Positions 1 to 64,000 of a DNA stretch of 64,000 bases are shown one piece after another. Position 1 is the first letter of the stretch. Each line of letters starts with the position of its first letter. Below the pieces are notes generated by a model, which was given only the letters and a program-made list of their open reading frames with translations, did no database searches and was not told the DNA's origin. The stretch is from positions 992,001 through 1,056,000 of the forward strand of contig CANUEZ040000206.1 of NCBI GenBank assembly GCA_948099385.1. Direction: 5' to 3'. The position numbers were made by a program, and so were the translations under genes. Source of the DNA: Fasciola hepatica. Taxonomy: Eukaryota; Platyhelminthes; Trematoda; Plagiorchiida; Fasciolidae.

Positions 1-320
1 GACGACATTTTCGAGGAAGCACACGACCGGTTTGGCGGTTGTTGCCGCTCATCAGCTATGCGTACTCGGTACTCCTATGCCCACTCGTCTTCTGACTTGT
101 ACACTACGGTGATCTTTTTTCATGTTCAATAGGATCTAATTTGAATCGTCTCGATTGTGAATGGATACTGTTGATTGAAGTGGTGACAAATGAATGAGAA
201 TTGTCATTTCTCGTAGGTATTCGTGTCTGGGTCACTGCTAACCCAACGAACAACGAGTTTGCATTTGCAAGCGCTCATCTCATATTCATAGTCAGTAAGT
301 AGTATGTGAACGTGTGTGTG
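1..320 (+). repeat. Reference satellite monomer (320 bp)
   Basis: This unit defines the offsets used in the other entries. Offsets 1-82 carry the minus-strand hammerhead-like fold (12-68). Offsets 83-140 are the most variable part: 88 T/A, 93-94 TG/TC/GG, 115 T/A, the T-tract length, 128-131 AATA/ACTA/ATAA/TATA, and 138 A/T/C. Offsets 141-205 are well conserved. Offsets 206-216 hold three recurrent alternatives (A206C, T211C, G216A). Offsets 217-320 are almost invariant and end in a short GT run. Small dyads are GAGAA-N7-TTCTC (196-212) and TTGCA-TT-TGCAA (259-270). A hand count on the consensus gives 141 G+C and 19 CpG in 320 bases. This unit itself differs from the consensus by CTACGGTG, GTGGTGAC and GTAGGTATT. 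Confidence 0.95.
12..68 (-). ncRNA. Hammerhead-ribozyme-like motif (representative of every monomer)
   Basis: Read 5' to 3' on the minus strand: stem I 5' side CGAG (68-65), loop UAC (64-62), GCAUA (61-57), G (56); core CUGAUGA (55-49); stem II GCGG (48-45), loop CAACAA (44-39), CCGC (38-35); C (34), AAA (33-31); CCGGU (30-26); C (25); stem I 3' side G (24), UGUGC (23-19), loop UUC (18-16), CUCG (15-12). This is the type I hammerhead order: CUGANGA, stem II, N-AAA, stem III, UH, stem I. Cleavage would fall between 25 and 24. Stem I pairs as 4 bp, a 3x3 internal loop and 5 bp (one G-U), then a G-G mismatch next to the core. The family needs G at core position 12; here it is C, so activity is doubtful. 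Stem III (ACCGGU) is self-complementary and has no loop, as would suit a dimer. The fold was assigned by eye. The same motif sits at monomer start +11 to +67 throughout the array. It may be a decayed ribozyme or, less likely, a coincidence. Confidence 0.5.
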
Positions 321-1277
321 GACGACATTTTCGAGGAAGCACACGACCGGTTTGGCGGTTGTTGCCGCTCATCAGCTATGCGTACTCGGTACTCCTATGC
401 CCACTCGTCTTCTGACTTGTACACTCCGATGATCTTTTATGTTCACTAGGATCTAATTTGAATCGTCTCGATTGTGAATGGATACTGTTGATTGAAGTGG
501 CGACAAATGAATGAGAATTGTCCTTTCTCGTAGTTATTCGTGTCTGGGTCACTGCTAACCCAACGAACAACGAGTTTGCATTTGCAAGCGCTCATCTCAT
601 ATTCATAGTCAGTAAGTAGTATGTGAACGTGTGTGTGGACGACATTTTCGAGGAAGCGCACGACCGGTTTGGCGGTTGTTGCCGCTCATCAGCTATGCGT
701 ACTCGGTACTCCTATGCCCACTCGACTTCTGACTTGTACACTCCGTTGATCTTTTTTCATGTTCACTAGGATCTAATTTGAATCGTCTCGATTGTGAATG
801 GATACTGTTGATTGAAGTGGCGACAAATGAATGAGAATTGTCATTTCTCGTAGTTATTCGTGTCTGGGTCACTGCTAACCCAACGAACAACGAGTTTGCA
901 TTTGCAAGCGCTCATCTCATATTCATAGTCAGTAAGTAGTATGTGAACGTGTGTGTGGACGACATTTTCGAGGAAGCACACAACCGGTTTGGCGGTTGTT
1001 GCCGCTCATCAGCTATGCGTACTCGGTACTCCTATGCCCACTCGTCTTCTGACTTGTACACTCCGATGATCATTTTTCATGTTCAATAGGATCTAATTTG
1101 AATCGTCTCGATTGTGAATGGATACTGTTGATTGAAGTGGCGACAAATGAATGAGAATTGTCATTTCTCGTAGTTATTCGTGTCTGGGTCACTGCTAACC
1201 CAACGAACAACGAGTTTGCATTTGCAAGCGCTCATCTCATATTCATAGTCAGTGAGTAGTTTGTGAACGTGTGTGTG

Positions 1278-2554
1278 GACGACATTTTCGAGGAAGCACA
1301 CGACCGGTTTGGCGGTTGTTGCCGCTCATCAGCTATGCGTACTCGGTACTCCTATGCCCACTCGTCTTCTGACTTGTACACTACGGTGATCTTTTTTCAT
1401 GTTCAATAGGATCTAATTTGAATCGTCTCGATTGTGAATGGATACTGTTGATTGAAGTGGTGACAAATGAATGAGAATTGTCATTTCTCGTAGGTATTCG
1501 TGTCTGGGTCACTGCTAACCCAACGAACAACGAGTTTGCATTTGCAAGCGCTCATCTCATATTCATAGTCAGTAAGTAGTATGTGAACGTGTGTGTGGAC
1601 GACATTTTCGAGGAAGCACACGACCGGTTTGGCGGTTGTTGCCGCTCATCAGCTATGCGTACTCGGTACTCCTATGCCCAATCGTCTTCTGACTTGTACA
1701 CTCCGATGATCTTTTATGTTCACTAGGATCTAATTTGAATCGTCTCGATTGTGAATGGATACTGTTGATTGAAGTGGCGACAAATGAATGAGAATTGTCC
1801 TTTCTCGTAGTTATTCGTGTCTGGGTCACTGCTAACCCAACGAACAACGAGTTTGCATTTGCAAGCGCTCATCTCATATTCATAGTCAGTAAGTAGTATG
1901 TGAACGTGTGTGTGGACGACATTTTCGAGGAAGCGCACGACCGGTTTGGCGGTTGTTGCCGCTCATCAGCTATGCGTACTCGGTACTCCTATGCCCACTC
2001 GACTTCTGACTTGTACACTCCGTTGATCTTTTTTCATGTTCACTAGGATCTAATTTGAATCGTCTCGATTGTGAATGGATACTGTTGATTGAAGTGGCGA
2101 CAAATGAATGAGAATTGTCATTTCTCGTAGTTATTCGTGTCTGGGTCACTGCTAACCCAACGAACAACGAGTTTGCATTTGCAAGCGCTCATCTCATATT
2201 CATAGTCAGTAAGTAGTATGTGAACGTGTGTGTGGACGACATTTTCGAGGAAGCACACAACCGGTTTGGCGGTTGTTGCCGCTCATCAGCTATGCGTACT
2301 CGGTACTCCTATGCCCACTCGTCTTCTGACTTGTACACTCCGATGATCATTTTTCATGTTCAATAGGATCTAATTTGAATCGTCTCGATTGTGAATGGAT
2401 ACTGTTGATTGAAGTGGCGACAAATGAATGAGAATTGTCATTTCTCGTAGTTATTCGTGTCTGGGTCACTGCTAACCCAACGAACAACGAGTTTGCATTT
2501 GCAAGCGCTCATCTCATATTCATAGTCAGTGAGTAGTTTGTGAACGTGTGTGTG
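1278..2554 (+). repeat. HOR-A copy 2 (1277 bp)
   Basis: Units start at 1278, 1598, 1915 and 2235 and repeat the four unit types of copy 1 in order. The only difference I see by eye over 1277 bp is A at 1681 where copy 1 has C at 404. This is a very recent tandem duplication, or conversion, of a four-monomer block. Confidence 0.95.
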
Positions 2555-3511
2555 GACGACATTTTCGAGGAAGCACACGACCGGTTTGGCGGTTGTTGCC
2601 GCTCATCAGCTATGCGTACTCGGTACTCCTATGCCCACTCGTCTTCTGACTTGTACACTACGGTGATCTTTTTTCATGTTCAATAGGATCTAATTTGAAT
2701 CGTCTCGATTGTGAATGGATACTGTTGATTGAAGTGGTGACAAATGAATGAGAATTGTCATTTCTCGTAGGTATTCGTGTCTGGGTCACTGCTAACCCAA
2801 CGAACAACGAGTTTGCATTTGCAAGCGCTCATCTCATATTCATAGTCAGTAAGTAGTATGTGAACGTGTGTGTGGACGACATTTTCGAGGAAGCACACGA
2901 CCGGTTTGGCGGTTGTTGCCGCTCATCAGCTATGCGTACTCGGTACTCCTATGCCCACTCGTCTTCTGACTTGTACACTCCGATGATCTTTTATGTTCAC
3001 TAGGATCTAATTTGAATCGTCTCGATTGTGAATGGATACTGTTGATTGAAGTGGCGACAAATGAATGAGAATTGTCCTTTCTCGTAGTTATTCGTGTCTG
3101 GGTCACTGCTAACCCAACGAACAACGAGTTTGCATTTGCAAGCGCTCATCTCATATTCATAGTCAGTAAGTAGTATGTGAACGTGTGTGTGGACGACATT
3201 TTCGAGGAAGCGCACGACCGGTTTGGCGGTTGTTGCCGCTCATCAGCTATGCGTACTCGGTACTCCTATGCCCACTCGACTTCTGACTTGTACACTCCGT
3301 TGATATTTTTTCATGTTCACTAGGATCTAATTTGAATCGTCTCGATTGTGAATGGATACTGTTGATTGAAGTGGCGACAAATGAATGAGAATTGTCATTT
3401 CTCGTAGTTATTCGTGTCTGGGTCACTGCTAATCCAACGAACAACGAGTTTGCATTTGCAAGCGCTCATCTCATATTCATAGTCAGTAAGTAGTATGTGA
3501 ACGTGTGTGTT
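2555..3511 (+). repeat. HOR-A copy 3, lacking the fourth monomer
   Basis: Units start at 2555, 2875 and 3192 and match units 1-3 of HOR-A. The third has private changes (GATATTTTTT in the T tract and AATCCAACG). The expected fourth unit (ACACAACC, GATCATTTTT) does not follow; a different monomer begins at 3512. The HOR breaks here at a monomer boundary. Confidence 0.9.
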
Positions 3512-4151
3512 GACTACATTTTCGAGGAAGCACACGACCGGTTTGGCGGTTGTTGCCGCTCATCAGCTATGCGTACTCGGTACTCCTATGCCCACTCGTC
3601 TTCTGACTTGTACACTCCGATGATCTTTTTTCATGTTCAATAGGATCTAATTTGAATCGTCTCGATTGTGAATGGATACTGTTGATTGAAGTGGCGACAA
3701 ATGAATGAGAATTGTCATTTCTCGTAGTTATTCGTGTCTGGGTCACTGCTAACCCAACGAACAACGAGTTTGCATTTGCAAGTGCTCATCTCATATTCAT
3801 AGTCAGTAAGTAGTATGTGAACGTGTGTGTGGACGACATTTTCGAGGAAGCACACGACCGGTTTGCCGGATGTTGCCGCTCATCAGCTATGCGTACTCGG
3901 TACTCCTATGCCCACTCGTCTTCTGACTTGTACACTCCGATGATCTTTTTTCATGTTCAATAGGATCTAATTTGAATCGTCTCGATTGTGAATGGATACT
4001 GTTGATTGAAGTGGCGACAAATGAATGAGAATTGTCATTTCTCGTAGTTATTCGTGTCTGTGTCACTGCCAACCCAACGAACAACGAGTTTGCATTTGCA
4101 AGCGCTCATCTCATATTCATAGTCAGTAAGTAGTATGTGAACGTGTGTGTG
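3512..4151 (+). repeat. Two linking monomers between HOR-A and HOR-B
   Basis: Units start at 3512 and 3832 (320 bp each). The first opens with GACTACATT instead of GACGACATT, a change shared with 8943 and 9903 in HOR-C. The second has private changes, TTTGCCGGATG and GTGTCTGTGTC. They belong to neither neighbouring HOR. Confidence 0.9.
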
Positions 4152-5748
4152 GACGACATTTTCGAGGAAGCACACAACCGGTTTGGCGGTTGTTGCCGCT
4201 CATCAGCTATGCGTACTCGGTACTCCTATGCCCACTCGTCTTCTGACTTGTACACTCCGATGATCATTTTTCATGTTCAATAGGATCTAATTTGAATCGT
4301 CTCGATTGTGAATGGATACTGTTGATTGAAGTGGCGACAAATGAATGAGAATTGTCATTTCTCGTAGTTATTCGTGTCTGGGTCACTGCTAACTCAACGA
4401 ACAACGAGTTTGCATTTGCAAGCGCTCATCTCATATTCATAGTCAGTAAGTAGTATGTGAACGTGTGTGCGGACGACATTTTCGAGGAAGCACACGACCG
4501 GTTTGGCGATTGTTGCCGCTCATCAGCTATGCGTACTCGGTACTCCTATGCCCACTCGACTTCTGACTTGTACACTCCGATGATCTTTTTTCATGTTCAT
4601 AAGGATCTCATTTGAATCGTCTCGATTGTGAATGGATACTGTTGATTGAAGTGGCGACAAATGAATGAGAATTGTCATTTCTCGTAGTTATTCGTGTCTG
4701 GGTCACTGCTAACCCAACGAACAACGAGTTTGCATTTGCAAGCGCTCATCTCATATTCATAGTCAGTAAGTAGTATGTGAACGTGTGTGTGGACGACATT
4801 TTCGAGGAAGCACACGACCGGTTTGGCGGTTGTTGCCGCTCATCAGCTATGCGTACTCGGTACTCCTATGCCCACTCGACTTCTGACTTGTACACTCCGA
4901 TGATCTTTTTTCATGTTCATAAGGATCTCATTTGAATCGTCTCGATTGTGAATGGATACTGTTGATTGAAGTGGCGACAAATGAATGAGAATTGTCATTT
5001 CTCGTAGTTATTCGTGTCTGGGTCACTGCTAACCCAACGAACAACGAGTTTGCATTTGCAAGCGCTCATCTCATATTCATAGTCAGTAAGTAGTATGTGA
5101 ACGTGTGTGTGGACGACATTTTCGAGGAAGCACACGACCGGTTTGGCGGTTGTTGCCGCTCATCAGCTATGCGTACTCGATACTCCTATGCCCACTCGTC
5201 TTCTGACTTGTACACTCCGATGATCTTTTATGTTCACTAGGATCTAGTTTGAATCGTCTCGATTGTGAATGGATACTGTTGATTGAAGTGGCGACAAATG
5301 AATGAGAATTGTCATTTCTCGTAGTTATTCGTGTCTGGGTCACTGCTAACCCAACGAACAACGAGTTTGCATTTGCAAGCGCTCATCTCATATTCATAGT
5401 CAGTGAGTAGTATGTGAACGTGTGTGTGGACGACATTTTCGAGGAAGCACACGACCGGTTTGGCGGTTGTTGCCGCTCATCAGCTATGCGTACTTGGTAC
5501 TCCTATGCCCACTCGTCTTCTGACTTGTACACTCCGATGATCTTTTTTCATGTTCAATAGGATCTAATATGAATCGTCTTGATTGTGAATGGATACTGTT
5601 GATTGAAGTGGCGACAAATGAATGAGAATTGTCATTTCTCGTAGTTATTCGTGTCTGGGTCACTGCTAACCCAACGAACAACGAGTTTGCATTTGCAAGC
5701 GCTCATCTCATATTCATAGTCAGTAAGTAGTATGTGAACGTGTGTGTG
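4152..5748 (+). repeat. HOR-B copy 1 (5 monomers, 1597 bp)
   Basis: Units start at 4152 (ACACAACCGG, GATCATTTTT), 4472 and 4792 (both CGACTTC with CATAAGG and CTCAT), 5112 (CTCGATACTCC, short tract, GTGAGTAGTATG) and 5429 (CTTGGTAC, AATATGAATCGTCTTG). Lengths are 320, 320, 320, 317 and 320. The block is repeated directly downstream. Confidence 0.93.
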
Positions 5749-7345
5749 GACGACATTTTCGAGGAAGCACACAACCGGTTTGGCGGTTGTTGCCGCTCAT
5801 CAGCTATGCGTACTCGGTACTCCTATGCCCACTCGTCTTCTGACTTGTACACTCCGATGATCATTTTTCATGTTCAATAGGATCTAATTTGAATCGTCTC
5901 GATTGTGAATGGATACTGTTGATTGAAGTGGCGACAAATGAATGAGAATTGTCATTTCTCGTAGTTATTCGTGTCTGGGTCACTGCTAACCCAACGAACA
6001 ACGAGTTTGCATTTGCAAGCGCTCATCTCATATTCATAGTCAGTAAGTAGTATGTGAACGTGTGTGTGGACGACATTTTCGAGGAAGCACACGACGGGTT
6101 TGGCGGTTGTTGCCGCTCATCAGCTATGCGTACTCGGTACTCCTATGCCCACTCGACTTCTGACTTGTACACTCCGATGATCTTTTTTCATGTTCATAAG
6201 GATCTCATTTGAATCGTCTCGATTGTGAATGGATACTGTTGATTGAAGTGGCGACAAATGAATGAGAATTGTCATTTCTCGTAGTTATTCGTGTCTGGGT
6301 CACTGCTAACCCAACGAACAACGAGTTTGCATTTGCAAGCGCTCATCTCATATTCATAGTCAGTAAGTAGTATGTGAACGTGTGTGTGGACGACATTTTC
6401 GAGGAAGCACACGACCGGTTTGGCGGTTGTTGCCGCTCATCAGCTATGCGTACTCGGTACTCCTATGCCCACTCGACTTCTGACTTGTACACTCCGATGA
6501 TCTTTTTTCATGTTCATAAGGATCTAATTTGAATCGTCTCGATTGTGAATGGATACTGTTGATTGAAGTGGCGACAAATGAATGAGAATTGTCCTTTCTC
6601 GTAGTTATTCGTGTCTGGGTCACTGCTAACCCAACGAACAACGAGTTTGCATTTGCAAGCGCTCATCTCATATTCATAGTCAGTAAGTAGTATGTGAACG
6701 TGTGTGTGGACGACATTTTCGAGGAAGCACACGACCGGTTTGGCGGTTGTTGCCGCTCATCAGCTATGCGTACTCGATACTCCTATGCCCACTCGTCTTC
6801 TGACTTGTACACTCCGATGATCTTTTATGTTCACTAGGATCTAGTTTGAATCGTCTCGATTGTGAATGGATACTGTTGATTGAAGTGGCGACAAATGAAT
6901 GAGAATTGTCATTTCTCGTAGTTATTCGTGTCTGGGTCACTGCTAACCCAACGAACAACGAGTTTGCATTTGCAAGCGCTCATCTCATATTCATAGTCAG
7001 TGAGTAGTATGTGAACGTGTGTGTGGACGACATTTTCGAGGAAGCACACGACCGGTTTGGCGGTTGTTGCCGCTCATCAGCTATGCGTACTCGGTACTCC
7101 TATGCCCACTCGTCTTCGGACTTGTACACTCCGATGATCTTTTTTCATGTTCAATAGGATCTAATATGAATCGTCTTGATTGTGAATGGATACTGTTGAT
7201 TGAAGTGGCGACAAATGAATGAGAATTGTCATTTCTCGTAGTTATTCGTGTCTGGGTCACTGCTAACCCAACGAACAACGAGTTTGCATTTGCAAGCGCT
7301 CATCTCATATTCATAGTCAGTAAGTAGTATGTGAACGTGTGTGTG
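5749..7345 (+). repeat. HOR-B copy 2 (1597 bp)
   Basis: Units start at 5749, 6069, 6389, 6709 and 7026, exactly 1597 bp after their partners. The rare markers CTCGATACTCC and AATATGAATCGTCTTG recur in the same slots. Differences include CGACGGGT at 6069, CTAAT with GTCCTTTCTC at 6389, and TCTTCGGAC at 7026. Divergence from copy 1 is clearly higher than between HOR-A copies. Confidence 0.92.
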
Positions 7346-8942
7346 GACGACATTTTCGCGGAAGCACACGACCGGTTTGGCGGTTGTTGCCGCTCATCAG
7401 CTATGCGTACTCGGTACTCCTATGCCCACTCGTCTTCTGACTTGTACACTCCGATGATCTTTTTTCATGTTCAATAGGATCTAATTTGAATCGTCTCGAT
7501 TGTGAATGGATACTGTTGATTGAAGTGGCGACAAATGAATGAGAATTGTCATTTCTCGTAGTTATTCGTGTCTGGGTCACTGCTAACCCAACGAACAACG
7601 AGTTTGCATTTGCAAGCGCTCATCTCATATTCATAGTCAGTAAGTAGTATGTGAACGTGTGTGTGGACGACATTTTCGAGGAAGCACACGACCGGTTTGG
7701 CGGTTGTTGCCGCTCAACAGCTATGCGTACTCGGTACTCCTATGCCCACTCGTCTTCTGACTTGTACACTCCGATGATCTTTTTTCATGTTCAATAGGAT
7801 CTAATTTGAATCGTCTCGATTGTGAATGGATACTGTTGATTGAAGTGGCGACAAATGAATGAGAATTGTCATTTCTCGTAGTTATTCGTGTCTGGGTCAC
7901 TGCTAACCCAACGAACAACGAGTTTGCATTTGCAAGCGCTCATCTCATATTCATAGTCAGTAAGTAGTATGTGAACGTGTGTGTGGACGACATTTTCGAG
8001 GAAGCACACAACCGGTTTGGCGGTTGTTGCCGCTCATCAGCTATGCGTACTCGGTACTCCTATGCCCACTCGTCTTCTCACTTGTACACTCCGATGATCT
8101 TTTTTCATGTTCAATAGGATCTAATTTGAATCGTCTCGATTGTGAATGGATACTGTTGATTGAAGTGGCGACAAATGAATGAGAATTGTCATTTCTCGTA
8201 GTTATTCGTGTCTGGGTCACTGCTAACCCAACGAACAACGAGTTTGCATTTGCAAGCGCTCATCTCATATTCATAGTCAGTAAGTAGTATGTGAACGTGT
8301 GTGTGGACGACATTTTCGAGGAAGCACACGACCGGTTTGGCGGTTGTTGCCGCTCATCAGCTATGCGTACTCGGTACTCCTATGCCCACTCGTCTTCTGA
8401 CTTGTACACTCCGATGATCTGTTATGTTCACTAGGATCTAATTTGAATCGTCTCGATTGTGAATGGATACTGTTGATTGAAGTGGCGACAAATGAATGAG
8501 AATTGTCATTTCTCGTAGTTATTCGTGTCTGGGTCACTGCTAACCCAACGAACAACGAGTTTGCATTTGCAAGCGCTCATCTCATATTCATAGTCAGTGA
8601 GTAGTATGTGAACGTGTGTGTGGACGACATTTTCGAGGAAGCACACGACCGGTTTGGCGGTTGTTGCCGCTCATCAGCTATGCGTACTCGGTACTCCTAT
8701 GCCCACTCGTCTTCTGACTTGTACACTCCGATGATCTTTTTTCATGTTCAATAGGATCTAATTTGAATCGTCTCGATTGTGAATGGATACTGTTGATTGA
8801 AGTGGCGACAAATGAATGAAAATTGTCAGTTCTCGTAGTTATTCGTGTCTGGGTCACTGCTAACCCAACGAACAACGAGTTTGCATTTGCAAGCGCTCAT
8901 CTCATATTCATAGTCAGTAAGTAGTATGTGAACGTGTGTGTT
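7346..8942 (+). repeat. Five monomers without clear higher order
   Basis: Units start at 7346, 7666, 7986, 8306 and 8623. They are close to the reference type. Private or rare markers are TTCGCGGAAGC (7346), CTCAACAGC (7666), TCTTCTCAC with ACACAACC (7986), GATCTGTTATG (8306), and GAAAATTGTCAGTTC (8623), the last shared with the unit at 9903. No block repeats next to them. Confidence 0.9.
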
Positions 8943-9902
8943 GACTACATTTTCGAGGAAGCACACGACCGGTTTGGCGGTTGTTGCCGCTCATCAGCTT
9001 TGCGTACTCGGTACTCCTATGCCCACTCGTCTTCTGACTTGTACACTCCGATGATCTTTTTTCATGTTCAATAGGATCTAATTTGAATCGTCTTGATTGT
9101 GAATGGATACTGTTGATTGAAGTGGCGACAAATGAATGAAAATTGTCATTTCTCGTAGTAATTCGTGTTTGGGTCACTGCTAACCCAACGAACAACGAGT
9201 TTGCATTTGCAAGCGCTCATCTCATATTCATAGTCAGTAAGTAGTATGTGAACGTGTGTGTGGACGACATTTTCGAGGAAGCACACGACCGGTTTGGCGG
9301 TTGTTGCCGCTCATCAGCTATGCGTACTCGGTACTCCTATGCCCACTCGTCTTCTGACTTGTACACTCCGATGATCTTTTTTCATGTTCAATAGGATCTA
9401 ATTTGAATCGTCTCGATTGTGAATGGATACTGTTGATTGAAGTGGCGACAAATGAATGAGAATTGTCATTTCTCGTAGTTATTCGTGTCTGGGTCACTGC
9501 TAACCCAACGAACAACGAGTTTGCATTTGCAAGCGCTCATCTCATATTCATAGTCAGTAAGTAGTATGTGAACGTGTGTGTGGACGACATTTTCGAGGAA
9601 GCACACAACCAGTTTGGCGGTTGTTGCCGCTCATCAGCTATGCGTACTCGGTACTCCTATGCCCACTCGTCTTCTGACTTGTACACTCCGATGATCATTT
9701 TTCATGTTCAATAGGATCTAATTTGAATCGTCTCGATTGTGAATGGGTACTGTTGATTGAAGTGGCGACAAATGAATGAGAATTGTCATTTCTCGTAGTT
9801 ATTCGTGTCTGGGTCACTGCTAACCCAACGAACAACGAGTTTGCATTTGCAAGCGCTCATCTCATATTCATAGTCAGTAAGTAGTATGTGAACGTGTGTG
9901 TT
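8943..9902 (+). repeat. HOR-C copy 1 (3 monomers, 960 bp)
   Basis: Units start at 8943 (GACTACATT, AGCTTTGCG, CGTCTTGATTG, GAAAATTG), 9263 (reference-like) and 9583 (ACACAACCAG, GATCATTTTT, GAATGGGTAC). The same order of markers recurs 960 bp downstream. Confidence 0.9.
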
Positions 9903-10862
9903 GACTACATTTTCGAGGAAGCACACGACCGGTTTGGCGGTTGTTGCCGCTCATCAGCTTTGCGTACTCGGTACTCCTATGCCCACTCGTCTTCTGACTT
10001 GTACACTCCGATGATCATTTTTCATGTTCAATAGGATCTAATTTGAATCGTCTTGATTGTGAATGGATACTGTTGATTGAAGTGGCGACAAATGAATGAA
10101 AATTGTCAGTTCTCGTAGTTATTCGTGTCTGGGTCACTGCTAACCCAACGAACAACGAGTTTGCATTTGCAAGCGCTCATCTCATATTCATAGTCAGTAA
10201 GTAGTATGTGAACGTGTGTGTGGACGACATTTTCGAGGAAGCACACGACCGGTTTGGCGGTTGTTGCCGCTCATCAGCTATGCGTACTCGGTACTCCTAT
10301 GCCCACTCGTCTTCTGACTTGTACACTCCGATGATCTTTTTTCATGTTCAATAGGATCTAATTTGAATCGTCTCGATTGTGAATGGATACTGTTGATTGA
10401 AGTGGCGACAAATGAATGAGAATTGTCATTTCTCGTAGTTATTCGTGTCTGGGTCACTGCTAACCCAACGAACAACGAGTTTGCATTTGCAAGCGCTCAT
10501 CTCATATTCATAGTCAGTAAGTAGTATGTGAACGTGTGTGTGGACGACATTTTCGAGGAAGCACACAACCAGTTTGGCGGTTGTTGCCGCTCATCAGCTA
10601 TGCGTACTCGGTACTCCTATGCCCACTCGACTTCTGACTTGTACACTCCGATGATCATTTTTCATGTTCAATAGGATCTAATTTGAATCGTCTCGATTGT
10701 GAATTTGTACTGTTGATTGAAGTGGCGACAAATGAATGAGAATTGTCATTTCTCGTAGTTATTCGTGTCTGGGTCACTGCTAACCCAACGAACAACGAGT
10801 TTGCATTTGCAAGCGCTCATCTCATATTCATAGTCAGTAAGTAGTATGTGAACGTGTGTGTG
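9903..10862 (+). repeat. HOR-C copy 2 (960 bp)
   Basis: Units start at 9903, 10223 and 10543. Markers of copy 1 recur, with some changes: GATCATTTTT and CAGTTCTCG in the first unit, CGACTTC and GAATTTGTAC in the third. The middle unit looks unchanged from copy 1. Confidence 0.9.
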
Positions 10863-13737
10863 GACGACATTTTCGAGGAAGCACACGACCGGTTTGGCGG
10901 TTGTTGCCGCTCATCAGCTATGCGTACTCGGTACTCCTATGCCCACTCGTCTTCTCACTTGTAAACTCCGATGATCATTTTTCATGTTCAATAGGATCTA
11001 ATTTGAATCGTCTCGATTGTGAATGGATACTGTTGATTGAAGTGGCGACAAATGAATGAGAATTGTCATTTCTCGTAGTTATTCGTGTCTGTGTCACTGC
11101 TAACCCAACGAACAACGAGTTTGCATTTGCAAGCGCTCATCTCATATTCATAGTCAGTAAGTAGTATGTGAACGTGTGTGTGGACGACATTTTCGAGGAA
11201 GCACACGACCGGTTTGGCGGTTGTTGCCGCTCATCAGCTATGCGTACTCGGTACTCCTATGCCCACTCGTCTTCTGACTTGTACACTCCGATGATCTTTT
11301 TTCATGTTCAAAAGGATCTAATTTGAATCGTTTCGATTGTGAATGGATACTGTTGATTGAAGTGGCGACAAATGAATGAGAATTGTCATTTCTCGTAGTT
11401 ATTCGTGTCTGGGTCACTGCTAACCCAACGAACAACGAGTTTGCATTTGCAAGCGCTCATCTCATATTCATAGTCAGTAAGTAGTATGTGAACGTGTGTG
11501 CGGACGACATTTTCGAGGAAGCACACGACCGGTTTGGCGGTTGTTGCCGCTCATCAGCTATGCGTACTCGGTACTCCTATGCCCACTCGACTTCTGATTT
11601 GTACATTCCGATGATCTTTTTTCATGTTCACTAGGATCTCATTTGAATCGTCTCGATTGTGAATGGATACTGTTGATTGAAGTGGCGACAAATGAATGAG
11701 AATTGTCATTTCTCGTAGTTATTCGTGTCTGGGTCACTGCTAACCCAACGAACAACGAGTTTGCATTTGCAAGCGCTCATCTCATATTCATAGTCAGTAA
11801 GTAGTATGTGAACGTGTGTGTGGACGACATTTTCGAGGAAGCACACGACCGGTTTGGCGGTTGTTGCCGCTCATCAGCTATGCGTACTCGGTACTCCTAT
11901 GCCCACTCGTCTTCTGACTTGTACACTCCGATGATCTTTTTCATGTTCAATAGGATCTAATTTGAATCGTCTCGATTGTGAATGGATACTGTTGATTGAA
12001 GTGGCGACAAATGAATGAGAATTGTCCTTTCTCGTAATTATTCGTGTCTGGGTCACTGCTAACCCAACGAACAACGAGTTTGCATTTGCAAGCGCTCATC
12101 TCATATTCATAGTCAGTAAGTAGTATGTGAACGTGTGTGTGGACGACATTTTCGAGGAAGCACACGACCGGTTTGGCGGTTGTTGCCGCTCATCAGCTAT
12201 GCGTACTCGGTACTCCTATGCCCACTCGTCTTCTGACTTGTACACTCCGATGATCTTTTATGTTCACTAGGATCTAATTTGAATCGTCTCGATTGTGAAT
12301 GGATACTGTTGATTGAAGTGGCGACAAATGAATGAGAATTGTCATTTCTCGTAATTATTCGTGTCTGGGTCACTGCTAACCCAACGAACAACGAGTTTGC
12401 ATTTGCAAGCGCTCATCTCATATTCATAGTCAGTAAGTAGTATGTGAACGTGTGTGTGGACGACATTTTCGAGGAAGCACACGACCGGTTTGGCGGTTGT
12501 TGCCGCTCATCAGCTATGCGTACTCGGTACTCCTATGCCCACTCGTCTTCTGACTTGTACACTCCGATGATCTTTTTCATGTTCAATAGGATCTAATATG
12601 AATCGTCTTGATTGTGAATGGATACTGTTGATTGAAGTGGCGACAAATGAATGAGAATTGTCATTTCTCGTAGTTATTCGTGTCTGGGTCACTGCTAACC
12701 CAACGAACAACGAGTTTGCATTTGCAAGCGCTCATCTCATATTCATAGTCAGTAAGTAGTATGTGAACGTGTGTGTGGACGACATTTTCGAGGAAGCACA
12801 CGACCGGTTTGGCGGTTGTTGCCGCTCATCAGCTATGCGTACTCGGTACTCCTATGCCCACTCGACTTCTGACTTGTACACTCCGATGATCATTTTTCAT
12901 GTTCAATAGGATCTAATTTGAATCGTCTCGATTGTGAATGGATACTGTTGATTGAAGTGGCGACAAATGAATGAGAATTGTCATTTCTCGTAGTTATTCG
13001 TGTCTGGGTCACTGCTAACCCAACGAACAACGAGTTTGCATTTGCAAGCGCTCATCTCATATTCATAGTCAGTGAGTAGTATGTGAACGTGTGTGTGGAC
13101 GACATTTTCGAGGAAGCACACGACCGGTTTGGCGGTTGTTGCCGCTCATCAGCTATGCGTACTTGGTACTCCTATGCCCACTCGTCTTCTGACTTGTACA
13201 CTCCGATGATCTTTTTTCATGTTCAATAGGATCTAATTTGAATCGTCTCGATTGTGAATGGATACTGTTGATTGAAGTGGCGACAAATGAATGAGAATTG
13301 TCATTTCTCGTAGTTATTCGTGTCTGGGTCACTGCTAACCCAACGAACAACGAGTTTGCATTTGCAAGCGCTCATCTCATATTCATAGTCAGTAAGTAGT
13401 ATGTGAACGTGTGTGTGGACGACATTTTCGAGGAAGCACACGACCGGTTTGGCGGTTGTTGCCGCTCATCAGCTATGCGTACTCGGTACTCCTATGCCCA
13501 CTCGTCTTCTGACTTGTACACTCCGATGATCTTTTTTCATGTTCAATAGGATCTAATTTGAATCGTCTCGATTGTGAATGGATACTGTTGATTGAAGTGG
13601 CGACAAATGAATGAGAATTGTCATTTCTCGTAATTATTCGTGTCTGGGTCACTGCTAACCCAACGAACAACGAGTTTGCATTTGCAAGCGCTCATCTCAT
13701 ATTCATAGTCAGTAAGTAGTATGTGAACGTGTGTGTG
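10863..13737 (+). repeat. Nine monomers without clear higher order
   Basis: Units start at 10863, 11183, 11503, 11823, 12142, 12459, 12778, 13098 and 13418. The first 319-bp units of the window are here (11823 and 12459, GATCTTTTTC), and GTAATTATT first appears at 11823. The unit at 12459 carries AATATGAATCGTCTTG, a HOR-B marker, so it is a dispersed relative of 5429 and 7026. No tandem block was found. Confidence 0.88.
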
Positions 13738-14688
13738 GACGACATTTTCGAGGAAGCACACGACCGGTTTGGCGGTTGTTGCCGCTCATCAGCTATGCGT
13801 ACTCGGTACTCCTATGCCCACTCGTCTTCTGACTTGTACACTCCGATGATCTTTTATGTTCACTAGGATCTAATTTGAATCGTCTCGATTGTGAATGGAT
13901 ACTGTTGATTGAAGTGGCGACAAATGAATGAGAATTGTCATTTCTCGTAGTTATTCGTGTCTGGGTCACTGCTAACCCAACGAACAACGAGTTTGCATTT
14001 GCAAGCGCTCATCTCATATTCATAGTCAGTAAGTAGTATGTGAACGTGTGTGTGGACGACATTTTCGAGGAAGCACACGACCGGTTTGGCGGTTGTTGCC
14101 GCTCATCAGCTATGCGTACTCGGTACTCCTATGCCCACTCGTCTTCTGACTTGTACACTCCGATGATCTTTTATGTTCACTAGGATCTAATTTGAATCGT
14201 CTCGATTGTGAATGGATACTGTTGATTGAAGTGGCGACAAATGAATGAGAATTGTCATTTCTCGTAGTTATTCGTGTCTGGGTCACTGCTAACCCAACGA
14301 ACAACGAGTTTGCATTTGCAAGCGCTCATCTCATATTCATAGTCAGTAAGTAGTATGTGAACGTGTGTGTGGACGACATTTTCGAGGAAGCACACGACCG
14401 GTTTGGCGGTTGTTGCCGCTCATCAGCTATGCGTACTCGGTACTCCTATGCCCACTCGTCTTCTGACTTGTACACTCCGATGATCTTTTATGTTCACTAG
14501 GATCTAATTTGAATCGTCTCGATTGTGAATGGATACTGTTGATTGAAGTGGCGACAAATGAATGAGAATTGTCATTTCTCGTAGTTATTCGTGTCTGGGT
14601 CACTGCTAACCCAACGAACAACGAGTTTGCATTTGCAAGCGCTCATCTCATATTCATAGTCAGTAAGTAGTATGTGAACGTGTGTGTG
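13738..14688 (+). repeat. Three consecutive identical-looking 317-bp monomers
   Basis: Units start at 13738, 14055 and 14372. All are 317 bp with GATCTTTTATG and CACTAGG, and I see no difference among them. This is the only clear monomer-by-monomer (period 1) amplification in the window and is likely very recent. Confidence 0.9.
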
Positions 14689-15008
14689 GACGACATTTTC
14701 GAGGAAGCACACGACGGGTTTGGCGGTTGTTGCCGCTCATCAGCTATGCGTACTCGGTACTCCTATGCCCACTCGTCTTCTGACTTGTACACTCCGATGA
14801 TCTTTTTTCATGTTTAATAGGATCTAATTTGAATCGTCTCGATTGTGAATGGATACTGTTGATTGAAGTGGCGACAAATGAATGAGAATTGTCATTTCTC
14901 GTAGTTATTCGTGTCTGGGTCACTGCTAACCCAACGAACAACGAGTTTGCATTTGCAAGCGCTCATCTCATATTCATAGTCAGTAAGTAGTATGTGAACG
15001 TGTGTGTG
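14689..15008 (+). repeat. Single linking monomer
   Basis: A 320-bp unit with CGACGGGT and the private change CATGTTTAATAGG. It separates the 317-bp triplet from HOR-D. Confidence 0.9.
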
Positions 15009-17562
15009 GACGACATTTTCGAGGAAGCACACGACCGGTTTGGCGGTTGTTGCCGCTCATCAGCTATGCGTACTCGGTACTCCTATGCCCACTCGTCTTC
15101 TGACTTGTACACTCCGATGATCTTTTGTGTTCACTAGGATCTCATTTGAATCGTCTCGATTGTGAATGGATACTGTTGATTGAAGTGGCGACAAATGAAT
15201 GAGAATTGTCATTTCCCGTAGTTATTCGTGTCTGGGTCACTGCTAACCCAACGAACAACGAGTTTGCATTTGCAAGCGCTCATCTCATATTCATAGTCAG
15301 TAAGTAGTATGTGAACGTGTGTGTGGACGACATTTTCGAGGAAGCACACGACCGGTTTGGCGGTTGTTGCCGCTCATCAGCTATGCGTACTCGGTACTCC
15401 TATGCCCACTCGTCTTCTGACTTGTACACTCCGATGATCTTTTTTCATGTTCAATAGGATCTAATTTGAATCGTCTCGATTGTGAATGGATACTGTTGAT
15501 TGAAGTGGCGACAAATGAATGAGAATTGTCATTTCTCGTAGTTATTCGTGTCTGGGTCACTGCTAACCCAACGAACAACGAGTTTGCATTTGCAAGCGCT
15601 CATCTCATATTCATAGTCAGTAAGTAGTATGTGAACGTGTGTGTGGACGACATTTTCGAGGAAGCACACGACCGGTTTGGCGGTTGTTGCCGCTCATCAG
15701 CTATGCGTACTCGGTACTCCTATGCCCACTCGTCTTCGGACTTGTACACTCCGATGATCATTTTTCATGTTCAATAGGATCTAATTTGAATCGTCTCGAT
15801 TGTGAATGGATACTGTTGATTGAAGTGGCGACAAATGAATGAGAATTGTCATTTCTCGTAGTTATTCGTGTCTGGGTCACTGCTAACCCAACGAACAACG
15901 AGTTTGCATTTGCAAGCGCTCATCTCATATTCATAGTCAGTAAGTAGTATGTGAACGTGTGTGTGGACGACATTTTCGAGGAAGCACACGACCGGTTTGG
16001 CGGTTGTTGCCGCTCATCAGCTATGCGTACTCGGTACTCCTATGCCCACTCGTCTTCTGACTTGTACACTCCGATGATCTTTTTTCATGTTCAATAGGAT
16101 CTAATTTGAATCGTCTCGATTGTGAATGGATACTGTTGATTGAAGTGGCGACAAATGAATGAGAATTGTCATTTCTCGTAGTTATTCGTGTCTGGGTCAC
16201 TGCTAACCCAACGAACAACGAGTTTGCATTTGCAAGCGCTCATCTCATCTTCATAGTCAGTAAGTAGTATGTGAACGTGTGTGTGGACGACATTTTCGAG
16301 GAAGCACACGACCGGTTTGGCGGTTGTTGCCGGTCATCAGCTATGCGTACTCGGTACTCCTATGCCCACTCGTCTTCGGACTTGTACACTCCGATGATCT
16401 TTTATGTTCACTAGGATCTAATTTGAATCGTCTCGATTGTGAATGGATACTGTTGATTGAAGTGGCGACAAATGAATGAGAATTGTCATTTCTCGTAGTT
16501 ATTCGTGTCTGGGTCACTGCTAACCCAACGAACAACGAGTTTGCATTTGCAAGCGCTCATCTCATATTCATAGTCAGTAAGTAGTATGTGAACGTGTGTG
16601 TGGACGACATTTTCGAGGAAGCACACGACCGGTTTGGCGGTTGTTGCCGCTCATCAGCTATGCGTACTCGGTACTCCTATGCCCACTCGTCTTCTGACTT
16701 GTACACTCCGATGATCTTTTTTCATGTTCACTAGGATCTAATTTGAATCGTCTCGATTGTGAATGGATACTGTTGATTGAAGTGGCGACAAATGAATGAG
16801 AATTGTCATTTCTCGTAGTTATTCGTGTCTGGGTCACTGCTAACCCAACGAACAACGAGTTTGCATTTGCAAGCGCTCATCTCATATTCATAGTCAGTAA
16901 GTAGTATGTGAACGTGTGTGTGGACGACATTTTCGAGGAAGCACACGACCGGTTTGGCGGTTGTTGCCGCTCATCAGCTATGCGTACTCGGTACTCCTAT
17001 GCCCACTCGTCTTCTGACTTGTACACTCCGATGATCATTTTTCATGTTCAATAGGATCTAATTTGAATCGTCTCGATTGTGAATGGATACTGTTGATTGA
17101 AGTGGCGACAAATGAATGAGAATTGTCATTTCTCGTAGTTATTCGTGTCTGGGTCACTGCTAACCCAACGAACAACGAGTTTGCATTTGCAAGCGCTCAT
17201 CTCATATTCATAGTCAGTAAGTAGTATGTGAACGTGTGTGTGGACGACATTTTCGAGGAAGCACACGACCGGTTTGGCGGTTGTTGCCGCTCATCAGCTT
17301 TGCGTACTCGGTACTCCTATGCCCACTCGTCTTCTGACTTGTACACTCCGATGATCTTTTTTCATGTTCAATAGGATCTAATTTGAATCGTCTCGATTGT
17401 GAATGGATACTGTTGATTGAAGTGGCGACAAATGAATGAGAATTGTCATTTCTCGTAGTTATTCGTGTCTGGGTCACTGCTAACCCAACGAACAACGAGT
17501 TTGCATTTGCAAGCGCTCATCTCATATTCATAGTCAGTAAGTAGTATGTGAACGTGTGTGTG
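15009..17562 (+). repeat. HOR-D copy 1 (8 monomers, 2554 bp; weak)
   Basis: Units start at 15009 (CTCAT, TCATTTCCCG), 15326, 15646 (TCTTCGGAC), 15966 (CATCTTCAT), 16286 (GCCGGTCAT, TCTTCGGAC), 16603, 16923 and 17243. Four rare-marker slots recur 2554 bp downstream, but several slots differ, so the block is either an old duplication or heavily converted. Confidence 0.65.
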
Positions 17563-20113
17563 GACGACATTTTCGAGGAAGCACACGACCGGTTTGGCGG
17601 TTGTTGCCGCTCATCAGCTATGCGTACTCGGTACTCCTATGCCCACTCGTCTTCTGACTTGTACACTCCGATGATCTTTTATGTTCACTAGGATCTCATT
17701 TGAATCGTCTGGATTGTGAATGGATACTGTTGATTGAAGTGGCGACAAATGAATGAGAATTGTCATTTCCCGTAGTTATTCGTGTCTGGGTCACTGCTAA
17801 CCCAACGAACAACGAGTTTGCATTTGCAAGCGCTCATCTCATATTCATAGTCAGTAAGTAGTATGTGAACGTGTGTGTGGACGACATTTTCGAGGAAGCA
17901 CACGACCGGTTTGGCGGTTGTTGCCGCTCATCAGCTATGCGTACTCGGTACTCCTATGCCCACTCGTCTTCTGACTTGTACACTCCGATGATCATTTTTC
18001 ATGTTCAATAGGATCTAATTTGAATCGTCTCGATTGTGAATGGATACTGTTGATTGAAGTGGCGACAAATGAATGAGAATTGTCATTTCTCGTAGTTATT
18101 CGTGTCTGGGTCACTGCTAACCCAACGAACAACGAGTTTGCATTTGCAAGCGCTCATCTCATCTTCATAGTCAGTAAGTAGTATGTGAACGTGTGTGTGG
18201 ACGACATTTTCGAGGAAGCACACGACCGGTTTGGCGGTTGTTGCCGCTCATCAGCTATGCGTACTCGGTACTCCTATGCCCACTCGTCTTCGGACTTGTA
18301 CACTCCGATGATCATTTTTCATGTTCAATAGGATCTAATTTGAATCGTCTCGATTGTGAATGGATACTGTTGATTGAAGTGGCGACAAATGAATGAGAAT
18401 TGTCATTTCTCGTAGTTATTCGTGTCTGGGTCACTGCTAACCCAACGAACAACGAGTTTGCATTTGCAAGCGCTCATCTCATATTCATAGTCAGTAAGTA
18501 GTATGTGAACGTGTGTGTGGACGACATTTTCGAGGAAGCACACGACCGGTTTGGCGGTTGTTGCCGCTCATCAGCTATGCGTACTCGGTACTCCTATGCC
18601 CACTCGTCTTCTGACTTGTACACTCCGATGATCTTTTTTCATGTTCACTAGGATCTAATTTGAATCGTCTCGATTGTGAATGGATACTGTTGATTGAAGT
18701 GGCGACAAATGAATGAGAATTGTCATTTCTCGTAGTTATTCGTGTCTGGGTCACTGCTAACCCAACGAACAACGAGTTTGCATTTGCAAGCGCTCATCTC
18801 ATCTTCATAGTCAGTAAGTAGTATGTGAACGTGTGTGTGGACGACATTTTCGAGGAAGCACACGACCGGTTTGGCGGTTGTTGCCGGTCATCAGCTATGC
18901 GTACTCGGTACTCCTATGCCCACTCGTCTTCGGACTTGTACACTCCGATGATCATTTTTCATGTTCAATAGGATCTAATTTGAATCGTCTCGATTGTGAA
19001 TGGATACTGTTGATTGAAGTGGCGACAAATGAATGAGAATTGTCATTTCTCGTAGTTATTCGTGTCTGGGTCACTGCTAACCCAACGAACAACGAGTTTG
19101 CATTTGCAAGCGCTCATCTCATATTCATAGTCAGTAAGTAGTATGTGAACGTGTGTGTGGACGACATTTTCGAGGAAGCACACGACCGGTTTGGCGGTTG
19201 TTGCCGCTCATCAGCTATGCGTACTCGGTACTCCTATGCCCACTCGACGTCTGACTTGTACACTCCGATGATCTTTTTTCATGTTCAATAGGATCTAATT
19301 TGAATCGTCTCGATTGTGAATGGATACTGTTGATTGAAGTGGCGACAAATGAATGAGAATTGTCATTTCTCGTAGTTATTCGTGTCTGGGTCACTGCTAA
19401 CCCAACGAACAACGAGTTTGCATTTGCAAGCGCTCATCTCATATTCATAGTCAGTAAGTAGTATGTGAACGTGTGTGTGGACGACATTTTCGAGGAAGCA
19501 CACGACGGGGTTGGCGGTTGTTGCCGCTCATCAGCTATGCGTACTCGGTACTCCTATTCCCACTCGTCTTCTGACTTGTACACTCCGATGATCTTTTATG
19601 TTCACTAGGATCTAATTTGAATCGTCTCGATTGTGAATGGATACTGTTGATTGAAGTGGCGACAAATGAATGAGAATTGTCATTTCTCGTAGTTATTCGT
19701 GTCTGGGTCACTGCTAACCCAACGAACAACGAGTTTGCATTTGCAAGCGCTCATCTCATATTCATAGTCAGTAAGTAGTATGTGAACGTGTGTGTGGACG
19801 ACATTTTCGAGGAAGCACACGACCGGTTTGGCGGTTGTTGCCGCTCATCAGCTATGCGTACTCGGTACTCCTATGCCCACTCGTCTTCTGACTTGTACAC
19901 TCCGATGATCTTTTATGTTCACTAGGATCTAATTTGAATCGTCTCGATTGTGAATGGATACTGTTGATTGAAGTGGCGACAAATGAATGAGAATTGTCAT
20001 TTCTCGTAGTTATTCGTGTCTGGGTCACTGCTAACCCAACGAACAACGAGTTTGCATTTGCAAGCGCTCATCTCATATTCATAGTCAGTAAGTAGTATGT
20101 GAACGTGTGTGTG
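17563..20113 (+). repeat. HOR-D copy 2 (8 monomers, 2551 bp; weak)
   Basis: Units start at 17563 (CTCAT, TCATTTCCCG), 17880, 18200 (TCTTCGGAC), 18520 (CATCTTCAT), 18840 (GCCGGTCAT, TCTTCGGAC), 19160, 19480 and 19797. The pair CATCTTCAT followed by TCTTCGGAC also appears at 17880/18200, so a two-monomer conversion inside the block is possible. Confidence 0.62.
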
Positions 20114-21704
20114 GACGACATTTTCGAGGAAGCACACGACCGGTTTGGCGGTTGTTGCCGCTCATCAGCTATGCGTACTCGGTACTCCTATGCCCACTCG
20201 TCTTCTGACTTGTACACTCCGATGATCTTTTATGTTCACTAGGATCTCATTTGAATCGTCTCGATTGTGAATGGATACTGTTGATTGAAGTGGCGACAAA
20301 TGAATGAGAATTGTCATTTCTCGTAGTTATTCGTGTCTGGGTCACTGCTAACCCAACGAACAACGAGTTTGCATTTGCAAGCGCTCATCTCATATTCATA
20401 GTCAGTAAGTAGTATGTGAACGTGTGTGTGGACGACATTTTCGAGGAAGCACACGACCGGTTTGGCGGTTGTTGCCGGTCATCAGCTATGCGTACTCGGT
20501 ACTCCTATGCCCACTCGTCTTCTGACTTGTACACTCCGATGATCATTTTTCATGTTCAATAGGATCTAATTTGAATCGTCTCGATTGTGAATGGATACTG
20601 TTGATTGAAGTGGCGACAAATGAATGAGAATTGTCATTTCTCGTAATTATTCGTGTCTGGGTCACTGCTAACCCAACGAACAACGAGTTTGCATTTGCAA
20701 GCGCTCATCTCATATTCATAGTCAGTAAGTAGTATGTGAACGTGTGTGTGGACGACATTTTCGAGGAAGCACACGACGGGTTTGGCGGTTGTTGCCGCTC
20801 ATCAGCTATGCGTACTCGGTACTCCTATGCCCACTCGTCTTCTGACTTGTACACTCCGATGATCTTTGATGTTCACTAGGATCTAATTTGAATCGTCTCG
20901 ATTGTGAATGGATACTGTTGATTGAAGTGGCGACAAATGAATGAGAATTGTCATTTCTCGTAGTTATTCGTGTCTGGGTCACTGCTAACCCAACGAACAA
21001 CGAGTTTGCATTTGCAAGCGCTCATCTCATGTTCATAGTCAGTAAGTAGTATGTGAACGTGTGTGTGGACGACATTTTCGAGGAAGCACACGACCGGTTT
21101 GGCGGTTGTTGCCGGTCATCAGCTATGCGTACTCGGTACTCCTATGCCCACTCGTCTTCTGACTTGTACACTCCGATGATCTTTGATGTTCACTAGGATC
21201 TAATTTGAATCGTCTCGATTGTGAATGGATACTGTTGATTGAAGTGGCGACAAATGAATGAGAATTGTCATTTCTCGTAATTATTCGTGTCTGGGTCACT
21301 GCTAACCCAACGAACAACGAGTTTGCATTTGCAAGCGCTCATCTCATATTCATAGTCAGTAAGTAGTATGTGAACGTGTGTGTGGACGACATTTTCGAGG
21401 AAGCACACGACCGGTTTGGCGGTTGTTGCCGCTCATCAGCTATGCGTACTCGGTACTCCTATGCCCACTCGTCTTCTGACTTGTACACTCCGATGATCTT
21501 TTTTCATGTTCAATAGGATCTAATTTGAATCGTCTCGATTGTGAATGGATACTGTTGATTGAAGTGGCGACAAATGAATGAGAATTGTCATTTCTCGTAG
21601 TTATTCGTGTCTGGGTCACTGCTAACCCAACGAACAACGAGTTTGCATTTGCAAGCGCTCATCTCATCTTCATAGTCAGTAAGTAGTATGTGAACGTGTG
21701 TGTG
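20114..21704 (+). repeat. Five transitional monomers
   Basis: Units start at 20114, 20431, 20751, 21068 and 21385. GATCTTTGATG, later typical of type a, appears first at 20751 and 21068. GCCGGTCAT recurs at 20431 and 21068. The unit at 21385 ends with CATCTTCAT as type g does. This looks like the edge of HOR-E, where its monomer types begin. Confidence 0.85.
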
Positions 21705-22976
21705 GACGACATTTTCGAGGAAGCACACGACCGGTTTGGGCGGTTGTTGCCGCTCATCAGCTATGCGTACTCGGTACTCCTATGCCCACTCGTCTTCTGA
21801 CTTGTACACTCCGATGATCTTTTTTCATGTTCAATAGGATCTAATTTGAATCGTCTCGATTGTGAATGGATACTGTTGATTGAAGTGGCGACAAATGAAT
21901 GAGAATTGTCATTTCTCGTAGTTATTCGTGTCTGGGTCACTGCTAACCCAACGAACAACGAGTTTGCATTTGCAAGCGCTCATCTCATATTCAAAGTCAG
22001 TAAGTAGTATGTGAACGTGTGTGTGGACGACATTTTCGAGGAAGCACACGACCGGTCTGGCGGTTGTTGCCGCTCATCAGCTATGCGAACTCGGTACTCC
22101 TATGCCCACTCGACTTCTGACTTGTACACTCCGATGATCTTTTATGTTCACTAGGATCTTATTTGAATCGTCTCGATTGTGAATGGATACTGTTGATTGG
22201 AGTGGCGACAAATGAATGAGAATTGTCATTTCTCGTAGTTATTCGTGTCTGGGTCACTGCTAACCCAACGAACAACGAGTTTGCATTTGCAAGCGCTCAT
22301 CTCATATTCAAAGTCAGTAAGTAGTATGTGAACGTGTGTGTGGACGACATTTTCGAGGAAGCACACGACCGGTTTGGCGGTTGTTGCCGCTCATCAGCTA
22401 TGCGTACTCGGTACTCCTATGCCCACTCGTCTTCTGACTTGTACACTCCGATGATCTTTTATGTTCACTAGGATCTTATTTGAATCGTCTGGATTGTGAA
22501 TGGATACTGTTGATTGAAGTGGCGACAAATGAATGAGAATTGTCATTTCTCGTAGTTATTCGTGTCTGGGTCACTGCTAACCCAACGAACAACGAGTTTG
22601 CATTTGCAAGCGCTCATCTCATATTCATAGTCAGTAAGTAGTATGTGAACGTGTGTGTGGACGACATTTTCGAGGAAGCACACAACCAGTTTGGCGGTTG
22701 TTGCCGCTCATCAGCTATGCGTACTCGGTACTCCTATGCCCACTCGACTTCTGACTTGTACACTCCGATGATCTTTTATGTTCAATAGGATCTAATTTGA
22801 ATCGTCTCGATTGTGAATGGATACTGTTGATTGAAGTGGCGACAAATGAATGAGAATTGTCATTTCTCGTAGTTATTCGTGTCTGGGTCACTGCTAACCC
22901 AACGAACAACGAGTTTGCATTTGCAAGCGCTCATCTCATATTCATAGTCAGTAAGTAGTATGTGAACGTGTGTGTG
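21705..22976 (+). repeat. HOR-E related block: h, i-like, i-like, j
   Basis: Units start at 21705 (h: TTTGGGCGG, ATTCAAAG), 22026 (GGTCTGG, GCGAAC, CTTAT, but GATTGGAG as in f and ATTCAAAG as in h), 22343 (CTTAT and CGTCTGG without the i head) and 22660 (j). The i features are split over two monomers. Either i arose by fusing these two, or i was split here. Confidence 0.88.
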
Positions 22977-25841
22977 GACGACATTTTCGAGGAAGCACAC
23001 GACGGGTTTGGCGGTTGTTGCCGCTCATCAGCTATGCGTACTCGGTACTCCTATGCCCACTCGTCTTCTGACTTGTACACTCCGATGATCTTTGATGTTC
23101 ACTAGGATCTAATTTGAATCGTCTCGATTGTGAATGGATACTGTTGATTGAAGTGGCGACAAATGAATGAGAATTGTCCTTTCTCGTAGTTATTCGTGTC
23201 TGGGTCACTGCTAACCCAACGAACAACGAGTTTGCATTTGCAAGCGCTCATCTCATATTCATAGTCAGTAAGTAGTATGTGAACGTGTGTGTGGACGACA
23301 TTTTCGAGGAAGCACACGACCGGTTTGGCGGTTGTTGCCGCTCATCAGCTATGCGTACTCGGTACTCCTATGCCCACTCGTCTTCTCACTTGTACACTCC
23401 GATGATCTTTTATGTTCACTAGGATCTTATTTGAATCGTCTCGATTGTGAATGGATACTGTTGATTGAAGTGGCGACAAATGAATGAGAATTGTCATTTC
23501 TCGTAGTTATTCGTGTCTGGGTCACTGCTAACCCAACGAACAACGAGTTTGCATTTGCAAGCGCTCATCTCATATTCATAGTCAGTAAGTAGTATGTGAA
23601 CGTGTGTGTGGACGACATTTTCGAGGAAGCACACAACCAGTTTGGCGGTTGTTGCCGCTCATCAGCTATGCGTACTCGGTACTCCTATGCCCACTCGACT
23701 TCTGACTTGTACACTCCGATGATCTTTTTCATGTTCACTAGGATCTTATTTGAATCGTCTGGATTGTGAATGGATACTGTTGATTGAAGTGGCGACAAAT
23801 GAATGAGAATTGTCATTTCTCGTAATTATTCGTGTCTGGGTCACTGCTAACCCAACGAACAACGAGTTTGCATTTGCAAGCGCTCATCTCATATTCATAG
23901 TCAGTAAGTAGTATGTGAACGTGTGTGTGGACGACATTTTCGAGGAAGCACACGACGGGTTTGGCGGTTGTTGCCGCTCATCAGCTATGCGTACTCGGTA
24001 CTCCTATGCCCACTCGACTTCTGACTTGTACACTCCGATGATCATTTTTCATGTTCAATAGGATCTAATTTGAATCGTCTCGATTGTGAATGGATACTGT
24101 TGATTGAAGTGGCGACAAATGAATGAGAATTGTCATTTCTCGTAGTTATTCGTGTCTGGGTCACTGCTAACCCAACGAACAACGAGTTTGCATTTGCAAG
24201 CGCTCATCTCATATTCATAGTCAGTAAGTAGTATGTGAACGTGTGTGTGGACGACATTTTCGAGGAAGCACACGACCGGTTTGGCGGTTGTTGCCGCTCA
24301 TCAGCTATGCGTACTCGGTACTCCTATGCCCACTCGTCTTCTGACTTGTACACTCCGATGATCTGTTATGTTCACTAGGATCTAATTTGAATCGTCTCGA
24401 TTGTGAATGGATACTGTTGATTGGAGTGGCGACAAATGAATGAGAATTGTCATTTCTCGTAGTTATTCGTGTCTGGGTCACTGCTTACACAACGAACAAC
24501 GAGTTTGCATTTGCAAGCGCTCATCTCATATTCATAGTCAGTAAGTAGTATGTGAACGTGTGTGTGGACGACATTTTCGAGGAAGCACACGACCGGTTTG
24601 GCGGTTGTTGCCGCTCATCAGCTATGCGTACTCGGTACTCCTATGCCCACTCGTCTTCTGACTTGTACACTCCGATGATCTTTTTTCATGTTCAATAGGA
24701 TCTAATTTGAATCGTCTCGATTGTGAATGGATACTGTTGATTGAAGTGGCGACAAATGAATGAGAATTGTCATTTCCCGTAGTTATTCGTGTCTGGGTCA
24801 CTGCTAACCCAACGAACAACGAGTTTGCATTTGCAAGCGCTCATCTCATCTTCATAGTCAGTAAGTAGTATGTGAACGTGTGTGTGGACGACATTTTCGA
24901 GGAAGCACACGACCGGTTTGGGCGGTTGTTGCCGCTCATCAGCTATGCGTACTCGGTACTCCTATGCCCACTCGTCTTCTGACTTGTACACTCCGATGAT
25001 CTTTTTTCATGTTCAATAGGATCTAATTTGAATCGTCTCGATTGTGAATGGATACTGTTGATTGAAGTGGCGACAAATGAATGAGAATTGTCATTTCTCG
25101 TAGTTATTCGTGTCTGGGTCACTGCTAACCCAACGAACAACGAGTTTGCATTTGCAAGCGCTCATCTCATATTCAAAGTCAGTAAGTAGTATGTGAACGT
25201 GTGTGTGGACGACATTTTCGAGGAAGCACACGACCGGTCTGGCGGTTGTTGCCGCTCATCAGCTATGCGAACTCGGTACTCCTATGCCCACTCGACTTCT
25301 GACTTGTACACTCCGATGATCTTTTATGTTCACTAGGATCTTATTTGAATCGTCTGGATTGTGAATGGATACTGTTGATTGAAGTGGCGACAAATGAATG
25401 AGAATTGTCATTTCTCGTAGTTATTCGTGTCTGGGTCACTGCTAACCCAACGAACAACGAGTTTGCATTTGCAAGCGCTCATCTCATATTCATAGTCAGT
25501 AAGTAGTATGTGAACGTGTGTGTGGACGACATTTTCGAGGAAGCACACAACCAGTTTGGCGGTTGTTGCCGCTCATCAGCTATGCGTACTCGGTACTCCT
25601 ATGCCCACTCGACTTCTGACTTGTACACTCCGATGATCTTTTATGTTCAATAGGATCTAATTTGAATCGTCTCGATTGTGAATGGATACTGTTGATTGAA
25701 GTGGCGACAAATGAATGAGAATTGTCATTTCTCGTAGTTATTCGTGTCTGGGTCACTGCTAACCCAACGAACAACGAGTTTGCATTTGCAAGCGCTCATC
25801 TCATATTCATAGTCAGTAAGTAGTATGTGAACGTGTGTGTG
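22977..25841 (+). repeat. HOR-E variant a c d-like e-like f g h i j (2865 bp)
   Basis: Units start at 22977 (a), 23294 (c), 23611 (d-like: ACACAACCAG, CACTAGG, CGTCTGG, GTAATTATT), 23930 (e-like: CGACGGGT, GATCATTTTT, without GCGAATG), 24250 (f), 24567 (g), 24887 (h), 25208 (i) and 25525 (j). Type b is missing and d and e are not yet in their later form, so this may be an early or rearranged version of the ten-monomer unit. Confidence 0.87.
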
Positions 25842-26794
25842 GACGACATTTTCGAGGAAGCACACGACGGGTTTGGCGGTTGTTGCCGCTCATCAGCTAT
25901 GCGTACTCGGTACTCCTATGCCCACTCGTCTTCTGACTTGTACACTCCGATGATCTTTGATGTTCACTAGGATCTAATTTGAATCGTCTCGATTGTGAAT
26001 GGATACTGTTGATTGAAGTGGCGACAAATGAATGAGAATTGTCCTTTCTCGTAGTTATTCGTGTCTGGGTCACTGCTAACCCAACGAACAACGAGTTTGC
26101 ATTTGCAAGCGCTCATCTCATATTCATAGTCAGTAAGTAGTATGTGAACGTGTGTGTGGACGACATTTTCGAGGAAGCACACGACCGGTTTGGCGGTTGT
26201 TGCCGCTCATCAGCTATGCGTACTCGGTACTCCTATGCCCACTCGTCTTCTGACTTGTACACTCCGATGATCTTTTTCATGTTCAATAGGATCTTATTTG
26301 AATCGTCTCGATTGTGAATGGATACTGTTGATTGAAGTGGCGACAAATGAATGAGAATTGTCATTTCTCGTAATTATTCGTGTCTGGGTCACTGCTAACC
26401 CAACGAACAACGAGTTTGCATTTGCAAGCGCTCATCTCATATTCATAGTCAGTAAGTAGTATGTGAACGTGTGTGTGGACGACATTTTCGAGGAAGCACA
26501 CGACCGGTTTGGCGGTTGTTGCCGCTCATCAGCTATGCGTACTCGGTACTCCTATGCCCACTCGTCTTCTGACTTGTACACTCCGATGATCTGTTATGTT
26601 CACTAGGATCTAATTTGAATCGTCTCGATTGTGAATGGATACTGTTGATTGGAGTGGCGACAAATGAATGAGAATTGTCATTTCTCGTAGTTATTCGTGT
26701 CTGGGTCACTGCTTACACAACGAACAACGAGTTTGCATTTGCAAGCGCTCATCTCATATTCATAGTCAGTAAGTAGTATGTGAACGTGTGTGTG
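25842..26794 (+). repeat. HOR-E partial a b f before K module 1
   Basis: Units start at 25842 (a), 26159 (b) and 26478 (f). After f the order leaves HOR-E and enters the K module. The same a b context precedes the second K module at 53845. Confidence 0.9.
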
Positions 26795-29659
26795 GACGAC
26801 ATTTTCGAGGAAGCACACGACCGGTTTGGCGGTTGTTGCCGCTCATCAGCTATGCGTACTCGGTACTCCTATGCCCACTCGTCTTCTGACTTGTACACTC
26901 CGATGATCTTTTATGTTCACTAGGATCTCATTTGAATCGTCTCGATTGTGAATGGATACTGTTGATTGAAGTGGCGACAAATGAATGAGAATTGTCATTT
27001 CTCGTAGTTATTCGTGTCTGGGTCACTGCTAACCCAACGAACAACGAGTTTGCATTTGCAAGCGCTCATCTCATATTCATAGTCAGTAAGTAGTATGTGA
27101 ACGTGTGTGTGGACGACATTTTCGAGGAAGCACACGACGGGTTTGGCGGTTGTTGCCGCTCATCAGCTATGCGTACTCGGTACTCCTATGCCCACTCGTC
27201 TTCTGACTTGTACACTCCGATGATCATTTTTCATGTTCAATAGGATCTAATTTGAATCGTCTCGATTGTGAATGGATACTGTTGATTGAAGGGGCGACAA
27301 ATGAATGAGAATTGTCATTTCTCGTAGTTATTCGTGTCTGGGTCACTGCTAACCCAACGAACAACGAGTTTGCATTTGCAAGCGCTCATCTCATATTCAT
27401 AGTCAGTAAGTAGTATGTGAACGTGTGTGTGGACGACATTTTCGAGGAAGCACACGACGGGTTTGGCGGTTGTTGCCGCTCATCAGCTATGCGAACTCGG
27501 TACTCCTATGCCCACTCGTCTTCTGACTTGTACACTCCGATGATCATTTTTCATGTTCTATAGGATCTCATTTGAATCGTCTCGAGTGTGAATGGATACT
27601 GTTGATTGAGGAGGCGACAAATGAATGAGAATTGTCATTTCTCGTAGTTATTCGTGTCTGGGTCACTGCTAACCCAACGAACAACGAGTTTGCATTTGCA
27701 AGCGCTCATCTCATATTCATAGTCAGTAAGTAGTATGTGAACGTGTGTGTGGACGACATTTTCGAGGAAGCACACGACGGGTTTGGCGGTTGTTGCCGCT
27801 CATCAGCTATGCGTACTCGGTACTCCTATGCCCACTCGTCTTCTGACTTGTACACTCCGATGATCTGTGATGTTCACTAGGATCAAATTTGAATCGTCTC
27901 GATTGTGAATGGATACTGTTGATTGAAGTGGCGACAAATGAATGAGAATTGTCATTTCTCGTAGTTATTCGTGTCTGGGTCACTGCTAACCCAACGAACA
28001 ACGAGTTTGCATTTGCAAGCGCTCATCTCATATTCATAGTCAGTAAGTAGTATGTGAACGTGTGTGTGGACGACATTTTCCAGGAAGCACACAACCAGTT
28101 TGGCGGTTGTTGCCGCTCATCAGCTATGCGTACTCGGTACTCCTATGCCCACTCGTCTTCTGACTTGTACACTCCGATGATCATTTTTCATGTTCAATAG
28201 GATCTAATTTGAATCGTCTCGATTGTGAATGGATACTGTTGATTGAAGTGGCGACAAATGAATGAGAATTGTCATTTCTCGTAGTTATTCGTGTCTGGGT
28301 CACTGCTAACCCAACGAACAACGAGTTTGCATTTGCAAGCGCTCATCTCAGATTCATAGTCAGTAAGTAGTATGTGAACGTGTGTGTGGACGACATTTTC
28401 GAGGAAGCACACGACCGGTTTGCCGGTTGTTGCCGCTCATCAGCTATGCGTACTCGGTACTCCTATGCCCACTCGTCTTCTGACTTGTACACTCCGATGA
28501 TCTTTTATGTTCACTAGGATCTTATTTGAATCGTCTCGATTGTGAATGGATACTGTTGATTGAAGTGGCGACAAATGAATGAGAATTGTCATTTCTCGTA
28601 ATTATTCGTGTCTGGGTCACTGCTAACCCAACGAACAACGAGTTTGCATTTGCAAGCGCTCATCTCATATTCATAGTCAGTAAGTAGTATGTGAACGTGT
28701 GTTTGGACGACATTTTCGAGGAAGCACACGACCGGTTTGGCGGTTGTTGCCGCTCATCAGCTATGCGTACTCGGTACTCCTATGCCCACTCGTCTTCTGA
28801 CTTTTACACGCCGATGATCTTTTATGTTCAATGGGATCTAATTTGAATCGTCTCGATTGTGAATGGATACTGTTGATTGAAGTGGCGACAAATGAATGAG
28901 AATTGTCATTTCTCGTAGTTATTCGTGTCTGGGTCACTGCTAACCCAACGAACAACGAGTTTGCATTTGCAAGCGCTCATCTCATATTCATAGTCAGTAA
29001 GTAGTATGTGAACGTGTGTGTGGACGACATTTTCGAGGAAGCACACGACCGGTTTGGCGGTTGTTGCCGCTCATCAGCTATGCGTACTCGGTACTCCTAT
29101 GCCCACTCGTCTTCTGACTTGTACACTCCGATGATCATTTTTCATGTTCTATAGGATCTCATTTGAATCGTCTCGAGTGTGAATGGATACTGTTGATTGA
29201 GGAGGCGACAAATGAATGAGAATTGTCATTTCTCGTAGTTATTCGTGTCTGGGTCACTGCTAACCCAACGAACAACGAGTTTGCATTTGCAAGCGCTCAT
29301 CTCATATTCATAGTCAGTAAGTAGTATGTGAACGTGTGTGTGGACGACATTTTCGAGGAAGCACACGACGGGTTTGGCGGTTGTTGCCGCTCATCAGCTA
29401 TGCGTACTCGGTACTCCTATGCCCACTCGTCTTCTGACTTTTACACTCCGATGATCTTTTATGTTCAATAGGATCTAATTTGAATCGTCTCGATTGTGAA
29501 TGGATACTGTTGATTGAAGTGGCGACAAATGAATGAGAATTGTCATTTCTCGTAGTTATTCGTGTCTGGGTCACTGCTAACCCAACGAACAACGAGTTTG
29601 CATTTGCAAGCGCTCATCTCATATTCATAGTCAGTAAGTAGTATGTGAACGTGTGTGTG
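26795..29659 (+). repeat. K module copy 1 (9 monomers, 2865 bp)
   Basis: Units start at 26795 (CTCAT), 27112 (GATCATTTTT, GAAGGGGCG), 27432 (GCGAAC, CTATAGG, CGAGTGTG, GAGGAGGCG), 27752 (GATCTGTGATG, GATCAAATT), 28069 (TTTTCCAGG, CTCAGATTC), 28389 (TTTGCCGG, GTAATTATT), 28706 (CTTTTACACG, CAATGGG), 29023 (CTATAGG, CGAGTGTG) and 29343 (CTTTTACAC). These markers are absent from the ten HOR-E types. A nearly parallel series lies 27.7 kb downstream. Confidence 0.9.
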
Positions 29660-30295
29660 GACGACATTTTCGAGGAAGAACACGACGGGTTTGGCGGTTG
29701 TTGCCGCTCATCAGCTACGCGTACTCGGTACTCCTATGCCCACTCGTCTTCTGACTTGTACACTCCGATGATCTTTTTCATGTTCAATAGGATCTTATTT
29801 GAATCGTCTCGATTGTGAATGGATACTGTTGATTGAAGTGGCGACAAATGAATGAGAATTGTCATTTCTCGTAGTTATTCGTGTCTGGGTCACTGCTAAC
29901 CCAACGAACAACGAGTTTGCATTTGCAAGCGCTCATCTCATATTCATAGTCAGTAAGTAGTATGTGAACGTGTGTGTGGACGACATTTTCGAGGAAGCAC
30001 ACAACCAGTTTGGCGGTTGTTGCCGCTCATCAGCTATGCGTACTCGGTACTCCTATGCCCACTCGACTTCTGACTTGTACACTCCGATGATCTTTTATGT
30101 TCAATAGGATCTAATTTGAATCGTCTCGATTGTGAATGGATACTGTTGATTGAAGTGGCGACAAATGAATGAGAATTGTCCTTTCTCGTAGTTATTCGTG
30201 TCTGGGTCACTGCTAACCCAACGAACAACGAGTTTGCATTTGCAAGCGCTCATCTCATATTCATAGTCAGTAAGTAGTATGTGAACGTGTGTGTG
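29660..30295 (+). repeat. Two monomers joining K module 1 to HOR-E
   Basis: Units start at 29660 (GAAGAACACG, CTACGCG, GATCTTTTTC, CTTAT; b-like) and 29979 (j': ACACAACCAG, CGACTTC, GTCCTTTCTC). Confidence 0.88.
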
Positions 30296-33200
30296 GACGA
30301 CATTTTCGAGGAAGCACACGACGGGTTTGGCGGTTGTTGCCGCTCATCAGCTATGCGTACTCGGTACTCCTATGCCCACTCGTCTTCTGACTTGTACACT
30401 CCGATGATCTTTGATGTTCACTAGGATCTAATTTGAATCGTCTCGATTGTGAATGGATACTGTTGATTGAAGTGGCGACAAATGAATGAGAATTGTCCTT
30501 TCTCGTAGTTATTCGTGTCTGGGTCACTGCTAACCCAACGAACAACGAGTTTGCATTTGCAAGCGCTCATCTCATATTCATAGTCAGTAAGTAGTATGTG
30601 AACGTGTGTGTGGACGACATTTTCGAGGAAGCACACGACCGGTTTGGCGGTTGTTGCCGCTCATCAGCTATGCGTACTCGGTACTCCTATGCCCACTCGT
30701 CTTCTGACTTGTACACTCCGATGATCTTTTTCATGTTCAATAGGATCTTATTTGAATCGTCTCGATTGTGAATGGATACTGTTGATTGAAGTGGCGACAA
30801 ATGAATGAGAATTGTCATTTCTCGTAATTATTCGTGTCTGGGTCACTGCTAACCCAACGAACAACGAGTTTGCATTTGCAAGCGCTCATCTCATATTCAT
30901 AGTCAGTAAGTAGTATGTGAACGTGTGTGTGGACGACATTTTCGAGGAAGCACACGACCGGTTTGGCGGTTGTTGCCGCTCATCAGCTATGCGTACTCGG
31001 TACTCCTATGCCCACTCGTCTTCTCACTTGTACACTCCGATGATCTTTTATGTTCACTAGGATCTTATTTGAATCGTCTCGATTGTGAATGGATACTGTT
31101 GATTGAAGTGGCGACAAATGAATGAGAATTGTCATTTCTCGTAGTTATTCGTGTCTGGGTCACTGCTAACCCAACGAACAACGAGTTTGCATTTGCAAGC
31201 GCTCATCTCATATTCATAGTCAGTAAGTAGTATGTGAACGTGTGTGTGGACGACATTTTCGAGGAAGCACACGACGGGTTTGGCGGTTGTTGCCGCTCAT
31301 CAGCTATGCGTACTCGGTACTCCTATGCCCACTCGTCTTCTGACTTGTACACTCCGATGATCTTTGATGTTCACTAGGATCTAATTTGAATCGTCTCGAT
31401 TGTGAATGGATACTGTTGATTGAAGTGGCGACAAATGAATGAGAATTGTCATTTCCCGTAGTTATTCGTGTCTGGGTCACTGCTAACCCAACGAACAACG
31501 AGTTTGCATTTGCAAGCGCTCATCTCATATTCATAGTCAGTAAGTAGTATGTGAACGTGTGTGTGGACGACATTTTCGAGGAAGCACACGACCGGTTTGG
31601 CGGTTGTTGCCGCTCATCAGCTATGCGTACTCGGTACTCCTATGCCCACTCGTCTTCTGACTTGTACACTCCGATGATCTTTTTCATGTTCAATAGGATC
31701 TTATTTGAATCGTCTCGATTGTGAATGGATACTGTTGATTGAAGTGGCGACAAATGAATGAGAATTGTCATTTCTCGTAATTATTCGTGTCTGGGTCACT
31801 GCTAACCCAACGAACAACGAGTTTGCATTTGCAAGCGCTCATCTCATATTCATAGTCAGTAAGTAGTATGTGAACGTGTGTGTGGACGACATTTTCGAGG
31901 AAGCACACGACCGGTTTGGCGGTTGTTGCCGCTCATCAGCTATGCGTACTCGGTACTCCTATGCCCACTCGACTTCTGACTTGTACACTCCGATGATCTT
32001 TTTCATGTTCAATAGGATCTTATTTGAATCGTCTCGATTGTGAATGGATACTGTTGATTGAAGTGGCGACAAATGAATGAGAATTGTCATTTCTCGTAAT
32101 TATTCGTGTCTGGGTCACTGCTAACCCAACGAACAACGAGTTTGCATTTGCAAGCGCTCATCTCATATTCATAGTCAGTAAGTAGTATGTGAACGTGTGT
32201 GTGGACGACATTTTCGAGGAAGCACACAACCAGTTTGGCGAATGTTGCCGCTCCTCAGCTATGCGCACTCGGTACTCCTATGCCCACTCGACTTCTGACT
32301 TGTACACTCCGATGATCATTTTTCATGTTCAATAGGATCTAATTTGAATCGTCTCGATTGTGAATGGATACTGTTGATTGAAGTGGCGACAAATGAATGA
32401 GAATTGTCATTTCTCGTAGTTATTCGTGTCTGGGTCACTGCTAACCCAACGAACAACGAGTTTGCATTTGCAAGCGCTCATCTCATATTCATAGTCAGTA
32501 AGTAGTATGTGAACGTGTGTGTGGACGACATTTTCGAGGAAGCACACGACCGGTTTGGCGGTTGTTGCCGCTCATCAGCTATGCGTACTCGGTACTCCTA
32601 TGCCCACTCGTCTTCTGACTTGTACACTCCGATGATCTGTTATGTTCACTAGGATCTAATTTGAATCGTCTCGATTGTGAATGGATACTGTTGATTGGAG
32701 TGGCGACAAATGAATGAGAATTGTCATTTCTCGTAGTTATTCGTGTCTGGGTCACTGCTTACACAACGAACAACGAGTTTGCATTTGCAAGCGCTCATCT
32801 CATATTCATAGTCAGTAAGTAGTATGTGAACGTGTGTGTGGACGACATTTTCGAGGAAGCACACGACCGGTTTGGCGGTTGTTGCCGCTCATCAGCTATG
32901 CGTACTCGGTACTCCTATGCCCACTCGTCTTCTGACTTGTACACTCCGATGATTCTTTTTTCATGTTCAATAGGATCTAATTTGAATCGTCTCGATTGTG
33001 AATGGATACTGTTGATTGAAGTGGCGACAAATGAATGAGAATTGTCATTTCCCGTAGTTATTCGTGTCTGGGTCACTGCTAACCCAACGAACAACGAGTT
33101 TGCATTTGCAAGCGCTCATCTCATCTTCATAGTCAGTAAGTAGTATGTGAACGTGTGTGTGGACGACATTTTCGAGGAAGCACACGACCGGTTTGGGCGG

Positions 33201-34113
33201 TTGTTGCCGCTCATCAGCTATGCGTACTCGGTACTCCTATGCCCACTCGTCTTCTGACTTGTACACTCCGATGATCTTTTTCATGTTCAATAGGATCTAA
33301 TTTGAATCGTCTCGATTGTGAATGGATACTGTTGATTGAAGTGGCGACAAATGAATGAGAATTGTCATTTCTCGTAGTTATTCGTGTCTGGGTCACTGCT
33401 AACCCAACGAACAACGAGTTTGCATTTGCAAGCGCTCATCTCATATTCAAAGTCAGTAAGTAGTATGTGAACGTGTGTGTGGACGACATTTTCGAGGAAG
33501 CACACGACCGGTCTGGCGGTTGTTGCCGCTCATCAGCTATGCGAACTCGGTACTCCTATGCCCACTCGACTTCTGACTTGTACACTCCGATGATCTTTTA
33601 TGTTCACTAGGATCTTATTTGAATCGTCTGGATTGTGAATGGATACTGTTGATTGAAGTGGCGACAAATGAATGAGAATTGTCATTTCTCGTAGTTATTC
33701 GTGTCTGGTCACTGCTAACCCAACGAACAACGAGTTTGCATTTGCAAGCGCTCATCTCATATTCATAGTCAGTAAGTAGTATGTGAACGTGTGTGTGGAC
33801 GACATTTTCGAGAAGCACACAACCAGTTTGGCGGTTGTTGCCGCTCATCAGCTATGCGTACTCGGTACTCCTATGCCCACTCGACTTCTGACTTGTACAC
33901 TCCGATGATCTTTTATGTTCAATAGGATCTAATTTGAATCGTCTCGATTGTGAATGGATACTGTTGATTGAAGTGGCGACAAATGAATGAGAATTGTCAT
34001 TTCTCGTAGTTATTCGTGTCTGGGTCACTGCTAACCCAACGAACAACGAGTTTGCATTTGCAAGCGCTCATCTCATATTCATAGTCAGTAAGTAGTATGT
34101 GAACGTGTGTGTG
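30296..34113 (+). repeat. HOR-E long form with extra dimer (12 monomers, 3818 bp)
   Basis: Units start at 30296 (a), 30613 (b), 30932 (c), 31249 (a with TCATTTCCCG), 31566 (b), 31885 (d), 32204 (e), 32524 (f), 32841 (g), 33162 (h), 33482 (i) and 33798 (j). Removing the additional a-b pair at 31249-31884 (636 bp) leaves the order a-j. The remainder is 3182 bp, two short of 3184, which the small indels from 32951 onward explain. Confidence 0.9.
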
Positions 34114-36652
34114 GACGACATTTTCGAGGAAGCACACGACGGGTTTGGCGGTTGTTGCCGCTCATCAGCTATGCGTACTCGGTACTCTCTATGCCCACTC
34201 GTCTTCTGACTTGTACACTCCGATGATCTTTGATGTTCACTAGGATCTAATTTGAATCGTCCTCGATTGTGAATGGATACTGTTGATTGAAGTGGCGACA
34301 AATGAATGAGAATTGTCCTTTCTCGTAGTTATTCGTGTCTGGGTCACTGCTAACCCAACGAACAACGAGTTTGCATTTGCAAGCGCTCATCTCATATTCA
34401 TAGTCAGTAGTAGTATGTGAACGTGTGTGTGGACGACATTTTCGAGAAGCACACGACCGGTTTGGCGGTTGTTGCCGCTCATCAGCTATGCGTACTCGGT
34501 ACTCCTATGCCCACTGTCTGTCTTTCTGACTTGTACACTCCGATGATCTTTTTCATGTTCAATAGGATCTTATTTGAATCGTCTCGATTGTGAATGGATA
34601 CTGTTGATTGAAGTGGCGACAAAATGAATGAGATTGTCATTTCTCGTAATTATTCGTGTCTGGGTCACTGCTAACCAACGAACAACGAGTTTGCATTTGC
34701 AAGCGCTCTTCTCATATTCATAGTCAGTAAGTAGTATGTGAACGTGTGTGTGGACGACATTTTCGAGGAAGCACACGACCGGTTTGGCGGTTGTTGCCGC
34801 TCATCAGCTATGCGTACTCGGTACTCCTATGCCCACTCGTCTTCTCACTTGTACACTCCGATGATCTTTTATGTTCACTAGGATCTTATTTGAATCGTCT
34901 CGATTGTGAATGGATACTGTTGATTGAAGTGGCGACAAATGAATGAGAATTGTCATTCTCGTAGTTATTCGTGTCTGGGTCACTGCTAACCCAACGACAA
35001 CGATTTTGCATTTGCAAGCGCTCATCTCATATTCATAGTCAGTAAGTAGTATGTGAACGTGTGTGTGGACGACATTTTCGAGGAAGCACACGACCGGTTT
35101 GGCGGTTGTTGCCGCTCATCAGCTATGCGTACTCGGTACTCCTATGCCCACTCGACTTCTGACTTGTACACTCCGATGATCTTTTTCATGTTCAATAGGA
35201 TCTAATTTGAATCGTCTCGATTGTGAATGGATACTGTTGATTGAAGTGGCGACAAATGAATGAGAATTGTCATTTCTCGTAGTTATTCGTGTCTGGGTCA
35301 CTGCTAACCCAACGAACAACGAGTTTGCATTTGCAAGCGCTCATCTCATATTCATAGTCAGTAAGTAGTATGTGAACGTGTGTGTGGACGACATTTTCGA
35401 GGAAGCACACAACCAGTTTGGCGGTTGTTTGCCGCTCATCAGCTATGCGTACTCGGTACTCCTATGCCCACTCGACTTCTGACTTGTACACTCCGATGAT
35501 CTTTTATGTTCAATAGGATCTAATTTGAATCGTCTCGATTGTGAATGGATACTGTTGATTGAAGTGGCGACAAATGAATGAGAATTGTCCCTTTCTCGTA
35601 GTTATTCGTGTCTGGGTCACTGCTAACCCAACGAACAACGAGTTTGCATTTGCAAGCGCTCATCTCATATTCATAGTCAGTAAGTAGTATGTGAACGTGT
35701 GTGTGGACGACATTTTCGAGGAAGCACACGACCGGTTTGGCGGTTGTTGCCGCTCATCAGCTATGCGTACTCGGTACTCCTATGCCCACTCGACTTCTGA
35801 CTTTTACACTCCGATGATCTTTTTCATGTTCAATAGGATCTTATTTGAATCGTCTCGATTGTGAATGGATACTGTTGATTGAAGTGGCGACAAATGAATG
35901 AGAATTGTCATTTCTCGTAATTATTCGTGTCTGGGGTCACTGCTAACCCAACGAACAACGAGTTTGCATTTGCAAGCGCTCATCTCATATTCATAGTCAG
36001 TAAGTAGTATGTGAACGTGTGTGTGGACGACATTTTCGAGGAAGCACACAACCAGTTTGGCGAATGTTGCCGCTCCTCAGCTATGCGCACTCGGTACTCC
36101 TATGCCCACTCGACTTCTGACTTGTACACTCCGATGATCATTTTTCATGTTCAATAGGATTCTAATTTGAATCGTCTCGATTGTGAATGGATACTGTTGA
36201 TTGAAGTGGCGACAAATGAATGAGAATTGTCATTTCTCGTAGTTATTCGTGTCTGGTCACTGCTAACCCAACGAACAACGAGTTTGCATTTGCAAGCGCT
36301 CATCTCATATTCATAGTCAGTAAGTAGTATGTGAACGTGTGTGTGGACGACATTTTCGAGGAAGCACACAACCAGTTTGGCGGTTGTTGCGCTCATCAGC
36401 TATGCGTACTCGGTACTCCTATGCCCACTCGACTTCTGACTTGTACACTCCGATGATCTTTTATGTTCAATAGGATCTAATTTGAATCGTCTCGATTGTG
36501 AATGGATACTGTTGATTGAAGTGGCGACAAATGAATGAGAATTGTCATTTCTCGTAGTTATTCGTGTCTGGGTCACTGCTAACCCAACGAACAACGAGTT
36601 TGCATTTGCAAGCGCTCATCTCATATTCATAGTCAGTAGTAGTATGTGAGAA
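32951..36652. other. Patch dense in small indels (probable assembly or polishing error)
   Basis: Departures from the otherwise rigid monomer lengths cluster here. Approximate sites: extra T 32954; lost G 33708, 33812 and 34446; extra base 34187; extra C 34261; lost A 34408; scrambled CACTGTCTGTC 34513-34523; extra and lost A 34621-34633; lost C 34675; lost T 34957; lost A 34997; extra T 35430; extra C 35591; extra G 35935; extra T 36161; lost G 36256; lost C 36390; lost A and extra GA 36638-36651. Most lie in short homopolymers or dinucleotides, the usual error mode of single-molecule reads. About 60 kb elsewhere shows no comparable indels. Confidence 0.85.
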
Positions 36653-36662
36653 CGTGTGTGTG
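34114..36662 (+). repeat. HOR-E short form, indel-ridden (8 monomers, 2549 bp)
   Basis: Units start at 34114 (a), 34432 (b), 34753 (c), 35068 (d/e fusion), 35387 (j'), 35706 (d), 36026 (e) and 36346 (j). The order is a b c (d/e j') (d e j), matching the short form at 39526 less one monomer. Nearly every unit carries one or more unusual indels and lengths scatter from 315 to 321, so fine detail here may be sequencing error. Confidence 0.85.
35068..35386 (+). repeat. Hybrid monomer d/e
   Basis: The head is type d (CGACCGGT, CGACTTC, GATCTTTTTC). The rest has CTAAT and GTAGTTATT as in e, not the CTTAT and GTAATTATT of d. It stands where d and e are both expected. One-monomer loss by unequal crossover between offsets of about 120 and 138 explains it, with the caution that it lies in the indel-rich patch. 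Confidence 0.7.
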
Positions 36663-38571
36663 GACGACATTTTCGAGGAAGCACACGACGGGTTTGGCGG
36701 TTGTTGCCGCTCATCAGCTATGCGTACTCGGTACTCCTATGCCCACTCGTCTTCTGACTTGTACACTCCGATGATCTTTGATGTTCACTAGGATCTAATT
36801 TGAATCGTCTCGATTGTGAATGGATACTGTTGATTGAAGTGGCGACAAATGAATGAGAATTGTCCTTTCTCGTAGTTATTCGTGTCTGGGTCACTGCTAA
36901 CCCAACGAACAACGAGTTTGCATTTGCAAGCGCTCATCTCATATTCATAGTCAGTAAGTAGTATGTGAACGTGTGTGTGGACGACATTTTCGAGGAAGCA
37001 CACGACCGGTTTGGCGGTTGTTGCCGCTCATCAGCTATGCGTACTCGGTACTCCTATGCCCACTCGTCTTCTGACTTGTACACTCCGATGATCTTTTTCA
37101 TGTTCAATAGGATCTTATTTGAATCGTCTCGATTGTGAATGGATACTGTTGATTGAAGTGGCGACAAATGAATGAGAATTGTCATTTCTCGTAATTATTC
37201 GTGTCTGGGTCACTGCTAACCCAACGAACAACGAGTTTGCATTTGCAAGCGCTCATCTCATATTCATAGTCAGTAAGTAGTATGTGAACGTGTGTGTGGA
37301 CGACATTTTCGAGGAAGCACACGACCGGTTTGGCGGTTGTTGCCGCTCATCAGCTATGCGTACTCGGTACTCCTATGCCCACTCGTCTTCTCACTTGTAC
37401 ACTCCGATGATCTTTTATGTTCACTAGGATCTTATTTGAATCGTCTCGATTGTGAATGGATACTGTTGATTGAAGTGGCGACAAATGAATGAGAATTGTC
37501 ATTTCTCGTAGTTATTCGTGTCTGGGTCACTGCTAACCCAACGAACAACGAGTTTGCATTTGCAAGCGCTCATCTCATATTCATAGTCAGTAAGTAGTAT
37601 GTGAACGTGTGTGTGGACGACATTTTCGAGGAAGCACACGACCGGTTTGGCGGTTGTTGCCGCTCATCAGCTATGCGTACTCGGTACTCCTATGCCCACT
37701 CGACTTCTGACTTGTACACTCCGATGATCTTTTTCATGTTCAATAGGATCTTATTTGAATCGTCTCGATTGTGAATGGATACTGTTGATTGAAGTGGCGA
37801 CAAATGAATGAGAATTGTCATTTCTCGTAATTATTCGTGTCTGGGTCACTGCTAACCCAACGAACAACGAGTTTGCATTTGCAAGCGCTCATCTCATATT
37901 CATAGTCAGTAAGTAGTATGTGAACGTGTGTGTGGACGACATTTTCCAGGAAGCACACAACCAGTTTGGCGAATGTTGCCGCTCCTCAGCTATGCGCACT
38001 CGGTACTCCTATGCCCACTCGACTTCTGACTTGTACACTCCGATGATCATTTTTCATGTTCAATAGGATCTAATTTGAATCGTCTCGATTGTGAATGGAT
38101 ACTGTTGATTGAAGTGGCGACAAATGAATGAGAATTGTCATTTCTCGTAGTTATTCGTGTCTGGGTCACTGCTAACCCAACGAACAACGAGTTTGCATTT
38201 GCAAGCGCTCATCTCATATTCATAGTCAGTAAGTAGTATGTGAACGTGTGTGTGGACGACATTTTCGAGGAAGCACACGACCGGTTTGGCGGTTGTTGCC
38301 GCTCATCAGCTATGCGTACTCGGTACTCCTATGCCCACTCGTCTTCTGACTTGTACACTCCGATGATCTGTTATGTTCACTAGGATCTAATTTGAATCGT
38401 CTCGATTGTGAATGGATACTGTTGATTGGAGTGGCGACAAATGAATGAGAATTGTCATTTCTCGTAGTTATTCGTGTCTGGGTCACTGCTTACACAACGA
38501 ACAACGAGTTTGCATTTGCAAGCGCTCATCTCATATTCATAGTCAGTAAGTAGTATGTGAACGTGTGTGTG

Positions 38572-38891
38572 GACGACATTTTCGAGGAAGCACACGACCG
38601 GTTTGGCGGTTGTTGCCGCTCATCAGCTATGCGTACTCGGTACTCCTATGCCCACTCGTCTTCTGACTTGTACACTCCGATGATCTTTTTTCATGTTCAA
38701 TAGGATCTAATTTGAATCGTCTCGATTGTGAATGGATACTGTTGATTGAAGTGGCGACAAATGAATGAGAATTGTCATTTCTCGTAGTTATTCGTGTCTG
38801 GGTCACTGCTAACCCAACGAACAACGAGTTTGCATTTGCAAGCGCTCATCTCATATTCAAAGTCAGTAAGTAGTATGTGAACGTGTGTGTG
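38572..38891 (+). repeat. Hybrid monomer g/h
   Basis: The head lacks the extra G that marks h (TTTGGCGG, as in g). The tail has TCATTTCTCG and ATTCAAAG (h), not TCATTTCCCG and CATCTTCAT (g). It replaces g and h, and the block is exactly 321 bp shorter than the reference. The crossover lies between offsets 35 and 211. Confidence 0.85.
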
Positions 38892-38902
38892 GACGACATT
38901 TT

Positions 38903-38959
38903 CGAGGAAGCACACGACCGGTCTGGCGGTTGTTGCCGCTCATCAGCTATGCGAACTCG
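38903..38959 (-). ncRNA. Hammerhead-like motif, i-type variant with second core break
   Basis: Plus-strand GGTCTGG makes the minus strand AGAC instead of AAAC, so the conserved A14 becomes G in addition to the C at position 12. GCGAAC changes the internal loop of stem I. This variant has spread through the HOR copies, which argues that ribozyme activity is not being maintained now. Confidence 0.4.
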
Positions 38960-39525
38960 GTACTCCTATGCCCACTCGACTTCTGACTTGTACACTCCGA
39001 TGATCTTTTATGTTCACTAGGATCTTATTTGAATCGTCTGGATTGTGAATGGATACTGTTGATTGAAGTGGCGACAAATGAATGAGAATTGTCATTTCTC
39101 GTAGTTATTCGTGTCTGGGTCACTGCTAACCCAACGAACAACGAGTTTGCATTTGCAAGCGCTCATCTCATATTCATAGTCAGTAAGTAGTATGTGAACG
39201 TGTGTGTGGACGACATTTTCGAGGAAGCACACAACCAGTTTGGCGGTTGTTGCCGCTCATCAGCTATGCGTACTCGGTACTCCTATGCCCACTCGACTTC
39301 TGACTTGTACACTCCGATGATCTTTTATGTTCAATAGGATCTAATTTGAATCGTCTCGATTGTGAATGGATACTGTTGATTGAAGTGGCGACAAATGAAT
39401 GAGAATTGTCATTTCTCGTAGTTATTCGTGTCTGGGTCACTGCTAACCCAACGAACAACGAGTTTGCATTTGCAAGCGCTCATCTCATATTCATAGTCAG
39501 TAAGTAGTATGTGAACGTGTGTGTG

Positions 39526-42390
39526 GACGACATTTTCGAGGAAGCACACGACGGGTTTGGCGGTTGTTGCCGCTCATCAGCTATGCGTACTCGGTACTCC
39601 TATGCCCACTCGTCTTCTGACTTGTACACTCCGATGATCTTTGATGTTCACTAGGATCTAATTTGAATCGTCTCGATTGTGAATGGATACTGTTGATTGA
39701 AGTGGCGACAAATGAATGAGAATTGTCCTTTCTCGTAGTTATTCGTGTCTGGGTCACTGCTAACCCAACGAACAACGAGTTTGCATTTGCAAGCGCTCAT
39801 CTCATATTCATAGTCAGTAAGTAGTATGTGAACGTGTGTGTGGACGACATTTTCGAGGAAGCACACGACCGGTTTGGCGGTTGTTGCCGCTCATCAGCTA
39901 TGCGTACTCGGTACTCCTATGCCCACTCGTCTTCTGACTTGTACACTCCGATGATCTTTTTCATGTTCAATAGGATCTTATTTGAATCGTCTCGATTGTG
40001 AATGGATACTGTTGATTGAAGTGGCGACAAATGAATGAGAATTGTCATTTCTCGTAATTATTCGTGTCTGGGTCACTGCTAACCCAACGAACAACGAGTT
40101 TGCATTTGCAAGCGCTCATCTCATATTCATAGTCAGTAAGTAGTATGTGAACGTGTGTGTGGACGACATTTTCGAGGAAGCACACGACCGGTTTGGCGGT
40201 TGTTGCCGCTCATCAGCTATGCGTACTCGGTACTCCTATGCCCACTCGTCTTCTCACTTGTACACTCCGATGATCTTTTATGTTCACTAGGATCTTATTT
40301 GAATCGTCTCGATTGTGAATGGATACTGTTGATTGAAGTGGCGACAAATGAATGAGAATTGTCATTTCTCGTAGTTATTCGTGTCTGGGTCACTGCTAAC
40401 CCAACGAACAACGAGTTTGCATTTGCAAGCGCTCATCTCATATTCATAGTCAGTAAGTAGTATGTGAACGTGTGTGTGGACGACATTTTCGAGGAAGCAC
40501 ACGACCGGTTTGGCGGTTGTTGCCGCTCATCAGCTATGCGTACTCGGTACTCCTATGCCCACTCGACTTCTGACTTGTACACTCCGATGATCTTTTTCAT
40601 GTTCAATAGGATCTTATTTGAATCGTCTCGATTGTGAATGGATACTGTTGATTGAAGTGGCGACAAATGAATGAGAATTGTCATTTCTCGTAATTATTCG
40701 TGTCTGGGTCACTGCTAACCCAACGAACAACGAGTTTGCATTTGCAAGCGCTCATCTCATATTCATAGTCAGTAAGTAGTATGTGAACGTGTGTGTGGAC
40801 GACATTTTCGAGGAAGCACACAACCAGTTTGGCGAATGTTGCCGCTCCTCAGCTATGCGCACTCGGTACTCCTATGCCCACTCGACTTCTGACTTGTACA
40901 CTCCGATGATCATTTTTCATGTTCAATAGGATCTAATTTGAATCGTCTCGATTGTGAATGGATACTGTTGATTGAAGTGGCGACAAATGAATGAGAATTG
41001 TCATTTCTCGTAGTTATTCGTGTCTGGGTCACTGCTAACCCAACGAACAACGAGTTTGCATTTGCAAGCGCTCATCTCATATTCATAGTCAGTAAGTAGT
41101 ATGTGAACGTGTGTGTGGACGACATTTTCGAGGAAGCACACAACCAGTTTGGCGGTTGTTGCCGCTCATCAGCTATGCGTACTCGGTACTCCTATGCCCA
41201 CTCGACTTCTGACTTGTACACTCCGATGATCTTTTATGTTCAATAGGATCTAATTTGAATCGTCTCGATTGTGAATGGATACTGTTGATTGAAGTGGCGA
41301 CAAATGAATGAGAATTGTCCTTTCTCGTAGTTATTCGTGTCTGGGTCACTGCTAACCCAACGAACAACGAGTTTGCATTTGCAAGCGCTCATCTCATATT
41401 CATAGTCAGTAAGTAGTATGTGAACGTGTGTGTGGACGACATTTTCGAGGAAGCACACGACCGGTTTGGCGGTTGTTGCCGCTCATCAGCTATGCGTACT
41501 CGGTACTCCTATGCCCACTCGACTTCTGACTTGTACACTCCGATGATCTTTTTCATGTTCAATAGGATCTTATTTGAATCGTCTCGATTGTGAATGGATA
41601 CTGTTGATTGAAGTGGCGACAAATGAATGAGAATTGTCATTTCTCGTAATTATTCGTGTCTGGGTCACTGCTAACCCAACGAACAACGAGTTTGCATTTG
41701 CAAGCGCTCATCTCATATTCATAGTCAGTAAGTAGTATGTGAACGTGTGTGTGGACGACATTTTCGAGGAAGCACACAACCAGTTTGGCGAATGTTGCCG
41801 CTCCTCAGCTATGCGCACTCGGTACTCCTATGCCCACTCGACTTCTGACTTGTACACTCCGATGATCATTTTTCATGTTCAATAGGATCTAATTTGAATC
41901 GTCTCGATTGTGAATGGATACTGTTGATTGAAGTGGCGACAAATGAATGAGAATTGTCATTTCTCGTAGTTATTCGTGTCTGGGTCACTGCTAACCCAAC
42001 GAACAACGAGTTTGCATTTGCAAGCGCTCATCTCATATTCATAGTCAGTAAGTAGTATGTGAACGTGTGTGTGGACGACATTTTCGAGGAAGCACACAAC
42101 CAGTTTGGCGGTTGTTGCCGCTCATCAGCTATGCGTACTCGGTACTCCTATGCCCACTCGACTTCTGACTTGTACACTCCGATGATCTTTTATGTTCAAT
42201 AGGATCTAATTTGAATCGTCTCGATTGTGAATGGATACTGTTGATTGAAGTGGCGACAAATGAATGAGAATTGTCATTTCTCGTAGTTATTCGTGTCTGG
42301 GTCACTGCTAACCCAACGAACAACGAGTTTGCATTTGCAAGCGCTCATCTCATATTCATAGTCAGTAAGTAGTATGTGAACGTGTGTGTG
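39526..42390 (+). repeat. HOR-E short form a b c (d e j) x2 (9 monomers, 2865 bp)
   Basis: Units start at 39526 (a), 39843 (b), 40162 (c), 40479 (d), 40798 (e), 41118 (j'), 41435 (d), 41754 (e) and 42074 (j). The f g h i block is absent and the d e j trimer (956 bp) is present twice in tandem; the first j carries GTCCTTTCTC. Confidence 0.94.
40809..40865 (-). ncRNA. Hammerhead-like motif, e-type variant
   Basis: Changes from the reference motif are mostly ones a hammerhead tolerates. The core reads CUGAGGA, altering only free position 7. The last stem II pair becomes G-U (GCGG with UCGC). The stem III apex becomes U-G (ACUGGU). The cleavage base becomes U, still permitted. Position 12 remains C, so the same defect applies. 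Confidence 0.4.
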
Positions 42391-45300
42391 GACGACATTT
42401 TCGAGGAAGCACACGACGGGTTTGGCGGTTGTTGCCGCTCATCAGCTATGCGTACTCGGTACTCCTATGCCCACTCGTCTTCTGACTTGTACACTCCGAT
42501 GATCTTTGATGTTCACTAGGATCTAATTTGAATCGTCTCGATTGTGAATGGATACTGTTGATTGAAGTGGCGACAAATGAATGAGAATTGTCCTTTCTCG
42601 TAGTTATTCGTGTCTGGGTCACTGCTAACCCAACGAACAACGAGTTTGCATTTGCAAGCGCTCATCTCATATTCATAGTCAGTAAGTAGTATGTGAACGT
42701 GTGTGTGGACGACATTTTCGAGGAAGCACACGACCGGTTTGGCGGTTGTTGCCGCTCATCAGCTATGCGTACTCGGTACTCCTATGCCCACTCGTCTTCT
42801 GACTTGTACACTCCGATGATCTTTTTCATGTTCAATAGGATCTTATTTGAATCGTCTCGATTGTGAATGGATACTGTTGATTGAAGTGGCGACAAATGAA
42901 TGAGAATTGTCATTTCTCGTAATTATTCGTGTCTGGGTCACTGCTAACCCAACGAACAACGAGTTTGCATTTGCAAGCGCTCATCTCATATTCATAGTCA
43001 GTAAGTAGTATGTGAACGTGTGTGTGGACGACATTTTCGAGGAAGCACACGACCGGTTTGGCGGTTGTTGCCGCTCATCAGCTATGCGTACTCGGTACTC
43101 CTATGCCCACTCGTCTTCTCACTTGTACACTCCGATGATCTTTTATGTTCACTAGGATCTTATTTGAATCGTCTCGATTGTGAATGGATACTGTTGATTG
43201 AAGTGGCGACAAATGAATGAGAATTGTCATTTCTCGTAGTTATTCGTGTCTGGGTCACTGCTAACCCAACGAACAACGAGTTTGCATTTGCAAGCGCTCA
43301 TCTCATATTCATAGTCAGTAAGTAGTATGTGAACGTGTGTGTGGACGACATTTTCGAGGAAGCACACGACCGGTTTGGCGGTTGTTGCCGCTCATCAGCT
43401 ATGCGTACTCGGTACTCCTATGCCCACTCGACTTCTGACTTGTACACTCCGATGATCTTTTTCATGTTCAATAGGATCTTATTTGAATCGTCTCGATTGT
43501 GAATGGATACTGTTGATTGAAGTGGCGACAAATGAATGAGAATTGTCATTTCTCGTAATTATTCGTGTCTGGGTCACTGCTAACCCAACGAACAACGAGT
43601 TTGCATTTGCAAGCGCTCATCTCATATTCATAGTCAGTAAGTAGTATGTGAACGTGTGTGTGGACGACATTTTCGAGGAAGCACACAACCAGTTTGGCGA
43701 ATGTTGCCGCTCCTCAGCTATGCGCACTCGGTACTCCTATGCCCACTCGACTTCTGACTTGTACACTCCGATGATCATTTTTCATGTTCAATAGGATCTA
43801 ATTTGAATCGTCTCGATTGTGAATGGATACTGTTGATTGAAGTGGCGACAAATGAATGAGAATTGTCATTTCTCGTAGTTATTCGTGTCTGGGTCACTGC
43901 TAACCCAACGAACAACGAGTTTGCATTTGCAAGCGCTCATCTCATATTCATAGTCAGTAAGTAGTATGTGAACGTGTGTGTGGACGACATTTTCGAGGAA
44001 GCACACGACCGGTTTGGCGGTTGTTGCCGCTCATCAGCTATGCGTACTCGGTACTCCTATGCCCACTCGTCTTCTGACTTGTACACTCCGATGATCTGTT
44101 ATGTTCACTAGGATCTAATTTGAATCGTCTCGATTGTGAATGGATACTGTTGATTGGAGTGGCGACAAATGAATGAGAATTGTCATTTCTCGTAGTTATT
44201 CGTGTCTGGGTCACTGCTTACACAACGAACAACGAGTTTGCATTTGCAAGCGCTCATCTCATATTCATAGTCAGTAAGTAGTATGTGAACGTGTGTGTGG
44301 ACGACATTTTCGAGGAAGCACACGACCGGTTTGGCGGTTGTTGCCGCTCATCAGCTATGCGTACTCGGTACTCCTATGCCCACTCGACTTCTGACTTGTA
44401 CACTCCGATGATCTTTTTTCATGTTCAATAGGATCTAATTTGAATCGTCTCGATTGTGAATGGATACTGTTGATTGAAGTGGCGACAAATGAATGAGAAT
44501 TGTCATTTCCCGTAGTTATTCGTGTCTGGGTCACTGCTAACCCAACGAACAACGAGTTTGCATTTGCAAGCGCTCATCTCATCTTCATAGTCAGTAAGTA
44601 GTATGTGAACGTGTGTGTGGACGACATTTTCGAGGAAGCACACGACCGGTTTGGGCGGTTGTTGCCGGTCATCAGCTATGCGTACTCGGTACTCCTATGC
44701 CCACTCGTCTTCTGACTTGTACACTCCGATGATCTTTTTTCATGTTCAATAGGATCTAATTTGAATCGTCTCGATTGTGAATGGATACTGTTGATTGAAG
44801 TGGCGACAAATGAATGAGAATTGTCATTTCTCGTAGTTATTCGTGTCTGGGTCACTGCTAACCCAACGAACAACGAGTTTGCATTTGCAAGCGCTCATCT
44901 CATATTCAAAGTCAGTAAGTAGTATGTGAACGTGTGTGTGGACGACATTTTCGAGGAAGCACACGACCGGTCTGGCGGTTGTTGCCGCTCATCAGCTATG
45001 CGAACTCGGTACTCCTATGCCCACTCGACTTCTGACTTGTACACTCCGATGATCTTTTATGTTCACTAGGATCTTATTTGAATCGTCTGGATTGTGAATG
45101 GATACTGTTGATTGAAGTGGCGACAAATGAATGAGAATTGTCATTTCTCGTAGTTATTCGTGTCTGGGTCACTGCTAACCCAACGAACAACGAGTTTGCA
45201 TTTGCAAGCGCTCATCTCATATTCATAGTCAGTAAGTAGTATGTGAACGTGTGTGTGGACGACATTTTCGAGGAAGCACACAACCAGTTTGGCGGTTGTT

Positions 45301-45574
45301 GCCGCTCATCAGCTATGCGTACTCGGTACTCCTATGCCCACTCGACTTCTGACTTGTACACTCCGATGATCTTTTATGTTCAATAGGATCTAATTTGAAT
45401 CGTCTCGATTGTGAATGGATACTGTTGATTGAAGTGGCGACAAATGAATGAGAATTGTCATTTCTCGTAGTTATTCGTGTCTGGGTCACTGCTAACCCAA
45501 CGAACAACGAGTTTGCATTTGCAAGCGCTCATCTCATATTCATAGTCAGTAAGTAGTATGTGAACGTGTGTGTG
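42391..45574 (+). repeat. HOR-E full unit a-j (10 monomers, 3184 bp; reference copy)
   Basis: Units start at 42391 (a, 317), 42708 (b, 319), 43027 (c, 317), 43344 (d, 319), 43663 (e, 320), 43983 (f, 317), 44300 (g, 320; here with CGACTTC), 44620 (h, 321; here with GCCGGTCAT), 44941 (i, 317) and 45258 (j, 317). Lengths sum exactly to 3184. All ten types are present in order, so this copy serves as the HOR-E reference. Confidence 0.95.
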
Positions 45575-47483
45575 GACGACATTTTCGAGGAAGCACACGA
45601 CGGGTTTGGCGGTTGTTGCCGCTCATCAGCTATGCGTACTCGGTACTCCTATGCCCACTCGTCTTCTGACTTGTACACTCCGATGATCTTTGATGTTCAC
45701 TAGGATCTAATTTGAATCGTCTCGATTGTGAATGGATACTGTTGATTGAAGTGGCGACAAATGAATGAGAATTGTCCTTTCTCGTAGTTATTCGTGTCTG
45801 GGTCACTGCTAACCCAACGAACAACGAGTTTGCATTTGCAAGCGCTCATCTCATATTCATAGTCAGTAAGTAGTATGTGAACGTGTGTGTGGACGACATT
45901 TTCGAGGAAGCACACGACCGGTTTGGCGGTTGTTGCCGCTCATCAGCTATGCGTACTCGGTACTCCTATGCCCACTCGTCTTCTGACTTGTACACTCCGA
46001 TGATCTTTTTCATGTTCAATAGGATCTTATTTGAATCGTCTCGATTGTGAATGGATACTGTTGATTGAAGTGGCGACAAATGAATGAGAATTGTCATTTC
46101 TCGTAATTATTCGTGTCTGGGTCACTGCTAACCCAACGAACAACGAGTTTGCATTTGCAAGCGCTCATCTCATATTCATAGTCAGTAAGTAGTATGTGAA
46201 CGTGTGTGTGGACGACATTTTCGAGGAAGCACACGACCGGTTTGGCGGTTGTTGCCGCTCATCAGCTATGCGTACTCGGTACTCCTATGCCCACTCGTCT
46301 TCTCACTTGTACACTCCGATGATCTTTTATGTTCACTAGGATCTTATTTGAATCGTCTCGATTGTGAATGGATACTGTTGATTGAAGTGGCGACAAATGA
46401 ATGAGAATTGTCATTTCTCGTAGTTATTCGTGTCTGGGTCACTGCTAACCCAACGAACAACGAGTTTGCATTTGCAAGCGCTCATCTCATATTCATAGTC
46501 AGTAAGTAGTATGTGAACGTGTGTGTGGACGACATTTTCGAGGAAGCACACGACCGGTTTGGCGGTTGTTGCCGCTCATCAGCTATGCGTACTCGGTACT
46601 CCTATGCCCACTCGACTTCTGACTTGTACACTCCGATGATCTTTTTCATGTTCAATAGGATCTTATTTGAATCGTCTCGATTGTGAATGGATACTGTTGA
46701 TTGAAGTGGCGACAAATGAATGAGAATTGTCATTTCTCGTAATTATTCGTGTCTGGGTCACTGCTAACCCAACGAACAACGAGTTTGCATTTGCAAGCGC
46801 TCATCTCATATTCATAGTCAGTAAGTAGTATGTGAACGTGTGTGTGGACGACATTTTCGAGGAAGCACACAACCAGTTTGGCGAATGTTGCCGCTCCTCA
46901 GCTATGCGCACTCGGTACTCCTATGCCCACTCGACTTCTGACTTGTACACTCCGATGATCATTTTTCATGTTCAATAGGATCTAATTTGAATCGTCTCGA
47001 TTGTGAATGGATACTGTTGATTGAAGTGGCGACAAATGAATGAGAATTGTCATTTCTCGTAGTTATTCGTGTCTGGGTCACTGCTAACCCAACGAACAAC
47101 GAGTTTGCATTTGCAAGCGCTCATCTCATATTCATAGTCAGTAAGTAGTATGTGAACGTGTGTGTGGACGACATTTTCGAGGAAGCACACAACCAGTTTG
47201 GCGGTTGTTGCCGCTCATCAGCTATGCGTACTCGGTACTCCTATGCCCACTCGACTTCTGACTTGTACACTCCGATGATCTTTTATGTTCAATAGGATCT
47301 AATTTGAATCGTCTCGATTGTGAATGGATACTGTTGATTGAAGTGGCGACAAATGAATGAGAATTGTCATTTCTCGTAGTTATTCGTGTCTGGGTCACTG
47401 CTAACCCAACGAACAACGAGTTTGCATTTGCAAGCGCTCATCTCATATTCATAGTCAGTAAGTAGTATGTGAACGTGTGTGTG
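45575..47483 (+). repeat. HOR-E short form a b c d e j (6 monomers, 1909 bp)
   Basis: Units start at 45575, 45892, 46211, 46528, 46847 and 47167. The f g h i block is absent: e is followed directly by j. Length is as expected for 317+319+317+319+320+317. Confidence 0.95.
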
Positions 47484-50400
47484 GACGACATTTTCGAGGA
47501 AGCACACGACGGGTTTGGCGGTTGTTGCCGCTCATCAGCTATGCGTACTCGGTACTCCTATGCCCACTCGTCTTCTGACTTGTACACTCCGATGATCTTT
47601 GATGTTCACTAGGATCTAATTTGAATCGTCTCGATTGTGAATGGATACTGTTGATTGAAGTGGCGACAAATGAATGAGAATTGTCCTTTCTCGTAGTTAT
47701 TCGTGTCTGGGTCACTGCTAACCCAACGAACAACGAGTTTGCATTTGCAAGCGCTCATCTCATATTCATAGTCAGTAAGTAGTATGTGAACGTGTGTGTG
47801 GACGACATTTTCGAGGAAGCACACGACCGGTTTGGCGGTTGTTGCCGCTCATCAGCTATGCGTACTCGGTACTCCTATGCCCACTCGTCTTCTGACTTGT
47901 ACACTCCGATGATCTTTTTCATGTTCAATAGGATCTTATTTGAATCGTCTCGATTGTGAATGGATACTGTTGATTGAAGTGGCGACAAATGAATGAGAAT
48001 TGTCATTTCTCGTAATTATTCGTGTCTGGGTCACTGCTAACCCAACGAACAACGAGTTTGCATTTGCAAGCGCTCATCTCATATTCATAGTCAGTAAGTA
48101 GTATGTGAACGTGTGTGTGGACGACATTTTCGAGGAAGCACACGACCGGTTTGGCGGTTGTTGCCGCTCATCAGCTATGCGTACTCGGTACTCCTATGCC
48201 CACTCGTCTTCTCACTTGTACACTCCGATGATCTTTTATGTTCACTAGGATCTTATTTGAATCGTCTCGATTGTGAATGGATACTGTTGATTGAAGTGGC
48301 GACAAATGAATGAGAATTGTCATTTCTCGTAGTTATTCGTGTCTGGGTCACTGCTAACCCAACGAACAACGAGTTTGCATTTGCAAGCGCTCATCTCATA
48401 TTCATAGTCAGTAAGTAGTATGTGAACGTGTGTGTGGACGACATTTTCGAGGAAGCACACGACGGGTTTGGCGGTTGTTGCCGCTCATCAGCTATGCGTA
48501 CTCGGTACTCCTATGCCCACTCGACTTCTGACTTGTACACTCCGATGATCTTTTTCATGTTCAATAGGATCTTATTTGAATCGTCTCGATTGTGAATGGA
48601 TACTGTTGATTGAAGTGGCGACAAATGAATGAGAATTGTCATTTCTCGTAATTATTCGTGTCTGGGTCACTGCTAACCCAACGAACAACGAGTTTGCATT
48701 TGCAAGCGCTCATCTCATATTCATAGTCAGTAAGTAGTATGTGAACGTGTGTGTGGACGACATTTTCGAGGAAGCACACAACCAGTTTGGCGAATGTTGC
48801 CGCTCCTCAGCTATGCGCACTCGGTACTCCTATGCCCACTCGACTTCTGACTTGTACACTCCGATGATCTTTTATGTTCAATAGGATCTAATTTGAATCG
48901 TCTCGATTGTGAATGGATACTGTTGATTGAAGTGGCGACAAATGAATGAGAATTGTCATTTCTCGTAGTTATTCGTGTCTGGGTCACTGCTAACCCAACG
49001 AACAACGAGTTTGCATTTGCAAGCGCTCATCTCATATTCATAGTCAGTAAGTAGTATGTGAACGTGTGTGTGGACGACATTTTCGAGGAAGCACACGATC
49101 GGTTTGGCGGTTGTTGCCGCTCATCAGCTATGCGTACTCGGTACTCCTATGCCCACTCGTCTTCTGACTTGTACACTCCGATGATCTTTGATGTTCACTA
49201 GGATCTAATTTGAATCGTCTCGATTGTGAATGGATACTGTTGATTGGAGTGGCGACAAATGAATGAGAATTGTCATTTCTCGTAGTTATTCGTGTCTGGG
49301 TCACTGCTTACACAACGAACAACGAGTTTGCATTTGCAAGCGCTCATCTCATATTCATAGTCAGTAAGTAGTATGTGAACGTGTGTGTGGACGACATTTT
49401 CGAGGAAGCACACGACCGGTTTGGCGGTTGTTGCCGCTCATCAGCTATGCGTACTCGGTACTCCTATGCCCACTCGTCTTCTGACTTGTACACTCCGATG
49501 ATCTTTTTTCATGTTCAATAGGATCTAATTTGAATCGTCTCGATTGTGAATGGATACTGTTGATTGAAGTGGCGACAAATGAATGAGAATTGTCATTTCC
49601 CGTAGTTATTCGTGTCTGGGTCACTGCTAACCCAACGAACAACGAGTTTGCATTTGCAAGCGCTCATCTCATCTTCATAGTCAGTAAGTAGTATGTGAAC
49701 GTGTGTGTGGACGACATTTTCGAGGAAGCACACGACCGGTTTGGGCGGTTGTTGCCGCTCATCAGCTATGCGTACTCGGTACTCCTATGCCCACTCGTCT
49801 TCTGACTTGTACACTCCGATGATCTTTTTTCATGTTCAATAGGATCTAATTTGAATCGTCTCGATTGTGAATGGATACTGTTGATTGAAGTGGCGACAAA
49901 TGAATGAGAATTGTCATTTCTCGTAGTTATTCGTGTCTGGGTCACTGCTAACCCAACGAACAACGAGTTTGCATTTGCAAGCGCTCATCTCATATTCAAA
50001 GTCAGTAAGTAGTATGTGAACGTGTGTGTGGACGACATTTTCGAGGAAGCACACGACCGGTCTGGCGGTTGTTGCCGCTCATCAGCTATGCGAACTCGGT
50101 ACTCCTATGCCCACTCGACTTCTGACTTGTACACTCCGATGATCTTTTATGTTCACTAGGATCTTATTTGAATCGTCTGGATTGTGAATGGATACTGTTG
50201 ATTGAAGTGGCGACAAATGAATGAGAATTGTCATTTCTCGTAGTTATTCGTGTCTGGGTCACTGCTAACCCAACGAACAACGAGTTTGCATTTGCAAGCG
50301 CTCATCTCATATTCATAGTCAGTAAGTAGTATGTGAACGTGTGTGTGGACGACATTTTCGAGGAAGCACACAACCAGTTTGGCGGTTGTTGCCGCTCATC

Positions 50401-50664
50401 AGCTATGCGTACTCGGTACTCCTATGCCCACTCGACTTCTGACTTGTACACTCCGATGATCTTTTATGTTCAATAGGATCTAATTTGAATCGTCTCGATT
50501 GTGAATGGATACTGTTGATTGAAGTGGCGACAAATGAATGAGAATTGTCATTTCTCGTAGTTATTCGTGTCTGGGTCACTGCTAACCCAACGAACAACGA
50601 GTTTGCATTTGCAAGCGCTCATCTCATATTCATAGTCAGTAAGTAGTATGTGAACGTGTGTGTG
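47484..50664 (+). repeat. HOR-E long form (10 monomers, 3181 bp)
   Basis: Units start at 47484 (a), 47801 (b), 48120 (c), 48437 (d with CGACGGGT), 48756 (e/j fusion), 49073 (f with CGATCGG and GATCTTTGATG), 49390 (g), 49710 (h), 50031 (i) and 50348 (j). It is three bases short of the reference because the fused e/j unit has the 317-bp tract. Confidence 0.94.
48756..49072 (+). repeat. Hybrid monomer e/j
   Basis: The head has the e markers GCGAATG, CTCCTCAG and GCGCAC. The tract is GATCTTTTATG with CAATAGG, as in j. The crossover or conversion lies between offsets 63 and 115. Type f follows normally, so only the 3' part of e was replaced. Confidence 0.85.
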
Positions 50665-53600
50665 GACGACATTTTCGAGGAAGCACACGACGGGTTTGGC
50701 GGTTGTTGCCGCTCATCAGCTATGCGTACTCGGTACTCCTATGCCCACTCGTCTTCTGACTTGTACACTCCGATGATCTTTGATGTTCACTAGGATCTAA
50801 TTTGAATCGTCTCGATTGTGAATGGATACTGTTGATTGAAGTGGCGACAAATGAATGAGAATTGTCCTTTCTCGTAGTTATTCGTGTCTGGGTCACTGCT
50901 AACCCAACGAACAACGAGTTTGCATTTGCAAGCGCTCATCTCATATTCATAGTCAGTAAGTAGTATGTGAACGTGTGTGTGGACGACATTTTCGAGGAAG
51001 CACACGACCGGTTTGGCGGTTGTTGCCGCTCATCAGCTATGCGTACTCGGTACTCCTATGCCCACTCGTCTTCTGACTTGTACACTCCGATGATCTTTTT
51101 CATGTTCAATAGGATCTTATTTGAATCGTCTCGATTGTGAATGGATACTGTTGATTGAAGTGGCGACAAATGAATGAGAATTGTCATTTCTCGTAATTAT
51201 TCGTGTCTGGGTCACTGCTAACCCAACGAACAACGAGTTTGCATTTGCAAGCGCTCATCTCATATTCATAGTCAGTAAGTAGTATGTGAACGTGTGTGTG
51301 GACGACATTTTCGAGGAAGCACACGACCGGTTTGGCGGTTGTTGCCGCTCATCAGCTATGCGTACTCGGTACTCCTATGCCCACTCGTCTTCTGACTTGT
51401 ACACTCCGATGATCTTTTATGTTCACTAGGATCTTATTTGAATCGTCTCGATTGTGAATGGATACTGTTGATTGAAGTGGCGACAAATGAATGAGAATTG
51501 TCATTTCTCGTAGTTATTCGTGTCTGGGTCACTGCTAACCCAACGAACAACGAGTTTGCATTTGCAAGCGCTCATCTCATATTCATAGTCAGTAAGTAGT
51601 ATGTGAACGTGTGTGTGGACGACATTTTCGAGGAAGCACACGACCGGTTTGGCGGTTGTTGCCGCTCATCAGCTATGCGTACTCGGTACTCCTATGCCCA
51701 CTCGACTTCTGACTTGTACACTCCGATGATCTTTTTCATGTTCAATAGGATCTTATTTGAATCGTCTCGATTGTGAATGGATACTGTTGATTGAAGTGGC
51801 GACAAATGAATGAGAATTGTCATTTCTCGTAATTATTCGTGTCTGGGTCACTGCTAACCCAACGAACAACGAGTTTGCATTTGCAAGCGCTCATCTCATA
51901 TTCATAGTCAGTAAGTAGTATGTGAACGTGTGTGTGGACGACATTTTCGAGAAAGCACACAACCAGTTTGGCGAATGTTGCCGCTCCTCAGCTATGCGCA
52001 CTCGGTACTCCTATGCCCACTCGACTTCTGACTTGTACACTCCGATGATCATTTTTCATGTTCAATAGGATCTAATTTGAATCGTCTCGATTGTGAATGG
52101 ATACTGTTGATTGAAGTGGCGACAAATGAATGAGAATTGTCATTTCTCGTAGTTATTCGTGTCTGGGTCACTGCTAACCCAACGAACAACGAGTTTGCAT
52201 TTGCAAGCGCTCATCTCATATTCATAGTCAGTAAGTAGTATGTGAACGTGTGTGTGGACGACATTTTCGAGGAAGCACACGACCGGTTTGGCGGTTGTTG
52301 CCGCTCATCAGCTATGCGTACTCGGTACTCCTATGCCCACTCGTCTTCTGACTTGTACACTCCGATGATCTTTGATGTTCACTAGGATCTAATTTGAATC
52401 GTCTCGATTGTGAATGGATACTGTTGATTGGAGTGGCGACAAATGAATGAGAATTGTCATTTCTCGTAGTTATTCGTGTCTGGGTCACTGCTTACACAAC
52501 GAACAACGAGTTTGCATTTGCAAGCGCTCATCTCATATTCATAGTCAGTAAGTAGTATGTGAACGTGTGTGTGGACGACATTTTCGAGGAAGCACACGAC
52601 CGGTTTGGCGGTTGTTGCCGCTCATCAGCTATGCGTACTCGGTACTCCTATGCCCACTCGTCTTCTGACTTGTACACTCCGATGATCTTTTTTCATGTTC
52701 AATAGGATCTAATTTGAATCGTCTCGATTGTGAATGGATACTGTTGATTGAAGTGGCGACAAATGAATGAGAATTGTCATTTCCCGTAGTTATTCGTGTC
52801 TGGGTCACTGCTAACCCAACGAACAACGAGTTTGCATTTGCAAGCGCTCATCTCATATTCATAGTCAGTAAGTAGTATGTGAACGTGTGTGTGGACGACA
52901 TTTTCGAGGAAGCACACGACCGGTTTGGCGGTTGTTGCCGCTCATCAGCTATGCGTACTCGGTACTCCTATGCCCACTCGTCTTCTCACTTGTACACTCC
53001 GATGATCTTTTATGTTCACTAGGATCTTATTTGAATCGTCTCGATTGTGAATGGATACTGTTGATTGAAGTGGCGACAAATGAATGAGAATTGTCATTTC
53101 TCGTAGTTATTCGTGTCTGGGTCACTGCTAACCCAACGAACAACGAGTTTGCATTTGCAAGCGCTCATCTCATATTCAAAGTCAGTAAGTAGTATGTGAA
53201 CGTGTGTGTGGACGACATTTTCGAGGAAGCACACGACCGGTCTGGCGGTTGTTGCCGCTCATCAGCTATGCGAACTCGGTACTCCTATGCCCACTCGACT
53301 TCTGACTTGTACACTCCGATGATCTTTTATGTTCACTAGGATCTTATTTGAATCGTCTGGATTGTGAATGGATACTGTTGATTGAAGTGGCGACAAATGA
53401 ATGAGAATTGTCATTTCTCGTAGTTATTCGTGTCTGGGTCACTGCTAACCCAACGAACAACGAGTTTGCATTTGCAAGCGCTCATCTCATATTCATAGTC
53501 AGTAAGTAGTATGTGAACGTGTGTGTGGACGACATTTTCGAGGAAGCACACAACCAGTTTGGCGGTTGTTGCCGCTCATCAGCTATGCGTACTCGGTACT

Positions 53601-53844
53601 CCTATGCCCACTCGACTTCTGACTTGTACACTCCGATGATCTTTTATGTTCAATAGGATCTAATTTGAATCGTCTCGATTGTGAATGGATACTGTTGATT
53701 GAAGTGGCGACAAATGAATGAGAATTGTCATTTCTCGTAGTTATTCGTGTCTGGGTCACTGCTAACCCAACGAACAACGAGTTTGCATTTGCAAGCGCTC
53801 ATCTCATATTCATAGTCAGTAAGTAGTATGTGAACGTGTGTGTG
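50665..53844 (+). repeat. HOR-E long form (10 monomers, 3180 bp)
   Basis: Units start at 50665 (a), 50982 (b), 51301 (c without TCTCAC), 51618 (d), 51937 (e, GAGAAAGC), 52257 (f with GATCTTTGATG), 52574 (g with CATATTCAT), 52894 (c/h fusion), 53211 (i) and 53528 (j). It directly follows another long form, breaking the long-short alternation. Confidence 0.93.
52894..53210 (+). repeat. Hybrid monomer c/h
   Basis: The head and middle are type c (TCTTCTCAC, GATCTTTTATG, CACTAGG, CTTAT); the tail has ATTCAAAG from h. It occupies the h slot before i. In the same HOR copy the c slot at 51301 has lost TCTCAC, suggesting exchange within one unit. Confidence 0.83.
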
Positions 53845-54480
53845 GACGACATTTTCGAGGAAGCACACGACGGGTTTGGCGGTTGTTGCCGCTCATCAGC
53901 TATGCGTACTCGGTACTCCTATGCCCACTCGTCTTCTGACTTGTACACTCCGATGATCTGTTATGTTCACTAGGATCTAATTTGAATCGTCTCGATTGTG
54001 AATGGATACTGTTGATTGAAGTGGCGACAAATGAATGAGAATTGTCCTTTCTCGTAGTTATTCGTGTCTGGGTCACTGCTAACCCAACGAACAACGAGTT
54101 TGCATTTGCAAGCGCTCATCTCATATTCATAGTCAGTAAGTAGTATGTGAACGTGTGTGTGGACGACATTTTCGAGGAAGCACACGACCGGTTTGGCGGT
54201 TGTTGCCGCTCATCAGCTATGCGTACTCGGTACTCCTATGCCCACTCGTCTTCTGACTTGTACACTCCGATGATCTTTTTCATGTTCAATAGGATCTTAT
54301 TTGAATCGTCTCGATTGTGAATGGATACTGTTGATTGAAGTGGCGACAAATGAATGAGAATTGTCATTTCTCGTAATTATTCGTGTCTGGGTCACTGCTA
54401 ACCCAACGAACAACGAGTTTGCATTTGCAAGCGCTCATCTCATATTCATAGTCAGTAAGTAGTATGTGAACGTGTGTGTG
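53845..54480 (+). repeat. HOR-E partial a b before K module 2
   Basis: Units start at 53845 (a, but with the f-type tract GATCTGTTATG) and 54162 (b). The HOR-E domain ends here. Confidence 0.92.
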
Positions 54481-57025
54481 GACGACATTTTCGAGGAAGC
54501 ACACGACCGGTTTGGCGGTTGTTGCCGCTCATCAGCTATGCGTACTCGGTACTCCTATGCCCACTCGTCTTCTGACTTGTACACTCCGATGATCTTTTAT
54601 GTTCACTAGGATCTCATTTGAATCGTCTCGATTGTGAATGGATACTGTTGATTGAAGTGGCGACAAATGAATGAGAATTGTCATTTCTCGTAGTTATTCG
54701 TGTCTGGGTCACTGCTAACCCAACGAACAACGAGTTTGCATTTGCAAGCGCTCATCTCATATTCATAGTCAGTAAGTAGTATGTGAACGTGTGTGTGGAC
54801 GACATTTTCGAGGAAGCACACAACCAGTTTGGCGGTTGTTGCCGCTCATCAGCTATGCGTACTCGGTACTCCTATGCCCACTCGTCTTCTGACTTGTACA
54901 CTCCGATGATCATTTTTCATGTTCAATAGGATCTAATTTGAATCGTCTCGATTGTGAATGGATACTGTTGATTGAAGGGGCGACAAATGAATGAGAATTG
55001 TCATTTCTCGTAGTTATTCGTGTCTGGGTCACTGCTAACCCAACGAACAACGAGTTTGCATTTGCAAGCGCTCATCTCATATTCATAGTCAGTAAGTAGT
55101 ATGTGAACGTGTGTGTGGACGACATTTTCGAGGAAGCACACGACGGGTTTGGCGGTTGTTGCCGCTCATCAGCTATGCGAACTCGGTACTCCTATGCCCA
55201 CTCGTCTTCTGACTTGTACACTCCGATGATCATTTTTCATGTTCTATAGGATCTCATTTGAATCGTCTCGAGTGTGAATGGATACTGTTGATTGAGGAGG
55301 CGACAAATGAATGAGAATTGTCATTTCTCGTAGTTATTCGTGTCTGGGTCACTGCTAACCCAACGAACAACGAGTTTGCATTTGCAAGCGCTCATCTCAT
55401 ATTCATAGTCAGTAAGTAGTATGTGAACGTGTGTGTGGACGACATTTTCGAGGAAGCACACGACGGGTTTGGCGGTTGTTGCCGCTCATCAGCTACGCGT
55501 ACTCGGTACTCCTATGCCCACTCGTCTTCTGACTTGTACACTCCGATGATCTGTGATGTTCACTAGGATCAAATTTGAATCGTCTCGATTGTGAATGGAT
55601 ACTGTTGATTGAAGTGGCGACAAATGAATGAGAATTGTCATTTCTCGTAGTTATTCGTGTCTGGGTCACTGCTAACCCAACGAACAACGAGTTTGCATTT
55701 GCAAGCGCTCATCTCAGATTCATAGTCAGTAAGTAGTATGTGAACGTGTGTGTGGACGACATTTTCGAGGAAGCACACGACCGGTTTGCCGGTTGTTGCC
55801 GCTCATCAGCTATGCGTACTCGGTACTCCTATGCCCACTCGTCTTCTGACTTGTACACTCCGATGATCTTTTATGTTCACTAGGATCTAATTTGAATCGT
55901 CTCGATTGTGAATGGATACTGTTGATTGAAGTGGCGACAAATGAATGAGAATTGTCATTTCTCGTAATTATTCGTGTCTGGGTCACTGCTAACCCAACGA
56001 ACAACGAGTTTGCATTTGCAAGCGCTCATCTCATATTCATAGTCAGTAAGTAGTATGTGAACGTGTGTGTGGACGACATTTTCGAGGAAGCACACGACCG
56101 GTTTGGCGGTTGTTGCCGCTCATCAGCTATGCGTACTCGGTACTCCTATGCCCACTCGTCTTCTGACTTTTACACTCCGATGATCTTTTATGTTCAATGG
56201 GATCTAATTTGAATCGTCTCGATTGTGAATGGATACTGTTGATTGAAGTGGCGACAAATGAATGAGAATTGTCATTTCTCGTAGTTATTCGTGTCTGGGT
56301 CACTGCTAACCCAACGAACAACGAGTTTGCATTTGCAAGCGCTCATCTCATATTCATAGTCAGTAAGTAGTATGTGAACGTGTGTGTGGACGACATTTTC
56401 GAGGAAGCACACGACCGGTTTGGCGGTTGTTGCCGCTCATCAGCTATGCGTACTCGGTACTCCTATGCCCACTCGTCTTCTGACTTGTACACTCCGATGA
56501 TCATTTTTCATGTTCTATAGGATCTCATTTGAATCGTCTCGAGTGTGAATGGATACTGTTGATTGAAGTGGCGACAAATGAATGAGAATTGTCATTTCTC
56601 GTAGTTATTCGTGTCTGGGTCACTGCTAACCCAACGAACAACGAGTTTGCATTTGCAAGCGCTCATCTCATATTCATAGTCAGTAAGTAGTATGTGAACG
56701 TGTGTGTGGACGACATTTTCGAGGAAGCACACGACGGGTTTGGCGGTTGTTGCCGCTCATCAGCTATGCGTACTCGGTACTCCTATGCCCACTCGTCTTC
56801 TGACTTTTACACTCCGATGATCTTTTATGTTCAATAGGATCTAATTTGAATCGTCTCGATTGTGAATGGATACTGTTGATTGAAGTGGCGACAAATGAAT
56901 GAGAATTGTCATTTCTCGTAGTTATTCGTGTCTGGGTCACTGCTAACCCAACGAACAACGAGTTTGCATTTGCAAGCGCTCATCTCATATTCATAGTCAG
57001 TAAGTAGTATGTGAACGTGTGTGTG
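54481..57025 (+). repeat. K module copy 2 (8 monomers, 2545 bp)
   Basis: Units start at 54481 (CTCAT), 54798 (GAAGGGGCG; ACACAACCAG head), 55118 (GCGAAC, CTATAGG, CGAGTGTG, GAGGAGGCG), 55438 (GATCTGTGATG with CTCAGATTC), 55755 (TTTGCCGG, GTAATTATT), 56072 (CTTTTACAC, CAATGGG), 56389 (CTATAGG, CGAGTGTG) and 56709 (CTTTTACAC). The order matches copy 1 with the 28069 monomer lost through a fusion at 55438. Confidence 0.9.
55438..55754 (+). repeat. Hybrid K monomer (27752-type head, 28069-type tail)
   Basis: The tract is GATCTGTGATG with GATCAAATT, as at 27752. The tail is CTCAGATTC, as at 28069. It accounts for the one-monomer difference between the two K modules. Confidence 0.85.
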
Positions 57026-58619
57026 GACGACATTTTCGAGGAAGCACACGACGGGTTTGGCGGTTGTTGCCGCTCATCAGCTATGCGAACTCGGTACTCC
57101 TATGCCCACTCGTCTTCTGACTTGTACACTCCGATGATCATTTTTCATGTTCTATAGGATCTCATTTGAATCGTCTCGAGTGTGAATGGATACTGTTGAT
57201 TGAGGAGGCGACAAATGAATGAGAATTGTCATTTCTCGTAGTTATTCGTGTCTGGGTCACTGCTAACCCAACGAACAACGAGTTTGCATTTGCAAGCGCT
57301 CATCTCATATTCATAGTCAGTAAGTAGTATGTGAACGTGTGTGTGGACGACATTTTCGAGGAAGCACACGACCGGTTTGGCGGTTGTTGCCGCTCATCAG
57401 CTATGCGTACTCGGTACTCCTATGCCCACTCGTCTTCTGACTTGTACACTCCGATGATCTTTTTTCATGTTCAATAGGATCTAATTTGAATCGTCTCGAT
57501 TGTGAATGGATACTGTTGATTGAAGTGGCGACAAATGAATGAGAATTGTCATTTCTCGTAGTTATTCGTGTCTGGGTCACTGCTAACCCAACGAACAACG
57601 AGTTTGCATTTGCAAGCGCTCATCTCATATTCATAGTCAGTAAGTAGTATGTGAACGTGTGTGTGGACGACATTTTCGAGGAAGCACACGACCGGTTTGC
57701 CGGTTGTTGCCGCTCATCAGCTATGCGTACTCGGTACTCCTATGCCCACTCGTCTTCTGACTTGTACACTCCGATGATCTTTTATGTTCACTAGGATCTA
57801 ATTTGAATCGTCTCGATTGTGAATGGATACTGTTGATTGAAGTGGCGACAAATGAATGAGAATTGTCATTTCTCGTAATTATTCGTGTCTGGGTCACTGC
57901 TAACCCAACGAACAACGAGTTTGCATTTGCAAGCGCTCATCTCATATTCATAGTCAGTAAGTAGTATGTGAACGTGTGTGTGGACGACATTTTCGAGGAA
58001 GCACACGACCGGTTTGGCGGTTGTTGCCGGTCATCAGCTATGCGTACTCGGTACTCCTATGCCCACTCGTCTTCTGACTTTTACACTCCGATGATCTTTT
58101 ATGTTCAATGGGATCTAATTTGAATCGTCTCGATTGTGAATGGATACTGTTGATTGAAGTGGCGACAAATGAATGAGAATTGTCATTTCTCGTAGTTATT
58201 CGTGTCTGGGTCACTGCTAACCCAACGAACAACGAGTTTGCATTTGCAAGCGCTCATCTCATATTCATAGTCAGTAAGTAGTATGTGAACGTGTGTGTGG
58301 ACGACATTTTCGAGGAAGCACACGACGGGTTTGGCGGTTGTTGCCGCTCATCAGCTATGCGAACTCGGTACTCCTATGCCCACTCGTCTTCTGACTTGTA
58401 CACTCCGATGATCTTCTTTCATGTTCAATAGGATCTAATTTGAATCGTCTCGATTGTGAATGGATACTGTTGATTGAAGTGGCGACAAATGAATGAGAAT
58501 TGTCATTTCTCGTTATTATTCGTGTCTGGGTCACTGCTAACCCAACGAACAACGAGTTTGCATTTGCAAGCGCTCATCTCATATTCAAAGTCAGTAAGTA
58601 GTATGTGAACGTGTGTGTG
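57026..58619 (+). repeat. Five transitional monomers after K module 2
   Basis: Units start at 57026 (GCGAAC, CTATAGG, CGAGTGTG, GAGGAGGCG; K-type), 57346 (reference-like), 57666 (TTTGCCGG, GTAATTATT), 57983 (GCCGGTCAT, CTTTTACAC, CAATGGG) and 58300 (GCGAAC, GATCTTCTTTC, CGTTATTATTC, ATTCAAAG). The pair 57666-58299 resembles the pair at 55755-56388, so part of K is repeated here. Confidence 0.88.
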
Positions 58620-59895
58620 GACGACATTTTCGAGGAAGCACACAACCAGTTTGGCGGTTGTTGCCGCTCATCAGCTATGCGTACTCGGTACTCCTATGCC
58701 CACTCGACTTCTGACTTGTACACTCCGATGATCTTTTTTCATGTTCATAAGGATCTCATTTGAATCGTCTCGATTGTGAATGGATACTGTTGATTGAAGT
58801 GGCGACAAACGAATGAGAATTGTCATTTCTCGTAGTTATTCGTGTCTGGGTCACTGCTAACCCAACGAACAACGAGTTTGCATTTGCAAGCGCTCATCTC
58901 ATATTCATAGTCAGTAAGTAGTATGTGAACGTGTGTGTGGACGACATTTTCGAGGAAGCACACGACCGGTTTGGCGGTTGTTGCCGCTCATCAGCTATGC
59001 GTACTCGGTACTCCTATGCCCACTCGTCTTCTGACTTGTACACTCCGATGATCTTTTATGTTCACTAGGATCTTATTTGAATCGTCTGGATTGTGAATGG
59101 ATACTGTTGATTGAAGTGGCGACAAATGAATGAGAATTGTCATTTCTCGTAGTTATTCGTGTCTGGGTCACTGCTAACCCAACGAACAACGAGTTTGCAT
59201 TTGCAAGCGCTCATCTCATATTCATAGTCAGTAAGTAGTATGTGAACGTGTGTGTGGACGACATTTTCGAGGAAGCACACGACCGGTTTGGCGGTTGTTG
59301 CCGCTCATCAGCTATGCGTACTCGGTACTCCTATGCCCACTCGTCTTCTGACTTGTACACTCCGATGATCTTTTTCATGTTCAATAGGATCTAATTTGAA
59401 TCGTCTCGATTGTGAATGGATACTGTTGATTGAAGTGGCGACAAATGAATGAGAATTGTCATTTCTCGTAGTTATTCGTGTCTGGGTCACTGCTAACCCA
59501 ACGAACAACGAGTTTGCATTTGCAAGCGCTCATCTCATATTCATAGTCAGTAAGTAGTATGTGAACGTGTGTGTGGACGACATTTTCGAGGAAGCACACA
59601 ACCAGTTTGGCGGTTGTTGCCGCTCATCAGCTATGCGTACTCGGTACTCCTATGCCCACTCGACTTCTGACTTGTACACTCCGATGATCATTTTTCATGT
59701 TCAATAGGATCTAATTTGAATCGTCTCGATTGTGAATGGATACTGTTGATTGAAGTGGCGACAAATGAATGAGAATTGTCATTTCTCGTAGTTATTCGTG
59801 TCTGGGTCACTGCTAACCCAACGAACAACGAGTTTGCATTTGCAAGCGCTCATCTCATATTCATAGTCAGTAAGTAGTATGTGAACGTGTGTGTG
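58620..59895 (+). repeat. HOR-F copy 1 (4 monomers, 1276 bp)
   Basis: Units start at 58620 (ACACAACCAG, CGACTTC, CATAAGG, CTCAT, CAAACGAATG), 58940 (CTTAT, CGTCTGG), 59257 (GATCTTTTTC) and 59576 (ACACAACCAG, CGACTTC, GATCATTTTT). Lengths are 320, 317, 319 and 320. Confidence 0.94.
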
Positions 59896-61171
59896 GACGA
59901 CATTTTCGAGGAAGCACACAACCAGTTTGGCGGTTGTTGCCGCTCATCAGCTATGCGTACTCGGTACTCCTATGCCCACTCGACTTCTGACTTGTACACT
60001 CCGATGATCTTTTTTCATGTTCATAAGGATCTCATTTGAATCGTCTCGATTGTGAATGGATACTGTTGATTGAAGTGGCGACAAACGAATGAGAATTGTC
60101 ATTTCTCGTAGTTATTCGTGTCTGGGTCACTGCTAACCCAACGAACAACGAGTTTGCATTTGCAAGCGCTCATCTCATATTCATAGTCAGTAAGTAGTAT
60201 GTGAACGTGTGTGTGGACGACATTTTCGAGGAAGCACACGACCGGTTTGGCGGTTGTTGCCGCTCATCAGCTATGCGTACTCGGTACTCCTATGCCCACT
60301 CGTCTTCTGACTTGTACACTCCGATGATCTTTTATGTTCACTAGGATCTTATTTGAATCGTCTGGATTGTGAATGGATACTGTTGATTGAAGTGGCGACA
60401 AATGAATGAGAATTGTCATTTCTCGTAGTTATTCGTGTCTGGGTCACTGCTAACCCAACGAACAACGAGTTTGCATTTGCAAGCGCTCATCTCATATTCA
60501 TAGTCAGTAAGTAGTATGTGAACGTGTGTGTGGACGACATTTTCGAGGAAGCACACGACCGGTTTGGCGGTTGTTGCCGCTCATCAGCTATGCGTACTCG
60601 GTACTCCTATGCCCACTCGTCTTCTGACTTGTACACTCCGATGATCTTTTTCATGTTCAATAGGATCTAATTTGAATCGTCTCGATTGTGAATGGATACT
60701 GTTGATTGAAGTGGCGACAAATGAATGAGAATTGTCATTTCTCGTAGTTATTCGTGTCTGGGTCACTGCTAACCCAACGAACAACGAGTTTGCATTTGCA
60801 AGCGCTCATCTCATATTCATAGTCAGTAAGTAGTATGTGAACGTGTGTGTGGACGACATTTTCGAGGAAGCACACAACCAGTTTGGCGGTTGTTGCCGCT
60901 CATCAGCTATGCGTACTCGGTAATCCTATGCCCACTCGACTTCTGACTTGTACACTCCGATGATCATTTTTCATGTTCAATAGGATCTAATTTGAATCGT
61001 CTCGATTGTGAATGGATACTGTTGATTGAAGTGGCGACAAATGAATGAGAATTGTCATTTCTCGTAATTATTCGTGTCTGGGTCACTGCTAACCCAACGA
61101 ACAACGAGTTTGCATTTGCAAGCGCTCATCTCATATTCATAGTCAGTAAGTAGTATGTGGACGTGTGTGTG
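59896..61171 (+). repeat. HOR-F copy 2 (1276 bp)
   Basis: Units start at 59896, 60216, 60533 and 60852. The rare CAAACGAATG recurs in unit 1. Unit 4 differs from copy 1 by GGTAATCC, GTAATTATT and GTGGACGTG. Confidence 0.94.
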
Positions 61172-61810
61172 GACGACATTTTCGAGGAAGCACACGACCG
61201 GTTTGGCGGTTGTTGCCGCTCATCAGCTATGCGTACTCGGTACTCCTATGCCCACTCGACTTCTGACTTGTACACTCCGATGATCTTTTTCATGTTCAAT
61301 AGGATCTAATTTGAATCGTCTCGATTGTGAATGGATACTGTTGATTGAAGTGGCGACAAATGAATGAGAATTGTCATTTCTCGTAGTTATTCGTGTCTGG
61401 GTCACTGCTAACCCAACGAACAACGAGTTTGCATTTGCAAGCGCTCATCTCATATTCATAGTCAGTAAGTAGTATGTGAACGTGTGTGTGGACGACATTT
61501 TCGAGGAAGCACACAACCAGTTTGGCGGTTGTTGCCGCTCATCAGCTATGCGTACTCGGTACTCCTATGCCCACTCGACTTCTGACTTGTACACTCCGAT
61601 GATCATTTTTCATGTTCAATAGGATCTAATTTGAATCGTCTCGATTGTGAATGGATACTGTTGATTGAAGTGGCGACAAATGAATGAGAATTGTCATTTC
61701 TCGTAGTTATTCGTGTCTGGGTCACTGCTAACCCAACGAACAACGAGTTTGCATTTGCAAGCGCTCATCTCATATTCATAGTCAGTAAGTAGTATGTGGA
61801 CGTGTGTGTG
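61172..61810 (+). repeat. Duplicated dimer continuing HOR-F (639 bp)
   Basis: Units start at 61172 (CGACTTC, GATCTTTTTC) and 61491 (ACACAACCAG, GATCATTTTT, GTGGACGTG). They repeat the pair at 60533-61171, including the GTGGACGTG change seen only in these two places, so the last two units of HOR-F were duplicated separately. Confidence 0.9.
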
Positions 61811-64000
61811 GACGACATTTTCGAGGAAGCACACGACCGGTTTGGCGGTTGTTGCCGCTCATCAGCTATGCGTACTCGGTACTCCTATGCCCACTCGACT
61901 TCTGACTTGTACACTCCGATGATCTTTTATGTTCACTAGGATCTAATTTGAATCGTCTCGATTGTGAATGGATACTGTTGATTGAAGTGGCGACAAATGA
62001 ATGAGAATTGTCATTTCTCGTAATTATTCGTGTCTGGGTCACTGCTAACCCAACGAACAACGAGTTTGCATTTGCAAGCGCTCATCTCATATTCATAGTC
62101 AGTAAGTAGTATGTGAACGTGTGTGTGGACGACATTTTCGAGGAAGCACACGACCGGTTTGCCGGTTGTTGCCGCTCATCAGCTATGCGTACTCGGTACT
62201 CCTATGCCCACTCGTCTTCTGACTTGTAAACTCCGATGATCTTTTTTCATGTTCAATAGGATCTAATTTGAATCGTCTCGATTGTGAATGGATACTGTTG
62301 ATTGAAGTGGCGACAAATGAATGAGAATTGTCATTTCTCGTAGTTATTCGTGTCTGGGTCACTGCTAACCCAACGAACAACGAGTTTGCATTTGCAAGCG
62401 CTCATCTCATATTCATAGTCAGTAAGTAGTATGTGAACGTGTGTGTGGACGACATTTTCCAGGAAGCACACAACCAGTTTGGCGGTTGTTGCCGCTCATC
62501 AGCTATGCGTACTCGGTACTCCTATGCCCACTCGTCTTCTGACTTGTACACTCCGATGATCTTTTTTCATGTTCAATAGGATCTAATTTGAATCGTCTCG
62601 ATTGTGAATGGATACTGTTGATTGAAGTGGCGACAAATGAATGAGAATTGTCATTTCTCGTAGTTATTCGTGTCTGGGTCACTGCTAACCCAACGAACAA
62701 CGAGTTTGCATTTGCAAGCGCTCATCTCATATTCATAGTCAGTAAGTAGTATGTGAACGTGTGTGTGGACGACATTTTCGAGGAAGCACACGACCGGTTT
62801 GGGCGGTTGTTGCCGCTCATCAGCTATGCGTACTCGGTACTCCTATGCCCACTCGTCTTCTGACTTGTACACTCCGATGATCTTTTATGTTCACTAGGAT
62901 CTAATTTGAATCGTCTCGATTGTGAATGGATACTGTTGATTGAAGTGGCGACAAATGAATGAGAATTGTCATTTCTCGTAGTTATTCGTGTCTGGGTCAC
63001 TGCTAACCCAACGAACAACGAGTTTGCATTTGCAAGCGCTCATCTCATATTCATAGTCAGTAAGTAGTATGTGAACGTGTGTGTGGACGACATTTTCGAG
63101 GAAGCACACGACCGGTTTGGCGGTTGTTGCCGCTCATCAGCTATGCGTACTCGGTACTCCTATGCCCACTCGACTTCTGACTTGTACACTCCGATGATCT
63201 TTTATGTTCACTAGGATCTAATTTGAATCGTCTCGATTGTGAATGGATACTGTTGATTGAAGTGGCGACAAATGAATGAGAATTGTCATTTCTCGTAATT
63301 ATTCGTGTCTGGGTCACTGCTAACCCAACGAGCAACGAGTTTGCATTTGCAAGCGCTCATCTCATATTCATAGTCAGTAAGTAGTATGTGAACGTGTGTG
63401 TGGACGACATTTTCGAGGAAGCACACGACCGGTTTGGCGGTTGTTGCCGCTCATCAGCTATGCGTACTCGGTACTCCTATGCCCACTCGTCTTCTGACTT
63501 GTACACTCCGATGATCTTTTTTCATGTTCAATAGGATCTAATTTGAATCGTCTCGATTGTGAATGGATACTGTTGATTGAAGTGGCGACAAATGAATGAG
63601 AATTGTCATTTCTCGTAGTTATTCGTGTCTGGGTCACTGCTAACCCAACGAACAACGAGTTTGCATTTGCAAGCGCTCATCTCATATTCATAGTCAGTAA
63701 GTAGTATGTGAACGTGTGTGTGGACGACATTTTCGAGGAAGCACACGACCGGTTTGGCGGTTGTTGCCGCTCATCAGCTATGCGTACTCGGTACTCCTAT
63801 GCCCACTCGTCTTCTGACTTGTACACTCCGATGATCTTTTTTCATGTTCAATAGGATCTAATTTGAATCGTCTCGATTGTGAATGGATACTGTTGATTGA
63901 AGTGGCGACAAATGAATGAGAATTGTCATTTCTCGTAATTATTCGTGTCTGGGTCTTTGCTAACCCAACGAACAACGAGTTTGCATTTGCAAGCGCTCAT
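61811..64000 (+). repeat. Terminal monomers without clear higher order
   Basis: Units start at 61811, 62128 (TTTGCCGG, GTAAACTCC), 62448 (TTTTCCAGG, ACACAACCAG), 62768 (TTTGGGCGG head with short tract, 318 bp), 63086 (CGAGCAACG), 63403 and 63723 (GGTCTTTGC; cut at the window edge after 278 bases). The array clearly continues beyond 64000. Confidence 0.9.

Follow-up and report, generated by a model that had tools for sequence, protein, structure and literature searches.

Does the hammerhead-like motif that recurs in every unit of this Fasciola hepatica satellite act as a ribozyme, did its ancestor, or is the likeness an accident, and what does the answer imply for how such an array grows? The window (the whole 64,000-nt stretch of DNA that was analysed) is a single tandem array with nothing else in it. 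Its units are 317-320 bp long, a few spacings being 315, 316 or 321; the mean pairwise identity among the 200 full monomers is 97.3%, and GC content is ~44%. Metazoan non-LTR retrozymes are described as short tandem repeats with a GC content below 50% and a type I hammerhead, with RNAs of ~170-400 nt (PMC7229834), and within the window, which holds array interior only, we likewise find no LTRs, short units and less than 50% GC. We give a probability of about 0.8 to the reading that this is a retrozyme-derived satellite that has lost its ribozyme and grows at the DNA level.

The initial annotation placed the motif on the minus strand, and its letters and coordinates are right for monomer 1 (Table 1); the block has 201 copies in the array. 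Alignment to the Rfam model RF02275 and per-copy parsing agree on a type I arrangement of three helices that opens at stem I, with a stem III of one pair. The CUGANGA core is intact in 200 of 201 copies, with U7 replaced by G in nine. Stem II has its four pairs in 187 of the 200 parsed copies (one copy with a seven-base loop II was mis-parsed as having one pair), and stem I pairs 1.2-1.6 are all formed in 193 of the 200. A15.1 is kept in 200 of 201 copies and U16.1 in all of them, while A14 has become G in 7 of the 201 and an extra C lies beside position 12 in six. The palindromic tetraloop CCGG is found in 139 of 201 copies, the others having CUGG (33), CCCG (28) or CCGA (1), and position H17 is always an allowed base (C in 163, U in 38). 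The single copy outside the parsing was read by eye and has C12, the G·G mismatch described below, CUGAGGA, and U at H17. Two details of the annotation need correction. Its reading 'C-AAA, ACCGGU' has the right letters but counts one A twice, since ACCGGU begins with the A that ends CAAA; and its stem I pairing GCAUA/UGUGC leaves out G56 and G24, two bases that stand opposite one another, mismatched as G·G, at 2.1/1.1.

Table 1. Coordinates of the array and of the parts of the hammerhead-like block in monomer 1 (window positions)
Feature	Position	Strand	Remarks
Tandem array	1..64000	none	201 copies: 200 full, the last cut by the window end
Hammerhead-like block, monomer 1	12..68	minus	one per monomer; 201 copies across the array
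CUGAUGA core (C3-A9)	49..55	minus	direct reading
Stem II GCGG (48-45)/CCGC (38-35), loop CAACAA (44-39)	35..48	minus	reading and per-copy parsing
Position 12 = C	34	minus	201/201 copies
A13, A14, A15.1 (AAA 33-31), tetraloop CCGG (30-27), U16.1 (26)	26..33	minus	one-pair stem III
Predicted cleavage site between H17 (25) and G1.1 (24)	24..25	minus	
Stem I 3' side: GUGUGC 24-19 (UGUGC pairing), UUC internal loop 18-16, CUCG outer helix 15-12	12..23 (+ G1.1 at 24)	minus	
Stem I 5' side: CGAG outer helix 68-65, UAC internal loop 64-62, GCAUA 61-57, G2.1 at 56	56..68	minus	

Two departures from a hammerhead are fixed throughout the array. All 201 copies have C instead of G12, the general base, in what should be G12 A13 A14, and all 201 have G1.1 (24) facing G2.1 (56), a mismatch beside the cleavage site where a hammerhead has a pair. 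The annotation had noted that one core base differs, which is correct as far as it goes but understates the case: that base is the general base itself, and the G·G mismatch was missed. In a full-length hammerhead, G12A slows cleavage about a million-fold (PMC2553840). When every single and double mutant of one hammerhead was measured, the catalytic guanines G25 and G39 showed low activity in every combination, and the data of that study that we draw on hold no second change that rescues them (PMC9901934); G39 of that hammerhead probably corresponds to G12. A review cautions that evidence bearing directly on the role of G12 was limited and that metal ions may have a part in that role (PMC6257768). 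Our literature search found no value for the cleavage rate of a C12 hammerhead, and a review that refers to G12 throughout makes no mention of C12 (PMC6257768). Perreault et al. (2011) excluded any match whose core was altered or whose 1.1-2.1 positions were mispaired, and by their account the excluded matches were for the most part cryptic mutant hammerheads located in repeated elements (PMC3088659). By published rules of this kind, either defect alone disqualifies a hammerhead, and the array fits their description of cryptic mutants. With both defects in all copies, transcripts of the array should not self-cleave at a meaningful rate, and from the sequence we regard ribozyme activity as improbable.

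We considered two ways in which position 12 might have been misjudged or offset. No register shift that would give G at position 12 could be seen by eye, as the base that follows CCGC, the partner of GCGG, is C. Nor does stem II offer a compensating change: the pair 10.1-11.1 is broken in 11 of the 200 full monomers, and the copies with C10.1 (6/200) and those with G11.1 (5/200) are different copies.

How far the block resembles known hammerheads can be gauged with covariance models. Searching both strands of the first 1,300 bases against 4,227 Rfam families, we found the best match to be RF02275 (Hammerhead_HH9) at 5-69 on the minus strand, with 31 bits and an E-value of 1.8e-5. All four full motif copies in those 1,300 bases match RF02275 on the minus strand with 27.0 to 31.0 bits. 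The whole window gives 187 matches at E<=1, and the 150 listed of these 187 are all to RF02275, on the minus strand, at no more than 32 bits. None of the 4,227 families reaches its gathering score in the window, the cut-off for RF02275 being 52. Core, stem II, UAC internal loop and AAACC..GGUC line up between model and satellite, whereas the satellite is without the model's stem III loop, has C for G at position 12 and leaves 1.1-2.1 unpaired. The UAC loop corresponds to that of the HH9 consensus in alignment position; a tertiary contact between stem I and loop II is putative. As our sole control with an intact core, a hammerhead on viral contig L001 (intact CUGAUGA and GAAA, paired 1.1-2.1) scores 23.5 bits with RF02275 (E 0.0046). 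Since a hammerhead with a full core can score this low, a score under the cut-off is compatible with a true hammerhead fold. This viral hammerhead (IMGVR_UViG_3300037485_002668, ~24-93, minus strand) has a long ACCGG/CCGGU stem III and is itself well under gathering.

The resemblance could nonetheless be a coincidence, in which case the satellite never had a ribozyme and a hairpin-rich stretch of 65 nt that happens to look like a hammerhead has been repeated 201 times. This would fit with an RF02275 score below gathering and with the predicted lowest-energy fold of the isolated 65-nt RNA, a plain extended hairpin (-20.1 kcal/mol, z -2.1) that 7 of 200 shuffles equal in stability. It would also fit with how readily a lenient descriptor, which was composed after the sequence had been seen, is matched by shuffled sequence. 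Asking for CUGANGA, a stem II of four pairs, GAAA with no more than one change, U16.1, H17 and five of six stem I pairs, we found matches in 922 of 3,414,500 dinucleotide shuffles of monomer 1, both strands taken (~1 in 3,700), in 330 of the same 3,414,500 once the outer stem I helix was added, and 32 in a smaller run of 160,000. The number of copies carries no weight in this, as all 201 are close duplicates and count as one observation. Coincidence has more trouble with an E-value of 1.8e-5 over 4,227 families, with an internal loop at the place where the HH9 consensus has one, and with the satellite context, in that a 320 bp unit with 44% GC and A-CCGG-U is the known setting of type I hammerheads. 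Scores and context taken together make a chance resemblance unlikely, and the annotation's own verdict to that effect is borne out by the E-value, though without any family at gathering score.

If the likeness is real, the ribozyme might still be at work. C12 and G·G would then form an altered active site, and the RNAs would dimerise via ACCGGU in the manner of newt double hammerheads. The two changes do occur together in every copy, ACCGGU is self-complementary, and many animal type I hammerheads with a weak stem III are reported to need dimerisation for cleavage (PMC7761336); active core variants, though rare, occur in nature (PMC3088659), and weak Mn2+-dependent variants are on record as well (PMC11014351). 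Yet G12, which activates the nucleophile (PMC2553840), has been lost, the catalytic positions went unrescued in the complete double-mutant scan of one hammerhead (PMC9901934), a core-mutated hammerhead of a schistosome W element did not cleave (PMC8490949), and ACCGGU itself is changed in 62 of 201 copies. Predicted folding points the same way. A two-strand double hammerhead joined by ACCGGU has a predicted energy of -37.3 kcal/mol, and the best fold of two strands reaches -43.1. In the predicted ensemble of the single strand (Vienna), G8 pairs with C12 at a probability of 0.88, G2.1-G5 of the core is taken up by pairing with the stem III CGGU, and the ensemble with an open core lies ~6 kcal/mol above the full one. 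Such energies leave tertiary contacts out of account and carry little evidential weight; of 198 cave-cricket sequences, 146 can form the hammerhead but only 33 have it as their lowest-energy fold (PMC2837043). We set a working ribozyme aside as very improbable, chiefly for the C12 and G·G carried by all copies, and consider it extremely unlikely that the array represents a natural hammerhead variant without a guanine general base, with C12 and G1.1·G2.1 as a new active site that cleaves in ACCGGU-joined dimers. The annotation spoke of a hammerhead-like fold and made no outright claim of cleavage. The type I architecture that it proposed for the minus strand of each monomer is supported by the RF02275 match and by published animal satellites; a working ribozyme is not supported, in view of C12, G·G and the predicted C12-G8 pairing. 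The array might instead be a passenger, its transcripts cleaved or circularised in trans by active relatives elsewhere in the genome. The half of the motif that holds the cleavage site is nearly intact, with U16.1 retained and H17 an allowed base in all 201 copies, and newt repeats are known to be cleaved by paired motifs that have an elongated stem III (PMC6155905). We think this quite unlikely, given that no active relative was found in the viral, plasmid and prokaryote collections and that G1.1 would still need a partner.

A retrozyme-derived satellite with a lost ribozyme accommodates these results best. On this reading, the ancestor of the array was a non-LTR retrozyme of the animal type, in which tandem units of a few hundred bp carry a type I hammerhead. 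The change of G12 to C and the loss of the 1.1-2.1 pair would have come before the common ancestor of the copies, or early enough for homogenisation to carry them into every copy. The timing of the loss is not fixed, because homogenisation could have spread both defects once they had arisen. From then on, transcripts would not self-cleave at a meaningful rate, and the array would grow and homogenise by block duplication of DNA rather than by way of ribozyme-made RNA circles. Descent from an active hammerhead rests on resemblance, as no intact-core relative was found in the collections searched, which comprise viruses, plasmids and prokaryotes. Words of 20-21 bases from the satellite and patterns for parts of the hammerhead had no match in the viral and genome contigs of these collections; one further hammerhead pattern led to the viral control described above. 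A blastn search with 640 bases of the satellite found nothing in phages or plasmids. These negative results have little weight, given that the collections are viral, plasmid and prokaryotic and may omit records of the source genome. The RF02275 score under gathering counts against a retrozyme origin with later loss, as does the stability of the circular monomer. Folded as a circle, monomer 1 reaches -71.5 kcal/mol on the minus strand (z -1.2, 57.5% paired) and -79.6 kcal/mol on the plus strand (z 0.2, 62.5% paired), so that on neither strand is it stable beyond its 100 shuffles; the papers give no threshold for this measure.

The pattern of variation among copies bears on whether the motif is still under selection. 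We observe no extra conservation of the motif: 21 of its 57 sites are polymorphic, as are 77 of the 262 sites outside it (p 0.27). For the 11 core positions, 3 are polymorphic versus 95 of 308 elsewhere (p 1.0); minor variants are carried by fewer copies per core site (mean 0.8 versus 3.25), on too few sites to weigh. Recent common ancestry explains the kept pairing of stems I and II as well as constraint does. The order of the monomers is informative about growth. Runs of at least five consecutive monomers recur in order, with at most one difference per monomer, 18 times in the window, the longest being nine monomers, and no such run arose in any of 300 permutations of monomer order. The permutations speak to order and not to mechanism, but recurring blocks of this kind suggest DNA block duplication rather than the insertion of single units from RNA circles, and unequal exchange is the probable means of copying. 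The blocks recur at lags such as 16, 19, 35 and 62 units, and 13 of the 18 runs start at monomer 116 or later; among the first 60 monomers, a lag of four units fits best.

Mutated hammerheads in repetitive DNA are a kind already known, and the closest parallels help to place the array. Salamander and newt satellites (axolotl HHR_Amex1 and newt satellite DNA) share the ~320-330 bp monomer, the type I order and the tandem arrangement (PMC7229834). The axolotl hammerhead sits in a 330 bp repeat, its stem III consists of a single pair and a palindromic tetraloop, and its cleavage is most efficient in dimers (PMC7229834; see also PMC7761336 and PMC6155905); A-CCGG-U here is the same type of stem III, a likeness judged from the published description. 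What sets the F. hepatica array apart from the amphibian satellites is that every copy in the window has C12 and G·G at 1.1-2.1. The metazoan retrozymes that have been tested, among those of coral, mussel and others, self-cleave and form RNA circles, neither of which would be predicted here given the two defects. In length, at least 201 units here compare with up to 62 in a coral retrozyme. The pDo500 satellite of Dolichopoda cave crickets also has a hammerhead in each repeat, but in that satellite the hammerhead has compensatory changes and its conservation significantly exceeds that of the remaining sequence (PMC2837043), whereas the motif described here has no extra conservation, and G12 is mutated in 1 of 198 pDo500 sequences (PMC2837043) as against C12 in 201 of 201 copies. 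The cryptic mutants of Perreault et al. (2011) and the schistosome W elements share with the array a core mutation or mispairing next to the core and a home in repetitive DNA (PMC3088659, PMC8490949), whereas here a single defective form fills a homogeneous array of 64 kb. Our literature search found no earlier description of a single defective form filling an array of that size, and six 16-base words from the satellite do not occur in the paper texts searched.

Recent literature treats hammerheads in animal satellites as part of the engine by which the repeats spread (PMC7229834, PMC7761336). In such a context, an array of at least 64 kb with the general base replaced in every copy amounts to a natural experiment. 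If the descent proposed here is right, such a satellite needs no working ribozyme to build up extensive, homogeneous arrays. The array also carries a warning for annotation, as motif scans tolerant of a single core mismatch will report presumably dead sequences as ribozymes.

Several minor features of the monomer deserve mention. A CENP-B-box-like pattern has no match on either strand of doubled monomer 1. Among the 200 spacings, 320 bp occurs 82 times, 317 bp 80 times and 319 bp 27 times. Per-offset variation is highest at monomer offsets 101-120 (mean 9.2%), followed by 121-140 (4.1%) and 21-40 (3.4%), and there is almost none at offsets 261-280 (0.05%). The two arms of a 9-nt inverted repeat at window positions 185-193 and 204-212 are 89% complementary, and a GGGT...ACCC hairpin seen by eye at ~229-244 is paired in the circular fold of the minus-strand monomer.
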